A program made the translations under genes and the position numbers. The notes under the pieces were generated by a model. It worked only from the letters and a program-made list of their open reading frames with translations. It did not search any database and had not been told where the DNA came from. From Cytophagales bacterium (GTDB taxonomy: Bacteria > Bacteroidota > Bacteroidia > Cytophagales > Cyclobacteriaceae): a stretch of DNA of 56,532 bases. This document shows positions 1-56,532 of this stretch, one piece after another. Each line of letters starts with the position of its first letter. Positions within the stretch are counted from its first letter, which is position 1. The DNA is taken from contig JAAFHY010000005.1 of NCBI GenBank assembly GCA_013298505.1, positions 37,899 through 94,430 on the forward strand. Direction: 5' to 3'.

Positions 1-1003
1 GAATTTCGGGGATTAGTTTTTGTAGTGCTTTTGTAAATGCGGCTTTTGAAAACGAGCGATATATTTCGCCCATACCCGTGCGCCAATATTTGGCAGCTAC
101 TTTTTGAAAACCCGGCCACGCCAATGTTTCTGCCAACTCGCCAATATTAATTTGCGATTTCTTATAACCTTCTCTACTAAAAGCGAGCACGGCATTTGGG
201 CCAGCCTCTACGCCTCCCTTTGCCATACGGGTAAAGTGAACTCCGAGGAAGGGAAAATTGGGATCGGGTACAGGATAGATTAAGTTTTTGACTAAGTACT
301 CTTTTTCTCTTTTCAATTTAAAATACTCTCCACGGAAAGGGATAATTTTTACATTTAGATTATCTACTGTCATGCTCGCCACTTTATCTGAATACAGGCC
401 TGCGCAATTAACGATCAACTTTGCTGAGTATGTTTTTTTATCTGTTATAACCGTAACTTGGTTTAGCTCTTTCGTAACCCCTATTACTTTTTCTCCCAAC
501 TGAATTTCAGCTTCTTCATTTCGCAGCACCTCTCCATATTTTTCGGCTACTAGTTTATAATCTACAATACCCGTTTGGGGCACAAATATTCCTTCTACAC
601 CTTTTACATGCGGTTCGTATTCGGTCAGCTCACCTTTGCTAAGCTTTTTGAGATTGGCTAATCCATTTTGCTGCCCTCTTACATAAAGGTTGTTGAGTAA
701 TTCTCTCTCGGCATCGTCAGTAGCTACAATAATTTTTCCGCATAGATCAAATGGTATGGCATATTGCGCGCAAAAATCAATCAGCATCTGATACCCGCGA
801 ATGCAGTTAGTGGCTTTTAAGCTGCCGGGTTTATAATAGATGCCGGAATGAAGAACGCCACTATTGTTTCCAGTTTGGTGTTTGGCTAATTCGGTTTCTT
901 TTTCAATCAGCAAAATAGAAAGCGAGGGATTTGATTTTTTTATTTGCAAAGCGGTAGCTAGTCCTACTATGCCACCACCAATCACGATTATGTCTTTTGT
1001 CAC
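1..1003 (-). CDS. lhgO: L-2-hydroxyglutarate oxidase (LhgO), C-terminus cut off by window edge
   Basis: FAD-dependent oxidoreductase of the DAO family, expected to oxidise L-2-hydroxyglutarate to 2-oxoglutarate and pass electrons to the quinone pool. About 334 residues are present. The N-terminus shows the dinucleotide-binding motif VIGGGIVGLATAL, followed by the family-typical segment with GNNSGVLHSGIYY that lines the FAD site. The start is GTG at 1003: an in-frame TAA lies two codons upstream, and no ATG precedes the FAD motif. The reading frame is open to the window edge, so the C-terminal 50-60 residues are probably missing. It is transcribed in the same direction as the amidotransferase gene next to it, 47 bp away. 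The family is clear; the substrate is assigned by family resemblance. Confidence 0.85.
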   Translation of the reverse strand, partial: MTKDIIVIGGGIVGLATALQIKKSNPSLSILLIEKETELAKHQTGNNSGVLHSGIYYKPGSLKATNCIRGYQMLIDFCAQYAIPFDLCGKIIVATDDAERELLNNLYVRGQQNGLANLKKLSKGELTEYEPHVKGVEGIFVPQTGIVDYKLVAEKYGEVLRNEEAEIQLGEKVIGVTKELNQVTVITDKKTYSAKLIVNCAGLYSDKVASMTVDNLNVKIIPFRGEYFKLKREKEYLVKNLIYPVPDPNFPFLGVHFTRMAKGGVEAGPNAVLAFSREGYKKSQINIGELAETLAWPGFQKVAAKYWRTGMGEIYRSFSKAAFTKALQKLIPEI

Positions 1004-1050
1004 AAATTAAAATTTGCCTAAAAATAAGATGGTTTTTTATGCGCTAAAAA

Positions 1051-1905
1051 CTAGTCCGCAATTGGCCTTACCCTCACATTCAACGATTGCTCAACAATCA
1101 CCAAATGGTTGGCGGGCAGCATGGTCCAGTCTTTGTCGTCTGTCAATTTTTCTGATACAACCAGCACAGCGTTGTCATCATCTTGAGGTGCTTCCAAGCG
1201 TGTGGTGCCATTCTCTACTACGTACCTGCTCCCTTCTGAGTGATACATAGTAAGAGGTTCTTCTTTCGAGTCGCTTACGTAGCGAGTAGCAACTAAAAAT
1301 AATCCGTTGGTAAAAACCATATTCAGGTAGGCAGGCTCGGCTATCCCTGTTTCCGCCATCAGTTGTTTAATAGTTCTGAAAGTTCGTTCAAAAGCATCGG
1401 CCACAGCCTCGGGGCTGATGGATTTGTGATATTGAAATAGATTTGTCAGCAACAATGCGAAAATATGTTCTGAGTCAGTTTGTCCTTTAATCCAATTATA
1501 AAGTTCGTCAGTTAATAGTGCTCGAAGTTTGCGTTTAATTTTTCCAAATTCTTCCACACCACCATTGTGAGCCATCAATATATTTTTGTATTGAAACGGA
1601 TGGCAATTTGATTCTGAAACATCGCCCACGCTAGCTGCGCGCACGTGGGCAATCATGCAATCTGTTTTTATTTTAGGCGCAAGGTTTCTCAGGTTTCTAT
1701 TGCTCCAAGCCGGGTTGACAGAAACATAGGTGATGGGTTCGTAATTGATTTCGGATGCGTACCAACCCACACCAAAACCATCGCCATTTAGTGGCTCTTC
1801 TATTTCTTTTGCGCTGATGCTTTGGTTTATAAGCGAATTTTTAGGCTGGTAAAGCAACTCGTCCATAATAATCGGAGTTCCTTTGTAGGCAATTAGTCGG
1901 CACAT
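1051..1905 (-). CDS. Class II glutamine amidotransferase (YafJ/EgtC-like)
   Basis: A 284-residue protein with an N-terminal nucleophile (Ntn) glutamine amidotransferase fold. It begins MCRLIAYKG, so Cys2 becomes the catalytic nucleophile after Met removal. The AHVRAAS segment and the HNGGVEEFGK segment match the glutamine-binding loops of the family. No synthase domain is fused, as in YafJ and the ergothioneine pathway hydrolase EgtC. The normal substrate of such stand-alone proteins in Bacteroidota is not known to me, and no ergothioneine genes are visible nearby. It lies between lhgO and msrB on the same strand, but a hairpin terminator separates it from msrB, so it probably has its own promoter. 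Confidence 0.85.
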   Translation of the reverse strand: MCRLIAYKGTPIIMDELLYQPKNSLINQSISAKEIEEPLNGDGFGVGWYASEINYEPITYVSVNPAWSNRNLRNLAPKIKTDCMIAHVRAASVGDVSESNCHPFQYKNILMAHNGGVEEFGKIKRKLRALLTDELYNWIKGQTDSEHIFALLLTNLFQYHKSISPEAVADAFERTFRTIKQLMAETGIAEPAYLNMVFTNGLFLVATRYVSDSKEEPLTMYHSEGSRYVVENGTTRLEAPQDDDNAVLVVSEKLTDDKDWTMLPANHLVIVEQSLNVRVRPIAD

Positions 1906-1931
1906 AAATATTACGTTTCCGAAAAGGTACT

Positions 1932-1964
1932 AAAAAAGCCAATGGTATACCACACCATTGGCTT
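1932..1964 (-). terminator. Rho-independent terminator downstream of msrB
   Basis: Ten-bp perfect stem, AAGCCAATGG at 1936-1945 pairing with CCATTGGCTT at 1955-1964, with a 9-nt loop. On the minus strand it is followed by a run of T (A run at 1932-1937 on the plus strand). It sits just after the msrB stop codon. Confidence 0.8.
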
Positions 1965-1985
1965 GTTGAAAAGCAATCGACTGAT

Positions 1986-2462
1986 TTACTTCTTTACTAC
2001 TTTTTCAAATTTAAGCGAAGCTGAATTCATGCAATAACGCTGTCCGGTTGGCTGCGGGCCATCTGGAAAAACGTGGCCCAGGTGCCCGCCACATCTACTG
2101 CACTCTACTTCGTCTCTTACCATTCCGTAACTAGTATCAGTACCAACTTTAACCACACCTTCTTTAATGGGTTTGTAAAAACTGGGCCAGCCAGTGCCCG
2201 ATTCAAATTTTGTTTCAGAGCTGAACAACTCTAAATGGCAACCAGCACAATAGTAGATTCCCTTTTCGTGGTTATTCCAATATTCACCTGTAAAGGCTCT
2301 TTCGGTGCCTTTTTCTCGAAGCACTTCAAATTGAATTGGGGTCAGCAATTTCTTCCATTCGGCCGTAGTTTTGGTTATATGGCCTACTTGCTTTTGGTTA
2401 GTGCTTTGCGAGCAACCTAAAAAGGATGCGAACAATAAACTTACTACGATTAGATTTTTCAT
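1986..2462 (-). CDS. msrB: Peptide-methionine (R)-S-oxide reductase, exported (MsrB)
   Basis: A 158-residue MsrB that reduces the R epimer of methionine sulfoxide in proteins. The first 17 residues form a lipoprotein-type signal ending FLGC, so the enzyme is probably periplasmic and membrane-anchored. Two zinc-binding pairs are visible (CAGC and CSRC), together with the family motifs [10 protein letters not shown] and [12 protein letters not shown]. The catalytic cysteine lies in RYCMNSASL near the C-terminus. Length apart from the signal is normal for single-domain MsrB. An exported MsrB needs an electron donor across the membrane; no DsbD/CcdA-like gene is in the window. MsrA is encoded 2.6 kb away on the same strand without a signal peptide. 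Confidence 0.93.
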
Positions 2463-2627
2463 TCAGTTAAAATTATCTCTCAATTTATCCTTAAAACAGA
2501 AGTTTGCGCCAAAAGGTTAGGCAAAAACGGGGTTCTTGTCTGTAAAGAGACATTTGAGGAAAAAGGCTCAAATCTTTTTGATGTTGGAAAAAGTTCTTTT
2601 TTAAACATTTTTTAGGCGATACTCTGT

Positions 2628-2635
2628 TACTTTTG
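2628..2635 (+). promoter_or_regulatory. Candidate -7 element upstream of the yfiR-like gene
   Basis: TACTTTTG matches the Bacteroidota housekeeping -7 consensus TAnnTTTG. It lies 50 bp before the chosen ATG at 2686. I do not see a good TTG -33 element at the usual distance, so this is tentative. Confidence 0.35.
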
Positions 2636-2685
2636 AGGTCTTAAAAGTTTAGCCGATCTATTTGCGTAATGATTTTGCTTGTTTT

Positions 2686-3189
2686 ATGAAGCGTATTTTC
2701 TTTTTGTTGATTTTGGTATCGGTCACATCAAGGCTAGTCCTAGGTCAAAATTATCAAACGCAGACGCTTTATATCTACAGTTTCGGCAAGTTTATACAAT
2801 GGCCTGAAGAAAATAGAACGGGCGATTTTGAAATTACTGTGTTGGGCGATTCTCCGATCATCGCAGAGTTGCAGAAAATGGCCGAGAAAAAGAAGATTGG
2901 AGATCGGACAATAAAAATCAATAAAGTGGGCTCGATAAAAGAGTTTCGTAAGGGGCACGTCTTATTTATACCGGCTGCTCAGTCTGCCCTTTTGAGCGAA
3001 TGTCTTTCAAAAATAGGTACTCAACCTACCTTAATCGTAACGGAGCAAACCGGACTAGGAACAAAAGGAAGCGATGTGAATTTTCTTTTGAAAGAAGATC
3101 GCCTGGTATTTGAACTAAATCAAAACGCACTAACCAAACATAAACTAAAGGCTGCAAACGAACTTACTCGATTGGCCATTTTAATCTAA
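2686..3189 (+). CDS. YfiR/DUF4154-like periplasmic protein
   Basis: A 167-residue exported protein. I start it at ATG 2686, which gives a typical signal peptide (MKRIFFLLILVSVTSRLVLG, cleaved before QNYQ); the longer frame would begin with TTG and put eight extra polar residues ahead of the signal. The mature part resembles the YfiR family: an early YIYSFGKFIQWPEE segment, a VLGDSPII strand, and a late LTRLAILI end. In Pseudomonas, YfiR is a periplasmic repressor of the diguanylate cyclase YfiN. Here the next gene starts 5 bp downstream and encodes a membrane HAMP-GAF protein, so the two are almost certainly co-transcribed and may interact in the periplasm. The family call is from resemblance; the partner is inference. 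Confidence 0.7.
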   Translation: MKRIFFLLILVSVTSRLVLGQNYQTQTLYIYSFGKFIQWPEENRTGDFEITVLGDSPIIAELQKMAEKKKIGDRTIKINKVGSIKEFRKGHVLFIPAAQSALLSECLSKIGTQPTLIVTEQTGLGTKGSDVNFLLKEDRLVFELNQNALTKHKLKAANELTRLAILI

Positions 3190-3194
3190 CCTGC

Positions 3195-4931
3195 ATGGAA
3201 AATAAACAAAAAAAGAGATTTGCAATTCGGTTGAAAATCGGAAATAAAATCTTTGGAGGATTCTTGATTCTGATCGTTCTATTTGCAATCAATGCGAGTA
3301 TTATCTTTTTAACTGGAAATAATATTGACCGTAACGTAATGTCATCATCGCAAGTGGTTAATCCCTCTAAAGATGCCATCAACGAACTTATTACGTTAGT
3401 CCATCGCTCGCGCATGTTAGCTACCAATTGGGTTTTTTTACAAACCAACGATGACGATAAGAAGGCTCTTCAGTCAATTATTAAGTTCGAGTACGTAACC
3501 AATAAAGAGAAGATTCAGAAATTGATGAAGAGTTGGGATGCGGATAGTACCGCATCTGATTTTAAGAAAGACAGTTCGCAACGTGCTTTAATGACCCAGG
3601 CATTTGGCAAGTTTGACGAACTGTTGAAAGGAACAGAAAAGAGTATTATGAATGTTCTAGTAGATTTCGATGCATATGAAGATCCCACTAAAAAGTTTCT
3701 TGCTGGCGATTACGTAGATCAAGAAATAATTCCTCGTTCGAACGAGATTATCAAGTTGCTTTCTAAGATCAAAGAAAAGCAAGAGAAACTAACTGTTGCA
3801 TCTACCGAAGAGTTGAGTCACTCTACTGCAAACTTGAGAGTGATTACCTTAGCGCTGGGCTTAGCCATTATTTTCTTGGGCATTCTTAGTGCGTATTTGT
3901 TGGTAAGAAATATTACGATACCCATCAACTACATTAAAGATGTGGTGTTGAAATTGGGAAGGGGCGAGTTGGTAGACGATCAGAAGAAAGTATTTAGCAA
4001 CGATGAGATAGGAGAGATGGCCGTTGCTACCGATAGCTTAGTAAATGGATTGAAGGCAACCACTATTTTTGCTGAGAACATTGGTAATGGAAAGTACGAC
4101 TCTCAATTTACTCCCTTGAGCGATCACGATGTGCTAGGTAACGCGCTTTTAAATATGAGATCGAACTTGGCGCGTGTGGCGGAAGAAGACAAGAAGAGAA
4201 ATTGGACTACCGAGGGCATTGCAAAATTTGGTGAGATACTAAGGGGCAACAACAGCGATGTTCAAAAATTGTGCGATGAGATTATTGGCAACTTGGTTAA
4301 GTACTTAAAGGCTAATCAAGGCGCGCTATATATTATTGACGATACACAAGTAGAAGATGAAGTGACCATGTCTATGGTATCTTGTTATGCCTGGGATAAA
4401 AAGAAATTCATCAACCAGAAAATCCACAAAGGCGAAGGTTTGGCAGGACAAGCGTGGCAAGAAATGGATACGATCTACATAACAGATATCCCGCAAAGCT
4501 ACATTCGTATTACTTCGGGCTTAGGCGATGCAAACCCAACCAGTATTTTGATTATGCCGCTAAAAGTAAATGACCAATTTTTTGGAGTTGTAGAGTTAGC
4601 ATCTTTTTCAAAATTGGCTGATTATGAAATTGAGTTTGTAAAGAAAGTAGCTGAAAGTATTGCATCCACAGTATCTACTGTAAAAGTAAATGAGCGCACG
4701 CAGCGGTTACTGGCAGAGTCGCAACAGATGACGGAAGAAATGAGATCGCAAGAAGAAGAGATGCGCCAAAATATGGAAGAGCTTCAGGCTACACAAGAAG
4801 AAATGAAACGCCAGGAAGCTGAGATCGTGAAATCTTCTAACGACAAGGTTAAAAACATTCAAGAAGAGGCTCGCAAAAAGGAAGCTGCGTTGCAAAATCA
4901 AATTGATGATTTAAAAAGACGGCTCAATTAG
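3195..4931 (+). CDS. Membrane sensor with periplasmic domain, HAMP, GAF and C-terminal coiled coil; no output domain
   Basis: A 578-residue membrane protein. A first transmembrane helix lies near residues 18-40, a helical periplasmic domain near 41-213, and a second helix near 216-238. A HAMP domain follows (about 239-292, then a second HAMP-like helix pair to about 335). A GAF domain spans roughly 345-497. The C-terminus (about 500-578) is a long charged coiled coil containing MEELQATQEEMKRQEAE, a motif I associate with Bacteroidota sensor proteins. There is no histidine kinase, GGDEF, EAL, phosphatase or full chemoreceptor signalling tip. It therefore either signals through a partner that binds the coiled coil or acts as a scaffold. 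It is co-transcribed with the YfiR-like gene and ends at a strong terminator. Confidence 0.8.
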   Translation: MENKQKKRFAIRLKIGNKIFGGFLILIVLFAINASIIFLTGNNIDRNVMSSSQVVNPSKDAINELITLVHRSRMLATNWVFLQTNDDDKKALQSIIKFEYVTNKEKIQKLMKSWDADSTASDFKKDSSQRALMTQAFGKFDELLKGTEKSIMNVLVDFDAYEDPTKKFLAGDYVDQEIIPRSNEIIKLLSKIKEKQEKLTVASTEELSHSTANLRVITLALGLAIIFLGILSAYLLVRNITIPINYIKDVVLKLGRGELVDDQKKVFSNDEIGEMAVATDSLVNGLKATTIFAENIGNGKYDSQFTPLSDHDVLGNALLNMRSNLARVAEEDKKRNWTTEGIAKFGEILRGNNSDVQKLCDEIIGNLVKYLKANQGALYIIDDTQVEDEVTMSMVSCYAWDKKKFINQKIHKGEGLAGQAWQEMDTIYITDIPQSYIRITSGLGDANPTSILIMPLKVNDQFFGVVELASFSKLADYEIEFVKKVAESIASTVSTVKVNERTQRLLAESQQMTEEMRSQEEEMRQNMEELQATQEEMKRQEAEIVKSSNDKVKNIQEEARKKEAALQNQIDDLKRRLN

Positions 4932-4948
4932 AACCTAATCCAATGCAA

Positions 4949-4975
4949 AAAACCCCTCCGTCTGAGGGGTTTTTT
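4949..4975 (+). terminator. Rho-independent terminator after the HAMP-GAF gene
   Basis: Stem AAAACCCCTC (4949-4958) pairs with GAGGGGTTTT (4964-4973) around a 5-nt loop and runs into a T stretch to 4975. It closes the yfiR/HAMP-GAF operon. Confidence 0.9.
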
Positions 4976-5092
4976 GTTACCTAAACCTAAACCTATGAGA
5001 GATTACTCTACTCTTACGCTATACAACGAGATTGTTTTTAAGAGGTTTCGGTCTTATTAAAAATATTTTTTTGTTGCCTTTGCAGATAAATT

Positions 5093-5638
5093 TTAGCCTT
5101 TTAATAACTGTTTAAACTCTTTTTTGAATTTTTCTACCTTGGGCCGCACCACATATTGACAATAACTTTGGGTAGGATTCAGTTCAAAGTAGTTTTGGTG
5201 ATAGTCTTCAGCTGAATAAAAAACAGAGAGTGGGGTAATCTCAGTTACGATTGGGCTGGCAAATGTTTTTGAGACTTCTAGCTGTTTTTTGTATTCTTCG
5301 ACAATTGTTTTCTGTTCTTCAGAGTGAAAAAAAATTGCCGACCTATATTGAGTGCCAGTATCTGCGCCTTGCCGATTGAGTGTAGTAGGGTCGTGCGTTT
5401 TCCAAAATACGTGTAGCAGTTCTTCAAAAGAAACAATGCTTGGATCAAACGTAATTTGTGTCACTTCGGCATGGCCTGTTAGCCCCGAGCATATTTCTCG
5501 ATAAGTTGGATTTTTTACTTTTCCACCTGTATAACCCGAAACCACTTTTGAAACTCCTTTGACCTGTAGAAATACTGCCTCTGTGCACCAAAAGCAGCCT
5601 GCGCCAAATGTGGCCAATTGTAATTCTGTTGTATTCAT
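5093..5638 (-). CDS. msrA: Peptide-methionine (S)-S-oxide reductase (MsrA)
   Basis: A 181-residue MsrA that reduces the S epimer of methionine sulfoxide. The active-site motif GAGCFWCTEAVF places the catalytic cysteine at residue 15. Family segments follow: VSGYTGG, GHAEVTQITFDP and the FWKTHDPTTLNRQGADTG loop. A late cysteine in SYCQYVV is a likely resolving residue. There is no signal peptide, so the enzyme is cytosolic, unlike the nearby MsrB. The gene appears monocistronic: 137 bp separate it from the upstream lipoprotein gene, which reads in the same direction. Confidence 0.95.
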   Translation of the reverse strand: MNTTELQLATFGAGCFWCTEAVFLQVKGVSKVVSGYTGGKVKNPTYREICSGLTGHAEVTQITFDPSIVSFEELLHVFWKTHDPTTLNRQGADTGTQYRSAIFFHSEEQKTIVEEYKKQLEVSKTFASPIVTEITPLSVFYSAEDYHQNYFELNPTQSYCQYVVRPKVEKFKKEFKQLLKG

Positions 5639-5775
5639 GTGATTTCGATTTTTTAATTTAACCCCAATTAGGCAAAAATGGTTTAAGAGATTAATTGCTT
5701 TTGTCGGGGGTGCGTCAAAGATTCTTGACTATCGTACAGGCAGGCTAGTTACTTGGCTTGGCGATTCGTAGGCGA

Positions 5776-6882
5776 TTAATACCGATCGTAAAAATTTCTC
5801 AATTGCTGCGAAAGATTTTTTTGAAGATTAGAGATTGCTTGGTTGAACAAAGTCTGATCGTTCGGGTTTGCATCTCCTTTCTTAGTTAGGTTTGTTTGAT
5901 CGGCATTTAATGCTCTCACATCGCCTTTAAAAGTAGCCCACGTATGTTGCCATTGGGCATTTCCTTCCAATGTGTTGTTTTGAAGCACTGCATTGTTTTT
6001 GTATTCGGTTATCGTGATGGTTGCATTGCTGGTTGCCCGCTTGGTTTTTGTGTAAATAGTAAGCACACCTTTTACGGTTTCCATAATGTCTTGTACTTTC
6101 CCATCGGGCAATTTTTTTTCACCCACTTTCACATCCCGTTGCACATTTTCGTTGCGGCTAGAGAATTGTGGCTGATTGTCGATGCGGTAATTGTTGAAAA
6201 CAATTCGTAGATACTGATGAGGCGGCACGGTATCTCGCTCGGCCACGGGTTTAAACGTCAAGAACTTTCGTTGCATGGAGTTGATGGTAGGCTGTAAGCT
6301 TCCGTAGTTGACCCGCGATGCATTGATTTCCTCGTAAGCCACACGAAGGGTGGCATTAAATTCTGCCTGTGTCATCATTTCCACTACTTCTCGGTAACCC
6401 GCCACGTAATCGTTCGATTCTTTAAAACTAAAGTAGGCCTGCTTGGCATCCTCTCGTGTCGATTTCATCATCGACTGAATCCCCACTTGGTAACTTTCTT
6501 CAGCAGCTTTATTTTTTGCTTCAGCTAATTCTTTAAACTTCGTTACCGGATTGGTGATGATCTTCATAGCGCCTAGCGAAGTTTTTATTTGATCATTCAA
6601 ATTGTTGATTTTTTGATAGCCGACCACGGCATTGCGCCATTTCCGTGGATCGTCTGAGTTGATTCCATTTTGAATGGTAGCTTGAATAAAGTCAACAGCC
6701 AACTGGTAGCTTTGGGTTAGAACCGCAGTTGCTTTTTTGTGATCTGGCTTGGCTCGTAAGCGATTTACCGATTCAAGAACGGCTTCGTAATAATCGCCTT
6801 GCTTCAGGGCAGCTTTGCCCGATGAACAAGCATCTAATAGAGAAAGAAAAACTACTAATACAATTGGTAATCGGAGTTTCAT
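5776..6882 (-). CDS. Lipoprotein of unknown function with helical N-terminal half
   Basis: A 368-residue protein with a clear lipoprotein signal (lipobox LLDAC, Cys19). The N-terminal half is rich in alternating Ala, Lys and aromatic residues and reads like TPR-type helices (for example QGDYYEAVLESVNRLRAKP). The C-terminal half looks like a beta domain with repeated Thr/Asn-rich strands. I do not recognise the family. It follows the esterase gene by 71 bp on the same strand and could be the last gene of the leftward sugar operon, although nothing in it points to sugars. Confidence 0.75.
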   Translation of the reverse strand: MKLRLPIVLVVFLSLLDACSSGKAALKQGDYYEAVLESVNRLRAKPDHKKATAVLTQSYQLAVDFIQATIQNGINSDDPRKWRNAVVGYQKINNLNDQIKTSLGAMKIITNPVTKFKELAEAKNKAAEESYQVGIQSMMKSTREDAKQAYFSFKESNDYVAGYREVVEMMTQAEFNATLRVAYEEINASRVNYGSLQPTINSMQRKFLTFKPVAERDTVPPHQYLRIVFNNYRIDNQPQFSSRNENVQRDVKVGEKKLPDGKVQDIMETVKGVLTIYTKTKRATSNATITITEYKNNAVLQNNTLEGNAQWQHTWATFKGDVRALNADQTNLTKKGDANPNDQTLFNQAISNLQKNLSQQLRNFYDRY

Positions 6883-6953
6883 ATCTAATCCTTACAATTC
6901 AAATTTTAACTATCGTTTCTAAATCCCAGCTTCAAGTATCCAGCATCCAGCAT

Positions 6954-8141
6954 CTAATTTCCAAACAAATCCACCAGCACATCATCAATCAAGTTTCGCC
7001 AGTTGCCCCAGCTGTGCCCCTCATTTACTTCGCGATAATGGTAGACACAGCTATTGGCTTGTAATACTTCTTTCATTTTTCTGCTTTCTTTGCTCGTATC
7101 ATTTATCAGGCCAGAAGTCATTGAAATTTTAATGGTTGGGCTTGCGGAATTGGAACAGAGTTGATAAATCTGAGGCTTTGTCCAAAACGCAGGCGATTGA
7201 ATACCGACCAATCCAAACACATCAGGCTTTGTGAATGCGAAATAAGTGGCTGCAAGCGCGCCCATGGATGTGCCCATGATGCCTCTGTTTTTACTATCTG
7301 TTAGCACGGGATATTTCTTTTCGATTTCGGGGATCAGTTCTTTTACAAAGAAATCTAAGTAGGCACCGTTCATAGCGAGTTCTTGCATGCGTCTGTTGTT
7401 AGATCGGTTCACCGGTTCGCGATGGTCTACAAAAACAGCAATGATTGGTTTAATTCTTTTCTCAGCAATTAAATTATCTAGCACCGTTGCCATGTTGCCT
7501 AGTTGTGGATGTAAATATTCATAGCCATCGGTTACGAACATCACGGGTAGTTTGCCTAGCTTCTCAACATCTGCAGGCAAATAAACTCCATACGTAATTT
7601 GATAGCCAAGCTGTGTGCTATTCAACAGCACATCGGTGATTACATTTCCTTTTGCTACGGTAGGTTTTGCAGTAAGTTCAGTATCTTCTTTCCATTCGGG
7701 CATGCGCAATTCTGAATTGGGGCTTCCACCGCCAACACCACTCCATTGTTGTTTTGGGTTCGCAGGATCCAAAATCCATTTGCTGCCATCAATCAAAATT
7801 TTATAGTCGAGGCGAGCGTTTTTAGGAAATGAAGTTTTAAGAATCCAAATATTTGATTTGCCTATTTTCTTGCCTTCGTTTTTGAAATTTTTATCGTAGC
7901 CCCATCCATTGAAATCGCCTACCCACGAAACACTTTTCGCATCCCCGAAGTAAAGAAAAGCAACAGAGTCTTCTTCTACCAAGGGTATTTTATTACTCTC
8001 TACCAATTTTTTATAGACTACCAATTGTTGATACGAACTAGTATCTGAAAGGGCTTTAATCGAGTTTGAAAAATAAGAATAGTCTTGAGCCTTTAACCCA
8101 AAAGAAATTGCAATTAGTACAATGGCTAATATAAATCTCAT
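6954..8141 (-). CDS. Exported esterase with N-terminal carbohydrate-binding-like domain
   Basis: A 395-residue secreted protein (signal peptide ending GLKAQ). Residues about 55-150 resemble a CBM48/E-set domain (VSWVGDFNGWG ... YKILIDGSKWILDP). Residues about 165-395 form an alpha/beta hydrolase of the putative esterase (Fes/EstD) family, with nucleophile Ser292 in GTSMGA and a C-terminal histidine in EGHSWGNW. The gene begins 1 bp after the stop of the sugar transporter, so it belongs to the leftward operon. Esterases of this type in glucan loci may remove acyl groups from substituted glucans, but the substrate cannot be read from the sequence. A shorter relative lies at 36726-37640. Confidence 0.8.
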   Translation of the reverse strand: MRFILAIVLIAISFGLKAQDYSYFSNSIKALSDTSSYQQLVVYKKLVESNKIPLVEEDSVAFLYFGDAKSVSWVGDFNGWGYDKNFKNEGKKIGKSNIWILKTSFPKNARLDYKILIDGSKWILDPANPKQQWSGVGGGSPNSELRMPEWKEDTELTAKPTVAKGNVITDVLLNSTQLGYQITYGVYLPADVEKLGKLPVMFVTDGYEYLHPQLGNMATVLDNLIAEKRIKPIIAVFVDHREPVNRSNNRRMQELAMNGAYLDFFVKELIPEIEKKYPVLTDSKNRGIMGTSMGALAATYFAFTKPDVFGLVGIQSPAFWTKPQIYQLCSNSASPTIKISMTSGLINDTSKESRKMKEVLQANSCVYHYREVNEGHSWGNWRNLIDDVLVDLFGN

Positions 8142-8142
8142 G

Positions 8143-9663
8143 TTACACGGTAACCTCTTCCGAAGACCTCACTCGTAGTGAAAGCAACGCTGCGATTAAC
8201 ATACAAACTCCACCAAATACAATGATGTAAATGGACTGCCCACCAAAAGCTGTTTTTAGTAAGAAGCCTAACACGGTGCTCGCAATAATTTGTGGGATCA
8301 CAATAAAGAAATTGAATACACCCATATAGTAACCCATTTTTTCGGGAGGTAGCGAACCCGATAACATGGCATACGGTATAGATAGTATACTTGCCCACGC
8401 AATACCAACACCGATCATCGAAAACAATAACATATCAGGGTCGGAAATAAATATAAATGAGATGAGCCCGATTCCGCCACAGGTCAACGCAATAAAGTGA
8501 GCAACCCTGCGACTCGTATACTTTGCGATAACAGGTAACAGTAGTGCAGCTAACGCGGCAATACCATTGTAGATTCCGAATAATAAACTCACCCAGTCAG
8601 CTCCATCGTTATAAGCCGATGAAGATGGTTCGTTTGTATTGTAGATGTAACTTGTTACAGCAGGTGTTGTATAAATCCACATCGAGAATAAAGCAAACCA
8701 CGAAAAAAATTGCACATACGATAACTGCACCATGGTTTTGGGCATCGTATTAAAGTCTTTTACGATATGTACTAATCCCAAATAAGATCTCCCTTGGCGG
8801 ATGTATAAAACCGCTAGCAGATGCACTAGTCCGAAAATGGTAAGGCCTGCGCCCAGCACGTATAATTCTTTTTCAAGTTCCAGGTAATTGATGATCCACG
8901 TGATAACAATGCCTAATAGCAAAAGCAAGCCGCCTACTTTTTGCAACTTTGCTTTTGTTCCTTCTTCGTCATCAATTTTTCTCTTCTCCCTGTTTTTTAG
9001 GTTTGCGTGATGCGGTTCGGGCGGATATTCTTTTGTGGTGAACACCGTCCACATTACCGCGGTAAACAACATGAATGCACCGATGTAAAAAGAATATTTT
9101 ACCGACTCCGAAATCTGACCTGGCTCGGGCGTATTATCTAAGCCTACCCAATTGGTAAAAATATAAGGAAGGAAAGAGGCAACGATAGCACCGATTCCTA
9201 TAAAAAAACTTTGCATAGCAAAGCCAGTAGTACGTTGCGAGGGAGGTAGCATATCGCCAACAAAAGCTCGGAAAGGTTCCATACTAATGTTAATGGATGC
9301 GTCCATAATCCACAGCACACCTACTGCCATCCAAAGGGCATATGCGTTTGGCATCAGGCATAGCCCTAACGATGCTAGCACAGCACCAATGGCGAAAAAG
9401 GGCCTACGTCTTCCCCAAGTAGGGTGCCACGTGCGGTCGCTATAAAAACCGATAATAGGTTGAACGATCAAACCGGTAATGGGTGCGGCAGACCAGAATA
9501 GTGCTAGGCTGCTTGGTTCAGCACCGAGCGTTTCAAAAATTCTGCTTGTATTTGCGTTCTGCAATGCAAAACCAAACTGAATTCCAAGAAAGCCAAAACT
9601 CATGTTCCAGATTTGCCAGAAGCTAAGTTTGGGTTTGGGAGATAGCGCTGAAGTGGATGACAT
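8143..9663 (-). CDS. SLC45/GPH-type MFS sugar transporter (maltose/sucrose-like), copy 1
   Basis: A 506-residue inner-membrane protein with about 12 hydrophobic helices. The N-terminal loop PIIGFYSDRTWHPTWGRRRP is the MFS motif found in SLC45 and plant sucrose carriers, and the segment MEPFRAFVGDMLP is also typical. These carriers usually bring disaccharides or short oligosaccharides in with protons. It sits 7 bp downstream of the GH13 lipoprotein gene and 1 bp upstream of the esterase gene, so it would import the products of the periplasmic glucosidases encoded in the same operon. A paralogue is encoded at 38343-39827 in the rightward arm. Confidence 0.88.
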   Translation of the reverse strand: MSSTSALSPKPKLSFWQIWNMSFGFLGIQFGFALQNANTSRIFETLGAEPSSLALFWSAAPITGLIVQPIIGFYSDRTWHPTWGRRRPFFAIGAVLASLGLCLMPNAYALWMAVGVLWIMDASINISMEPFRAFVGDMLPPSQRTTGFAMQSFFIGIGAIVASFLPYIFTNWVGLDNTPEPGQISESVKYSFYIGAFMLFTAVMWTVFTTKEYPPEPHHANLKNREKRKIDDEEGTKAKLQKVGGLLLLLGIVITWIINYLELEKELYVLGAGLTIFGLVHLLAVLYIRQGRSYLGLVHIVKDFNTMPKTMVQLSYVQFFSWFALFSMWIYTTPAVTSYIYNTNEPSSSAYNDGADWVSLLFGIYNGIAALAALLLPVIAKYTSRRVAHFIALTCGGIGLISFIFISDPDMLLFSMIGVGIAWASILSIPYAMLSGSLPPEKMGYYMGVFNFFIVIPQIIASTVLGFLLKTAFGGQSIYIIVFGGVCMLIAALLSLRVRSSEEVTV

Positions 9664-9670
9664 AACTTTT

Positions 9671-12037
9671 CTAGTTGGAGGTGGACGAAGTTACAATTTC
9701 AAACGAATAAGCCTTTAAGGTAAGCCTTGCTTTCTTATTTTCAAACTTCAAGTCGCTGCCAAAATTTAATTGAGCGTTGCTTGCTAGCCCTTCTAAATAA
9801 AATTCCTGAGAAGTGTTAGACTTATTGAAGATTATCCAAGCTTCATTGCCAAAGTATTTTCTCTTATAAACTAACTTCTGATCTTCAATCGAAATCCAAG
9901 TAAAGTCACCATAAACCAATGGCAATAAAGTTCTTCTTAGTGCAACTAGTTTTTGAGTCTTATCTTTAGTTTCTAATTCTAAGCGCGAAAGTTGATCGAA
10001 GCGCATCATTCTCCTGTTGTCAGGATCGTTTCCACCTGGGTCTCCCAACTCATCGCCATAGTAAATAACAGGTACGCCAGGGATGGTCATCATAAACGCG
10101 GTTAGGGATTGAAGTTTTTGATAGGCAACGGTATCTTTAATTTCAATTTTTCTTTTCCAACCTGCCTTCTTTGCATCTTCATCAAACCGCACCGATCCAT
10201 CGGCATATGAAATGAAACGAGCCCTGTCTTGATTGCCAGTAATATTGCCCATCAAGTTATGATCACCAAACCAACTTAAACTTTCGGTGAGCGAATTGGT
10301 GATGCGTGTAAAGGGCACTTCATTGCGGGCAAAAGTGTTTACGGCATCATCGTATACATTAAAATCAAATTGGGCATCGAGCATGCCTGTATTTACGTAG
10401 CTATTTACCAATTCGCGGCTGCCATACGTTTCGCCAATTTGGTAGATGGGGCGATTGATTTTGGATTTTACTTTTTTGCTCAGCTCTCTCCAAAATAATA
10501 AATCAATGTGTTTCGATGCATCGTGCCGAAATCCATCCAAGTCATATTTCTCAAGCCAATACATGGCACTGTCCGTCATGGGTCCTACCACTTCGGGTTT
10601 TCGCAAATCAAGGGTGGGCATGAACACATCAAACCACGTTGTCAATCGTTGGTCGTCCCATCGCTCGGTATTGATGGTGCCATCGGGCAAATACAAAGGC
10701 GTAAACCACTCTGGTTTTAGTGTGTATAGAGGATGTTCTTTGTGCACGTGGTGCGCAACGTAATCCAAAATAACATTGATGTTCTGTTGATGTGCTTCGG
10801 TAAGTAGTTCTTTTAGCTCTTGCTGATTTCCAAATCGGTAGTCGATTTGCTGTAATGAAACAGGCCAGTAGCCATGATAGCCCGAAAAGGTAGTGGCCGG
10901 ATCGGTATATTTTCCATACGCGCCTTTTGGATTTTGAGAGATAGGAGAAAGCCAAATGGTATTAATGCCAAGGCTGGTAAAATAACCATCTTTAATTTTT
11001 TGAGTAACGCCCGCAATGTCTCCACCATAGTAATTTGCCTTGGGTAAAATGGCTGCATCTTTAACGGGTTCATCATTTTCTTTTTTGCCATTGTTAAAAC
11101 GATCGATCATCATGAAATAGAGAATGTTTGCTTCCTTGTCGAATCGTGTTAATTGCGAAGAACTGCTCACCACTTTTCCGTTTTGTAGCGGAATGAGTAC
11201 GTCATTCGATATCCCTTCTTCATTTGCTGCCCAAGCGCGAATGAAACTTCTTTCTTCGATGCTTGCCTGTGCGGGAATGGTTATTTCAAATTCAGTATCG
11301 CTTTGCTTGACGGATGTTGCGTCTAGCAGAAAATTTTTCCAGAACACCGTTAACTCAGTAGCGGGATTAAGGAGCGTAAGTGTGATTGTATTCTCTGTAA
11401 AACTTTTTGTTATGATAGTTGGGATTTTTTTAGAGTCGGGCCGAGGAATTCGCAAGAGAGAATTCCATCCGCCCATTCCGTTATCAACTGAATCTTTGTT
11501 TGATGGATTTCTCTTCTCTTTTCCGTCCACTAAAAATAAGTATTGATAGTTTCCCGGGTTCAGCCACATTGAAATTTGAAAGACACCATTTTCTTTTATT
11601 AAGATTGAGTTGTCGGCATTCCATGCATTGAATTCTCCTTTTGTTTTTACGTCTTTCGCGTTGCCTGTATAGGTTAATGTTACTTTTTGTTTGTTCACCT
11701 TTTGCAAAGGGATGGAATAGGCTTGGCCATTACTCCAAATGCGCAGCACATCAATTTTCAATGCCATCATTCCTGTTGCGGTAAGTTGATTGCCCATCCT
11801 TTTTAATGAAAGGCCTGTTGGCAAACTGATGGAATCAATCTTATTTGTTTGAAGAACAAAATCTTCTAGATTGATTTCGGTAGAATCAGGATTGATAGAA
11901 ATAGGAGAGGCCGTGCCTACTATTAAATTTTCATCGTTAAAGCGGATCGATTTCCCTTTACATGCTGACAGTAGACCGATAACAACAATGCAGATACTAA
12001 TTGATCTACCAACGAATAATAGTTTTGCCTCTTTCAT
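9671..12037 (-). CDS. GH13 alpha-amylase-family lipoprotein with non-standard active-site residues
   Basis: A 788-residue lipoprotein (lipobox LLSAC, Cys26). Two beta-rich domains precede the catalytic barrel; one (about 130-200) resembles CBM48 (GEFNAWNADNSILIKENG). The GH13 barrel starts near residue 300. The nucleophile is Asp506 in DGFRHDASKH, the acid/base Glu536 in IGETYG, and the third acid Asp604 in TGNQDRARF. Two usually invariant positions differ: region I reads DYVAHH instead of D-x-V-x-N-H, and region IV reads NQD instead of NHD. The protein is a periplasmic or surface amylase/neopullulanase-like enzyme, but its specificity may be unusual. Its start overlaps the GH31 gene by 32 bp, indicating translational coupling. 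Confidence 0.85.
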   Translation of the reverse strand: MKEAKLLFVGRSISICIVVIGLLSACKGKSIRFNDENLIVGTASPISINPDSTEINLEDFVLQTNKIDSISLPTGLSLKRMGNQLTATGMMALKIDVLRIWSNGQAYSIPLQKVNKQKVTLTYTGNAKDVKTKGEFNAWNADNSILIKENGVFQISMWLNPGNYQYLFLVDGKEKRNPSNKDSVDNGMGGWNSLLRIPRPDSKKIPTIITKSFTENTITLTLLNPATELTVFWKNFLLDATSVKQSDTEFEITIPAQASIEERSFIRAWAANEEGISNDVLIPLQNGKVVSSSSQLTRFDKEANILYFMMIDRFNNGKKENDEPVKDAAILPKANYYGGDIAGVTQKIKDGYFTSLGINTIWLSPISQNPKGAYGKYTDPATTFSGYHGYWPVSLQQIDYRFGNQQELKELLTEAHQQNINVILDYVAHHVHKEHPLYTLKPEWFTPLYLPDGTINTERWDDQRLTTWFDVFMPTLDLRKPEVVGPMTDSAMYWLEKYDLDGFRHDASKHIDLLFWRELSKKVKSKINRPIYQIGETYGSRELVNSYVNTGMLDAQFDFNVYDDAVNTFARNEVPFTRITNSLTESLSWFGDHNLMGNITGNQDRARFISYADGSVRFDEDAKKAGWKRKIEIKDTVAYQKLQSLTAFMMTIPGVPVIYYGDELGDPGGNDPDNRRMMRFDQLSRLELETKDKTQKLVALRRTLLPLVYGDFTWISIEDQKLVYKRKYFGNEAWIIFNKSNTSQEFYLEGLASNAQLNFGSDLKFENKKARLTLKAYSFEIVTSSTSN

Positions 12038-14414
12038 AATTTAATTTAACAAAAGGTAGATTTATTTTGGGGCCTTCCGGTGCACTGGCAACCGGATCGT
12101 AGTTTTTAATCGGACTGATAAACCTATAGTCTGTTTTTTCAATCTGATGGGGCGCATCATTTATCCATGCTTTACCAATGGCGTTGAAGCCGTGAAAATA
12201 GATTTTAGCAAACCGATAAGCCGATTGGTAACTGCCTTCTTGTTCTATAATGGTGAGTTCATTTTTTGAAGGGGCATAAACCATGTTCCTTTTTGCAAAG
12301 GCATTTTTTTCATACTCGAAAGAAATACCGTCATCTTCGTAGAGTGTAAACTCGTTGGTAGATTCTCCATTGTAAATGTGTATTTCAATTGTATCGCCCG
12401 TATCTTGTGTGGTGATGCCTGCTTTTTCGCGCATCGGTATAATAGCCGAGCCCTTTACATATACAGGCAATCGCTCGACAGGGCACTCTACAATTATTTC
12501 TTGGTTGCCAGTATACGGTTGATCATTTAATTGATTATACCAATTTCCTGCCGGCAAATAAGCCTTCACTAATTCTTTATTGCTTTCGGCTGGCACCACT
12601 AAAATGGAGGGGCCGAACAAATATTGATTATGGTATTGATGGTCGTAAATTTTTTCATCGAAGGGGTATGAAATCGCTAAACTTCTATTGATGGGCATTC
12701 CGGTTTTTGATGCATCGTAAAATAACGAATACAAATACGGAAGCAACTTGTAGCGGAGCTTCATGTAGTTGCGAGAAATCTCTTCTACTTTTTCCCCATA
12801 CGACCAAGGCTCCGAATCGCGTGTGTTGATCATGGTATGCCCTCTAAAGAAAGGTGAGAAGGCACCTATTGTAATCCATCGTGCGAATAATTTCTCGTCT
12901 GCATTTCCAACAAAGCCACCGATGTCGTAGCCCGTAAAGGCCATCCCCGAAAGGCCCATGCTATTCACTAATCGAATGCCGGCCATCATGTGTGCATCGT
13001 AAGCCACGTTATCACCAGTCCAAACAGCCGCATAACGTTGGATGCCAGCAAATCCAGATCGTGTTAAGTTGAAAGGGCGCTTGTTCATTAATTTTTTTGT
13101 TCCCTCGTAAGTGCTTCGCGCCATCATCATTCCGTACACATTTCTTCCTTCTCGCGTAGTCGATTTTCTTCCATCAAAATCAAACTCCATTAAATCAGGA
13201 AGCATGTTTCCCCACGTAGCAATTTCATTCATGTCGTTCCAGAAACCAGCTACACCTAGTTTAACATAATCTTTAAAATGATTGGCCCACCAACTGCGCG
13301 TTTCTTCTTTTGTGAAATCAGGAAAATGACACCAGCCCGGCCAAACTTGTCCGCTGTAATTTGTGCCATCGGGGTATTTTATAAACACGTTTTCTTTCTT
13401 GCCCGATTCGTATGGCTCGTAGCCTTCTTCTACTTTTATGCCAGGGTCGCACATCACTACAACGTTGAAGCCAAGTGATTTCAGTTTTTCAATAAGTCCT
13501 TTGGGGTCCGGAAAATTTTCTTTGTCCCATGTAAATATTTTGTAGGCATCCATGTAGTGAATGTCCAATACAATGGCATCGCCCGGTAAATCGCGCTCGC
13601 GAAAATTTTCAGCAACACGTAGTACTTCCCGATCGGGATAGTAACTGTATCTACATTGTTGATACCCAATACTCCACAGTGGGGGCAAAGGCGTTCTTCC
13701 AGTTAGATAAGTATATGACTGAATAATTGATTGAACAGAGCTTCCGCCAATAAAATAATAGTTCATTTCACCGGCATCGGCCGAGAAGCTTGAGAAGCGA
13801 TCGGTTGATGCACCAAAATTGAATGTGCTGCGGTGGCTATTATCAAAATAGATTCCGTATACTTTTTGATGATGTAGGCCAATATAAAACGGCACCGAAC
13901 AATAAAGCGGATCGGCATCGGGGCTATAGGCGTAGGCATCGGTATTCCAGTTAACATAACCTCTGCCACGTTTGTCTAATGGGCCATTCTTTTCGCCCAA
14001 ACCAATAAATCGTTCGCCTTCTTGTAATTTCTTATAGCAATTAATTTGTTCGCCATTGATTTGAATGCCCAGCCCAGCGTCATCTTCATTGATTACTTGG
14101 TCGTTCAAATCGGTGATAGCAATATGAAGTGAAGGCTTACTAATTTTTACTTTTATCGCTTCCGTAACCATGATTAACTGTCCAGAATCTACATCGACTC
14201 GAAACGAAGCCGATTGTGGCTTGCCCACCACAGCATACGAAAAGTCTTCGCCCAATTCGGTAAACGAAAATCGAATTTGAACTACATCGGCAGTAAATAC
14301 TTTAATTGATAAATGGCCAACAGTTGATTTAACAAGCAACCCTGTTTGGGTTAGTTGATGCGATTGGTACTGGCCAATGCTTTTGCTTGCCGATCGGGGA
14401 GTTAGTTCTTGCAT
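12006..14414 (-). CDS. GH31 alpha-glucosidase
   Basis: An 802-residue family 31 enzyme releasing alpha-glucose from non-reducing ends. It has an N-terminal beta domain (galactose-mutarotase-like, residues 1-200, with GLGEKNGPLDKRG), a barrel with the DIHYMDAYKIFTWD segment, catalytic nucleophile Asp394 in FWNDMNE, acid/base Asp468 in WTGDNVAYD, and a C-terminal beta domain (LPVYVKGSAIIPM). No signal peptide is seen, so it is probably cytosolic. In the leftward operon it follows lacI by 86 bp with a hairpin between, and overlaps the GH13 gene. A cytosolic alpha-glucosidase fits the sugars delivered by the SLC45 carrier. Preference for maltose, isomaltose or nigerose-type bonds cannot be decided here. 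Confidence 0.92.
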   Translation of the reverse strand: MQELTPRSASKSIGQYQSHQLTQTGLLVKSTVGHLSIKVFTADVVQIRFSFTELGEDFSYAVVGKPQSASFRVDVDSGQLIMVTEAIKVKISKPSLHIAITDLNDQVINEDDAGLGIQINGEQINCYKKLQEGERFIGLGEKNGPLDKRGRGYVNWNTDAYAYSPDADPLYCSVPFYIGLHHQKVYGIYFDNSHRSTFNFGASTDRFSSFSADAGEMNYYFIGGSSVQSIIQSYTYLTGRTPLPPLWSIGYQQCRYSYYPDREVLRVAENFRERDLPGDAIVLDIHYMDAYKIFTWDKENFPDPKGLIEKLKSLGFNVVVMCDPGIKVEEGYEPYESGKKENVFIKYPDGTNYSGQVWPGWCHFPDFTKEETRSWWANHFKDYVKLGVAGFWNDMNEIATWGNMLPDLMEFDFDGRKSTTREGRNVYGMMMARSTYEGTKKLMNKRPFNLTRSGFAGIQRYAAVWTGDNVAYDAHMMAGIRLVNSMGLSGMAFTGYDIGGFVGNADEKLFARWITIGAFSPFFRGHTMINTRDSEPWSYGEKVEEISRNYMKLRYKLLPYLYSLFYDASKTGMPINRSLAISYPFDEKIYDHQYHNQYLFGPSILVVPAESNKELVKAYLPAGNWYNQLNDQPYTGNQEIIVECPVERLPVYVKGSAIIPMREKAGITTQDTGDTIEIHIYNGESTNEFTLYEDDGISFEYEKNAFAKRNMVYAPSKNELTIIEQEGSYQSAYRFAKIYFHGFNAIGKAWINDAPHQIEKTDYRFISPIKNYDPVASAPEGPKINLPFVKLNYERGKTIIRW

Positions 14415-14435
14415 AAATGGGGTTGAATATTTTTG

Positions 14436-14475
14436 AAATAAAATTAAAGAGGTTCGTTAATCCTAACGAACCTCT
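14436..14475 (-). terminator. Hairpin terminator or attenuator between lacI and the GH31 gene
   Basis: A perfect 12-bp stem: AGAGGTTCGTTA at 14448-14459 pairs with TAACGAACCTCT at 14464-14475, with loop ATCC. On the minus strand it leads into a T-rich stretch (plus-strand A-rich 14436-14447). It lies between the regulator and the GH31 start at 14414, so it either ends the lacI transcript or lowers read-through into the operon. Confidence 0.75.
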
Positions 14476-14500
14476 CATCAAAAATCAGAAAACGATTGCG

Positions 14501-15550
14501 TTATTTCTTTTTGGCCTGTTTGCGAAGTGACGAATTGCGAATGATTAGTCGAGTCCTCAGTACTTTAATTTCTTCCACAGGCTCGTATTGATCTTTCACT
14601 TTCAGCTCGATTTGGCGAATCAGCAAGCGCGCGGCTTCCTGCCCCATTTCAAAACCAGGCTGGTCGATGGTAGAGAGTGATGGTTCCATCAATTCACCAA
14701 TAAACCAATTACTAAATCCAATAATGGCAATATCATCGGGTATTTTCAGCCCTTTTTCTTTTATAGCCAACATAGCGCCCATTGCCATGGGATCGTTGTT
14801 AGAGAAAATACCGTCTATTTTTAGTTTTGAGGCAAGCACCTTTTCGGTGATTTTTTTGCCCTCTTCAAATGTACCCGAGTCGCATGCGATAATGTATTCG
14901 TCCCTCACGGGTAAATTATTTTCTTTTAGCGCATCTTTATAGCCCCTCAACCGCTCGATACTGATTATCAAATTGGGCGCACCCACCAAATGAGCAATAT
15001 TTTTACAACCCTGTGCAATCAAGTGGTTTACGGCCTCTTTGGCTCCCGCGTAATCGTCTACAATTACTTTGCTTGACGTTGGGCTGTTGTACATCCGATC
15101 ATAAAAAACAATCGGCACGCCTTTAGAGATAATCGACTCGACATGGTCGAAATTGGTAGTTTCCCTTGACAAGGATAGTAACATTCCATCTACACGGCTA
15201 TTAAAAAGTGCTTTTACGTGAGCTACTTCGCGTGAGTATGATTCGTTCGATTGGGCAAGGATAACGTTATAGCCAGCTTGGTAGGCAACATCTTCAATAC
15301 CGCTTATAACAGTCGAAAAGAAAAAATGGACTACCTCGGGTATAATCACGCCAATGGTGTTTGTCTTTTTCTGTCGCAGGTTTAGCGCCACAATATTGGG
15401 CTGATAGTTGAGTTTATCGGCCAAAGCATTCACAGCCTTTTTCGTGTCCACACTAATGTCTGGATGGTCTTTCAGCGCACGCGAAACGGTAGATGGAGAG
15501 ATGTTCAATTCTCGTGCAATGTCTTTAATGGTTACTTGGTTGAATTTCAT
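14501..15550 (-). CDS. LacI/GalR-family transcriptional regulator of the glucan locus
   Basis: A 349-residue repressor-type protein. The N-terminal helix-turn-helix (TIKDIARELNISPSTVSRAL) and hinge helix (ALADKLNYQPN) are typical of LacI. A periplasmic-binding-protein-like sensor domain follows, including VDDYAGAKEAVNHLIAQGC and the late IGFSNWFIGELMEPSLST segment. It lies between the leftward GH31-GH13-transporter genes and the divergent susCD operon. The control region between them holds a 12-bp perfect palindrome of the class bound by LacI/PurR-like proteins, so control of susCD by this protein is likely. The effector is presumably a short alpha-glucoside; this is inference. Confidence 0.92.
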   Translation of the reverse strand: MKFNQVTIKDIARELNISPSTVSRALKDHPDISVDTKKAVNALADKLNYQPNIVALNLRQKKTNTIGVIIPEVVHFFFSTVISGIEDVAYQAGYNVILAQSNESYSREVAHVKALFNSRVDGMLLSLSRETTNFDHVESIISKGVPIVFYDRMYNSPTSSKVIVDDYAGAKEAVNHLIAQGCKNIAHLVGAPNLIISIERLRGYKDALKENNLPVRDEYIIACDSGTFEEGKKITEKVLASKLKIDGIFSNNDPMAMGAMLAIKEKGLKIPDDIAIIGFSNWFIGELMEPSLSTIDQPGFEMGQEAARLLIRQIELKVKDQYEPVEEIKVLRTRLIIRNSSLRKQAKKK

Positions 15551-16035
15551 TTTGCAGTATTCGAGGTACTTTAATATTGACTAAAGGTAGAGAATATTGA
15601 TATAAAAAATAACGGCCTCAAAAAGATTGATGTTTCTAGTGCATCAGATTTAAAAAGGGTAATCAAGATAAGAATTTCGGCTTGTTAAATTTTAGATAAT
15701 CTAAGAGTTTGGTGAACGACTTAGTTTACCAATTATGCCAGCAAAATCGCATTTTTTATTCTGGATCTTTTCAATTTGTTGGATTTGCGTGGCTGTATTT
15801 TTACAGAATTATTGTGAGGTTATGCCGCGTTTGAGCCAAATAAGTCGTGTATCTGAATCTTCTTGATATTAGCCTTTAAAATATTGCAAACGTTTGCGAA
15901 TTCGTTTCCGTTAAAAAAAAACCAATTTTACATGTTTTTGCATTGTTTGAACGATAATATATTGGTAACATTGATCCGATTATTAATGTATAATCATTAT
16001 TTGACCAATTAATTAAACCCTAAATCAATCAAACT
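15551..16035. other. Divergent control region between lacI and susC (485 bp, no gene)
   Basis: This is the only gene-free stretch over 300 bp. It holds the LacI-type operator at 15886-15897. Close to lacI, the minus strand carries TACCTTTA (15582-15589), one mismatch from the TAnnTTTG -7 consensus. Near susC, an A+T-rich segment with TATAAT and TTATTTG (15989-16003) is the most promoter-like sequence but does not match the consensus exactly. An imperfect inverted repeat (TTTGGTGAAC at 15708-15717, GTTTACCAAT at 15724-15733) is also present. No ORF or structured RNA was recognised. Confidence 0.6.
15884..15899. promoter_or_regulatory. LacI-family operator palindrome upstream of susC
   Basis: GCAAACGTTTGC at 15886-15897 is a perfect 12-bp palindrome with the central CG typical of LacI/PurR/CcpA-type operators; flanking positions 15884 and 15899 also pair. 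It lies about 140 bp before the susC start and 335 bp before lacI, and the only LacI-family gene in the window is adjacent. Confidence 0.75.
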
Positions 16036-19000
16036 ATGACCAAATTGTATCTGTTTGTTCGCAGGTACCTCGCGGTGATGATGGTGTTTGGAGCCGCCTC
16101 GGCTTTCGCACAACAATCCGTGTCAGGTAAAGTAACGTCATCCGATGACGGCTCAGGAATTCCTGGTGTAAACATTCTCGAAAAAGGAACTTCTAACGGC
16201 ACAGTTACCGACTCGGATGGTAATTATACCATTTCTATTGGAGTGAATGCTACGTTGGCCTTTTCCTTTGTTGGATATACACAGCAGGAAGTTTCAGTTG
16301 GTTCGCAAACTACAGTCAATGTAAAAATGGAATCAGATGTAACTTCACTTTCTGAAGTCGTTGTAGTCGGATACGGTTCACAGGATAAAAAAGAAATCAC
16401 TAGTTCAGTAGTTTCATTGTCAACAAAGGAATTCAACCAAGGTAATGTTAACGACCCGACACAATTATTGCAAGGTAAAGTGGCAGGATTGAGTATTTAT
16501 AATCGTGGTGGCGATCCCAACACAGGCGCGGTAATCCGTCTCCGCGGTATATCTACCGTAGGTGCAAACGTACAACCACTTGTTGTTGTTGATGGAGTTC
16601 TAGGAGCTTCTCTTGATAACATTGATCCTAATGACATTGAATCTATCAATGTGTTGAAAGATGGATCTGCCGCAGCCATTTATGGCAGCCGTGGATCAAG
16701 TGGAGTTATTTTGGTGACAACGAAAAGAGGTTCTTCGAAAGGTGGTGGTTTGTCCGTTACATACAATGGTTATATAGCTGCAGCTGAAGTTTTAAATAGG
16801 GTTCCGATAATGTCTGCTAGCCAATTCATTGCTGCAGGTGGTAACAATTTGGGTGGTAACACAGATTGGCAAAAGGAGGTAACTAGAACTGGAATTACTC
16901 ATGTACATAACTTAGGTATTTCTGGAGGTAGCCAAAATACAACATTCCGATTATCCACAAATATAAGGGAGGTGCAAGGTATTTTGAAAAAATCCGGTTT
17001 TGATCAAATCAATGCGAGAGCAAATCTTACTCACAGCGCACTTAATGATAAGCTAAAGATTGATGTAAACATGGCTTTTACCAACAGAAATAGCAATTTC
17101 TCGTTTACTGAGGCTTTACGTTATGCTTCACTCTACAATCCAACTGCTCCTAAAAGGTTTCCAAGTGGTGAATTCTTTCAAGCAATTCTTTTTGATAACT
17201 TTAACCCTGTTGCCATTCTTGATCAAAATATTAATGAAGGCAAGCGTAGGAATTTAAATTATAACGCAAAAATCGACTACAGTATTATAGACGACTTAAC
17301 TCTTACTGTCAACTTTGGACAGCAGTATGAGAACGTGCTTAATGGCGAGTACTACTCTAGAAATTCGTTATTCAGAGGTTTGAATCGTGGCGGATTAGCG
17401 AGAAGATATACTTCTGAAAAAAGTTTTACCCTTTTTGAGGCTTATGCCACTTATACTAAGCAGTTTGGTAAGATTGATTTAAGCGCAAATGCAGGTTATT
17501 CTTTTCAGCAGGACAATTTTGAGGATATTTTTATCTCGTTGGGTAATTTTCCGAATGATGCACTTGGATATAATGCGCTCGAGCAGTCTGGTGATCTACT
17601 CACTGGTATAACAGGTGCAAATAACATTAACATACAGAGTAACACATCTCCCACAAATAAAATTATTGCGCAATTTGCAAGAATAAGTCTTACCTATGAT
17701 AAAGCCATATTTTTTAACGCGTCAGTTCGCAATGAGGGTTCCACTAAATTAGGAGCAAATAACAGATATGGTTTATTCCCAGCCCTTGGCCTAGGTGTCG
17801 ATTTAAACAGGTATTTACAGATTCAAAAAATTGACAACTTGAAATTAAGAGTTGGTTATGGTGTTACAGGTTCTCTGCCGAATGACGCAGGGTTGGCGCA
17901 AGAACTTTATACGTATTCTAACCAAAATGGAGGAGCAATTACGAAAGCAAGAGCTGCAAATGCAAATCTAAGATGGGAGGAGAAGCGCGAAACGAATATA
18001 GGATTAGATTTTAGTATTGGAGGTAAGTTTTCGGGTTCGATTGATGTTTATTCTCGCAATGTAAAGGATTTTGTGTCTAGTGTACCAGTGCCGTTTGCAC
18101 AGTTTGGAGCGGATAGACAGTTCCAAAACGCAGGTTCTTTAAGTACAACTGGATTTGAATTTAATTTAAATTATGATGCCATTCAATTTGGTCAAGTGAG
18201 ATGGACTCCTGGTTTGGTTTTAAGTAGTTATAAGTCGACTCTTGAGTCCATTGTCGGAGCGCCTGTTCAGGTAAGATCAAATTTTGGTGCACCAGGTCAA
18301 AACAGTACTCCATTAATCCGTGTAGCTGTTGGTGAAGAGATTGGTCAGATTTGGGGTCCAGTATTCAACCGTGTTTCCGCTGGGGGATCTGACGGTAAAG
18401 AGCAAGTTAGAGATCAAAATGATCCAAATAAGGGAGTTGCTGCTGGTGGTGTTATTTTTGCTGACTTAAATGGAGATGGTCAAGTACTAGCCGAACCTGG
18501 TTCTGCGTTGAACCCAAATGGCGATTATAGGAAATTAGGAAGTGGAATACCAACAATGGAAATAGGTTGGAGAAACCAACTATCTTATAAAAATTGGGAT
18601 TTGAATGTGTTTTTCCGTTCGGCCTTTGGGCATAGTTTAGTAAATAGCTTCAGAGGTTTTTACGAACCTTTAGATGCTGGTGCCATCAATTCATATAATC
18701 GAGTGATTACTAGTAAAGCAGTAGCTGGATTAACTGAGGCCAAGTTTAGCTCCTTGTATGTGGAGAAAGCTGACTTCTTTAAGTTGGACAATGCTACACT
18801 AGGCTATACTGTAAAACGCTCTAACTCTAATGGTACATTGAAAAATATTAGACTATATTTCAGTGTTCAAAATGCGTTCGTGATTACAAGCTATACTGGT
18901 ATTGATCCAGAACCGGTATTACAAGATCCGGGAGCATTCGATAATGGTGCATTTGCCCCTACGGTTGGTGAACAAGACGTTTTGGCCCCTGGTATCGATA

Positions 19001-19059
19001 GAAGGAATAGTTACTTCACACCTAGAACATTTACATTTGGTCTGTCGTTTGGTCTTTAA
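16036..19059 (+). CDS. SusC/RagA-type TonB-dependent outer-membrane transporter
   Basis: A 1007-residue outer-membrane receptor. Signal peptide to about residue 25 (FGAASAFAQ), then a CarboxypepD_reg-like domain (about 26-110, SGKVTSSDDGSGIPGVNILE). The TonB-box region SEVVVVGYG precedes the plug (about 115-235) with the SusC signature NVLKDGSAAAIYGSRGSSG. A 22-strand barrel follows and the chain ends in an aromatic-flanked strand (TFTFGLSFGL). It has no N-terminal STN domain, so it is not the type that signals to an anti-sigma factor. The SusD partner starts 30 bp later. Together they should bind and import oligosaccharides, here presumably alpha-glucans, using TonB energy. Confidence 0.95.
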   Translation: MTKLYLFVRRYLAVMMVFGAASAFAQQSVSGKVTSSDDGSGIPGVNILEKGTSNGTVTDSDGNYTISIGVNATLAFSFVGYTQQEVSVGSQTTVNVKMESDVTSLSEVVVVGYGSQDKKEITSSVVSLSTKEFNQGNVNDPTQLLQGKVAGLSIYNRGGDPNTGAVIRLRGISTVGANVQPLVVVDGVLGASLDNIDPNDIESINVLKDGSAAAIYGSRGSSGVILVTTKRGSSKGGGLSVTYNGYIAAAEVLNRVPIMSASQFIAAGGNNLGGNTDWQKEVTRTGITHVHNLGISGGSQNTTFRLSTNIREVQGILKKSGFDQINARANLTHSALNDKLKIDVNMAFTNRNSNFSFTEALRYASLYNPTAPKRFPSGEFFQAILFDNFNPVAILDQNINEGKRRNLNYNAKIDYSIIDDLTLTVNFGQQYENVLNGEYYSRNSLFRGLNRGGLARRYTSEKSFTLFEAYATYTKQFGKIDLSANAGYSFQQDNFEDIFISLGNFPNDALGYNALEQSGDLLTGITGANNINIQSNTSPTNKIIAQFARISLTYDKAIFFNASVRNEGSTKLGANNRYGLFPALGLGVDLNRYLQIQKIDNLKLRVGYGVTGSLPNDAGLAQELYTYSNQNGGAITKARAANANLRWEEKRETNIGLDFSIGGKFSGSIDVYSRNVKDFVSSVPVPFAQFGADRQFQNAGSLSTTGFEFNLNYDAIQFGQVRWTPGLVLSSYKSTLESIVGAPVQVRSNFGAPGQNSTPLIRVAVGEEIGQIWGPVFNRVSAGGSDGKEQVRDQNDPNKGVAAGGVIFADLNGDGQVLAEPGSALNPNGDYRKLGSGIPTMEIGWRNQLSYKNWDLNVFFRSAFGHSLVNSFRGFYEPLDAGAINSYNRVITSKAVAGLTEAKFSSLYVEKADFFKLDNATLGYTVKRSNSNGTLKNIRLYFSVQNAFVITSYTGIDPEPVLQDPGAFDNGAFAPTVGEQDVLAPGIDRRNSYFTPRTFTFGLSFGL

Positions 19060-19089
19060 AGGTTGTTTAATTGAAATAAAATAAAAAAT

Positions 19090-20637
19090 ATGAAAAACTT
19101 AGTAAAGTATAGTCTGATTACCTCTCTTTTACTGGGTGGTGCAGCATGTACCAACTTGGATGAGCAGATCAAGGGTGATTTTACCAAGCAAGAAGCATTG
19201 CTCAATCAAGGTGTAGGTCAGAAAATTAACGTAAATAAGGCAACTCCTAACGATGGTCTAGCTGGTGCTTTTACTCGCGTACTGAATGGAACAGCAGGTC
19301 ACAATAGTTACTTTTCGGTTCAAGAAGTATCCACTGATGAAGCGGTAATTACACAAAAAGGCGGTGACTGGTTCGATGGAGGCATTTGGCTAAATATGCA
19401 CAAGCATTCCTTTAATTCTACTATTGGTGGAATAAACAATGCTTGGAACGATGCGAATGCAGGAATTTTCCAGTGTAATGATTTATTGTCTAAAACTCAA
19501 ACTGCTGGAAATGTAGCCCAACTAAAAACTCTTAGAGCTTATTTTTTCTGGAGATTATTAGATGTTTTTGGTAGAGTTCCACTAGCCACTTCAACAGCAA
19601 AAGTACCTCAATCAGAGCGCCCGGTTGTATACGCATTCGTAGAATCAGAGCTTCTTGCTGCCTTGCCTGACCTCCCTTCAGGCAAGCAGGAGTATGGTCG
19701 TTTCAACAAAAGTGGAGCTTATGCGCTTTTAGCTCGCTTGTACTTGAATGCTAATATTTACAAAGGAACTGCTCCTGATAATGCGGATTATGACAAAGCA
19801 ATTGCAGCAGCAGATGCCGTTATTAATTCAGGACTGTACACAATAACTGGTAATAAATATAAAGATGTATTTTCACCTTCAAATGTGGAAAATGCGGAAC
19901 ATATTTTTGTTGCACCCTTCGATGAAGCAACTGGACAAGGTATGAATCTGGCTCAGATGACACTCCACTACCCAAGTCAACTTACTTTTAGGCTTGCAGA
20001 ACAACCTTGGAATGGTTATTCTACTTTGGAGGAGTTCTACAATTCTTATGAAGCTACTGATGAAAGGAAGGCCAATAACTTCGTTGTAGGTCCGCAGGTT
20101 GATTTAAATGGAAATCAAATTTTGGATTTGGCCTTTGATAAGGGCGATGCAGACGGAGCTCCTATTAATTATACTCCTGCTATTAACATGTTGGCTCCCA
20201 ACGGCTCTCGCCAGGCAGGAGCTAGATTTGGTAAGTTCTCGTTTAAGTTAGGACAATTTCAAAATATGGATAATGACTACCCTCTTTTGCGCTACGGAGA
20301 AGTATTGTTGAATAAAGCAGAAGCATTAGCTCGGAAGAATGGATACGGAGATGCGACCGCATTGGCATTAGTGAATCAAATAAGAACCCGTGCAGGAGTT
20401 GTGCCTTTTGGTAGTCTTACAGAGGGCACTCTTTTAGCTGAGCGGGGCCGCGAGTTGTTCATTGAGGGATTGAGGAGAACAGATTTGATTCGTTTTGGAG
20501 CTTGGGGAAATGCGTGGTGGGAAAAACCTGCACACTCAGATGCGTTTAAAAATTTAATGCCTATACCTCTCGAACAAATTAATGCTACCTCTGGCGATGG
20601 AGCTAACAAGCTGACTCAAAATCCTGGTTACCAATAG
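19090..20637 (+). CDS. SusD/RagB-type glycan-binding lipoprotein
   Basis: A 515-residue surface lipoprotein that caps the SusC barrel. The signal ends at Cys20 (GGAAC), followed by TNLDEQ. The TPR-like helical body contains LRAYFFWRLLDVFGRVPL and GAYALLARLYLNANIY, and the C-terminus has the diagnostic segment RGRELFIEGLRRTDLIRFG. Length is normal for SusD. It is co-transcribed with susC. A strong hairpin follows the stop codon, so genes further right may be expressed at lower level. Confidence 0.95.
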   Translation: MKNLVKYSLITSLLLGGAACTNLDEQIKGDFTKQEALLNQGVGQKINVNKATPNDGLAGAFTRVLNGTAGHNSYFSVQEVSTDEAVITQKGGDWFDGGIWLNMHKHSFNSTIGGINNAWNDANAGIFQCNDLLSKTQTAGNVAQLKTLRAYFFWRLLDVFGRVPLATSTAKVPQSERPVVYAFVESELLAALPDLPSGKQEYGRFNKSGAYALLARLYLNANIYKGTAPDNADYDKAIAAADAVINSGLYTITGNKYKDVFSPSNVENAEHIFVAPFDEATGQGMNLAQMTLHYPSQLTFRLAEQPWNGYSTLEEFYNSYEATDERKANNFVVGPQVDLNGNQILDLAFDKGDADGAPINYTPAINMLAPNGSRQAGARFGKFSFKLGQFQNMDNDYPLLRYGEVLLNKAEALARKNGYGDATALALVNQIRTRAGVVPFGSLTEGTLLAERGRELFIEGLRRTDLIRFGAWGNAWWEKPAHSDAFKNLMPIPLEQINATSGDGANKLTQNPGYQ

Positions 20638-20662
20638 TAGAAAGAGATTAACAATTGATATT

Positions 20663-20696
20663 AATAGCGCCTAACTTTGTTGGGCGCTATTTTTTT
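20663..20696 (+). terminator. Terminator or attenuator between susD and the first CRTAC1-like gene
   Basis: A 9-bp stem (AATAGCGCC at 20663-20671 pairing with GGCGCTATT at 20683-20691) with an 11-nt loop and T7 at 20690-20696. The next start codon is only 5 bp further on (20702), so there is no room for a separate promoter after it. Confidence 0.85.
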
Positions 20697-20701
20697 GATC
20701 G

Positions 20702-23700
20702 ATGAGATATTATTTTCCATTCTTTTTGGTTTGTCTGGCATCATGTAAGGATCGTGAGATAGTCTCTCCACTATTTATAAATCTTGCTGCCAAAAGTGGA
20801 ATTGAATTTAACAATTCACTTGCTTATACAGAGCGCTTAAATCCCTATACGTACCGTAATTTCTACAATGGTGCAGGTGTAGCTATTGGCGATCTTAACA
20901 ACGATGGCTTGGAAGAGGTGTATTTTGCTTCGAACCAGGGAGAAAATAAATTGTTTAAAAACAGGGGTGGGTTTCAATTTGAAGATATCACTTCTTCTGC
21001 AGGCGTAGGTTGTGGCGGTTCTTGGTCAACGGGTGTGGTATTTGCCGATGTAAATGCGGATGGCTATTTGGATATCTATGTTTGCAAGTCAGGAGATCCT
21101 AATTCTCCCAACAGACACAATGCACTGTTTATCAATAACCACGATCTCACTTTCACCGAAAAAGCCAAAGAATATGGACTCGATGTGATTGGGTTATCTG
21201 TGCAAGCTGCCTTCTTTGATTTTGATAAAGATGGCGACCTGGATTGTTATTTGTTAACTAATTCGTTTAAGCCAGTTGGGAATTTTGAATTGGTGAAGGA
21301 GCAACGCCAAGTGCCGGATGAAATGGGTGGCGGAAATCGATTTTTTATAAATGAGGGGGGCTATTTTAAAGACCGCTCACAGGAGTCGGGGATATACCGC
21401 AGTAGTATCGGTTTCGGTTTGGGCATCACCTTGGGAGATTTTAACAATGATACTTGGATAGATGTCTTTGTTTCAAATGATTTTTTTGAACGGGACTACC
21501 TCTACATCAATAATCAAAAAGGAGCGTTTACTGAATCACTGCCTATGTATTTTAAATCTATCAGCATGGGTTCGATGGGGGCCGATTTTGCAGACTTGGA
21601 TAATGATGGCTTAGCCGATCTCTTTGTCACCGAGATGCTTCCGGACTCATTGGCGAGGAAAAAATCAAAGATTGTATTTGAGTCTTGGAATAAATATCAA
21701 TTCAATCTGCAGCAGGGATATCACCACCAGTTTGCGAGGAATGTCCTCCAAAAACAAGTTAGCCCTGGGCACTATTTAGAAGTGGGTCGATATGCGGGCG
21801 TTGCTGCTTCCGAATGGAGTTGGGGTGCTTTGCTCTTTGATATGGACGGAGATGGAAAACGAGATATTTTTGTAGCCAATGGTATCTACAAAGATCTGTT
21901 AGACCGCGACTATTTGACTTATACAGGTTCTGACGAAAACGTTCGCGCATTGATCCAACAAGAAAAGAAGGCAATTATTAAGCTCGTTAATTCGATGCCA
22001 TCATCAAAATTTCCGAATTATGCCTTCGAAAATAAAGGTGATCTTCAGTTTGAAAATAAATCCAGCGCGTGGGGTCTAGGTGAACCCATGTATTCAAGTG
22101 GAAGTGCTTATGGCGATCTAGATAATGATGGTGATCTGGATCTGGTTGTCAATAATGTCAATGCGCCATCAGGCGTGTTTCAGAACCAAACGGATACATC
22201 CCGGTTTAAGAATATTAGCTTTTTGATTACTTCTCAATCAGATAATACATTTAGCACAGGTACGCACGTGAAAGCGTATGTAGGTTCAAGGATTTTTCTG
22301 TCCGATAACTTCGTGGTACGCGGCTACCAGAGCTGTGTGTCTAACAGAGTCGTCATTGGGTTGGGTGAAAACGTTACTTTGATTGACTCAGTAGTTTTTT
22401 CATGGCCAACTGGGGGACGCTCGAAGCTCGTGAAAGTTAAACCAAACCAAGTGATACGAATTCAAAAAGACAGCCTGCGAGTTTTTGATTTTCCTAAAAC
22501 GAGTAGTTCGAGCTCGCCACTATTAAAAAAGATTGAGTTGGTTGAGTTCACCCATGCTGCCAACGACCTAAACGACTTTGACAGAGATCGGTTGCTACCG
22601 ATGATGTATTCAAATGAAATACCTTCTGTGCTAAAAGGTGACATTAATAAAGATGGAGTGGAAGAATTGTATATCGGTGGAGGGAAGGGGCAATCTGGTA
22701 TTTTCCTGGGTTTTAAGCGAGGTAAGATGGCAGTCCTAGACATGCCAATTATGAAGTCGTTTGTCGGTTCTGAAGAGACCAAAGACGCCTTTTTTGATGC
22801 CGATAAAGATGGTGATATTGATCTTTACCTGGCTTTTGGTGGGCGTTCCTATCCAAAGAGTTCAACCAATTTGCTGGATGTTGTCTTGCTTAATGATGGA
22901 ACTGGGAATTTTTCAGTTTCACCGAATCGGTTACCGTTTTTTGAATTCAACTCGACCAGTGTAGTGAAGCCCATTGATTTTGACAACGATGGCGATTTGG
23001 ATCTCTGTATTGCAGAACGTTTTGACCCTTTCAGTTATGGGGTGGGGGGCCGAGGCTTCTTGTTTCAAAATGACGGCACGGGAAAGTTTAAGGACGTAAC
23101 AATGGTTTATGCACCTGACCTGTACAAACTCGGAATGATTACCGACATCGAGGTCCAAGATGTTGATAAAAACGGGTGGCAAGACCTAATGATAGTGGGA
23201 GACTGGATGCCCGTCACCTTTCTCAAAAATGTAAAAGGACATTTTGTAAATGGCAAAGAATTAATCGGGCTCAACGACTCAGAGGGTTGGTGGCATGAGA
23301 TTGAATCAGGGGATTTGAACAATGATGGAAAAGTGGACTTTGTTGTTGGAAACAATGGATTGAATTCATTTTTTCGTAAGAAAGATAGGATGTATGTTAA
23401 TGATTTTGATCAGAATGGATCTATTGAGCAGATTTTCTGCACAGAACTCAACTGCAAGTACTATCCATTGTTGGATAAAGATGAGTTATTGTCTCAGCTG
23501 CCTGGACTAAAGAAGCAACTTTTGTATTATAGAGATTATGCTAGGAAATCAATCGCAGACCTGTTTCCCAGAGAGATATTGGAGAAGTCTACGGTCTTTC
23601 AAGTAAATGAACTTCGGTCATTACTCTTAATTTCGGACCATGGCGTTTATCGAAAAGTCGCGCTGCCAAAAGAAGCTCAGTTTTCTTCCATTTACGCAAT

Positions 23701-23962
23701 GCGACTTCTTGATGTTAACAATGACGGGGTAATTGATTTAATTGCGGGTGGAAATCAAGACAAAGTGAAGCCGCAATTTGGTCCAAATAATGCATCACGT
23801 GGTTGGCTATTCCTAGGTAGGCAAAAAAATGGAATTTTCGAGTTCGATCACGGCATTGACTTAGGTATTGAAGGCGAAATCAGAAGTATAGAGTATATTG
23901 AACATGAAGGAAAAATGTACATTTTTTTTTGCAAAGTATGGGGACAAGATGGAAGTTTTTGA
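20702..23962 (+). CDS. CRTAC1-like FG-GAP/VCBS repeat lipoprotein with ASPIC/UnbV domain, paralogue 1
   Basis: A 1086-residue lipoprotein (LASC, Cys15, then KDRE, an acidic stretch that could act as a surface-export signal). It is built of FG-GAP/VCBS beta-propeller blades carrying calcium-loop motifs D-x-D/N-x-D-G; I count about thirteen, for example GDLNNDGLEEVYF, FDFDKDGDLDCYLL, GDLDNDGDLDLVVNN and LLDVNNDGVIDLI. An ASPIC/UnbV-type domain (about 490-600, with VVFSWPTGGRSKLVKVKPNQ) divides two propeller-like halves. The family is common in Bacteroidota near SusCD genes; its biochemical role is not established. It lies 5 bp behind the susD hairpin. Two closely similar paralogues follow. Confidence 0.85.
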   Translation: MRYYFPFFLVCLASCKDREIVSPLFINLAAKSGIEFNNSLAYTERLNPYTYRNFYNGAGVAIGDLNNDGLEEVYFASNQGENKLFKNRGGFQFEDITSSAGVGCGGSWSTGVVFADVNADGYLDIYVCKSGDPNSPNRHNALFINNHDLTFTEKAKEYGLDVIGLSVQAAFFDFDKDGDLDCYLLTNSFKPVGNFELVKEQRQVPDEMGGGNRFFINEGGYFKDRSQESGIYRSSIGFGLGITLGDFNNDTWIDVFVSNDFFERDYLYINNQKGAFTESLPMYFKSISMGSMGADFADLDNDGLADLFVTEMLPDSLARKKSKIVFESWNKYQFNLQQGYHHQFARNVLQKQVSPGHYLEVGRYAGVAASEWSWGALLFDMDGDGKRDIFVANGIYKDLLDRDYLTYTGSDENVRALIQQEKKAIIKLVNSMPSSKFPNYAFENKGDLQFENKSSAWGLGEPMYSSGSAYGDLDNDGDLDLVVNNVNAPSGVFQNQTDTSRFKNISFLITSQSDNTFSTGTHVKAYVGSRIFLSDNFVVRGYQSCVSNRVVIGLGENVTLIDSVVFSWPTGGRSKLVKVKPNQVIRIQKDSLRVFDFPKTSSSSSPLLKKIELVEFTHAANDLNDFDRDRLLPMMYSNEIPSVLKGDINKDGVEELYIGGGKGQSGIFLGFKRGKMAVLDMPIMKSFVGSEETKDAFFDADKDGDIDLYLAFGGRSYPKSSTNLLDVVLLNDGTGNFSVSPNRLPFFEFNSTSVVKPIDFDNDGDLDLCIAERFDPFSYGVGGRGFLFQNDGTGKFKDVTMVYAPDLYKLGMITDIEVQDVDKNGWQDLMIVGDWMPVTFLKNVKGHFVNGKELIGLNDSEGWWHEIESGDLNNDGKVDFVVGNNGLNSFFRKKDRMYVNDFDQNGSIEQIFCTELNCKYYPLLDKDELLSQLPGLKKQLLYYRDYARKSIADLFPREILEKSTVFQVNELRSLLLISDHGVYRKVALPKEAQFSSIYAMRLLDVNNDGVIDLIAGGNQDKVKPQFGPNNASRGWLFLGRQKNGIFEFDHGIDLGIEGEIRSIEYIEHEGKMYIFFCKVWGQDGSF

Positions 23963-24546
23963 AGTACAGCGTTAGTTGTCTATCAATTTGTGTTTTAATG
24001 TCCGGCTGTTTTCAGTCGGAGTACACACGATTAGTAAAGGCGGAATTGGCCAAGGGGGTTAGGCATGATTCTCTACTATTCGGTATTCGTTTTGGAGATA
24101 CAAGAAATGAATTTTATGGAAAGTGTTTCGATTTAAACAGGCAACAGTTGGTAACTGCGGGGGCGGGCAACAATGTAGAGTATATTTTTTCTGACTCGTT
24201 GTTTCATCGTAAGCCTACCAATTTGAGCCTTCTCTTTTATCCTTCATTTGATCAAAATGACAAAATTGCAGACATGAAAATGCAATTCACTTATCGGGCG
24301 TGGGCTCCGTGGAATCGGGATATGCAATCAGATTCACTTCTGGGAAAAACCGAAAAAATACTAATGAATTGGTATGGTGGGAACGATTTTATTTTAGCGG
24401 ACGTTGCCGGCAAACGAATGCCCGTTAAACTGGACGGAAACAGAAGAATTCTTGTTTATACATTGGATATGAAAAGTGTATTGGTAGAGGTTCAGGATAT
24501 TCTACATCCGGTTTTTAAGCATGATAGTAATAGTGAAAAAAAGTAA
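23938..24546 (+). CDS. Small lipoprotein of unknown function between CRTAC1-like paralogues
   Basis: A 202-residue lipoprotein. I start it at ATG 23938 (a TTG lies three codons upstream), giving a signal that ends LMSGC at Cys24. The mature part begins with a charged helix (SEYTRLVKAELAKGVRHDS) followed by LLFGIRFGDTRNEFYGKCFDLN, a segment I vaguely recall from other uncharacterised Bacteroidota proteins near such loci. The rest appears alpha/beta and ends in a long helix-strand pair. Its start overlaps the preceding gene by 25 bp and its end overlaps the next by 26 bp, so its production is coupled to the CRTAC1-like proteins. It may be an accessory subunit; this is inference. Confidence 0.75.
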   Translation: MGTRWKFLKYSVSCLSICVLMSGCFQSEYTRLVKAELAKGVRHDSLLFGIRFGDTRNEFYGKCFDLNRQQLVTAGAGNNVEYIFSDSLFHRKPTNLSLLFYPSFDQNDKIADMKMQFTYRAWAPWNRDMQSDSLLGKTEKILMNWYGGNDFILADVAGKRMPVKLDGNRRILVYTLDMKSVLVEVQDILHPVFKHDSNSEKK

Positions 24547-27500
24547 AATTAGTTTTGCGTTAAGTGGACAAAGCAGTCAGCTCGTATTGTTTTTTCTTGT
24601 GCTTTTTTTGGTTTCTTGTTCCAAGCCAGCTGAAAAGCCGATTCAGAAACTCTTCTCCTCGTTGAATCCAGATTCTACTGGCTTGTCTTTTCGGAACACT
24701 TTGGCATTTAATCGTGAATTTAATATTTATACCTACCGTAATTTTTATAATGGCGGAGGAGTTGGTATTGGAGATATCAATAACGATGGACTAGTTGATA
24801 TTTATTTAGTTGCTAATCAGGCACCCAACAAGCTTTTTATTAATAAGGGTAATTTCAAGTTTGAGGACATCACGAGTACGTCAGGTGTGGGTGGAAGCAA
24901 GTCATGGTCAACGGGTGTAAGTATGGCTGACGTAAACGGTGATGGGTGGGTAGATATTTATGTTTGTAATTCGGGCGATGTAAAAGGTGACAACAAGGAA
25001 AATGAATTGTTTATCAATAATGGTGATTTGACATTTACAGAACGCGCAAAAGAGTATGGGTTGGCCGACAGGGGCTTTACAACTCATGCTATTTTTTTCG
25101 ACTATGACAAAGACAGTGACCTAGACGTCTACATCCTAAATAACTCCTATCGGGCTATTGGAAGTTTTAACCTTCAAAAAAACGAGCGTCCTAGACGTGA
25201 CGTATTGGGTGGCGATAAATTAATGCGTAATGACAACGGACATTTCACAGACGTTAGCGAGCAAGCAGGTATTTATGGAAGTGTGATTGGATTTGGCCTA
25301 GGTGCTACTATCGGGGATATTAACAAGGATGGATGGTTGGATATCTATGTGTCAAACGATTTTTTTGAGCGAGATTATTTGTATCTTAACAATAGAGATG
25401 GCAGTTTTAAAGAGTGCCTAACAGAGCAGATGAAGTCTGTTAGTGGAGCCTCGATGGGGGCAGATTTGGCAGACGTCAACAATGACTCTTATCCTGATAT
25501 CTTCGTTACAGAGATGTTGCCAAAGTCAAACCAACGTCTAAAGACAGTGACTACTTTTGAGAATTGGGATCGATATCAAAACAATTTGAATAACGGTTTT
25601 TATCACCAGTTTACGCGCAATATGCTTCAACTGAATAATGGCGATAATTCTTTTAGTGAAATTGGAAGATTGACAGGAATGGAAGCAACAGAATGGAGTT
25701 GGGGTGCGTTGATTTTCGATATGGACAACGATGGACTCAAGGATGTTTTTGTTGCCAATGGAATCTACCAGGATCTAACTAATCAAGATTACCTTCAATA
25801 TGTGTCAAGTGGGGAAGTTGTCAAGTCGATTGTGTCTAATAATCAAGTCGACTACAAAAAATTGGTTGAATTGATTCCTTCGACTCCTGTCTCGGACTTT
25901 GCTTTTCGTAATTTGGGTTCACTTCGATTTGAAGACAAAACTGTTTCTTGGGGGCTTGATGAGCTAAATTTTTCCAACGGAAGCGCATATGCTGATCTTG
26001 ACAATGATGGAGATATGGACCTTGTTATTAATCGCGTAAATGAGCAGGCTTCTATGCTCCGCAACGAGACCAATCTACTAAATCAAAAGAATAGATATTT
26101 GAAGTTTGAATTGCGCGGCCTAGGGTTAAACTCAAATGCTATTGGAACAAAAATTACCGCAAAAACTGGAGGGGTTACGTATTATTTAGAACATTTACCA
26201 AATCGTGGCTTTGAATCTTCTGTCGACCCAAGACCCAATTTGGGTGTAGGAGAGTTCAAATATATGGATGAAGTGGTGGTGGAGTGGCCGTCCGGTGTGC
26301 AAACGACTTTGACCCACGTTGCTACCAATCAAACAATAACCTTGCGGGAAGCAGATGGAATTGTTGTTGCCCAGCGTTCATACGAAAATTCAAAAACGAA
26401 AATCTTCTCAAAAGGATTTCTTATATCAGATATTGATAGCCATAGCGAGAATGATTTTGTTGATTTTGATCGGGATCGACTAATTTACCATATGTTGAGT
26501 ACAGAAGGCCCCAAAGTATCGGTTGCAGATACAGACGGAGATGGTTTAACGGATTTTTTTATTGGCGGAGCTAAAGATCAGGCAAGCACTATATACACTC
26601 AAACAGCGGCTGGCAAATTTTCTAAAAAGGATACGCGGTTTTTGAACGAACGAACTTCGGAGGACACGGGAAATATTTTTTTTGATGCGGACGGTGATGG
26701 CGACCAAGATCTTTATGTGTGCAGCGGGGGCAATGAATTTTCGCCAAGCTCGTCTGCTTTTTTGGATCGACTCTATTTTAATGATGGAAAAGGTGGATGG
26801 ACTAAATCAAAACAAGCACTTCCATCGGGTAAATTTGAAAGCACATCTAGTGTAGTGGCATCCGATTTTGATTCTGACGGTGACAAGGATCTTTTTGTCG
26901 GTGCACGACTGACTCCGTTTAGTTATGGCGTGCCAGTCAATGGATATATTCTAAAAAATGATGGAAGAGGTTTTTTTTCTGTTTCACAAACTTTTGAAAA
27001 TATAGGAATGATAACAGATGCGATATGGGCCGATATTGATGCAGATCGTGATGAAGACCTTGTTCTAGTAGGGGAGTGGATGCCTGTTTGCGTGTACCTA
27101 AACAATAATGGTATTTTGAAAAAATTAAACCAAGTGCCGGGCTCCAGCGGGTGGTGGAACTGCATTGAGGCTGGAGACTTTGATAAAGATGGTGATGTCG
27201 ACTTTGTTGTTGGTAATCATGGTATTAATTCTAGATTTAGCGCTAATCAGGAAAAGCCAGTTTCGATGTGGGTAGGCGACTTTGATCAAAATGGAACCGT
27301 AGAGCAGATCATTTGTACTTTCAATGGAGACAAGAGTTACCCCCTAACATTGAAACATGATTTACTTTCACAAATACCATCTTTAAAAAAGAAATTTTTG
27401 AAATACGAGAGTTACAAAGACGCGACCATCACAGATGTTTTTACACCAGAGCAGCTTGAACCTGCGCTTAAGCTTGAAGCGACAAATTTATCCAGTTCAG

Positions 27501-27856
27501 TCTTGATCAACGATGGAAAAGGAAATTTCAAAATAGAACCGCTGCCCGTTGAAGCTCAGTTTTCTCCCGTGTATGGTATTTTGATGGATGACATTGACAG
27601 GGATGGTAATCTTGATTTACTATTAGGAGGAAATCTCTATCGCGTAAAGCCCGAAGTAGGTCGATATGATGCCAGCTTTGGAACTTTTCTAAAAGGTGAT
27701 GGAGAGGGAAAGTTTAAAACGGTACCTAACCGCGATTGTGGACTGATGATTGATGGAGAGGTTCGCGACATCAAACGAATCAAAGTGGGCAAGGATAACC
27801 TGATACTGGTTGCCCGTAATAACGATACACCCATTTTCTTGAAAGTGAATGAATAA
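24521..27856 (+). CDS. CRTAC1-like FG-GAP/VCBS repeat lipoprotein with ASPIC/UnbV domain, paralogue 2
   Basis: An 1111-residue lipoprotein (FLVSC, Cys33). Order of parts is the same as in paralogue 1: propeller blades with GDINNDGLVDIYL, ADVNGDGWVDIYVC, GDINKDGWLDIYVSND and ADLDNDGDMDLVINR, an ASPIC/UnbV domain near residues 525-620 (VVVEWPSGVQTTLTHV), then a second blade set. Shared landmarks with paralogue 1 such as NIYTYRNFYNGGG, FEDITS and VTEMLP show tandem duplication. The start overlaps the small lipoprotein gene by 26 bp, and the end overlaps paralogue 3 by 8 bp. Calcium binding is expected from the loops; the ligand is unknown. Confidence 0.85.
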   Translation: MIVIVKKSKISFALSGQSSQLVLFFLVLFLVSCSKPAEKPIQKLFSSLNPDSTGLSFRNTLAFNREFNIYTYRNFYNGGGVGIGDINNDGLVDIYLVANQAPNKLFINKGNFKFEDITSTSGVGGSKSWSTGVSMADVNGDGWVDIYVCNSGDVKGDNKENELFINNGDLTFTERAKEYGLADRGFTTHAIFFDYDKDSDLDVYILNNSYRAIGSFNLQKNERPRRDVLGGDKLMRNDNGHFTDVSEQAGIYGSVIGFGLGATIGDINKDGWLDIYVSNDFFERDYLYLNNRDGSFKECLTEQMKSVSGASMGADLADVNNDSYPDIFVTEMLPKSNQRLKTVTTFENWDRYQNNLNNGFYHQFTRNMLQLNNGDNSFSEIGRLTGMEATEWSWGALIFDMDNDGLKDVFVANGIYQDLTNQDYLQYVSSGEVVKSIVSNNQVDYKKLVELIPSTPVSDFAFRNLGSLRFEDKTVSWGLDELNFSNGSAYADLDNDGDMDLVINRVNEQASMLRNETNLLNQKNRYLKFELRGLGLNSNAIGTKITAKTGGVTYYLEHLPNRGFESSVDPRPNLGVGEFKYMDEVVVEWPSGVQTTLTHVATNQTITLREADGIVVAQRSYENSKTKIFSKGFLISDIDSHSENDFVDFDRDRLIYHMLSTEGPKVSVADTDGDGLTDFFIGGAKDQASTIYTQTAAGKFSKKDTRFLNERTSEDTGNIFFDADGDGDQDLYVCSGGNEFSPSSSAFLDRLYFNDGKGGWTKSKQALPSGKFESTSSVVASDFDSDGDKDLFVGARLTPFSYGVPVNGYILKNDGRGFFSVSQTFENIGMITDAIWADIDADRDEDLVLVGEWMPVCVYLNNNGILKKLNQVPGSSGWWNCIEAGDFDKDGDVDFVVGNHGINSRFSANQEKPVSMWVGDFDQNGTVEQIICTFNGDKSYPLTLKHDLLSQIPSLKKKFLKYESYKDATITDVFTPEQLEPALKLEATNLSSSVLINDGKGNFKIEPLPVEAQFSPVYGILMDDIDRDGNLDLLLGGNLYRVKPEVGRYDASFGTFLKGDGEGKFKTVPNRDCGLMIDGEVRDIKRIKVGKDNLILVARNNDTPIFLKVNE

Positions 27857-30800
27857 GGGATGGCTACTATTCGTTTGTGGTTTTAGTTTTTTTTTCCTCA
27901 TTCAGTGTAAAGAAAAAAAAATCATATCAACCCTGTTTTCGTCAAGGCCAGTATCAGAAACGGGTATAGATTTTAGTAATCAGCTAACCGAAGACAAAAA
28001 CTTCAATATCATTGAATACCTCTACTTCTATAATGGGGGTGGAGTTGCCTGCGGAGATATCAACAATGATGGGCTGGTAGATATTTATTTTTCGTCTAAT
28101 CAAAATTCAAACAAGCTTTACTTGAACAAAGGTGATTTTAGGTTTGAGGACATCACGGAAAAATCGAAAACAAAGGGAATTGGAAATTGGAAGACAGGTG
28201 TCACCATGGCAGATGTCAATGGCGATGGGTACTTAGATATTTATATTTGTGGGGTTGGCAACTACAAAAGTTTCAATTCGCAAAACCAATTGCTCATCAA
28301 CAATGGTGACCTAACCTTTTCTGATCAGACTGAAGAGTATGGATTACAGTTCAAAGGTTTTTCTACCCAGACCATTTTTTTTGATTACGATTTAGATGGT
28401 GATTTAGATTGTTACTTACTTAATCATTCTGTGCACAGTGCAAGCTCGTATGTTTCCGTAACGAATCGAGCGAAATCGGATTCTCGGAGTGGTGACCAAT
28501 TTTTTAGAAATGAGTTGGTAAGTAATGGTAAGAATTCAGGAGTGGTTCGTTTTGTGAACGTAACCAATGAAGCAGGAATACTTAGCAGCCGATTGGGCTA
28601 CGGTTTGGGTGTAGGTGTTTCGGATATTAACCTTGATGGATATCCTGACATCTATGTATCAAATGATTTTCAGGAGAATGATTATTTATACATCAACAAT
28701 AGAAATGGCACGTTTAAACAAGTACTTGAAAAGTCGCTAACTCAATCCAGTCGATTTTCAATGGGTAATGATATTGCTGATGTAAACAATGACGGACGCC
28801 CAGATATTTTTACTACTGATATGCTTCCAAGAGATGAATCGGTGATAAAAACATCTGCTGGAGAAGATGCATACGAAGTGTACAAATACAAATTGAAATT
28901 TGGTTATCACTATCAGGTGGCGCGCAATTGCCTTCAGCTCAATCGATATATCACTGACTCACTTGTTACCTTTAGTGATATAGCCCCTTTGGCGGGAGTA
29001 GAAGCCACAGATTGGAGTTGGTCTCCCTTGCTGGCAGATTATGACAACGATGGATTGAAGGACTTGTTTGTTTCGAATGGCATTGTTCGCAGACCGAATG
29101 ACCTTGACTATATTAATTTTATTTCCAATCAAGCAATTCAAGATTCACTCATGACAATCGAATCTTCTGACTTGGTTGTTCTAAATTCTATGCCGGATGG
29201 TAAAGTCGCTAACGTGGCTTTCAAAAATATAGACGGCATCCATTTCCAAGATGTTTCTTCAGATTGGGGGATCAATACGCCTTCTTTTTCCAATGGTAGC
29301 GCGTATGCTGATCTGGACAATGATGGGGATTTGGATGTGGTGGTGAACAATGTTAATGAACCAGCTTTTGTCTACCAAAACAGTAATAAGGCATCTAGTA
29401 TTACAATTAATCTAATTGGGAGTAAACCAAACTTATTTGGGATAGGTACTAAAATTTTGTCTTTTGCCGATGGTAAAGTTCAACATCATGAAGTTTCAGC
29501 TACTCGTGGATTTAGCTCGGCTTCAGATACACGAGTGATTATTGGTATTGGAAATTCTGTAAAAGCAGACTCGGTATTTGTTGTTTGGCCAGGCAGAACT
29601 TTTCAAAAATTAGATCAAATCGAAGCTGGGAAAAGAATTTCTGTAAAACAATCTGATGCTAAGGGAAGGTTTGATTTAAGTCGACTGTTCGCTCGTGAGA
29701 GTATGTTCGAACCTTTGCCCAAATCAGCAATCCCAAATTTTGTCCACAGAGAAGATGATTACAATGCCTTCAACAATGAAGGACTGATTCCACACATGCT
29801 CACTACCCAAGGGCCACCCTTGGCACAAGGTGATGTGAACAGTGATGGTTTAGCAGATATTTTTGTGGGTGGTGGCAAAGACCAATCGGCTTCAATTTTT
29901 ATTCAATCAAAGCAAGGTGAATGGAAAACAAAAGCCAACAAAGACTTTGTTTCTGATTCTTTTGCGGAAGATGTAGCTGCCGAATTGTTTGATGTAGATG
30001 GTGATGACGACTTGGATTTATTGGTAGCGGCTGGTGGCCAAGACCCCACTAACAAACCCCAGGGTCTGCGACCAAGACTTTACATAAATGATGGGCAAGG
30101 AAATTTTCAGCGTGGCGATAACTCAATACCGAGAATACTATTGAATGCATCGTGCATCAAGCCATTTGATTATGATAGGGATGGAGATTTGGATGTGTTT
30201 ATTGGCGCAAATGTAATGCCCTTTTTATATGGCATGGCACCGCAAAGCTTCCTGTTGCAAAATGACGGTAAAGGGAATTTTTCAGATGTTAAGAATTGGT
30301 TAGGCAATAGTCGGTTTGATAATCCAACGCAAGTGAGACCTGGACTAGTGAAGGATGCCGCTTGGTCGGATGTAAATAAAGATGGCCGCATCGACCTTTT
30401 ATTAGTTGGGGAGTGGATGCCCATCACTATTTTGATTCAAAATCAAAGTCAGCAGTTTGAAAATCAGACTGAACGGTTCGGCACTAAATTCACCAGCGGC
30501 TTATGGAATTCAATCGAGAAGTTCGATTTTGATGGGGATGGAGATGATGATTATATACTCGGCAACTTAGGTCAGAATTCGCGATTAAAAGTTTCTGCTG
30601 ATAAGCCATTGGTGATGTACTTAGGAGACTTTGATAGCAACGGTGGGTCAGACCATATTTTGGTTTACTACAATGGCGACAAAAGTTATCCGTTTGCTTC
30701 ACGGGACCAGTTGATCAAGCAGCTTCCCATTTTAAAGAAAAAATTCTTGCATTATAAAGACTACCGCAATGTAAACTTAGAGGATATCGTTACTCCTCAA

Positions 30801-31208
30801 CAAAAAGGAAACTCAGCTCGCATTCAAGTAGAAGTGCTCAGTTCATCGTACCTTCGAAATGACAAAGGCAGATTGACCTGCGTGGACTTACCTTCAGAAG
30901 CGCAGTTTAGCCCAATTTATGCCATCGCCATTGAGGATGTCAACATGGACGGCTTCAAAGATTTGGTACTTGGAGGGAATTTGGATGCTGTTCAGCCCGA
31001 TTTTGGCAGGTATGATGCGAGTATTGGGTTAGTAATGTTTGGAGATGGTAAGGGCAATTGGAAAGCGAAAGATGCGCAAGAATCTGGATTTGTGGTGAAG
31101 GGAGAAGTACGAGATATTCGGGTTATCAGTAATTTCAAAAAGGAAAAAAATGTCTTCCTTTCAAGGAATAATCAGTCCGTGGTAGGATTTAAAATAATAT
31201 CTCAATGA
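27849..31208 (+). CDS. CRTAC1-like FG-GAP/VCBS repeat lipoprotein with ASPIC/UnbV domain, paralogue 3
   Basis: An 1119-residue exported protein with the same layout as paralogues 1 and 2. The hydrophobic N-terminus ends LIQC (Cys20) followed by KEKK; glutamine before the cysteine is unusual for a lipobox, so lipidation is likely but less certain. Blades include GDINNDGLVDIYF, FDYDLDGDLDCYLLN, SDINLDGYPDIYVSND and ADLDNDGDLDVVVNN. The ASPIC/UnbV domain lies near residues 515-600 (VFVVWPGRTFQKLDQIEAG). It is the most divergent of the three: the segment after FNIIEYLYFYNGGG lacks the YTYRN signature. The stop overlaps the GH65 start by 4 bp (ATGA). Confidence 0.83.
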   Translation: MNKGWLLFVCGFSFFFLIQCKEKKIISTLFSSRPVSETGIDFSNQLTEDKNFNIIEYLYFYNGGGVACGDINNDGLVDIYFSSNQNSNKLYLNKGDFRFEDITEKSKTKGIGNWKTGVTMADVNGDGYLDIYICGVGNYKSFNSQNQLLINNGDLTFSDQTEEYGLQFKGFSTQTIFFDYDLDGDLDCYLLNHSVHSASSYVSVTNRAKSDSRSGDQFFRNELVSNGKNSGVVRFVNVTNEAGILSSRLGYGLGVGVSDINLDGYPDIYVSNDFQENDYLYINNRNGTFKQVLEKSLTQSSRFSMGNDIADVNNDGRPDIFTTDMLPRDESVIKTSAGEDAYEVYKYKLKFGYHYQVARNCLQLNRYITDSLVTFSDIAPLAGVEATDWSWSPLLADYDNDGLKDLFVSNGIVRRPNDLDYINFISNQAIQDSLMTIESSDLVVLNSMPDGKVANVAFKNIDGIHFQDVSSDWGINTPSFSNGSAYADLDNDGDLDVVVNNVNEPAFVYQNSNKASSITINLIGSKPNLFGIGTKILSFADGKVQHHEVSATRGFSSASDTRVIIGIGNSVKADSVFVVWPGRTFQKLDQIEAGKRISVKQSDAKGRFDLSRLFARESMFEPLPKSAIPNFVHREDDYNAFNNEGLIPHMLTTQGPPLAQGDVNSDGLADIFVGGGKDQSASIFIQSKQGEWKTKANKDFVSDSFAEDVAAELFDVDGDDDLDLLVAAGGQDPTNKPQGLRPRLYINDGQGNFQRGDNSIPRILLNASCIKPFDYDRDGDLDVFIGANVMPFLYGMAPQSFLLQNDGKGNFSDVKNWLGNSRFDNPTQVRPGLVKDAAWSDVNKDGRIDLLLVGEWMPITILIQNQSQQFENQTERFGTKFTSGLWNSIEKFDFDGDGDDDYILGNLGQNSRLKVSADKPLVMYLGDFDSNGGSDHILVYYNGDKSYPFASRDQLIKQLPILKKKFLHYKDYRNVNLEDIVTPQQKGNSARIQVEVLSSSYLRNDKGRLTCVDLPSEAQFSPIYAIAIEDVNMDGFKDLVLGGNLDAVQPDFGRYDASIGLVMFGDGKGNWKAKDAQESGFVVKGEVRDIRVISNFKKEKNVFLSRNNQSVVGFKIISQ

Positions 31209-33232
31209 AACATTTACTTATCCTAGTCTTGTCGCTATGTTCAGTTGAAATTTTTTCACAACAAAACGACCCTTGGCTCATCTCCGCCACCTCCATCAAC
31301 CCCAACAATTACTACGGAGTAACTGTAGCCAACGGCATGGTCGGCTTAGTCTCTTCCCCCGAGCCTATGAAAGTGAGAGATGTAGTGTTGAATGGTGTTT
31401 ACGATTATTATCAGCGGGGCAGGGTTTCCAACATCCTCAAAACATTCAACCATGCCAATATGAATTTGGATGTAGACGGGCGGAGAATCGGGATGAAAGA
31501 TATTTCCAACTACCGGCAAACGTTGGATATGAAGAAGGCAATTTTAGTAACAACCTTTGACGTGGGCGATCAATTATCAGTTAAGCACTCGATGATGGCG
31601 CTTCGTCATTTGCCATATACCGCGATGTCAATCGTAGAGCTCAAAGCGAAGAAGGATGTGAAGGTGACACCGATGAGTGTAATTGAAGCTCCTAATCACT
31701 TGGCCGATGTGCGCAATACATATAGCGAAATAGATCGGCCTCATGTGAAGTTGCCCTTATTATCTTCAGTAGGAAAAAGCCCCTCTGGTAAGCACACAGT
31801 TGCGGCTAGTAATAGCATTATTTTTTCGGAGCCCCATGGGCAAGAGCCTGATCTCATTCATGAAGATTGGGACTACAGTATGCATCTCGCAAAATTCAAT
31901 AAGAGTTTAAAAGCTGGAGAGACCTATTCGTTTAGCGTGGTTTCTTCAGCAACGTCTACTGCAAATTTTCAAGATCCACTAAATGAAGCGGAACGCCTCA
32001 CCATTTTCGCGCGATTGGAAGGAACAGAAAGGTTGCTTCAACACCACGTGGCTGAATGGGAAAAATTGTGGAAGAGCGACATCGTTATTGAGGGGGATTT
32101 GCAAACACAAAAAGATGTTCGCTTCGCCTTGTATCATCTTTATTCGTTCGCAAGAGAGGGGACAGGCTTAAGCCTTTCTCCTATGGGATTGTCGGGCTTA
32201 GGTTATAACGGCCACGTATTCTGGGATACCGAGTTGTGGATGTATCCACCAATCCTCATGCTCCAACCGGAGATTGCTAAATCAATTTTAGAGTATAGGT
32301 TCAATCGATTGGCGGCAGCAAAACAGAATGCTTTTTCGCATGGCTACAAGGGGGCGATGTTCCCTTGGGAATCATCCGCTGAGGGCACTGAAGATACTCC
32401 CGTCTGGGCATTAACGGGTCCGTTTCAACAGCATATTACGGGCTGTGTGGGCTGGGCATTTTGGAAGTACTATCAAGTAACTAAAGACAAGCAATGGTTA
32501 AAGGACAGAGGTTATCCAATGCTAAAAGAAGTAGCCGACTTCTGGGCAAGTAGAGTAGAACGAAAAGGTCCTGGTCGATTTGAAATCAACAATGTGATTG
32601 GTGCCAATGAGTGGCAAGAAAATATTGACAACAACGCATTTACCAACGGGATGGCCATTACAGTATTGAGGTATGCCACACAGGCCGCAAAAGAAATGGG
32701 TATAGCCCCAAACCCCGATTGGGAAGTGGTAGCTCAAAATATTCCTATTTTAAAATTTCCTGACGGCACAACGAAAGAAAACGCAACCTATGATGGTGTG
32801 ATCATCAAGCAAGGTGACGTTAACTTGCTCGCCTTTCCGTTGGACTTTATCACCGACAAAACACAAATTGAGAAAGATTTGAAATACTACGAACCTCGTT
32901 ACTCATCAGAAGGCCCGGCAATGGGACATTCAGCGTTGTCTGCCATTTATTCGCGAATTGGCAATGTGGAGAAAGCAACCGAGCTTTTTGCAAAATCATA
33001 CAAGCCAAACGAAGTTCCACCTTTTGGTGTTTTAGCTGAGACAGCGGGTGGAACCAATCCTTACTTTGCGACAGGGGCGGGTGGATTTTTACAAGCCGTG
33101 ATGAACGGATTCGGTGGGCTAACTATTTCGGACGCAGGTATTACTCAAATAAAAACCAAGCTCCCAAAAACATGGAAGTCGTTGGAGATAAAAGGAGTAG
33201 GGCTGACAAAGGTCAGTTTTTCGGTGAAGTAA
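31205..33232 (+). CDS. Exported GH65 family enzyme, predicted alpha-glucoside hydrolase
   Basis: A 675-residue protein with signal peptide (cleaved near EIFSQ). The (alpha/alpha)6 barrel carries GH65 landmarks: GHVFWDTELWMYPP, the GYKGAMFPWESSAEGTE loop, and GANEWQENIDNNAFTN with the general acid Glu469. A second glutamate, Glu612 in LAETAGGTNPYF, lies 143 residues later. From memory, GH65 hydrolases (human PGGHG, Flavobacterium kojibiose hydrolase) have a general-base glutamate about 144 residues after the acid, whereas phosphorylases have a phosphate-binding loop there. I therefore predict a periplasmic hydrolase, possibly for alpha-1,2-linked glucose. It is translationally coupled to paralogue 3. 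Confidence 0.85.
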   Translation: MKHLLILVLSLCSVEIFSQQNDPWLISATSINPNNYYGVTVANGMVGLVSSPEPMKVRDVVLNGVYDYYQRGRVSNILKTFNHANMNLDVDGRRIGMKDISNYRQTLDMKKAILVTTFDVGDQLSVKHSMMALRHLPYTAMSIVELKAKKDVKVTPMSVIEAPNHLADVRNTYSEIDRPHVKLPLLSSVGKSPSGKHTVAASNSIIFSEPHGQEPDLIHEDWDYSMHLAKFNKSLKAGETYSFSVVSSATSTANFQDPLNEAERLTIFARLEGTERLLQHHVAEWEKLWKSDIVIEGDLQTQKDVRFALYHLYSFAREGTGLSLSPMGLSGLGYNGHVFWDTELWMYPPILMLQPEIAKSILEYRFNRLAAAKQNAFSHGYKGAMFPWESSAEGTEDTPVWALTGPFQQHITGCVGWAFWKYYQVTKDKQWLKDRGYPMLKEVADFWASRVERKGPGRFEINNVIGANEWQENIDNNAFTNGMAITVLRYATQAAKEMGIAPNPDWEVVAQNIPILKFPDGTTKENATYDGVIIKQGDVNLLAFPLDFITDKTQIEKDLKYYEPRYSSEGPAMGHSALSAIYSRIGNVEKATELFAKSYKPNEVPPFGVLAETAGGTNPYFATGAGGFLQAVMNGFGGLTISDAGITQIKTKLPKTWKSLEIKGVGLTKVSFSVK

Positions 33233-33262
33233 ATTGTTTTATTTGCAGCTTTAAAGTTTAAT

Positions 33263-34603
33263 ATGGATCGAGCTAAGACACTTGTAGTTTACTTTCTAGG
33301 AGTTCTAATTCTTATCATCGGATCGTGTACATCTGCAAACAATACTGAATATAAAGTCAAGGTCAGCAATCCAGAATTCCTTCATCGCTCCATGAAGGCG
33401 ATAACTGACCGCATCGTCCATGATATTTTTTCTCCGCCTGTTGCAAGCAGAATATACACGTATGCAAGCGTTGCAGCCTATGAAGCAGCGATTCAGCAGG
33501 ACTCTAGTTTTAGAAGCTTGGCGGGTCAATTAAATGGATTGGAGAGTGTGCCAAAGCCAGATTTTTCCAAAGAACATAGTTTTGATCTGGCCGCTACACA
33601 ATCTCTATTGAAAGTTGGCAGAACGTTGATATTTTCTGAAGCAGACTTGGATATTTTCATCGATCAGATCATGAAGGAGTACAAGTCAACCGGAATCCCT
33701 GACGATGTTTTCGATCGCTCAATCGCCTACGGTGATCAGGTGGCGGCTCATATTTTAGCATGGTCGTCAAAAGATAACTACAAGCAATCACGCAGTTTTC
33801 CGAAGTACTCTATCGAGAACAATCCGGCTACATGGAAGCCAACGCCTCCTGCGTACATGGATGCGGTTGAACCTCACTGGAACAAAATCAGGCCTTTTGT
33901 TATCGATTCTGCAGCGCAATTCAAACCCGTTCCGCCAACACCCTTCTCTACTCAGAAGACAAGTCAGTTTTACAAAGAAGCACTGGAAGTCTTTGAGGTG
34001 GTAAAGAATGCTACCGAAGAGCAAAGCGCCATCGCTAGCTTTTGGGATTGTAACCCTTTTGCCATGAACGTAAGAGGCCACGTGATGTTTGCTACCAAGA
34101 AAATTTCGCCAGGCGGCCATTGGATAAATATTACTCGAACCGTTTGTACACAATCTAAAGCCACATTGGTTCAGTCGGCAGAGGCCTACACAAGAGTTTC
34201 ATTGTCGCTCGTAGATGGCTTTATCAGTTGCTGGGACGAAAAATATAGAAGCCGAGTGATCCGCCCCGAGACATACATCAATCAGTATATCAACGAAGAC
34301 TGGGTGCCCATTTTGCAGACGCCACCGTTTCCTGAATACACCAGCGGCCATAGTGTTATTTCTTCCTCTGCTTCCGTTGCCCTAACAAAATTGTTTGGTG
34401 ACAATTATGCGTTTACCGATTCGACTGAAGTGGAGTTTGGTATGGGCGCGAGAAAGTTTGCATCCTTCTATCAGGCCGCAGAAGAAGCAGGAATCTGCCG
34501 AATGTACGGAGGTATACATTACCGACCAGCATTTGAGGTAGGAGGGAAGCAAGGAAGAGCAGTGGGTGAGTTGATTGCCCAGCGAATCGTTACCAAAAAG
34601 TAG
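33263..34603 (+). CDS. Vanadium-dependent haloperoxidase/PAP2-family lipoprotein
   Basis: A 446-residue lipoprotein (IGSC, Cys22). The C-terminal half has the three-part PAP2/vanadate-binding signature: Lys327-x6-Arg334-Pro (KYRSRVIRP), Ser-Gly-His with His363 in YTSGHS, and Arg413-x5-His419 (RMYGGIHYR). Proteins of this group either oxidise halides with peroxide, using vanadate, or hydrolyse phosphate esters. Which one applies here cannot be decided from the motifs. It is the last gene of the run that begins at 20702, 30 bp after the GH65 gene, and is followed by a terminator. A halogenation or phosphatase step in a glucan locus would be unexpected. Confidence 0.85.
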   Translation: MDRAKTLVVYFLGVLILIIGSCTSANNTEYKVKVSNPEFLHRSMKAITDRIVHDIFSPPVASRIYTYASVAAYEAAIQQDSSFRSLAGQLNGLESVPKPDFSKEHSFDLAATQSLLKVGRTLIFSEADLDIFIDQIMKEYKSTGIPDDVFDRSIAYGDQVAAHILAWSSKDNYKQSRSFPKYSIENNPATWKPTPPAYMDAVEPHWNKIRPFVIDSAAQFKPVPPTPFSTQKTSQFYKEALEVFEVVKNATEEQSAIASFWDCNPFAMNVRGHVMFATKKISPGGHWINITRTVCTQSKATLVQSAEAYTRVSLSLVDGFISCWDEKYRSRVIRPETYINQYINEDWVPILQTPPFPEYTSGHSVISSSASVALTKLFGDNYAFTDSTEVEFGMGARKFASFYQAAEEAGICRMYGGIHYRPAFEVGGKQGRAVGELIAQRIVTKK

Positions 34604-34621
34604 AGATGTTCAATTGAATCT

Positions 34622-34648
34622 GGGTTCTGAACTGAACCCTTTTTTTTT
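34622..34648 (+). terminator. Rho-independent terminator after the haloperoxidase gene
   Basis: Stem GGGTTC (34622-34627) pairs with GAACCC (34634-34639) around a 6-nt loop, followed by nine T (34640-34648). It ends the long rightward transcript. Confidence 0.85.
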
Positions 34649-34859
34649 GCTGTATTGGTTTCTCATTTAGAAAGACGTTGCTCCCGAAACAAGTATCTTG
34701 GCGTAAGAAGTTCGCGCACTTTTCAACTTACTTATTAATATTTATTTTCATCGCATTTTTGTGACTATTGTGTGCGTGGTTTGACGTTGAGAATGGTTTT
34801 TGAAATATAATTATTTGGTATATTGAAGAGTCAAAAAAACGACACAAATTCAAGACACC

Positions 34860-36707
34860 ATGAGGATTTTACTTCTTATCGCCAGTTGTTTTTTATCCAT
34901 CGGATCGTTTGCTCAATCGGTAGAAGTTTACCCGCCACATTGGTGGGTGAACATGAAACTGAATACAGTACAGGTTTTATTGCGAAGCAATGACCCAACG
35001 TTCAGCAGGCAGATTTTTACAGTCAATTATTCGGGTGTTTCTGTTTTAAGAAGCCATTTATTCGAAAACGGAAAATACCAGGCGCTTGATCTAGTCATTT
35101 CACCCGATGCAAAACCTGGGGTAGTGACTTTTTTTGGAGTAGATGGAAAAAAGAAAACCAAATTCAACTGGCCATTGAATCCACGCAGACTGGGAAATGG
35201 TTCTGCCTTTGCACAGGGTGTAAACTCTAGCGACTTTATTTACCTCATCATGCCAGATCGGTTTAGCAATGGTGATCCTAAAAATGATAAGATTGCCGGT
35301 ATGCGAGATCAAACACTTAACAGAGATTCACTCTATCATCGACATGGTGGAGATCTCAGAGGTATTATCAATCATATCGATTACCTAAAGAATTTGGGTA
35401 TTACAGCTTTATGGAATATGCCTGTCTTAGAAAATGATCGAACGGAACGGACCGAGCATGGATATGGATTCACCAACCAATATAAAATTGAGCCACGCTT
35501 GGGTGGACCTGCAGCCTATAAACAACTAAGCGATTCATTGCACAAAAATGGCTTAAAGTTGATTCAAGATGCTGTGTATAATCACGTAGATATTGATCAT
35601 ATTTTATTTAAAGAAAAACCTTCTAAAGATTGGTTTCATAATTGGCCTTCGTACACAGGAACAAGTTATAAAGACCAGCCCTTGTTTGATCCCTACGGCT
35701 CAAGAGCTGATAAAAAAGTAACGACTGATGGATGGTTTACGACTTTGATGCCCGATTTGGATCAAACCAATCCGTATGTTGCCAATTACCTAATTCAACA
35801 TGCTGTTTGGTCTGTGGAAGAATTTGGTGTAGATGGATGGCGGGTGGATACCTACTTGTACAACGATTTGAACTTTATGAATCGTTGCAATGCAACCCTG
35901 TATGCAGAGTATCCGAAGCTCACCATTTTTGGTGAGCTGTGGGTACATGGCGTACCCTCACAATCCTATTTCGTGGAGAACAAAGTGGATGCACCGTTCA
36001 AGAGCAATCTACATGGGGCAACGGATTTTCAAACTCGTGACTATGGAATTATCCCGGCACTCACACAACCATTTGGATGGACGGAAGGCGTGAACAAATT
36101 GTATACTACGCTTGCTTTTGACTATCTCTACAAAGATGCTACGCGCAATGTTTTGTTTCTAGACAATCATGATGTAAGTCGATTTTTTTCAGTGGTGGGA
36201 GAGAATGTAGCAAAGCAAAAAATGGGAATTCAATGGTTGCTAACGTGCAGAGGTATTCCGCAGATGTATTATGGAACTGAAATTATTATGAAGGGTTTTA
36301 CTAATCCGGATGGTTGGGTGCGATTGGATTTTCCGGGTGGCTGGACTGGCGATAAGAAAAATGCATTTACAGGCGCAGGCTTGACGGATAACGAAGTTTC
36401 CGTACAAACTTTAGTAAAAACGTTGGCGAATTACCGGAAGCAGTCATCGGCACTAAAAACAGGTAAGATGATGCAATATGTTCCGAAGGATGGATTGTAT
36501 GTGTATTTCCGTTATGATGATCAGCAGACGATCATGTGTGTGATGAATACTGGAGAAAAAGAAATGGAAGTTAACTTTGCAAACTATAGCGAGCGCACTG
36601 ATGGTTTTTCTAAAGCAAAAAATATTCTTGGCGATAACTCGTTTGAGTTAACAAATAAGGTGAAGGTGCCGGTTAAAACGATGTGGGTGTTGGAGTTAAG
36701 GAAGTAA
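34860..36707 (+). CDS. SusA-like GH13 neopullulanase/cyclomaltodextrinase, periplasmic
   Basis: A 615-residue enzyme with signal peptide (SIGSFAQ). An N-terminal Ig-like domain (about 20-120, starting EVYPPHWWVNMKLNTVQVLL) is the cyclomaltodextrinase N-terminal type found in SusA. The GH13 barrel is canonical: DAVYNH in region I, nucleophile Asp330 in DGWRVDTY, acid/base Glu359 in FGELWVHG, and Asp438 in DNHDVSRF. A small C-terminal beta domain closes the chain. It should cut imported maltodextrins, pullulan or cyclodextrins in the periplasm. It is preceded by a terminator and a 211-bp leader, so it has its own promoter, which I could not pin down. Confidence 0.92.
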   Translation: MRILLLIASCFLSIGSFAQSVEVYPPHWWVNMKLNTVQVLLRSNDPTFSRQIFTVNYSGVSVLRSHLFENGKYQALDLVISPDAKPGVVTFFGVDGKKKTKFNWPLNPRRLGNGSAFAQGVNSSDFIYLIMPDRFSNGDPKNDKIAGMRDQTLNRDSLYHRHGGDLRGIINHIDYLKNLGITALWNMPVLENDRTERTEHGYGFTNQYKIEPRLGGPAAYKQLSDSLHKNGLKLIQDAVYNHVDIDHILFKEKPSKDWFHNWPSYTGTSYKDQPLFDPYGSRADKKVTTDGWFTTLMPDLDQTNPYVANYLIQHAVWSVEEFGVDGWRVDTYLYNDLNFMNRCNATLYAEYPKLTIFGELWVHGVPSQSYFVENKVDAPFKSNLHGATDFQTRDYGIIPALTQPFGWTEGVNKLYTTLAFDYLYKDATRNVLFLDNHDVSRFFSVVGENVAKQKMGIQWLLTCRGIPQMYYGTEIIMKGFTNPDGWVRLDFPGGWTGDKKNAFTGAGLTDNEVSVQTLVKTLANYRKQSSALKTGKMMQYVPKDGLYVYFRYDDQQTIMCVMNTGEKEMEVNFANYSERTDGFSKAKNILGDNSFELTNKVKVPVKTMWVLELRK

Positions 36708-36725
36708 TTTTTTAGCATATTATTT

Positions 36726-37640
36726 ATGAAAGTTATATTCCACTTACTTTCATTAATTTCGATTTCTCTTTTTGCGCAATTGCCAGTACCGTCCAACGGC
36801 TCATTACGGCACATAGAAAAATTCCAATCAAAATATGTGGTTCCTCGCAATGTGGATATCTGGCTTCCCGATGGCTATGACGCGAACAAAAAATATTCAG
36901 TGCTTTATATGCACGATGGTAAAGGGTTGTATGATTCCACCATCATGTGGAACAAGCAAGAATGGAAAGTAGATGAAGTGCTGGGGACGCTATTGAAAGA
37001 AGGAAAAGTTCAAGATTGCATTGTGGTGGGGGTCTGGAATTCGGAAGGCACGCGCCACCCTGAGTACTTTCCGCAAAAGCCCTACGAGAGTTTATCGCAA
37101 GTGGAGCGTGACACCGTCACAACACAATTGCAAAAGATGGGCAGAACGAAAGAGATTTTTAAGCCCGTATCTGATAACTATTTGAAGTTTCTGGTAGAAG
37201 AGCTGAAACCGTTTATCGATAAGAACTTTTCAACTAAGACGGACGCGAAAAACACTTTTGTGGCTGGCTCCAGCATGGGTGGGTTGATTTCGATGTACGC
37301 CATTTGCGAGTATCCAACTGTATTTGGAGGAGCGGCTTGTCTGAGCACCCACTGGCCGGGTATTTTTAGAGTCGAGGACAATCCAATTCCTAACGCCTTT
37401 TTTCAATACATGAAGGAGAAATTGCCCGACCAAAAAACACACAAACTTTATTTTGACTATGGCGACCAAACATTGGATGCACTCTATCCCCCGTTGCAAA
37501 AACGAGCAGATCAGGTAATCAAGTCAAAAGGCTATACCTCTAAAAATTGGATGACGAGATTTTTCCCGGGCGAGAATCACTCGGAAAAGGCTTGGAGTAG
37601 GAGGTTAGAGGTTTCATTATTGTTTTTGCTAAAGAAGTAG
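36726..37640 (+). CDS. Exported putative esterase (Fes/EstD-type alpha/beta hydrolase)
   Basis: A 304-residue secreted alpha/beta hydrolase. The signal peptide ends SLFAQ. The catalytic serine is Ser183 in AGSSMGGL, with the acid expected near FDYGDQTLD and the histidine in GENHSEKAW. The segment VDIWLPDGYDANKKYSVLYM is typical of the putative esterase family. It lacks the N-terminal carbohydrate-binding-like domain of the relative at 6954-8141. It follows the SusA-like gene by 18 bp and is co-transcribed with it. Presence of an esterase in each arm of the locus suggests that the natural glucan carries ester groups; this is inference. Confidence 0.82.
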   Translation: MKVIFHLLSLISISLFAQLPVPSNGSLRHIEKFQSKYVVPRNVDIWLPDGYDANKKYSVLYMHDGKGLYDSTIMWNKQEWKVDEVLGTLLKEGKVQDCIVVGVWNSEGTRHPEYFPQKPYESLSQVERDTVTTQLQKMGRTKEIFKPVSDNYLKFLVEELKPFIDKNFSTKTDAKNTFVAGSSMGGLISMYAICEYPTVFGGAACLSTHWPGIFRVEDNPIPNAFFQYMKEKLPDQKTHKLYFDYGDQTLDALYPPLQKRADQVIKSKGYTSKNWMTRFFPGENHSEKAWSRRLEVSLLFLLKK

Positions 37641-37687
37641 AGACAAAATGTTGATTATGCTATCGCTTTACTAAACTGACTAAAATC

Positions 37688-38194
37688 TCAAAGTTTTAGT
37701 AATTTCAATTTAGTACGCCTCCTTATCTTGATCTTATTGCTGATCAATAGTTTTGCAACAAGGCCAACGCCAACAATGGTTCCGGTAACAGCTAACGTAT
37801 TTTTATCTATTTTTCCGGTGTTGATAACATCCAATGCTAAATAGCCCATACCGGTTATAAACGATAATTGTGCAGTTTTATATCTTAACCACCACTTCGT
37901 TTTTTCGTCAATGTAGATACACTTTATTTGATCGACATTTACCTCAAAGCCTTGGAATATAATAGTGCTGTCTTTGAAGTCAATAATTTCCGCTTTAATT
38001 TTTGATTTTCGTCCATTTATTTGAAAAGAAATCACATCACCTTTTTCATAGTAAACATTTTTGTTCTTGTTTTTTTTCTGAAGCATTAAAAGATTTCGGT
38101 GCTCATTCTGTCTTATCAGTTCTTGTTTGCGCTGCGAAAAGGCGGGGATACTAAACAGCAATGTCATCAGCAAAACCGCAAATCTTGGTTTCAT
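37688..38194 (-). CDS. Exported protein of unknown function
   Basis: A 168-residue protein with a signal peptide (LLFSIPAFSQ). The mature part begins with a basic helix, then a small beta domain (KGDVISFQINGRKSKIKAEI, FKDSTIIFQGFEV, QIKCIYIDEK), and two hydrophobic stretches near the C-terminus (about 120-155) that could be membrane helices. It ends in a strongly basic tail. I do not recognise a family. It is convergent with the esterase gene and divergent from the SLC45 gene, so it stands alone. Confidence 0.65.
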   Translation of the reverse strand: MKPRFAVLLMTLLFSIPAFSQRKQELIRQNEHRNLLMLQKKNKNKNVYYEKGDVISFQINGRKSKIKAEIIDFKDSTIIFQGFEVNVDQIKCIYIDEKTKWWLRYKTAQLSFITGMGYLALDVINTGKIDKNTLAVTGTIVGVGLVAKLLISNKIKIRRRTKLKLLKL

Positions 38195-38283
38195 CTTACA
38201 GGTTTAGATTATCCTTAGATGTTAGGGCTGCACGAATAGTTTAAATAGATATCTTGTTATTTGACTATGAGGCTCTCAGTCTG

Positions 38284-38299
38284 CAAACAGACTTGTTTG
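38284..38299. promoter_or_regulatory. Inverted repeat resembling split LacI half-sites upstream of the SLC45 gene
   Basis: CAAACA (38284-38289) and TGTTTG (38294-38299) form a perfect 6-bp inverted repeat with a 4-bp spacer, preceded by G so that the left half reads GCAAAC as in the operator at 15886. The spacing differs from that operator. It lies 44 bp upstream of the transporter start. Confidence 0.3.
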
Positions 38300-38342
38300 T
38301 TTCATTTCCTTTCGTCAACTTTAATCAGTTAACGATATCTAA

Positions 38343-39827
38343 ATGACCGTCCCAAAGCCCCGCCTTACCTTCTCGCAAATCATCAACATGAACGTGGGGT
38401 TCTTCGGAATCCAGTACAGCTTTGGCTTGCAGCAGAGTGCCGTCAATCCCATTTATGATTTTTTAGGGGCAAGCCCTGATGAGATTCCACTTTTGAATTT
38501 GGCAGGGCCCGTTACAGGTTTGTTGATCCAACCTATTATCGGTGCTTTAAGTGATAAAACGTGGAGCCCTCGATTTGGAAGAAGGAAACCCTATTTTTTT
38601 ATCGGGGCGATGCTTTGTAGTATTTGTCTTTTCTTTTTCCCTTTTAGCAGTGCGCTCTGGATGGCAGCTGGGTTGCTATGGATTTTGGATGTGGGCAACA
38701 ACACGGCCATGGAACCGTACCGGGCTTTTATTGCCGATAAGTTAAATGATGAACAGCGCCCAACGGGTTTTCAAACACAGAGTTTTTTTACAGGTCTCGG
38801 TCAAACACTAGCCAATGTTTCGCTTTTCGTTTTTCCATTGCTGATCATTGGAAGAACGGGGGCTATTCCAAATTGGGTGTTTGCCTCTTTCTTTTTAGGA
38901 GCTGTATGCTCCATTGGCACTATTTGGTGGAGCATGCACACAACTCCCGAAATACCGCCCACCCAAGAAGAGATTGACGAGATCGCAAGAAAAAACCAGG
39001 GACAACCTCATCTGGTCTTTCAGTTTTTTATTTCAATCATCACTTCGGTGATTGCCTATGCGATGATGATTATTTTATTTATACCGTCTCTTTTTTATAA
39101 ATCCCTTTTCAAAAAAGTGCTGGATGCAGTAAAAAATAACTCTACTACTAAAATTCTCTTCGCACAGAATATTGAGATTGTCGAAGCAATCTTGGAGATG
39201 CCAAAAGTAATGTGGCAGTTAGCACTGGTATATCTATTTCAGTGGTATGCGTTGTTTTGCTACTGGCAAAATGCGTCCAAGAGCATTGCCTTATCGGTTT
39301 GGCAAACTACTGAAACTGTCAATAACCCTTTGTATGATGAAGCTGTAAGTTGGACCGGCCTTGTAAATGGTTGGTACAATATCGTTACGTTTCTATCCGC
39401 TTTTGCGTTGGTTTACTTTGTTAAAAAATCATCAGCCAAGATGGTACACTTTTCATGTTTGATACTTGCTGCTATTGGTTTTTTACTTTTTCCATTCATT
39501 GGAAATAAGTATTTACTTTTTCCGGCAATCACGGGCTTTGGCGTTGGTTGGGCAAGCATGATGGGGATTCCGTATCTGCTGGTAGTGAGCAATATCCCAA
39601 AAGAGCGATACGGTGTGTACATGGGCATCATCAACATGATGATTGTAGTACCAATGATTTTGCAAACGGTGACTTTTGGTTATGTGTTGAAAAATTTCTT
39701 GGGAAACAATAGTAGCCACGCGGTTTTATTTGCCGGAGTTTTATTGTTGCTGGCTGCGCTGGCTACCTTATTGATTAAAGCAAAACCAACTGACCAAGAG
39801 GTGCAACTGACATCTTCAGGTCACTAG
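38343..39827 (+). CDS. SLC45/GPH-type MFS sugar transporter, copy 2
   Basis: A 494-residue inner-membrane carrier with about 12 helices. Motifs match those of copy 1: PIIGALSDKTWSPRFGRRKP after the second helix and MEPYRAFIADKL. The cytoplasmic loop between the halves is longer and includes extra hydrophobic segments (about 215-260). It probably imports maltose-type sugars or short maltodextrins by proton symport. It lies downstream of the SusA-like/esterase pair, with one gene on the other strand between, and 32 bp upstream of glpF. Confidence 0.87.
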   Translation: MTVPKPRLTFSQIINMNVGFFGIQYSFGLQQSAVNPIYDFLGASPDEIPLLNLAGPVTGLLIQPIIGALSDKTWSPRFGRRKPYFFIGAMLCSICLFFFPFSSALWMAAGLLWILDVGNNTAMEPYRAFIADKLNDEQRPTGFQTQSFFTGLGQTLANVSLFVFPLLIIGRTGAIPNWVFASFFLGAVCSIGTIWWSMHTTPEIPPTQEEIDEIARKNQGQPHLVFQFFISIITSVIAYAMMIILFIPSLFYKSLFKKVLDAVKNNSTTKILFAQNIEIVEAILEMPKVMWQLALVYLFQWYALFCYWQNASKSIALSVWQTTETVNNPLYDEAVSWTGLVNGWYNIVTFLSAFALVYFVKKSSAKMVHFSCLILAAIGFLLFPFIGNKYLLFPAITGFGVGWASMMGIPYLLVVSNIPKERYGVYMGIINMMIVVPMILQTVTFGYVLKNFLGNNSSHAVLFAGVLLLLAALATLLIKAKPTDQEVQLTSSGH

Positions 39828-39859
39828 TTTTTTTACGATTGAACATAACCTAATTTTCT

Positions 39860-40567
39860 ATGAGTCCTTATCTAGCAGAATTTTTTGGAACCCTGTTGTT
39901 GATTCTTTTGGGCGGTGGTGTAAATGCCGCGGTGTCATTGAAAAAATCAAAGTCTGAAAATGGTGGTTGGCTCATGATTGCTATTGGTTGGGGACTAGCA
40001 GTGATGCTCGCGATTTACGCAGTTGGCAGTATCAGTGGCGCTCACCTCAATCCAGCCGTTACTATTGCTCTTGCAATCAACGGAAGCTTTGCGTCCGACC
40101 TCGTAGTTGGCTACATCGTGGCACAGTTTGCTGGGGCGATAGTTGGTGCTACATTAGTATGGCTTCACTACTTGCCACATTGGAAAGAAACCGCTGATCC
40201 AGCAGTAAAGCTGGGTGTATTTTGCAATGCCCCAGCTATTCGCAATACGTTTACTAATTTGATTAGTGAAATCATAGCAACCATGGTGTTGATCATGGCC
40301 TTGTTGTTCATTGGCGCCAATGAATTTTCAAAAGGACTCAATCCAATTGTAGTCGGGCTTTTGATTATTTCTATTGGTTTGAGCCTCGGAGGAACAACCG
40401 GCTTTGCAATCAATCCGGCACGAGATTTAGGGCCACGCATCGCTCATTTTATTTTGCCCATACACGGCAAAGGAAAATCGGATTGGAATTACGCTTGGAT
40501 ACCTGTGATGGGTCCAGTCATTGGTGGGATTCTTGGAGCTTTGCTTTACCGGACGCTGTTCGTATAG
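39860..40567 (+). CDS. glpF: Glycerol uptake facilitator (aquaglyceroporin)
   Basis: A 235-residue MIP channel with six helices and two NPA half-helices: SGAHLNPAVT near residue 55 and GFAINPARDLGPR near residue 185. The Asp after the second NPA-Arg is the GlpF-type residue that widens the pore for glycerol, in contrast to water-only aquaporins. The glycerol kinase gene follows 54 bp later, so the pair takes up and traps glycerol. It may be co-transcribed with the SLC45 gene, which ends 32 bp upstream. Confidence 0.92.
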   Translation: MSPYLAEFFGTLLLILLGGGVNAAVSLKKSKSENGGWLMIAIGWGLAVMLAIYAVGSISGAHLNPAVTIALAINGSFASDLVVGYIVAQFAGAIVGATLVWLHYLPHWKETADPAVKLGVFCNAPAIRNTFTNLISEIIATMVLIMALLFIGANEFSKGLNPIVVGLLIISIGLSLGGTTGFAINPARDLGPRIAHFILPIHGKGKSDWNYAWIPVMGPVIGGILGALLYRTLFV

Positions 40568-40609
40568 TTTTTCACCAAACGGTCTTACGTCTTTTGTCTT
40601 ACTACTTAA

Positions 40610-42106
<1,497 letters not shown>

Positions 42107-42131
42107 TAAGCCAAGAAAATTTTCCGTTACA

Positions 42132-42890
42132 TTAAACCAACTTATTGCCTTTTAAGTTTTTCATCACTTTATTAATGAAAACAAAGTCGTCAAGTTCTTT
42201 AATGCCAGAGTGAGTGATGTCTTCATTCGAGCCTTCCCACAGTTTATCACCTTTGTATAGGAACATGATTTTTTCACCCATGCCTAATACCGAGTTCATA
42301 TCGTGGGTTACAACAATGGTGGTAATATTGAATTCGTGAGTAATTTCTTGTATCAGTTCGTCAATCAAAATGGAAGTTTGCGGGTCGAGGCCAGAGTTGG
42401 GCTCATCGCAAAACAAGTAATTGGGGTTGTTGACAATTGCGCGTGCAATGCCCACTCTTTTTTTCATGCCACCGCTAATCTCCGATGCCATTTTCGTATT
42501 TACATTTTCAAGTCCAACACGCTTCAAACAAAAATTAACACGGTCAAGCTTTTCATCTTGAGGCATCTTTGTTAAAATGTCCAACGGAAACATTACGTTT
42601 TGTTCTACATTTTTTGAGTCGAACAACGCGCCACCTTGAAAGAGCATTCCAATCTCTCTTCTTATCTCTGATTTAACTTCTTTATCGGCATCGGTAAAAT
42701 TTCGCAAATCATAAAAGGCAAAGCCCGTATCAGGATGAAGTAAGCCAACAATGCATTTTAATAAAACACTTTTCCCCGTTCCGCTCGATCCAATAATTAA
42801 ATTGGTTTTCCCTTTGTCGAACTCGCCACTGATGTTTCGCAGAATGCTCTTATCGTTGAACGACTTACTTATATTTTTGATTTTGATCAT
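42132..42890 (-). CDS. ABC transporter ATPase, MlaF-type
   Basis: A 252-residue ATP-binding subunit. Walker A is GSSGTGKS near residue 35, the signature is SGGMKKR, Walker B is YLFCDEPNSGLD, and the switch histidine follows in VVTHDMNSV. The SGGMKKRVGIARAI form is typical of the Mla/Ttg2 lipid transport family. The permease gene ends 4 bp upstream. The MlaD-type substrate-binding gene is not adjacent, so it must lie outside this window or at another site. Likely role: phospholipid traffic between the two membranes. Confidence 0.9.
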   Translation of the reverse strand: MIKIKNISKSFNDKSILRNISGEFDKGKTNLIIGSSGTGKSVLLKCIVGLLHPDTGFAFYDLRNFTDADKEVKSEIRREIGMLFQGGALFDSKNVEQNVMFPLDILTKMPQDEKLDRVNFCLKRVGLENVNTKMASEISGGMKKRVGIARAIVNNPNYLFCDEPNSGLDPQTSILIDELIQEITHEFNITTIVVTHDMNSVLGMGEKIMFLYKGDKLWEGSNEDITHSGIKELDDFVFINKVMKNLKGNKLV

Positions 42891-42893
42891 CTG

Positions 42894-43622
42894 CTAGAGC
42901 AATAGGTTTGCTAAAAAATAATCGGCCAACAATACGGCAATTACACTAGAGGTTACAGCTTCAGTACTCGCAATGCCCACCTCTAGCGCGCCCCCTTTTG
43001 TGTAATATCCTTTAAAACAAGAAATGGAAGCGATCAGAAAAGCAAATACAAAGGACTTAATCATCGCAAACGTAATCGAGTAATCATTAAAATTAGATCG
43101 AAGCCCTAAAACATAATCGGTAGGAGTGATAATGTCGGTTAAAGTTCCAACGATGAATCCACCAACAATTGAACAGATGCCTGAGAAAATAACCAACCCA
43201 GGATACATTAAAATGCATGCAATAATTTTAGGAAGAACCAAGTACGAAGATGAGTTAATGCCCATTACTTCTAGCGCATCAATCTGTTCTGTAATACGCA
43301 TTGTACCTAGTCCACCTGCCATGCTAGATCCAATCTTTCCTGCAAAAATTATGGCCATAATGGTAGGTGCCAATTCCAACACTGTCATTTCACGCACTAC
43401 TTGCGAAATGATGTAACGAGGTACAAGTGGAGTTACTAAATTATACGCTGTTTGCACCGTTGTTACTGCGCCTATAAAGGTAGAGACTAGCACAAATAGC
43501 GAAATAGATTTTACACCAATCTGCATACACTCATCAACCACAAGGCGATAGTAGGTTATAAAGGTTTCCCTTCTTACCACCAGCGATTCTAAAAACAACA
43601 TGTATCTACCAAATTCCTTCAT
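42894..43622 (-). CDS. ABC transporter permease, MlaE-type
   Basis: A 242-residue permease with about five hydrophobic segments. The family motif AGKIGSSMAGGLGTMRITEQ, followed by IDALEVMGIN, is clear. I place the start at ATG 43622; an upstream TTG at 43652 would add ten residues and run through the promoter-like sequence. It forms a two-gene operon with the ATPase and diverges from the SDR gene, whose ATG is 44 bp away. Confidence 0.9.
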   Translation of the reverse strand: MKEFGRYMLFLESLVVRRETFITYYRLVVDECMQIGVKSISLFVLVSTFIGAVTTVQTAYNLVTPLVPRYIISQVVREMTVLELAPTIMAIIFAGKIGSSMAGGLGTMRITEQIDALEVMGINSSSYLVLPKIIACILMYPGLVIFSGICSIVGGFIVGTLTDIITPTDYVLGLRSNFNDYSITFAMIKSFVFAFLIASISCFKGYYTKGGALEVGIASTEAVTSSVIAVLLADYFLANLLL

Positions 43623-43649
43623 TGAGTTGCGTTGAAATACTATCTTGCC

Positions 43650-43657
43650 CAAAGATA
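43650..43657 (-). promoter_or_regulatory. Candidate -7 element for the MlaE/MlaF operon
   Basis: On the minus strand this reads TATCTTTG, an exact match to TAnnTTTG, 28 bp upstream of the permease ATG. It lies inside the region that a TTG-started permease would translate, which supports the shorter form. Confidence 0.45.
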
Positions 43658-43666
43658 AAAATTTCG

Positions 43667-44371
43667 ATGGACAAATTAGTAGTAGTTACAGGCGGGACAA
43701 AAGGAATTGGCCGCGCCATTATTGAGCGTTTTGCACTAGCGGGTTTTGGTGTGGCAACCTGTGCAAGAAATGAAAAAGAACTTGCGTTGCTAAAACAAGA
43801 CATTGAATCGCGCTTTAGTGTACCTGTTTTTACCTTTGTTACAGATATGTCGGCTAAAGATCAGGTAAAAGCTTTTGGTGATAAGGTGTTGAAGTTAAGC
43901 CAGCCGATTGAAGTATTGGTAAACAATGCAGGCTACTTCATTCCCGGTGCAGTGCTAGACGAAGCAGAAGGCTCACTCGAAAGCATGATCAACACGAATT
44001 TGTATAGTGCCTATCACCTCAGCCGTGTGCTCGTGCCAAGTATGAAGGCAAAAAAAAAGGGTCATGTTTTTAATATGTGTTCCATCGCCAGCATCATGGC
44101 CTATCCCAATGGCGGATCGTATGCTATCTCTAAATTTGCATTACTCGGGTTTTCAAAAGTCTTGCGCGAAGAGTTGAAAGAACATGGCGTTCGCGTTACG
44201 TCTGTATTGCCTGGGGCTACTCTAACGGCAAGTTGGGATGGCGTAAACCTGCCCGATGAGCGACTGATGAAACCAGAAGATATTGCTGATACCATTTTCA
44301 GTGCCTACAGTTTATCTAAGCGTAGTGTGGTAGAAGAAATTTTGATACGACCCCAGTTGGGGGATTTGTAG
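43667..44371 (+). CDS. Short-chain dehydrogenase/reductase
   Basis: A 234-residue NAD(P)-dependent oxidoreductase of the classical SDR type. The start is ATG 43667, directly before VVVTGGTKGIGRAI, the cofactor motif; a longer frame from 43622 adds 15 residues that would overlap the divergent promoter. NNAGYFIPG and the catalytic Ser and YAISK (Tyr-x3-Lys) motif are present. The substrate is unknown. It stands alone between the MlaE operon and a structured repeat. Confidence 0.88.
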   Translation: MDKLVVVTGGTKGIGRAIIERFALAGFGVATCARNEKELALLKQDIESRFSVPVFTFVTDMSAKDQVKAFGDKVLKLSQPIEVLVNNAGYFIPGAVLDEAEGSLESMINTNLYSAYHLSRVLVPSMKAKKKGHVFNMCSIASIMAYPNGGSYAISKFALLGFSKVLREELKEHGVRVTSVLPGATLTASWDGVNLPDERLMKPEDIADTIFSAYSLSKRSVVEEILIRPQLGDL

Positions 44372-44386
44372 ATAAAGGAAAAATTT

Positions 44387-44499
44387 TGGGGCGTGGCCGC
44401 GCGAGGCGCAGGCGGCCACCGGGCTATTCGCTTTTACTCCGCACTGCCACCGCACAATGCTACATGTGCGGGGTAACCGCTACTATCCCTCGCCCAAGT
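44387..44499. repeat. G+C-rich structured intergenic element
   Basis: A G+C-rich block that stands out from its A+T-rich surroundings and codes for nothing. It contains two perfect hairpin stems: GTGGCCGC (44393-44400) with GCGGCCAC (44412-44419), and CCGCACA (44450-44456) with TGTGCGG (44465-44471). Around them are GGGCTATTCGC and ACCGCTACTATCCCT. I recall similar blocks (GGGCGTG...GGGCTATCCGC...TATCCCT) scattered in Bacteroidota genomes, with no function assigned. It follows the SDR gene. Confidence 0.55.
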
Positions 44500-44595
44500 T
44501 TGTGCTATATAGTTAAGTTGATCATAGTAAAACTGTAATTATAAGCAATCGTTCTTAGTGAAGAGGATCTATTAGTCTACAGGGTATAAGCACTT

Positions 44596-45561
44596 CTAAA
44601 TCCGTGCTTGTTTCTTCCTCATAATTTTCTCAAACAAAATCTCATTAAACAACTTCGCCTGCTCCATGTGCGGCAAATGGCCAGCCTGTGGAATGACGAA
44701 CAACTTAGAGTTGGGTAAGTGAGAGGTAATATTGTCGCGCACATCATTTAATACTACTACCGTGTCGTGCTCGCCCCAAATGGCAAACACAGGTAGTTTC
44801 GCTTCGGCAATTTTCCGGTGTTCTTCTTGCATGGAGGTGCGGTTTTTAATTGTAGAAAGTAGCGCGCGTACAAAGCCACGCGATTTCATCAACTCTTCAT
44901 ATTTTTTATCCCATCCGCGAAAGCGCGTAGAATCATAAAAATCACTAAGCTGACCTTTGGCCATATTTCGGTAACGGTCGCTATTTTTAAATTCTTCAAT
45001 TTCCTTTTCAGATACGGGTTCAGATGCTGGTGTGGTCGCTGCTGAATTTTCAAAACCGACCGCATCTACGTACACTAAATTTTGAATGCGCTCGGGAAAT
45101 TGTGCCGCAAAACCTGAAATGGTGCGTCCACCATCTGATAGACCTACTAGTGTGATAGGCTTCGTAATTCTAAGCGAATCGAGCAATTCGAGTAATTGAT
45201 TCGTAAAAAGGTTAACATCATACACTACGTCCAGATTGTCGGAATTACCACGGCCAAAGTTATCGTAGCGCAAGGTGGCATAGCCACGTTGGGTAGCTGC
45301 GTGAAAGGTAGAATCCCAAATGTAAGAGGGCACAGAAAAACCATGCACCAATACGAGAACGGTATCACCTTGAGTGTTGCTCCAATCGTAGTAGGTATAG
45401 CCACTGCTCAGTTTTGCAAACTTGCCTGTAGCAATTGAAGAGCGGAAGAGACTGTCTTTGCTGATGGTTTCAAGGTCAGTGATGGAATTATTTTCTTTTT
45501 GCTTGCAAGCAAAGACAACTAACAATAAAGTGAAGATACAAGAGATTTTAGTGATATTCAT
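44596..45561 (-). CDS. Alpha/beta-hydrolase lipoprotein
   Basis: A 321-residue lipoprotein (VFAC, Cys19) with an alpha/beta-hydrolase domain. LVHGFSVPSYIWD contains the oxyanion loop, the nucleophile serine lies in VGLSDGGRT, the acid probably in IWGEHDTVV and the histidine in AGHLPHMEQ. A cap domain separates the two halves. The substrate could be an ester, lactone or epoxide; the sequence does not say. It is divergent from ispG and carries its own -7 element. Confidence 0.85.
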   Translation of the reverse strand: MNITKISCIFTLLLVVFACKQKENNSITDLETISKDSLFRSSIATGKFAKLSSGYTYYDWSNTQGDTVLVLVHGFSVPSYIWDSTFHAATQRGYATLRYDNFGRGNSDNLDVVYDVNLFTNQLLELLDSLRITKPITLVGLSDGGRTISGFAAQFPERIQNLVYVDAVGFENSAATTPASEPVSEKEIEEFKNSDRYRNMAKGQLSDFYDSTRFRGWDKKYEELMKSRGFVRALLSTIKNRTSMQEEHRKIAEAKLPVFAIWGEHDTVVVLNDVRDNITSHLPNSKLFVIPQAGHLPHMEQAKLFNEILFEKIMRKKQARI

Positions 45562-45602
45562 TGGAGCTTCAAATGGGTGATAGATTGATAAAATTGGTTA
45601 GT

Positions 45603-45610
45603 CAAAGTTA
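45603..45610 (-). promoter_or_regulatory. Candidate -7 element for the alpha/beta-hydrolase gene
   Basis: The minus strand reads TAACTTTG, an exact TAnnTTTG match, 42 bp upstream of the hydrolase ATG. The same octamer occurs on the plus strand for ispG, 59 bp away. Confidence 0.45.
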
Positions 45611-45668
45611 AGTCAGTTTTCCGAAACAAACCTTACTGTTAACTTGTTACTCAAGACCTAATTTTCGG

Positions 45669-45676
45669 TAACTTTG
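45669..45676 (+). promoter_or_regulatory. Candidate -7 element for ispG
   Basis: TAACTTTG matches TAnnTTTG. A TTG at 45644-45646 lies 22 bp before it and could be the -33 element. Transcription would start only about 10 nt before the ispG ATG at 45693, giving a very short leader. Confidence 0.5.
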
Positions 45677-45692
45677 ACCTTTCAAAATACGC

Positions 45693-47648
45693 ATGTTGAA
45701 CACTCAAGTAGAACAAGTCAAACTCTATTGCAACACCCTCGTCAACTACAGCCGAAGAAAAACCCGCGAGGTGACCATTGGCGATGTGCCGCTTGGTGGC
45801 AATAACCCCATCCGTGTGCAATCCATGACCACGGTTGATACGATGGATACCATCGGTTCAGTAGAGCAGGTCATTCGCATGGTAGATGCAGGCTGCGAGT
45901 ATGTACGCATCACGGCACCGAGTATTAAAGAGGCACAGAACTTAGAAGTCATTAAGAAAGAATTGCGGACGCGTGGCTATACTGTTCCGCTGATTGCCGA
46001 TATTCACTTTACGCCCAATGCTGCCGAACTGGCTGCGCGCTTGGTAGAAAAGGTGCGCATCAATCCCGGCAACTATGCTGATAAAAAGCGCTTTGAAGAA
46101 ATTGAATATACCGATGCGGCTTATCAGGCTGAACTCAATCGCATACGCGAGAAGTTTACACCGCTGGTAAAAATTTGCAAAGAGTACGGCACGGCCATGC
46201 GCATAGGTACCAACCACGGCTCGCTTAGCGACCGCATCATGAGCCGCTATGGCGATACGCCACTGGGCATGGTAGAAAGTGCACTCGAGTTTTTGCGCAT
46301 CTGCGAAGACTTGAGTTTTTACAACATTGTGCTTTCGATGAAGTCGAGCAACCCGCAGGTGATGGTGCAGGCATACAGATTGCTGGTGCAGAAATTAAAT
46401 GAAGAAAACTTTCAGCCCTATCCGTTGCACCTTGGCGTGACCGAAGCAGGCGATGGCGAAGATGGCCGCATCAAATCATCAGTTGGCATTGGCACGTTGC
46501 TGGAAGATGGATTGGGCGACACCGTTCGCGTCTCGTTAACGGAAGAACCCGAAGCAGAAGTACCCGTAGCGCAAGATTTGGCGAGGCGATACGATAACCG
46601 CAAGGCTTCGATTGTCATTCCAGAAATCAATCACTATCCCATCGACCCATTTTCGTACACGCGGAGACATTCACATGAAGTGTTAAACATTGGTGGGCAC
46701 AACGTGCCACGGGTGATGGCCGATTTTTCTACGAAAAAGAAAATCACTCATGCCTCTTTGTTTGCGTTGGGTTATCAGTACTCGGTTCCGTTAGATAAAT
46801 GGAACATTGCCGACATGGCGTGCGATTACATTTTTTTAGGAGACAATACAATTGATTTTGAAATACCTGGCACGTTGGCATTGGTACAAAATCACAAAAC
46901 CTGGCTTCAACAAAAAGACCGACCGAATACTTATCCTTTCATTCCCGCCAAGGATTATAAAAAAGGAGCGGAGAAATCAGATAAACTAAATTTCGTTTAC
47001 GCGTGCTTGCCTGATTTAGATGACAACATCATTCAAAAATTAAGTTCAGATAAAACTGCTGTGTTGATGATTGATACCTACAACGACCACGGCATGGCCG
47101 AGCAGCGCAGGTTATTTGTCGATTTGCTGGAGAGCAAATGTGAAGTACCAGTAATCATCGGGCGCGCTTACCGCGATTTGAACCCCGAGTTGCTGCAACT
47201 GTACGCGGCCACCGATATGGGCGGGTTGCTGATTGATGGCTTAGGCGATGGCGTTTTCATTGCAGCTGAAAATTGTGGTTCGGATAAAATGGTGAACGAA
47301 ACCGCTTTCAATATTTTGCAAGCCACGCGCACGCGCATCTCAAAAACAGAATACATCTCGTGTCCCTCCTGTGGACGAACACTTTTCGATTTGCAAGAGA
47401 CCACCGCCAAAATCCGTTCGCGCACTAGTCACTTGAAAGGTGTGAAGATTGGCATTATGGGCTGCATTGTAAACGGCCCAGGCGAAATGGCCGATGCTGA
47501 CTATGGGTATGTAGGCTCAGGCCCCGGGCGGATTACTTTGTACAAAGGAAAGGAAGTGGTGAAACGCAACGTGCCCACTCCCCAGGCTGTAGATGAGTTG
47601 ATTAATTTGATTAAGGATGGGGGAGACTGGATTGAAATTAGTGGGTAG
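45693..47648 (+). CDS. ispG: 4-hydroxy-3-methylbut-2-enyl diphosphate synthase, two-domain-plus-insert form (IspG/GcpE)
   Basis: A 651-residue enzyme of the non-mevalonate isoprenoid pathway, converting MEcPP to HMBPP with a [4Fe-4S] cluster. The TIM barrel begins with VTIGDVPLGGNNPIRVQSMTT. A long insert (about 280-540) marks the large form shared by Bacteroidota, Chlamydiae and plants. The C-terminal cluster ligands are Cys557 and Cys560 (CPSCGRT) and Cys591 (GIMGCIVNGPGE), with the catalytic Glu598. The start could also be a few codons later, but ATG 45693 follows the promoter-like TAACTTTG at a suitable distance. Confidence 0.96.
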   Translation: MLNTQVEQVKLYCNTLVNYSRRKTREVTIGDVPLGGNNPIRVQSMTTVDTMDTIGSVEQVIRMVDAGCEYVRITAPSIKEAQNLEVIKKELRTRGYTVPLIADIHFTPNAAELAARLVEKVRINPGNYADKKRFEEIEYTDAAYQAELNRIREKFTPLVKICKEYGTAMRIGTNHGSLSDRIMSRYGDTPLGMVESALEFLRICEDLSFYNIVLSMKSSNPQVMVQAYRLLVQKLNEENFQPYPLHLGVTEAGDGEDGRIKSSVGIGTLLEDGLGDTVRVSLTEEPEAEVPVAQDLARRYDNRKASIVIPEINHYPIDPFSYTRRHSHEVLNIGGHNVPRVMADFSTKKKITHASLFALGYQYSVPLDKWNIADMACDYIFLGDNTIDFEIPGTLALVQNHKTWLQQKDRPNTYPFIPAKDYKKGAEKSDKLNFVYACLPDLDDNIIQKLSSDKTAVLMIDTYNDHGMAEQRRLFVDLLESKCEVPVIIGRAYRDLNPELLQLYAATDMGGLLIDGLGDGVFIAAENCGSDKMVNETAFNILQATRTRISKTEYISCPSCGRTLFDLQETTAKIRSRTSHLKGVKIGIMGCIVNGPGEMADADYGYVGSGPGRITLYKGKEVVKRNVPTPQAVDELINLIKDGGDWIEISG

Positions 47649-47738
47649 AAGTTGGAAGTTATATGTAGCCTTATGGTTTGGTTTGATTAAAGTGCCGCTG
47701 GTAATAACAACTCTTGCCTTTAATTTGTTATTTTTAAA

Positions 47739-47889
47739 TTAAGGGTATCTCTAAAAACCTAGCTTTACGTCTTTGCGAGGGAGGAACGACCGAAGCAATC
47801 TCCAGTTTAGGCTACGAAATTCGGGATTGCTTCGCCCCGATAGCTATCGGGGCTCGCAAAGACGGGTCTGTTTTTAGAGATGCCCTTAA
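47739..47889. repeat. Nested palindromic element, MITE/REP-like
   Basis: A 151-bp intergenic element with nested inverted repeats. Outer arms 47739-47758 and 47870-47889 pair with one mismatch. Inside are CGTCTTTGCGAG (47768-47779) with CTCGCAAAGACG (47853-47864), and CGAAGCAATC (47791-47800) with GATTGCTTCG (47825-47834). CCCCGATAGCTATCGGGG (47835-47852) is a perfect palindrome of its own. The TTGCGAGG...GAAGCAATC core resembles dispersed repeats known in many bacterial genomes. No target duplication or transposase is evident. Confidence 0.75.
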
Positions 47890-47909
47890 ATAACTCAACA
47901 GCAATCTTT

Positions 47910-48113
47910 ATGACACAAACAGATAACAAACCTCAGAAAAATTCTTTCAAAGACTTCTTCTCAATGGGAGAGGTGGGCGGATATTTTTTCCGCAAGAAAG
48001 ATCCTAACCGACCGTCTAACATCAACATTAAAATGATGCATGGTGTAAACAAAATTTCAATACTCATCTTTTTAGCTGCCGTGCTTTATTTGATCATTAA
48101 GCGGTTGGTATGA
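47910..48113 (+). CDS. Small conserved membrane protein (possibly DUF6728)
   Basis: A 67-residue protein. I start it at ATG 47910; the earlier in-frame ATG at 47880 lies inside the arm of the palindromic repeat and is unlikely to be used. The sequence has a polar N-terminus with SMGEVGGYFFRKKDPNRP and one transmembrane helix near the C-terminus (ISILIFLAAVLYLIIKRLV). I recall this pattern from a short Bacteroidota family of unknown function, but the family number is uncertain. The stop overlaps the next start by 4 bp (ATGA). Confidence 0.7.
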   Translation: MTQTDNKPQKNSFKDFFSMGEVGGYFFRKKDPNRPSNINIKMMHGVNKISILIFLAAVLYLIIKRLV

Positions 48114-48463
48114 CGCTGGCATCTTTTCAAAGCTATTGTTTAGCTAAGAAGGGAGTAACTGAAGAATTTCCTTTTGATAATAACACTTTGGTTTATAAAG
48201 TGATGGGCAAAATATTTGCGCTTACTAGCCTAGATGAATTTCTGAGTATTAATTTAAAATGCGACCCTGAAATTGGCGCCCAACTTCGTGAAGAATATGC
48301 TTCGGTTTTGCCGGGCTATCACATGAATAAAAAGCACTGGAATACGATCTTAATGGATGGCAGCATTAGCGATAAGAAACTGATTACGTGGATAGATGCC
48401 TCTTACGATCTAGTTGTGGCGGCACTCCCTAAAGCTACACTAGCAGCCTTGAACAGGCTATGA
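48110..48463 (+). CDS. MmcQ/YjbR family protein
   Basis: A 117-residue protein of the MmcQ/YjbR fold (CyaY-like alpha/beta). It opens with an FQSYCLAKKGVTEEFPFD segment and has the family features KVMGKIFALTSLDE, LKCDPE and the PGYHMNKKHWNTI loop. The length is typical. The family is often described as DNA-binding-like, but its function is not settled. It is translationally coupled to the small membrane protein by a 4-bp overlap. Confidence 0.88.
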   Translation: MTLASFQSYCLAKKGVTEEFPFDNNTLVYKVMGKIFALTSLDEFLSINLKCDPEIGAQLREEYASVLPGYHMNKKHWNTILMDGSISDKKLITWIDASYDLVVAALPKATLAALNRL

Positions 48464-48531
48464 TTTGATTATCAGTTATTTACAATCTGGTTACATTTCT
48501 TACATCCTTCGGATTACTTCGGTTAATTATT

Positions 48532-48539
48532 TAGTTTTG
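48532..48539 (+). promoter_or_regulatory. Candidate -7 element for the lipoprotein gene at 48563
   Basis: TAGTTTTG matches TAnnTTTG and lies 23 bp before the ATG. No clear -33 TTG is seen. Confidence 0.4.
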
Positions 48540-48562
48540 TTGATTAGGTATACCCTTTTTAG

Positions 48563-49408
48563 ATGGTTAGGGCTTTAATCGTATGCACATTGGCTTCAGG
48601 GCTTTTTTTTGGCTGTAGTACACAGCAAAAAATTTGCCCTGCCTATCAGAGTGCCTTCATCCATGATAAGCCAACCCAAAAGGAAACTTTTGTTTACTAC
48701 AACGCCAACAAAAACCAAGCTCGCGAGGTACTCGCCTCTAACAGTAAAACGCTAAACCTACCAGCCAACGACTCTACGTGGTCGAATAGTGTGGTGCTGC
48801 CAGGGCCGGCATTGCCAAAAGAGCGAAGGACTAAAAAGACTCGTTATCTACTACTTCCCGAAAGGACTTATAAAAAGGCCTTGCGATCTTTGCAAACTGT
48901 AGAGATGAGACCCATCTACCCAAAAAAGCAGACCGATTCTGTTGAAATTAAAAAAGCATTAGATAGTGCTGCCAGAAGCATTACCGATACATTGTCTGTT
49001 TCATCTTCGACTACTGAAAAAGCTGAGGCGAAAGATAGCACGTACGTAATCTCGATCGAGAAAGAGAAATTTAATGTAGAGCAAGATAATTACATGTGGT
49101 ACTTTAGAAACGTGCTCGTGCTGCCTGATGTACGCATTGCCATGGAGGGAGCACCCGCACAGGGCAAAGTGGCAACGAAGCAAAGGAAAGGTTTCTTCGG
49201 ATTCTTTAAGAATATGTTCAAAAAGAAACCAAAGGATACTGTAAAGCCACCAGTAGTACAAGCAACCACATCTGATTCTACAGCAGTTGATCAACCCAAG
49301 CAAAAGAAAGGCTTGCTAGGGATGTTCAAGAAAAAACCAAAAGCTGACCCAGCCAAAGAGCAAAAAAAGATTGACGCAGCAAAGAAAGAAGAAGAAGAGA
49401 AGTTTTGA
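48563..49408 (+). CDS. Lipoprotein of unknown function with repeated basic motif
   Basis: A 281-residue lipoprotein (LFFGC, Cys18). The central part is Lys/Thr/Ser-rich and probably partly disordered. Near the C-terminus two similar basic, aromatic segments occur: RKGFFGFFKNMFKKKPKD and KKGLLGMFKKKPKAD, joined by an acidic-polar linker. The chain ends in a run of Glu and Lys. The repeats could be amphipathic membrane- or polymer-binding helices. I do not recognise a family. It has its own -7-like element and no obvious operon partners. Confidence 0.7.
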   Translation: MVRALIVCTLASGLFFGCSTQQKICPAYQSAFIHDKPTQKETFVYYNANKNQAREVLASNSKTLNLPANDSTWSNSVVLPGPALPKERRTKKTRYLLLPERTYKKALRSLQTVEMRPIYPKKQTDSVEIKKALDSAARSITDTLSVSSSTTEKAEAKDSTYVISIEKEKFNVEQDNYMWYFRNVLVLPDVRIAMEGAPAQGKVATKQRKGFFGFFKNMFKKKPKDTVKPPVVQATTSDSTAVDQPKQKKGLLGMFKKKPKADPAKEQKKIDAAKKEEEEKF

Positions 49409-49463
49409 TTTTGAGTGAGGTATTAGCGAGAGTTAGGTCTGATTTTTTATTAAAAATCTGAAA

Positions 49464-50048
49464 TTGGAAAAAAATTGGGAGTTTTTTTTAGATGATTTTT
49501 TTTCCTCTTATGTATTAAGAATTGAGAAAATGGAATATTTCGGTGGCGTTACAATTCAATACCAAAATGAAGAGATTTATATCAATTGTCGCATATACAA
49601 TGATAGAAGAACAATAAAAAAAATTGAGTTTGGAAAACTTAATGATGGTTGGGTAAAAGGAGTATTCGTTAACAATAAAAAATTATATCTAACTTTTTTA
49701 CAAGATTCATTTGACGGAGAAGACGGTGAAAAATATAGACTCGACTATTCTTTAAGCAACAAGCAAATACTATATAATTTTCTTCAAATTCCATCTGAAA
49801 GAGGGTGGACTGAAATAGAGTATAGGCTTGATAATGATAAATTCTACAAAGTTGTTGTTGAATTGAGTAACAAACTCTATTGGAAAATTTCGCTAATTGA
49901 GCCTGCTAAACAAAGTTTACCATTGTTAGGTGATAAATTGGATGCGTGGTTCAATATGAAAATTTGTGATGCATTTTGGAATGAATCGAGAAGAAAAAAG
50001 ACTGAGTCAACAGTTAATCCAATGGTCAGAATAGAAAAAGAAGACTAA
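49464..50048 (+). CDS. Hypothetical protein, A+T-rich
   Basis: A 194-residue soluble protein with no signal peptide or membrane helix. The frame begins with TTG 49464 after an in-frame stop at 49440; the first ATG (49530) would remove 22 residues that read like normal protein (WEFFLDDFFSSYVLRIEK), so I keep the TTG start with reservation. Alternating hydrophobic and charged residues suggest a mostly beta fold. Base composition is clearly richer in A+T than its neighbours, a possible sign of transfer. No family recognised. Confidence 0.55.
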   Translation: MEKNWEFFLDDFFSSYVLRIEKMEYFGGVTIQYQNEEIYINCRIYNDRRTIKKIEFGKLNDGWVKGVFVNNKKLYLTFLQDSFDGEDGEKYRLDYSLSNKQILYNFLQIPSERGWTEIEYRLDNDKFYKVVVELSNKLYWKISLIEPAKQSLPLLGDKLDAWFNMKICDAFWNESRRKKTESTVNPMVRIEKED

Positions 50049-50057
50049 CAGTATGTA

Positions 50058-50747
50058 TCAATCAAACAAAGTCAAATTACCAAACTGATCGGCTGCTGGC
50101 ATGGGGAGTATCAACGAGGGCTTATCGTGAGTAATAGAATTAAGTAATGGAGAAACAGTATAGCCTTCCATATCAAGGGCTACGCTTTTCGTAAGCACGT
50201 CCTCTACATCATGCTCATCTTTATTTAGCCACTTCGCTTCTTGTTCATTCGTCAATACAAGCGGCATTCGGTCGGTGGCGGTAAGCACAAATCCCTGTGC
50301 CGGCATGGTAATAATCGAAAACGTATGAAACGATTCGCCTTCGTCTTCATATTCTTCCCACACTCCAGCAATGGAAAAAACTTCTTTCGATTTTAGTGTA
50401 AATCGCCAAGGGATCAATGTTTTTTTTCCTATTCTTTTCCACGCATAAAAACCATCGGCTGGAATTACGCATCTGTGTTTTATCAATTTCTTTTTTAACG
50501 CTTGCTTTTCTTGAATGTGTTCAACTCTTAGATTAATGATACGTTCGGCTATTGATTTATCTTTTGCCCATGCGGGGGGCAACCCCCAATAGAAATAAGA
50601 AAAGCCTTGAGGTGCATCGCTTGTTAAGACAGGAAATAGCTGCGAAGGCGCGCCATTGTATTTTGGCTGAAAGGCAATTGGTTCTTCCACCAAAAAGTGA
50701 CTTGCCAACTTACTTGCCGGAATCCCAACGGAAAATCGCTCAATCAT
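50058..50747 (-). CDS. SRAP/YedK-like protein lacking the catalytic residues
   Basis: A 229-residue member of the SRAP (HMCES/YedK) family, which normally forms a covalent link to abasic sites in single-stranded DNA through Cys2. The fold landmarks are present: YNGAPSQLFPV, FYWGLPPAWAKD, NLRVEHIQEK, HRCVIPADGFYAWKR and DRMPLVL. However, the N-terminus is MIERF, so the Cys2 nucleophile is Ile. The position of Glu105 in E. coli YedK is Ala102, and that of His160 is Thr158. Asn72 and Arg74 of the DNA-binding site are kept. It may still bind DNA but cannot use the known chemistry. Its start overlaps the upstream hydrolase gene by 8 bp. Confidence 0.8.
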   Translation of the reverse strand: MIERFSVGIPASKLASHFLVEEPIAFQPKYNGAPSQLFPVLTSDAPQGFSYFYWGLPPAWAKDKSIAERIINLRVEHIQEKQALKKKLIKHRCVIPADGFYAWKRIGKKTLIPWRFTLKSKEVFSIAGVWEEYEDEGESFHTFSIITMPAQGFVLTATDRMPLVLTNEQEAKWLNKDEHDVEDVLTKSVALDMEGYTVSPLLNSITHDKPSLILPMPAADQFGNLTLFD

Positions 50748-51675
50748 TTTGTGTAAACTCTACAGCTTTAAATTCCGACCAATATAAACCATTTTGATTG
50801 AACTGCGCGAACCCAACATGCCCACCTCTATTGGGACTTTCGAATACAACACTTGAGTTAGTAATTTTTGGATAGCACGCTTCGCTAAGGAATGGATCGT
50901 TTGCTGCATTGACGATCAGCGTTGGGACTTTGATAGAATTTAAAAAATGAATAGCACTGCATTGAGTGTAGTAATCAATGGCATTCTTAAATCCGTGAAT
51001 GGGAGCCGTAAAATAATCGTCAAATTCAATCAAGGTTTTGGTTTTACGAAGGGTAGAAATATCGAGCGATGATTGTTGCTTCGACTTCTCAATTACTTTG
51101 GCTTTTAGGCTTCGTAAAAACCGTTGATGATACAGCCAATTACTACGCTTTAGAATTTGTAGGCAGCTTGAGTGCAAATGCAGTGGCACCGAAAACGTAA
51201 CTGCTTTTTTCACCTTTGTACTTACTCCTGTTAGTTCGCCCAAATATTTGAGTGTCAGGTTGCCGCCTAGACTAAAGCCAATTAAGAAAATAGAATCATA
51301 GTTTATGGATGCGTGATTAATCACCCGCCCCAGGTCATCAGTAGCGCCACTGTGATAGAAGCGCAGTTGGTTGTTCATTTCGCCACTGCACCCGCGATAA
51401 TTCCAGGCGAGCACATCAAAATCCAAATTAAAAAATGCTCGCGCCATTCCTTTTACGTAGGCTCTTTCGCTGTTTCCTTCTAAGCCATGCGAAATAATGA
51501 CGAGGTTTTTACTTCCTTTTTTAAGCCAATCCAAATCAAGAAAATCGCTATCTGGTGTGGTGATTCGCTCTCGTTGATAGGCAGTTGGCAATTCAACGCG
51601 CCTTACCAGCGATGGATAAATAGTTTCGAGGTGCCTGTTGAATAATAGAGCAGGAGGTGAGTATGATGACATCAA
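50740..51675 (-). CDS. YheT-family alpha/beta hydrolase
   Basis: A 311-residue alpha/beta hydrolase of the YheT/ABHD1-3 group. Motifs are the N-terminal FNRHLETIYPSL, the oxyanion segment ISHGLEGNSERAY, WNYRGCSGE, the nucleophile in GFSLGGNLTLKYLG, and the late aspartate and histidine in NAANDPFLS and GGHVGF. Members are thought to act on lipid esters. It overlaps the SRAP-like gene by 8 bp and follows the YfiT-like gene by 19 bp, forming a three-gene leftward operon. Confidence 0.88.
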   Translation of the reverse strand: MMSSYSPPALLFNRHLETIYPSLVRRVELPTAYQRERITTPDSDFLDLDWLKKGSKNLVIISHGLEGNSERAYVKGMARAFFNLDFDVLAWNYRGCSGEMNNQLRFYHSGATDDLGRVINHASINYDSIFLIGFSLGGNLTLKYLGELTGVSTKVKKAVTFSVPLHLHSSCLQILKRSNWLYHQRFLRSLKAKVIEKSKQQSSLDISTLRKTKTLIEFDDYFTAPIHGFKNAIDYYTQCSAIHFLNSIKVPTLIVNAANDPFLSEACYPKITNSSVVFESPNRGGHVGFAQFNQNGLYWSEFKAVEFTQND

Positions 51676-51694
51676 TCACAAGAATAGTTTGCTA

Positions 51695-52231
51695 CTACAT
51701 CCACCCGTTGCGTTCTTTCAGCGAGGTGACATGAGCCAAGTGGTGCTCACCGTGCCAGGCATACATGCCCAGCATCTGATCGAGCCTTACTTCTTTCTTC
51801 GATTCGGGGTGAATAAATTTTTGTGAAAGTTCGTTTAACGTAAGGCTTTTAGCGAGCGCAACCCATTTTGTATGCAGAGCTACCAATACGTTTAGCGAAA
51901 GATCAATGGGTAATTTTGCCTCGGCAGTTTCTGCCCACCGTTTTTCTTCGTATGCTTTTATGATTGGTGTCGCCTCGGTAAGGGCCCACTTTGTTCTAAT
52001 GTACGCATTACTGTGGCTATCAGCCAAATGATGAACAACTTGGCGTACCGTCCACCCGCCATCCCGATAAGGTGTATCTAGTTGGATATTATTTAATGTG
52101 CTGGTTGCACCTATAAGTTTTTGTGGCAGCGCTTCAATGCGGGCTATGAATGAATCAACAGCCGATTTTTCGTACGATGGTTCCGTTTGAAATTTGCCGG
52201 TGGGATATTTGAGATGAATAATGGAATCCAT
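51695..52231 (-). CDS. YfiT/DinB-family putative metal-dependent thiol transferase or hydrolase
   Basis: A 178-residue four-helix DinB-fold protein close to Bacillus YfiT (BstA-like). It begins LKYPTGKFQ and has GGWTVRQVVHHLADSHSNA and MYAWHGEHHLAHV. The histidines of these two motifs form the metal site. In Firmicutes, relatives transfer bacillithiol; Bacteroidota also make bacillithiol in some lineages, so a thiol-transferase role is possible. It is the first gene of the leftward YfiT-YheT-SRAP group, 8 bp downstream of the TerC gene stop. Confidence 0.87.
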   Translation of the reverse strand: MDSIIHLKYPTGKFQTEPSYEKSAVDSFIARIEALPQKLIGATSTLNNIQLDTPYRDGGWTVRQVVHHLADSHSNAYIRTKWALTEATPIIKAYEEKRWAETAEAKLPIDLSLNVLVALHTKWVALAKSLTLNELSQKFIHPESKKEVRLDQMLGMYAWHGEHHLAHVTSLKERNGWM

Positions 52232-52239
52232 TCAAGAAA

Positions 52240-53067
52240 TCAATCTTTAGTTACCTCTTCGATTTCTTTTTCGCTGTACTGTTTGTGCAGCTTCACAGGC
52301 TTCTTGGCGTTTCGCTTCTTTTTTACCCGAATGTTGGTAAGTTCTATGAGCAGCGAGAACGCAACAGCAAAATAGATATAGCCTTTAGGCACTACAAACT
52401 CAAGTGCTTCTAAGAACAGCATGAAACCGATCAGAATCAAGAAGCCGAGTGCCAGCACCTCCATAGATGGATGCTGCTGGATAAACCTACTAATAGCACC
52501 CGAAAAGAACATCATCACCCCAATGGAAATCATTACGGCAATAATCATAATCAACACCTGATCTACAATCCCAATCGCGGTTAAGATCGAATCGAACGAA
52601 AAAATAATATCCAATAAAATAATTTGAAAAATAGTAGCCCTTAGTGATGGCCGCTTGATCACGCCACCCTCGGTTTCTTCCTCTTCATCGCCTTCCATTT
52701 CGTGGTTTATTTCCATCGTGCTTTTGGCTATCAGAAATAATCCGCCAAATCCTAAAATCAAATCTCTTCCACTAAAAGTGTGGTCACCGTGGAAGCCCAT
52801 AAATTTGATCAACCAATCTGGCATAATATCATTGACTGCAAAAAGCGGGTCTTTGAATTTCATTATCCACGTAATGCACAACAAAAATCCAATGCGCACA
52901 AACATGGCCAAGAACAAACCCATGTTGCGGGCTTGCTTTCGCTGATGCTCGGGCAGTTTATTAGATACAATCGAGATGAAAATAATATTGTCGATGCCTA
53001 GCACAATCTCCAAAAAGCAGAGCGTAAGGAGAGCCAGCCATGTGTCGGCTTTTAAGAAGATTTCCAT
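52240..53067 (-). CDS. TerC-family membrane protein
   Basis: A 275-residue integral membrane protein with seven or so helices. Diagnostic motifs are LEIVLGIDNIIFISIV near the N-terminus and DIIFSFDSILTAIGIV in the middle, each with an intramembrane acidic residue that probably binds metal. A charged cytoplasmic loop (EGDEEEETEGG) lies between the halves. TerC relatives export manganese or other divalent metals during protein secretion. A -7 element lies 35 bp upstream. Confidence 0.9.
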   Translation of the reverse strand: MEIFLKADTWLALLTLCFLEIVLGIDNIIFISIVSNKLPEHQRKQARNMGLFLAMFVRIGFLLCITWIMKFKDPLFAVNDIMPDWLIKFMGFHGDHTFSGRDLILGFGGLFLIAKSTMEINHEMEGDEEEETEGGVIKRPSLRATIFQIILLDIIFSFDSILTAIGIVDQVLIMIIAVMISIGVMMFFSGAISRFIQQHPSMEVLALGFLILIGFMLFLEALEFVVPKGYIYFAVAFSLLIELTNIRVKKKRNAKKPVKLHKQYSEKEIEEVTKD

Positions 53068-53101
53068 ACTAGACAGAAGTTGAAATTTATGCCAAATTAA
53101 A

Positions 53102-53109
53102 CAAAGGTA
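53102..53109 (-). promoter_or_regulatory. Candidate -7 element for the TerC-YfiT-YheT-SRAP group
   Basis: The minus strand reads TACCTTTG, an exact TAnnTTTG match, 35 bp before the TerC-family ATG. Confidence 0.45.
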
Positions 53110-53190
53110 TCAATTTAAAAAAGCCTGCTTGCACGAAAGAAAATCAACGCTTTAGTTGCTTTTTTTGATTAGTTTTCGATAAACTAGTGT

Positions 53191-54834
53191 ATGCTGATTA
53201 CGCCTTTTTCTTTTACACATCGCAGCAAATTGATCGACAAAGTAGGTCAACGACCTGTCGATTTGCTAGTGATTGGTGGAGGCATAACAGGTGCCGGCAT
53301 TGCATTAGATGCAGTTGCGCGCGGTCTCAGTGTTGCGCTGGTCGAAAAAAGTGATTTTGCATCGGGCACCAGTAGCCGATCAACTAAACTGATTCACGGA
53401 GGCTTGCGCTATTTAAAGCAGCTTGAATTTGGCTTGGTAAAAGAAGTGGGCAGCGAGCGTGCCACGGTGCATCACTTGGCCCCGCATTTGGTCATACCCG
53501 AAAAAATGCTCTTGCCTTTGTACGAAAAAAGAGGTCTCGGATATTGGCTTACCTCTATCGGTTTGAAACTGTACGATTGGCTAGCGGGAGTAAAAGAAGA
53601 AGACCAACGGAAAATGCTTACCAAAGCGCAAACCTTACGGCACGAACCGCTCATCGACCCAACCGATGTAAAGGGCGGGGCCATTTATGCAGAATATAGA
53701 ACAGACGATGCCCGCCTAACTATCGAAATAATTAAAACCGCTTACGCGAAAGGAGCTATGCCACTTAGCTATTGCTGTGTGAGCGATCTGATGTATGAGC
53801 AGGGCATTGTGTGCGGGGCAAAAATTACAGATGCTTTATCAAGCAAAAGTTTTGTAATCAACGCAAAAGTTATTGTAAACGCAGCGGGCCCGTGGGTAGA
53901 TGAACTGCGAGAAATAGATCGCTCTAAAACCGGAAAACGACTTCATCTCACCAAAGGCGTTCATGTTGTGGTTGGCAAAGAACGATTTCCAATTAAGCAG
54001 GCCATTTATTTTGATGTAGAAGATGGCCGAATGATTTTCGCTATACCACGCGGTCGCACTACTTACATAGGCACAACCGACACAACTTATCTGTCGACTA
54101 AAGAAGACGTATACGCGAACAAAGAAGATGCTACCTATCTTCTTAATGCTGTAAACAGAACTTTTCCATCGGCTAATCTAACGTTAAGCGACATCGAATC
54201 AAGTTGGGCCGGGCTGCGCCCGCTCATACACGAAGATGGAAAATCAGCCTCTCAGCTTTCGCGGAAAGATGAACTGTTTGAATCGGAGAGTGGGTTGATT
54301 TCTATTGCGGGTGGCAAACTAACGGGCTATCGAAAAATGGCCGAGCGTGTAATCGACTTGGTATTTGAAAAACATTTCCCCGCAAGAGAAAATACCTGCG
54401 AAACAAAATCTATTTTTTTTACCGGAGGAGAATTTAAAGACTATAAGGAAGTAAGTCATTACAAAGCCGATGTTGAGAAACAACTCGCGAAGCATCAACT
54501 ATCAAACCAAGCTGACTATTTAGTGTCCACTTACGGTAGACAAACTGATTTGATTATTAGCCAGCTAGATTCGATCGCGGCTCCAGATCCTCAAACAAAA
54601 TTACTGAAGGCTCAACTTTGGTTTTGCTTTACCCATGAAATGATCCTGACTCCGGCCGATTTTGTGGTTCGTAGGTCGGGGATGTTGTATTTTGATATTG
54701 CGCGTTTGAAGGATTCTAAAAACGTAATCCTCCAAGAATTTAAAAAGCAATTTAGTTGGAGTGATCAGCAGTTAGGCGAGGAAGAACTTCAGCTAGATAC
54801 ATTAATTTCGAGTTGCACTAATTTTATAAACTAG
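53191..54834 (+). CDS. glpD: Aerobic glycerol-3-phosphate dehydrogenase
   Basis: A 547-residue FAD enzyme that oxidises glycerol-3-phosphate to dihydroxyacetone phosphate at the membrane and passes electrons to quinone. The FAD motif LVIGGGITGAGIALDAVARG is followed by GTSSRSTKLIHGGLRYL. Further family segments are FAIPRGRTTYIGTTDT and SSWAGLRPLI. The C-terminal domain is complete. It completes the glycerol route of GlpF and GlpK, although it lies 11 kb away. The next gene starts 8 bp downstream. Confidence 0.95.
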   Translation: MLITPFSFTHRSKLIDKVGQRPVDLLVIGGGITGAGIALDAVARGLSVALVEKSDFASGTSSRSTKLIHGGLRYLKQLEFGLVKEVGSERATVHHLAPHLVIPEKMLLPLYEKRGLGYWLTSIGLKLYDWLAGVKEEDQRKMLTKAQTLRHEPLIDPTDVKGGAIYAEYRTDDARLTIEIIKTAYAKGAMPLSYCCVSDLMYEQGIVCGAKITDALSSKSFVINAKVIVNAAGPWVDELREIDRSKTGKRLHLTKGVHVVVGKERFPIKQAIYFDVEDGRMIFAIPRGRTTYIGTTDTTYLSTKEDVYANKEDATYLLNAVNRTFPSANLTLSDIESSWAGLRPLIHEDGKSASQLSRKDELFESESGLISIAGGKLTGYRKMAERVIDLVFEKHFPARENTCETKSIFFTGGEFKDYKEVSHYKADVEKQLAKHQLSNQADYLVSTYGRQTDLIISQLDSIAAPDPQTKLLKAQLWFCFTHEMILTPADFVVRRSGMLYFDIARLKDSKNVILQEFKKQFSWSDQQLGEEELQLDTLISSCTNFIN

Positions 54835-54842
54835 TTTCTATC

Positions 54843-56532
<1,690 letters not shown>

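Follow-up and report, generated by a model that had tools for sequence, protein, structure and literature searches.

The window analysed here is a 56,532-nucleotide stretch of genomic DNA from a Cytophagales bacterium. In it, adjacent susC and susD genes, recognised by Pfam and NCBIfam profiles, are followed by six plus-strand ORFs that ORF coordinates and a hairpin scan place upstream of a closing hairpin. The features of this locus and its neighbours, with the evidence for each, are as follows:

9671-12037, minus strand: GH13 with an AMPK1_CBM domain and a lipobox-like start, neighbour (sequence)
12006-14414, minus strand: GH31 of alpha-glucosidase type, neighbour (sequence comparison)
14501-15550, minus strand: LacI-family regulator, divergent from susC (Pfam LacI/Peripla_BP)
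16036-19059, plus strand: SusC-type TonB-dependent transporter (TIGR04056, 642 bits, cut-off 368; best solved chain 8aa4_A)
19090-20637, plus strand: SusD-type lipoprotein (SusD_RagB; lipobox, then TNLDEQ)
20663-20691, plus strand: terminator-like hairpin in the susD-CRT1 gap (13 pairs, -18.2 kcal/mol, T tail), ending 10 nt 5' of CRT1
20702-23962, plus strand: CRT1, a 1086-aa CRTAC1-like propeller lipoprotein at position p1 (FG-GAP_3, UnbV_ASPIC; p1 clade)
23938-24546, plus strand: SLP, small lipoprotein, ATG start with an alternative TTG start at 23929 (confident predicted fold)
24521-27856, plus strand: CRT2, a 1111-aa CRTAC1-like double-propeller lipoprotein at position p2 (FG-GAP_3, UnbV_ASPIC)
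27849-31208, plus strand: CRT3, a 1119-aa CRTAC1-like propeller lipoprotein at position p3 (FG-GAP_3, UnbV_ASPIC; p3 clade)
31205-33232, plus strand: GH65, optional cargo of kojibiose hydrolase type, with a plain signal peptide (NF053734, 1122 bits, cut-off 800; best solved chain 7fe3_A, 780 bits)
33263-34603, plus strand: VHPO, vanadium iodoperoxidase-type lipoprotein (4cit/4usz, 503 bits; vanadate-site residues)
34622-34639, plus strand: closing terminator-like hairpin with T9 (hairpin scan)
34860-36707, plus strand: SusA/cyclomaltodextrinase-type GH13, directly 3' of the cassette (1h3g, 452 bits; SusA 9fyz, 426 bits)
39860-42106, plus strand: neighbouring genes for an MIP channel and the glycerol kinase GlpK (in some relatives, too, glycerol genes lie beside VHPO)

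The first-pass annotation had described six genes in one direction, and the ORF coordinates agreed with it exactly: CRT1, SLP, CRT2, CRT3 and GH65 overlap successively by 25, 26, 8 and 4, and a gap of 30 separates GH65 from VHPO. Its count of four or five lipoproteins was also borne out, in that lipobox-like starts were seen by eye in CRT1, SLP, CRT2, CRT3 and VHPO, GH65 being the exception; five of the six products look like lipoproteins. With a regular-expression lipobox finder, as opposed to a trained predictor, a strong acidic run after the lipobox cysteine was seen in SusD but not in the CRTs, SLP and VHPO, so that surface exposure of the latter proteins is putative. No SusE/F-type lipoprotein, a feature of the prototype that is not obligatory, was found after susD, the six genes there belonging to other Pfam families or none; among them, GH65 matched Glyco_hydro_65m and VHPO matched PAP2 barely above the cut-off (27.5 versus 27.2). 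Genome-wide, the three ASPIC/UnbV matches and the single VHPO match at E 1e-20 all lie at this locus.

The terminator expected at the end of the cassette corresponds to the hairpin at 34622-34639, found in a scan whose overall total of terminator-like sites was not above that of shuffled sequences (14 versus a mean of 15.6). The strong hairpin in the susD-CRT1 gap had been overlooked in the first-pass annotation, and terminator-like hairpins occurred at 64 of 95 susD-then-CRT junctions in relatives. Such a hairpin 3' of susD would be expected to yield SusCD in larger amounts than the rest of the cassette. In the window, the space between it and CRT1 is too short to hold a promoter, so expression of the cassette would require read-through.

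All three CRTs scored above the Pfam cut-offs for FG-GAP_3 and UnbV_ASPIC. They carry 13, 11 and 13 DxDxDG-type sites, respectively, compared with 0.5-0.7 in shuffles, which is consistent with the earlier proposal of calcium-dependent propellers. Unlike CRTAC1 (9etn) and the ASPIC/UnbV family, CRT2 has a lipobox and contains two full propellers. In trees of CRTs of at least 900 aa, the propellers mostly formed position-specific lineages (p1, p2 and p3), a pattern that favours the suggested difference in roles among the three. In the larger tree, 76 of 84 p1 sequences fell inside one clade of 80, seven p1 sequences from distant genomes clustered with p2 elsewhere, and support for p3 dropped to 0.642. 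SLP had no Pfam or NCBIfam match, and 1351 relatives were found at E 1e-5. Its predicted fold, modelled from window position 23971 with the first 11 residues left out, reached a pLDDT of 93.1; neither Foldseek nor VIA-align returned a clear relative of the model, and a missing match does not prove a new fold.

The gene order recurred far from the window. SLP loci were counted in 98 of 100 cases, L082 and L198 having no SLP by ORF calls; L151 (100 bases, dummy region) was unused, L018-L033 were excluded as partial duplicates of named loci, and the other loci were counted without de-duplication. A CRT lay immediately upstream of the SLP homologue in 84 of 96 loci and downstream in 90 of 95, in 67 of 77 susCD was located upstream at a distance of no more than three genes, and VHPO was present in 39 of 81. 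The complete SusC-SusD-CRT-SLP-CRT-CRT-VHPO order was found in 34 of 98 SLP loci, in Cytophagales and Flavobacteriales genomes; loci L096, L071 and L103, from Chitinophaga japonensis and Bacteroidales MAGs, share the SusCD-CRT-SLP-CRT core. A conserved assembly linked to SusCD, as originally envisaged, thus extends beyond close relatives, contrary to the outcome that the first-pass annotation had named as refuting, and the recurring order is not chance. VHPO covaried less with the other components (0.54-0.64) in distance correlations that do not control for the species tree, so that vertical descent alone could yield them.

As a control, we used 39 loci centred on other ASPIC matches, hand-picked among the best-scoring matches listed and not random. 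SusC lay at most five genes upstream in 23 of them; VHPO followed immediately in 14, and 18 had it within five genes. No SusC was found within five genes in the remaining 16 of these 39 loci, three of which are truncated beyond SusD. The idea that CRTs are confined to SLP clusters was rejected on the SusC and VHPO neighbours in this set of matches listed. The link of propellers and haloperoxidase to SusCD is frequent but not obligatory: some CRT and VHPO genes have no SusCD close by, and some VHPO genes have no CRT. We regard the locus as one version of a large Bacteroidota cluster family consisting of SusC-SusD, a hairpin, CRT(p1)-SLP-CRT(p2)-CRT(p3) and variable cargo, in many cases together with a VHPO-type lipoprotein.

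The glycoside hydrolases near the window susCD are GH65, GH31 and two GH13. GH65 passed the NCBIfam equivalog cut-off for kojibiose hydrolase, an activity predicted here from the family, and its best solved match, 7fe3, is presumably FjGH65A. It occupies the same position in L034, L035 and SLP-less clusters from the same genus or family (L129, L140, L141 and L153). We had considered GH65 as a core component and rejected this, since it is missing from most relatives' loci; where the first-pass annotation counted it as part of the cassette, it is better described as optional. Among 117 relatives' loci, in stretches of at most 20.6 kb, we found GH13 in 13, GH31 in 6, GH97 in 1, GH65 in 8, glycerol genes in 11, XylA in 5 and a LacI-type gene in 37, and many had no nameable catabolic gene. 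The glycerol-gene neighbours suggested alpha-glucosylglycerol as a substrate. The mixed neighbouring catabolism in these 117 loci speaks against a reading as alpha-glucoside uptake.

The sole solved sequence relative of VHPO is the Zobellia vanadium iodoperoxidase ZgVIPO1 (4cit/4usz), with 503 bits over residues 21-441. K327, R334, H363, R413 and H419 were invariant in 13 of 13 aligned sequences; we take the aligned K, R, SGH, R and H to be the vanadate-site residues, which are common to VHPO and ZgVIPO1. The two differ at VHPO residue 266, which is F, with Y in 10 of the 13 aligned sequences. By this homology, the last enzyme is probably of vanadium iodoperoxidase type and would oxidise halide with H2O2. 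Of the oxidative or phosphatase final step proposed earlier, the oxidative form gained support, although the enzyme may instead act as a phosphatase. Relatives of the window VHPO were found in 55 of 148 genomes of its order, and relatives of ZgVIPO1 in 129 of 299 Flavobacteriaceae genomes. Among 83 order-level VHPO matches above 300 bits, 55 had a same-strand CRT either no more than 12 kb away or inside the sequence stretch examined, and one (G098) was left unclassed, its VHPO lying on another contig. The other 27 had no same-strand CRT nearby, which rules out a VHPO confined to clusters; four of these had an opposite-strand CRT, and several were on short contigs.

We tentatively favour the interpretation, at somewhat less than even confidence, that this is a Sus-like alpha-glucoside uptake locus in which calcium-binding double-propeller lipoproteins stand in the SusE/F place and to which a membrane-bound peroxidase is added. 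Gene order, lineages, one fold and homologies are observed here; binding, location, halide chemistry and substrate are proposed. SusCD would import the sugar, judging by family, and the propellers would be large proteins, stiffened by calcium, that serve in capture or as scaffolds. Gene order and co-inheritance suggest a single unit made up of p1, SLP and p2, with p3 placed on the peroxidase side. GH65 would cleave alpha-1,2-glucosides in the periplasm, and membrane-bound VHPO may consume H2O2 and halide, with peroxide removal or hypohalite production at the feeding site as the consequence.

A less likely alternative puts halide and peroxide first: the CRTs and VHPO would form a calcium-dependent, membrane-bound peroxidase that uses H2O2 to oxidise iodide or bromide, serving to accumulate iodine, remove peroxide or kill competitors, and SusCD and the sugar genes would provide fuel or be secondary. 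In addition to the match to ZgVIPO1, this agrees with a genome in which the gene for a protein 99% identical to ZgVIPO1 sits behind three CRT genes, and with 20 hand-picked Flavobacteriaceae loci, all of which had CRT genes upstream of VHPO, whereas SusC or SusD was seen in 16 and neither in the other four stretches. However, VHPO was seen in fewer than half of the SLP loci counted above, and the cluster with VHPO is present in a groundwater MAG (L035), a setting in which iodide is expected to be scarce. In Arenibacter C-21, a member of the Flavobacteriaceae with at least five ZgVIPO1-like PAP2 genes, iodine uptake requires glucose, oxygen and calcium, and a haloperoxidase has been proposed (PMC5064120), in line with this alternative, but the calcium need could stem from a sugar-oxidising enzyme instead.

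We consider it quite improbable that the CRTs act on oxidised or dehydrated sugars, whether as enzymes themselves or as partner proteins of enzymes, with VHPO, sugar dehydrogenases and cupredoxin proteins as interchangeable redox partners of one propeller core. An equally doubtful reading is a 'peroxidase utilisome' anchored in the membrane, in which position-specific, calcium-dependent double propellers of CRTAC1 type and SLP dock the vanadium iodoperoxidase to SusCD and couple sugar capture to halide oxidation; if true, it would supply the machinery by which marine Flavobacteriaceae accumulate iodine in a calcium-, glucose- and H2O2-dependent manner, and would place a novel type of complex partnering SusCD alongside the SusE/F type. 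Loose hitch-hiking, that is, an ordinary alpha-glucan PUL carrying unrelated lipoproteins and a haloperoxidase, would fit the variable presence of GH65 and the stand-alone VHPO genes but is very improbable given an order that recurs across taxonomic orders and propeller lineages that are position-specific.

The frequency of ZgVIPO1 and VHPO relatives and the propellers alongside them point to a common Bacteroidota gene cluster for which we found no role in print. ZgVIPO1, the vanadium iodoperoxidase of Zobellia galactanivorans, has reportedly been studied biochemically on its own; the propellers kept with it in all 20 hand-picked Flavobacteriaceae loci now become its candidate partners. We did not find this gene order described, though one enzyme of this type has been studied alone, nor, among the open-licence PMC papers listed, ASPIC/UnbV or VCBS propellers paired with SusCD or haloperoxidase. 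FG-GAP repeats are among the calcium-binding surface domains of marine Bacteroidetes, and the available part of that report shows no propeller-SusCD cluster of this kind (PMC2668756). In the available part of another report (PMC12758564), hydrazine-synthase-like alpha and beta-gamma genes flank a gene of the CRTAC1 family; this arrangement shares an FG-GAP CRTAC1-type protein in a recurring redox set, but with cytochrome-type partners where the window locus has SusCD and VHPO. Alpha-glucan PULs of marine Flavobacteriia resemble the window in combining GH13, GH65, GH31 and GH97 with susCD, and the available main text does not contain VCBS, FG-GAP or haloperoxidase (PMC11093988). Similarly, the starch Sus and the dextran locus FjDexUL share with the window a susCD pair, GH enzymes and a regulator, and FjDexUL also holds the kojibiose hydrolase FjGH65A in a report whose available main text lacks the terms VCBS, FG-GAP and lipoprotein (PMC10316084). 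In contrast to both, the window locus has CRT-SLP-CRT-CRT in place of the SusE/F homologue FjDusE, and VHPO in addition.

ORF and hairpin analysis bore out the six ORFs of the first-pass annotation, with their overlaps of 25, 26, 8 and 4 bases, the gap of 30 bases and the hairpin that closes the cassette. Two features of the region are:

Window 20663-20691: terminator-like hairpin between susD and CRT1 (13 pairs, -18.2 kcal/mol, T tail)
Window 23938, plus strand: ATG start codon of the small lipoprotein (SLP)

All three CRTAC1-like propeller lipoproteins (CRTs) scored above the Pfam thresholds of both FG-GAP_3 and UnbV_ASPIC, and the fold of CRT2 was established; SLP had no match among Pfam or NCBIfam models. 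Sequence comparison established the homologies of GH65, which scored 1122 bits on the NCBIfam kojibiose hydrolase equivalog (cut-off 800), and of the vanadium iodoperoxidase-type lipoprotein (VHPO), which only just passed the PAP2 Pfam cut-off. The host genome is 98.9% complete at 3.96 Mb in 206 contigs; its three ASPIC matches and single VHPO match all lay in the cassette.

The gene order was conserved among relatives, whose ORFs were annotated by phmmer. Of 148 genomes from the order, 17 carried SLP homologues, as did 30 of 392 from the phylum (the window's own counted in), and at least 1351 proteins resembled SLP at E 1e-5 among the best 7996 database candidates scored. None of 120 relatives among the matches listed had a Pfam domain, and those listed were named hypothetical protein or lipoprotein. 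A scan of named genomes found 232 relatives, of which 80 (79 loci) were taken. The complete order SusC-SusD-CRT-SLP-CRT-CRT-VHPO was present in 34 of 98 SLP loci, in genomes of Cytophagales and Flavobacteriales; a Saprospiraceae MAG (L102; L numbers denote relatives' loci) carried CRT-SLP-CRT-CRT-VHPO at the start of a contig. Among these 98 loci, a CRT lay immediately 5' of SLP in 84/96 and immediately 3' in 90/95, SusC and SusD within three genes in 67/77, two CRTs 3' of SLP in 63/87, and VHPO within five genes in 39/81. More distant genomes had a shortened SusCD-CRT-SLP-CRT form, with VHPO absent from the stretches examined (L191, L192, L193, L195, L206). At L032:4062-8325, an SLP homologue neighboured an FG-GAP protein of 1228 aa that bears a type IX secretion tail and lacks an ASPIC match.

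Trees of the CRT directly before SLP (p1) and the two behind it (p2, p3) show that the propellers mostly form separate, position-specific lineages. In a 253-sequence tree, 70 of 71 p1 fell in a single clade of 74 (support 1.0), all 58 p3 lay inside a clade of 68 (support 0.978), and p2 was the paraphyletic stock giving rise to p1; the p1+p2 clade held 71/71 p1, 75/76 p2 and no control CRTs. After enlargement by 85 sequences, 76 of 84 p1 formed a clade of 80 (support 1.0), seven p1 from distant genomes were placed with p2 elsewhere, and all 67 p3 fell in a clade of 91 with support of only 0.642. SLP-less Flavobacteriaceae triplets formed three position clades of their own (11/11 each, support 1.0), and the final CRT before VHPO grouped with p3 in 11/11 triplets and 4/4 doublets. 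Across 30-59 loci, distance correlations uncorrected for the species tree were 0.94 for SusC-SusD, 0.84 for SusC-p1, 0.86 for p1-SLP, 0.84 for p2-p3 and 0.54-0.64 for VHPO against other components; 0 of 200 permutations reached the observed value for any pair.

The strong hairpin between susD and CRT1, which ends 10 nt 5' of the CRT1 ATG, was overlooked in the first-pass annotation and recurs in relatives. Where a CRT comes next, a terminator-like hairpin lay within 160 nt 3' of susD in 64 of 95 cases, compared with 31 of the 271 other gaps between same-strand genes that measured 30-250 nt. SusD-SLP and SusD-other junctions had one in 5/8 and 2/7 cases. Confining the search to the susD-CRT gap gave 55/90 (shuffles, 1.4%); elsewhere, gap-confined hairpins numbered 0/61 for SusC-SusD, 1/8 for CRT-CRT, 0/17 for CRT-VHPO and 3/30 after VHPO. 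At 61 junctions, the median distance from stem end to estimated CRT start was 34 nt (at most 41 nt in 38), mostly too short for a promoter. The hairpin would act by attenuation, leaving SusCD plentiful and the cassette less so.

The sole solved sequence relative of VHPO at E 0.001 was the Zobellia galactanivorans vanadium iodoperoxidase ZgVIPO1 (503 bits), and K327, R334, H363, R413 and H419 of VHPO were unchanged across 13 aligned proteins. From its homology to ZgVIPO1, VHPO would carry out halide chemistry. At E 1e-40, the printed ZgVIPO1 sequence had matches in 129 of 299 Flavobacteriaceae genomes, and the match in one of them was 99% identical. Three CRT genes preceded this near-identical gene (L209), and SusCD was not found in the stretch examined; SusCD was present as well in L210, whose gene is an 89% relative. 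Genes of DNA polymerase IV and III alpha type lay upstream of the L209 cluster (L209:14769-18963), where L210 has SusCD. In 20 Flavobacteriaceae loci hand-picked down the ranking, CRTs lay upstream of the ZgVIPO1-like gene in all 20, with XylAB and a symporter intervening in three, and same-strand SusC or SusD was present in 16. Among 83 strong VHPO matches in the window's taxonomic order, 55 had a same-strand CRT nearby, 27 did not and one was ambiguous. Stand-alone VHPO genes occurred in L161, L164 and further loci among L155-L169; several scored as high against the window VHPO as cluster-borne ones, and methyltransferase or amine-oxidase-type genes adjoined them in the two loci scanned. Because of the ZgVIPO1 homology and the requirement of Arenibacter C-21 iodine uptake for calcium, glucose and oxygen (PMC5064120), a connection of the cluster with iodine physiology may be proposed as a testable idea.

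The window is an alpha-glucan neighbourhood, with GH31, GH13 with a lipobox, a SusA/cyclomaltodextrinase-like GH13, GH65, MFS and LacI genes. Among 117 relatives' loci (phmmer best matches, stretches up to 20.6 kb), LacI-type genes occurred in 37, SSF transporters in 17, MFS in 13, GH13 in 13, GH31 in six and GH97 in one. GH65 was of phosphorylase type in four and of kojibiose type or nearer in four, and is an optional cluster member. Beta-phosphoglucomutase occurred in six (two checked, both above cut-off), XylA in five and glycerol genes (GlpF/GlpK/GlpD) in 11. The window itself carries a MIP channel, glycerol kinase and a glycerol-3-phosphate dehydrogenase/oxidase-like gene (39860-42106 and 53191-54834), and glycerol kinase directly follows VHPO in several relatives (L084, L087, L090, L093, L101, L108). 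Xylose isomerase and an FGGY kinase lay within or next to the CRT cluster in L211-L213, L045 and L215; the best model for the kinase was xylulokinase, under cut-off in the single one scanned. In some clusters, genes coded for a cupredoxin-domain protein, a sugar dehydrogenase or a 3-keto-disaccharide hydrolase. SLP-CRT clusters L021, L029 and L030 had the hydrolase and a cupredoxin-domain protein, with VHPO absent from the stretch examined. One 1130-aa protein combining ThuA, glucose/sorbosone dehydrogenase, PKD, cytochrome c and CBM6 adjoined VHPO or a CRT (L116:3385-6774, L126:4818-8225). A GyrI-like-domain protein of ~300 aa repeatedly adjoined SLP-less CRT-VHPO clusters (L209:575-1471, L129:11590-12483, L140:7467-8366), the domain being above cut-off in L209 and L129 and at 25.8 versus 26 in L140.

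Behind the lipid cysteine, SusD had an acidic run (65-73% D/E at +3, +5, +6 and +7; lipobox recognised in 106 of 135), which we take to be the surface-export signal of the phylum. The D/E maximum at any position was 32% for CRT, 39% for SLP and 28% for VHPO. These frequencies point to the signal in SusD only, and CRT, SLP and VHPO may lie on either membrane face. In the reading we favour, there would be assembly with SusCD and a surface location, the CRTs would capture glycan, and an alpha-glucoside would be the substrate. Set against Sus and the dextran locus FjDexUL, the locus in the window is a Sus-like locus (PUL), through SusCD and CAZymes, with an accessory module that is new.
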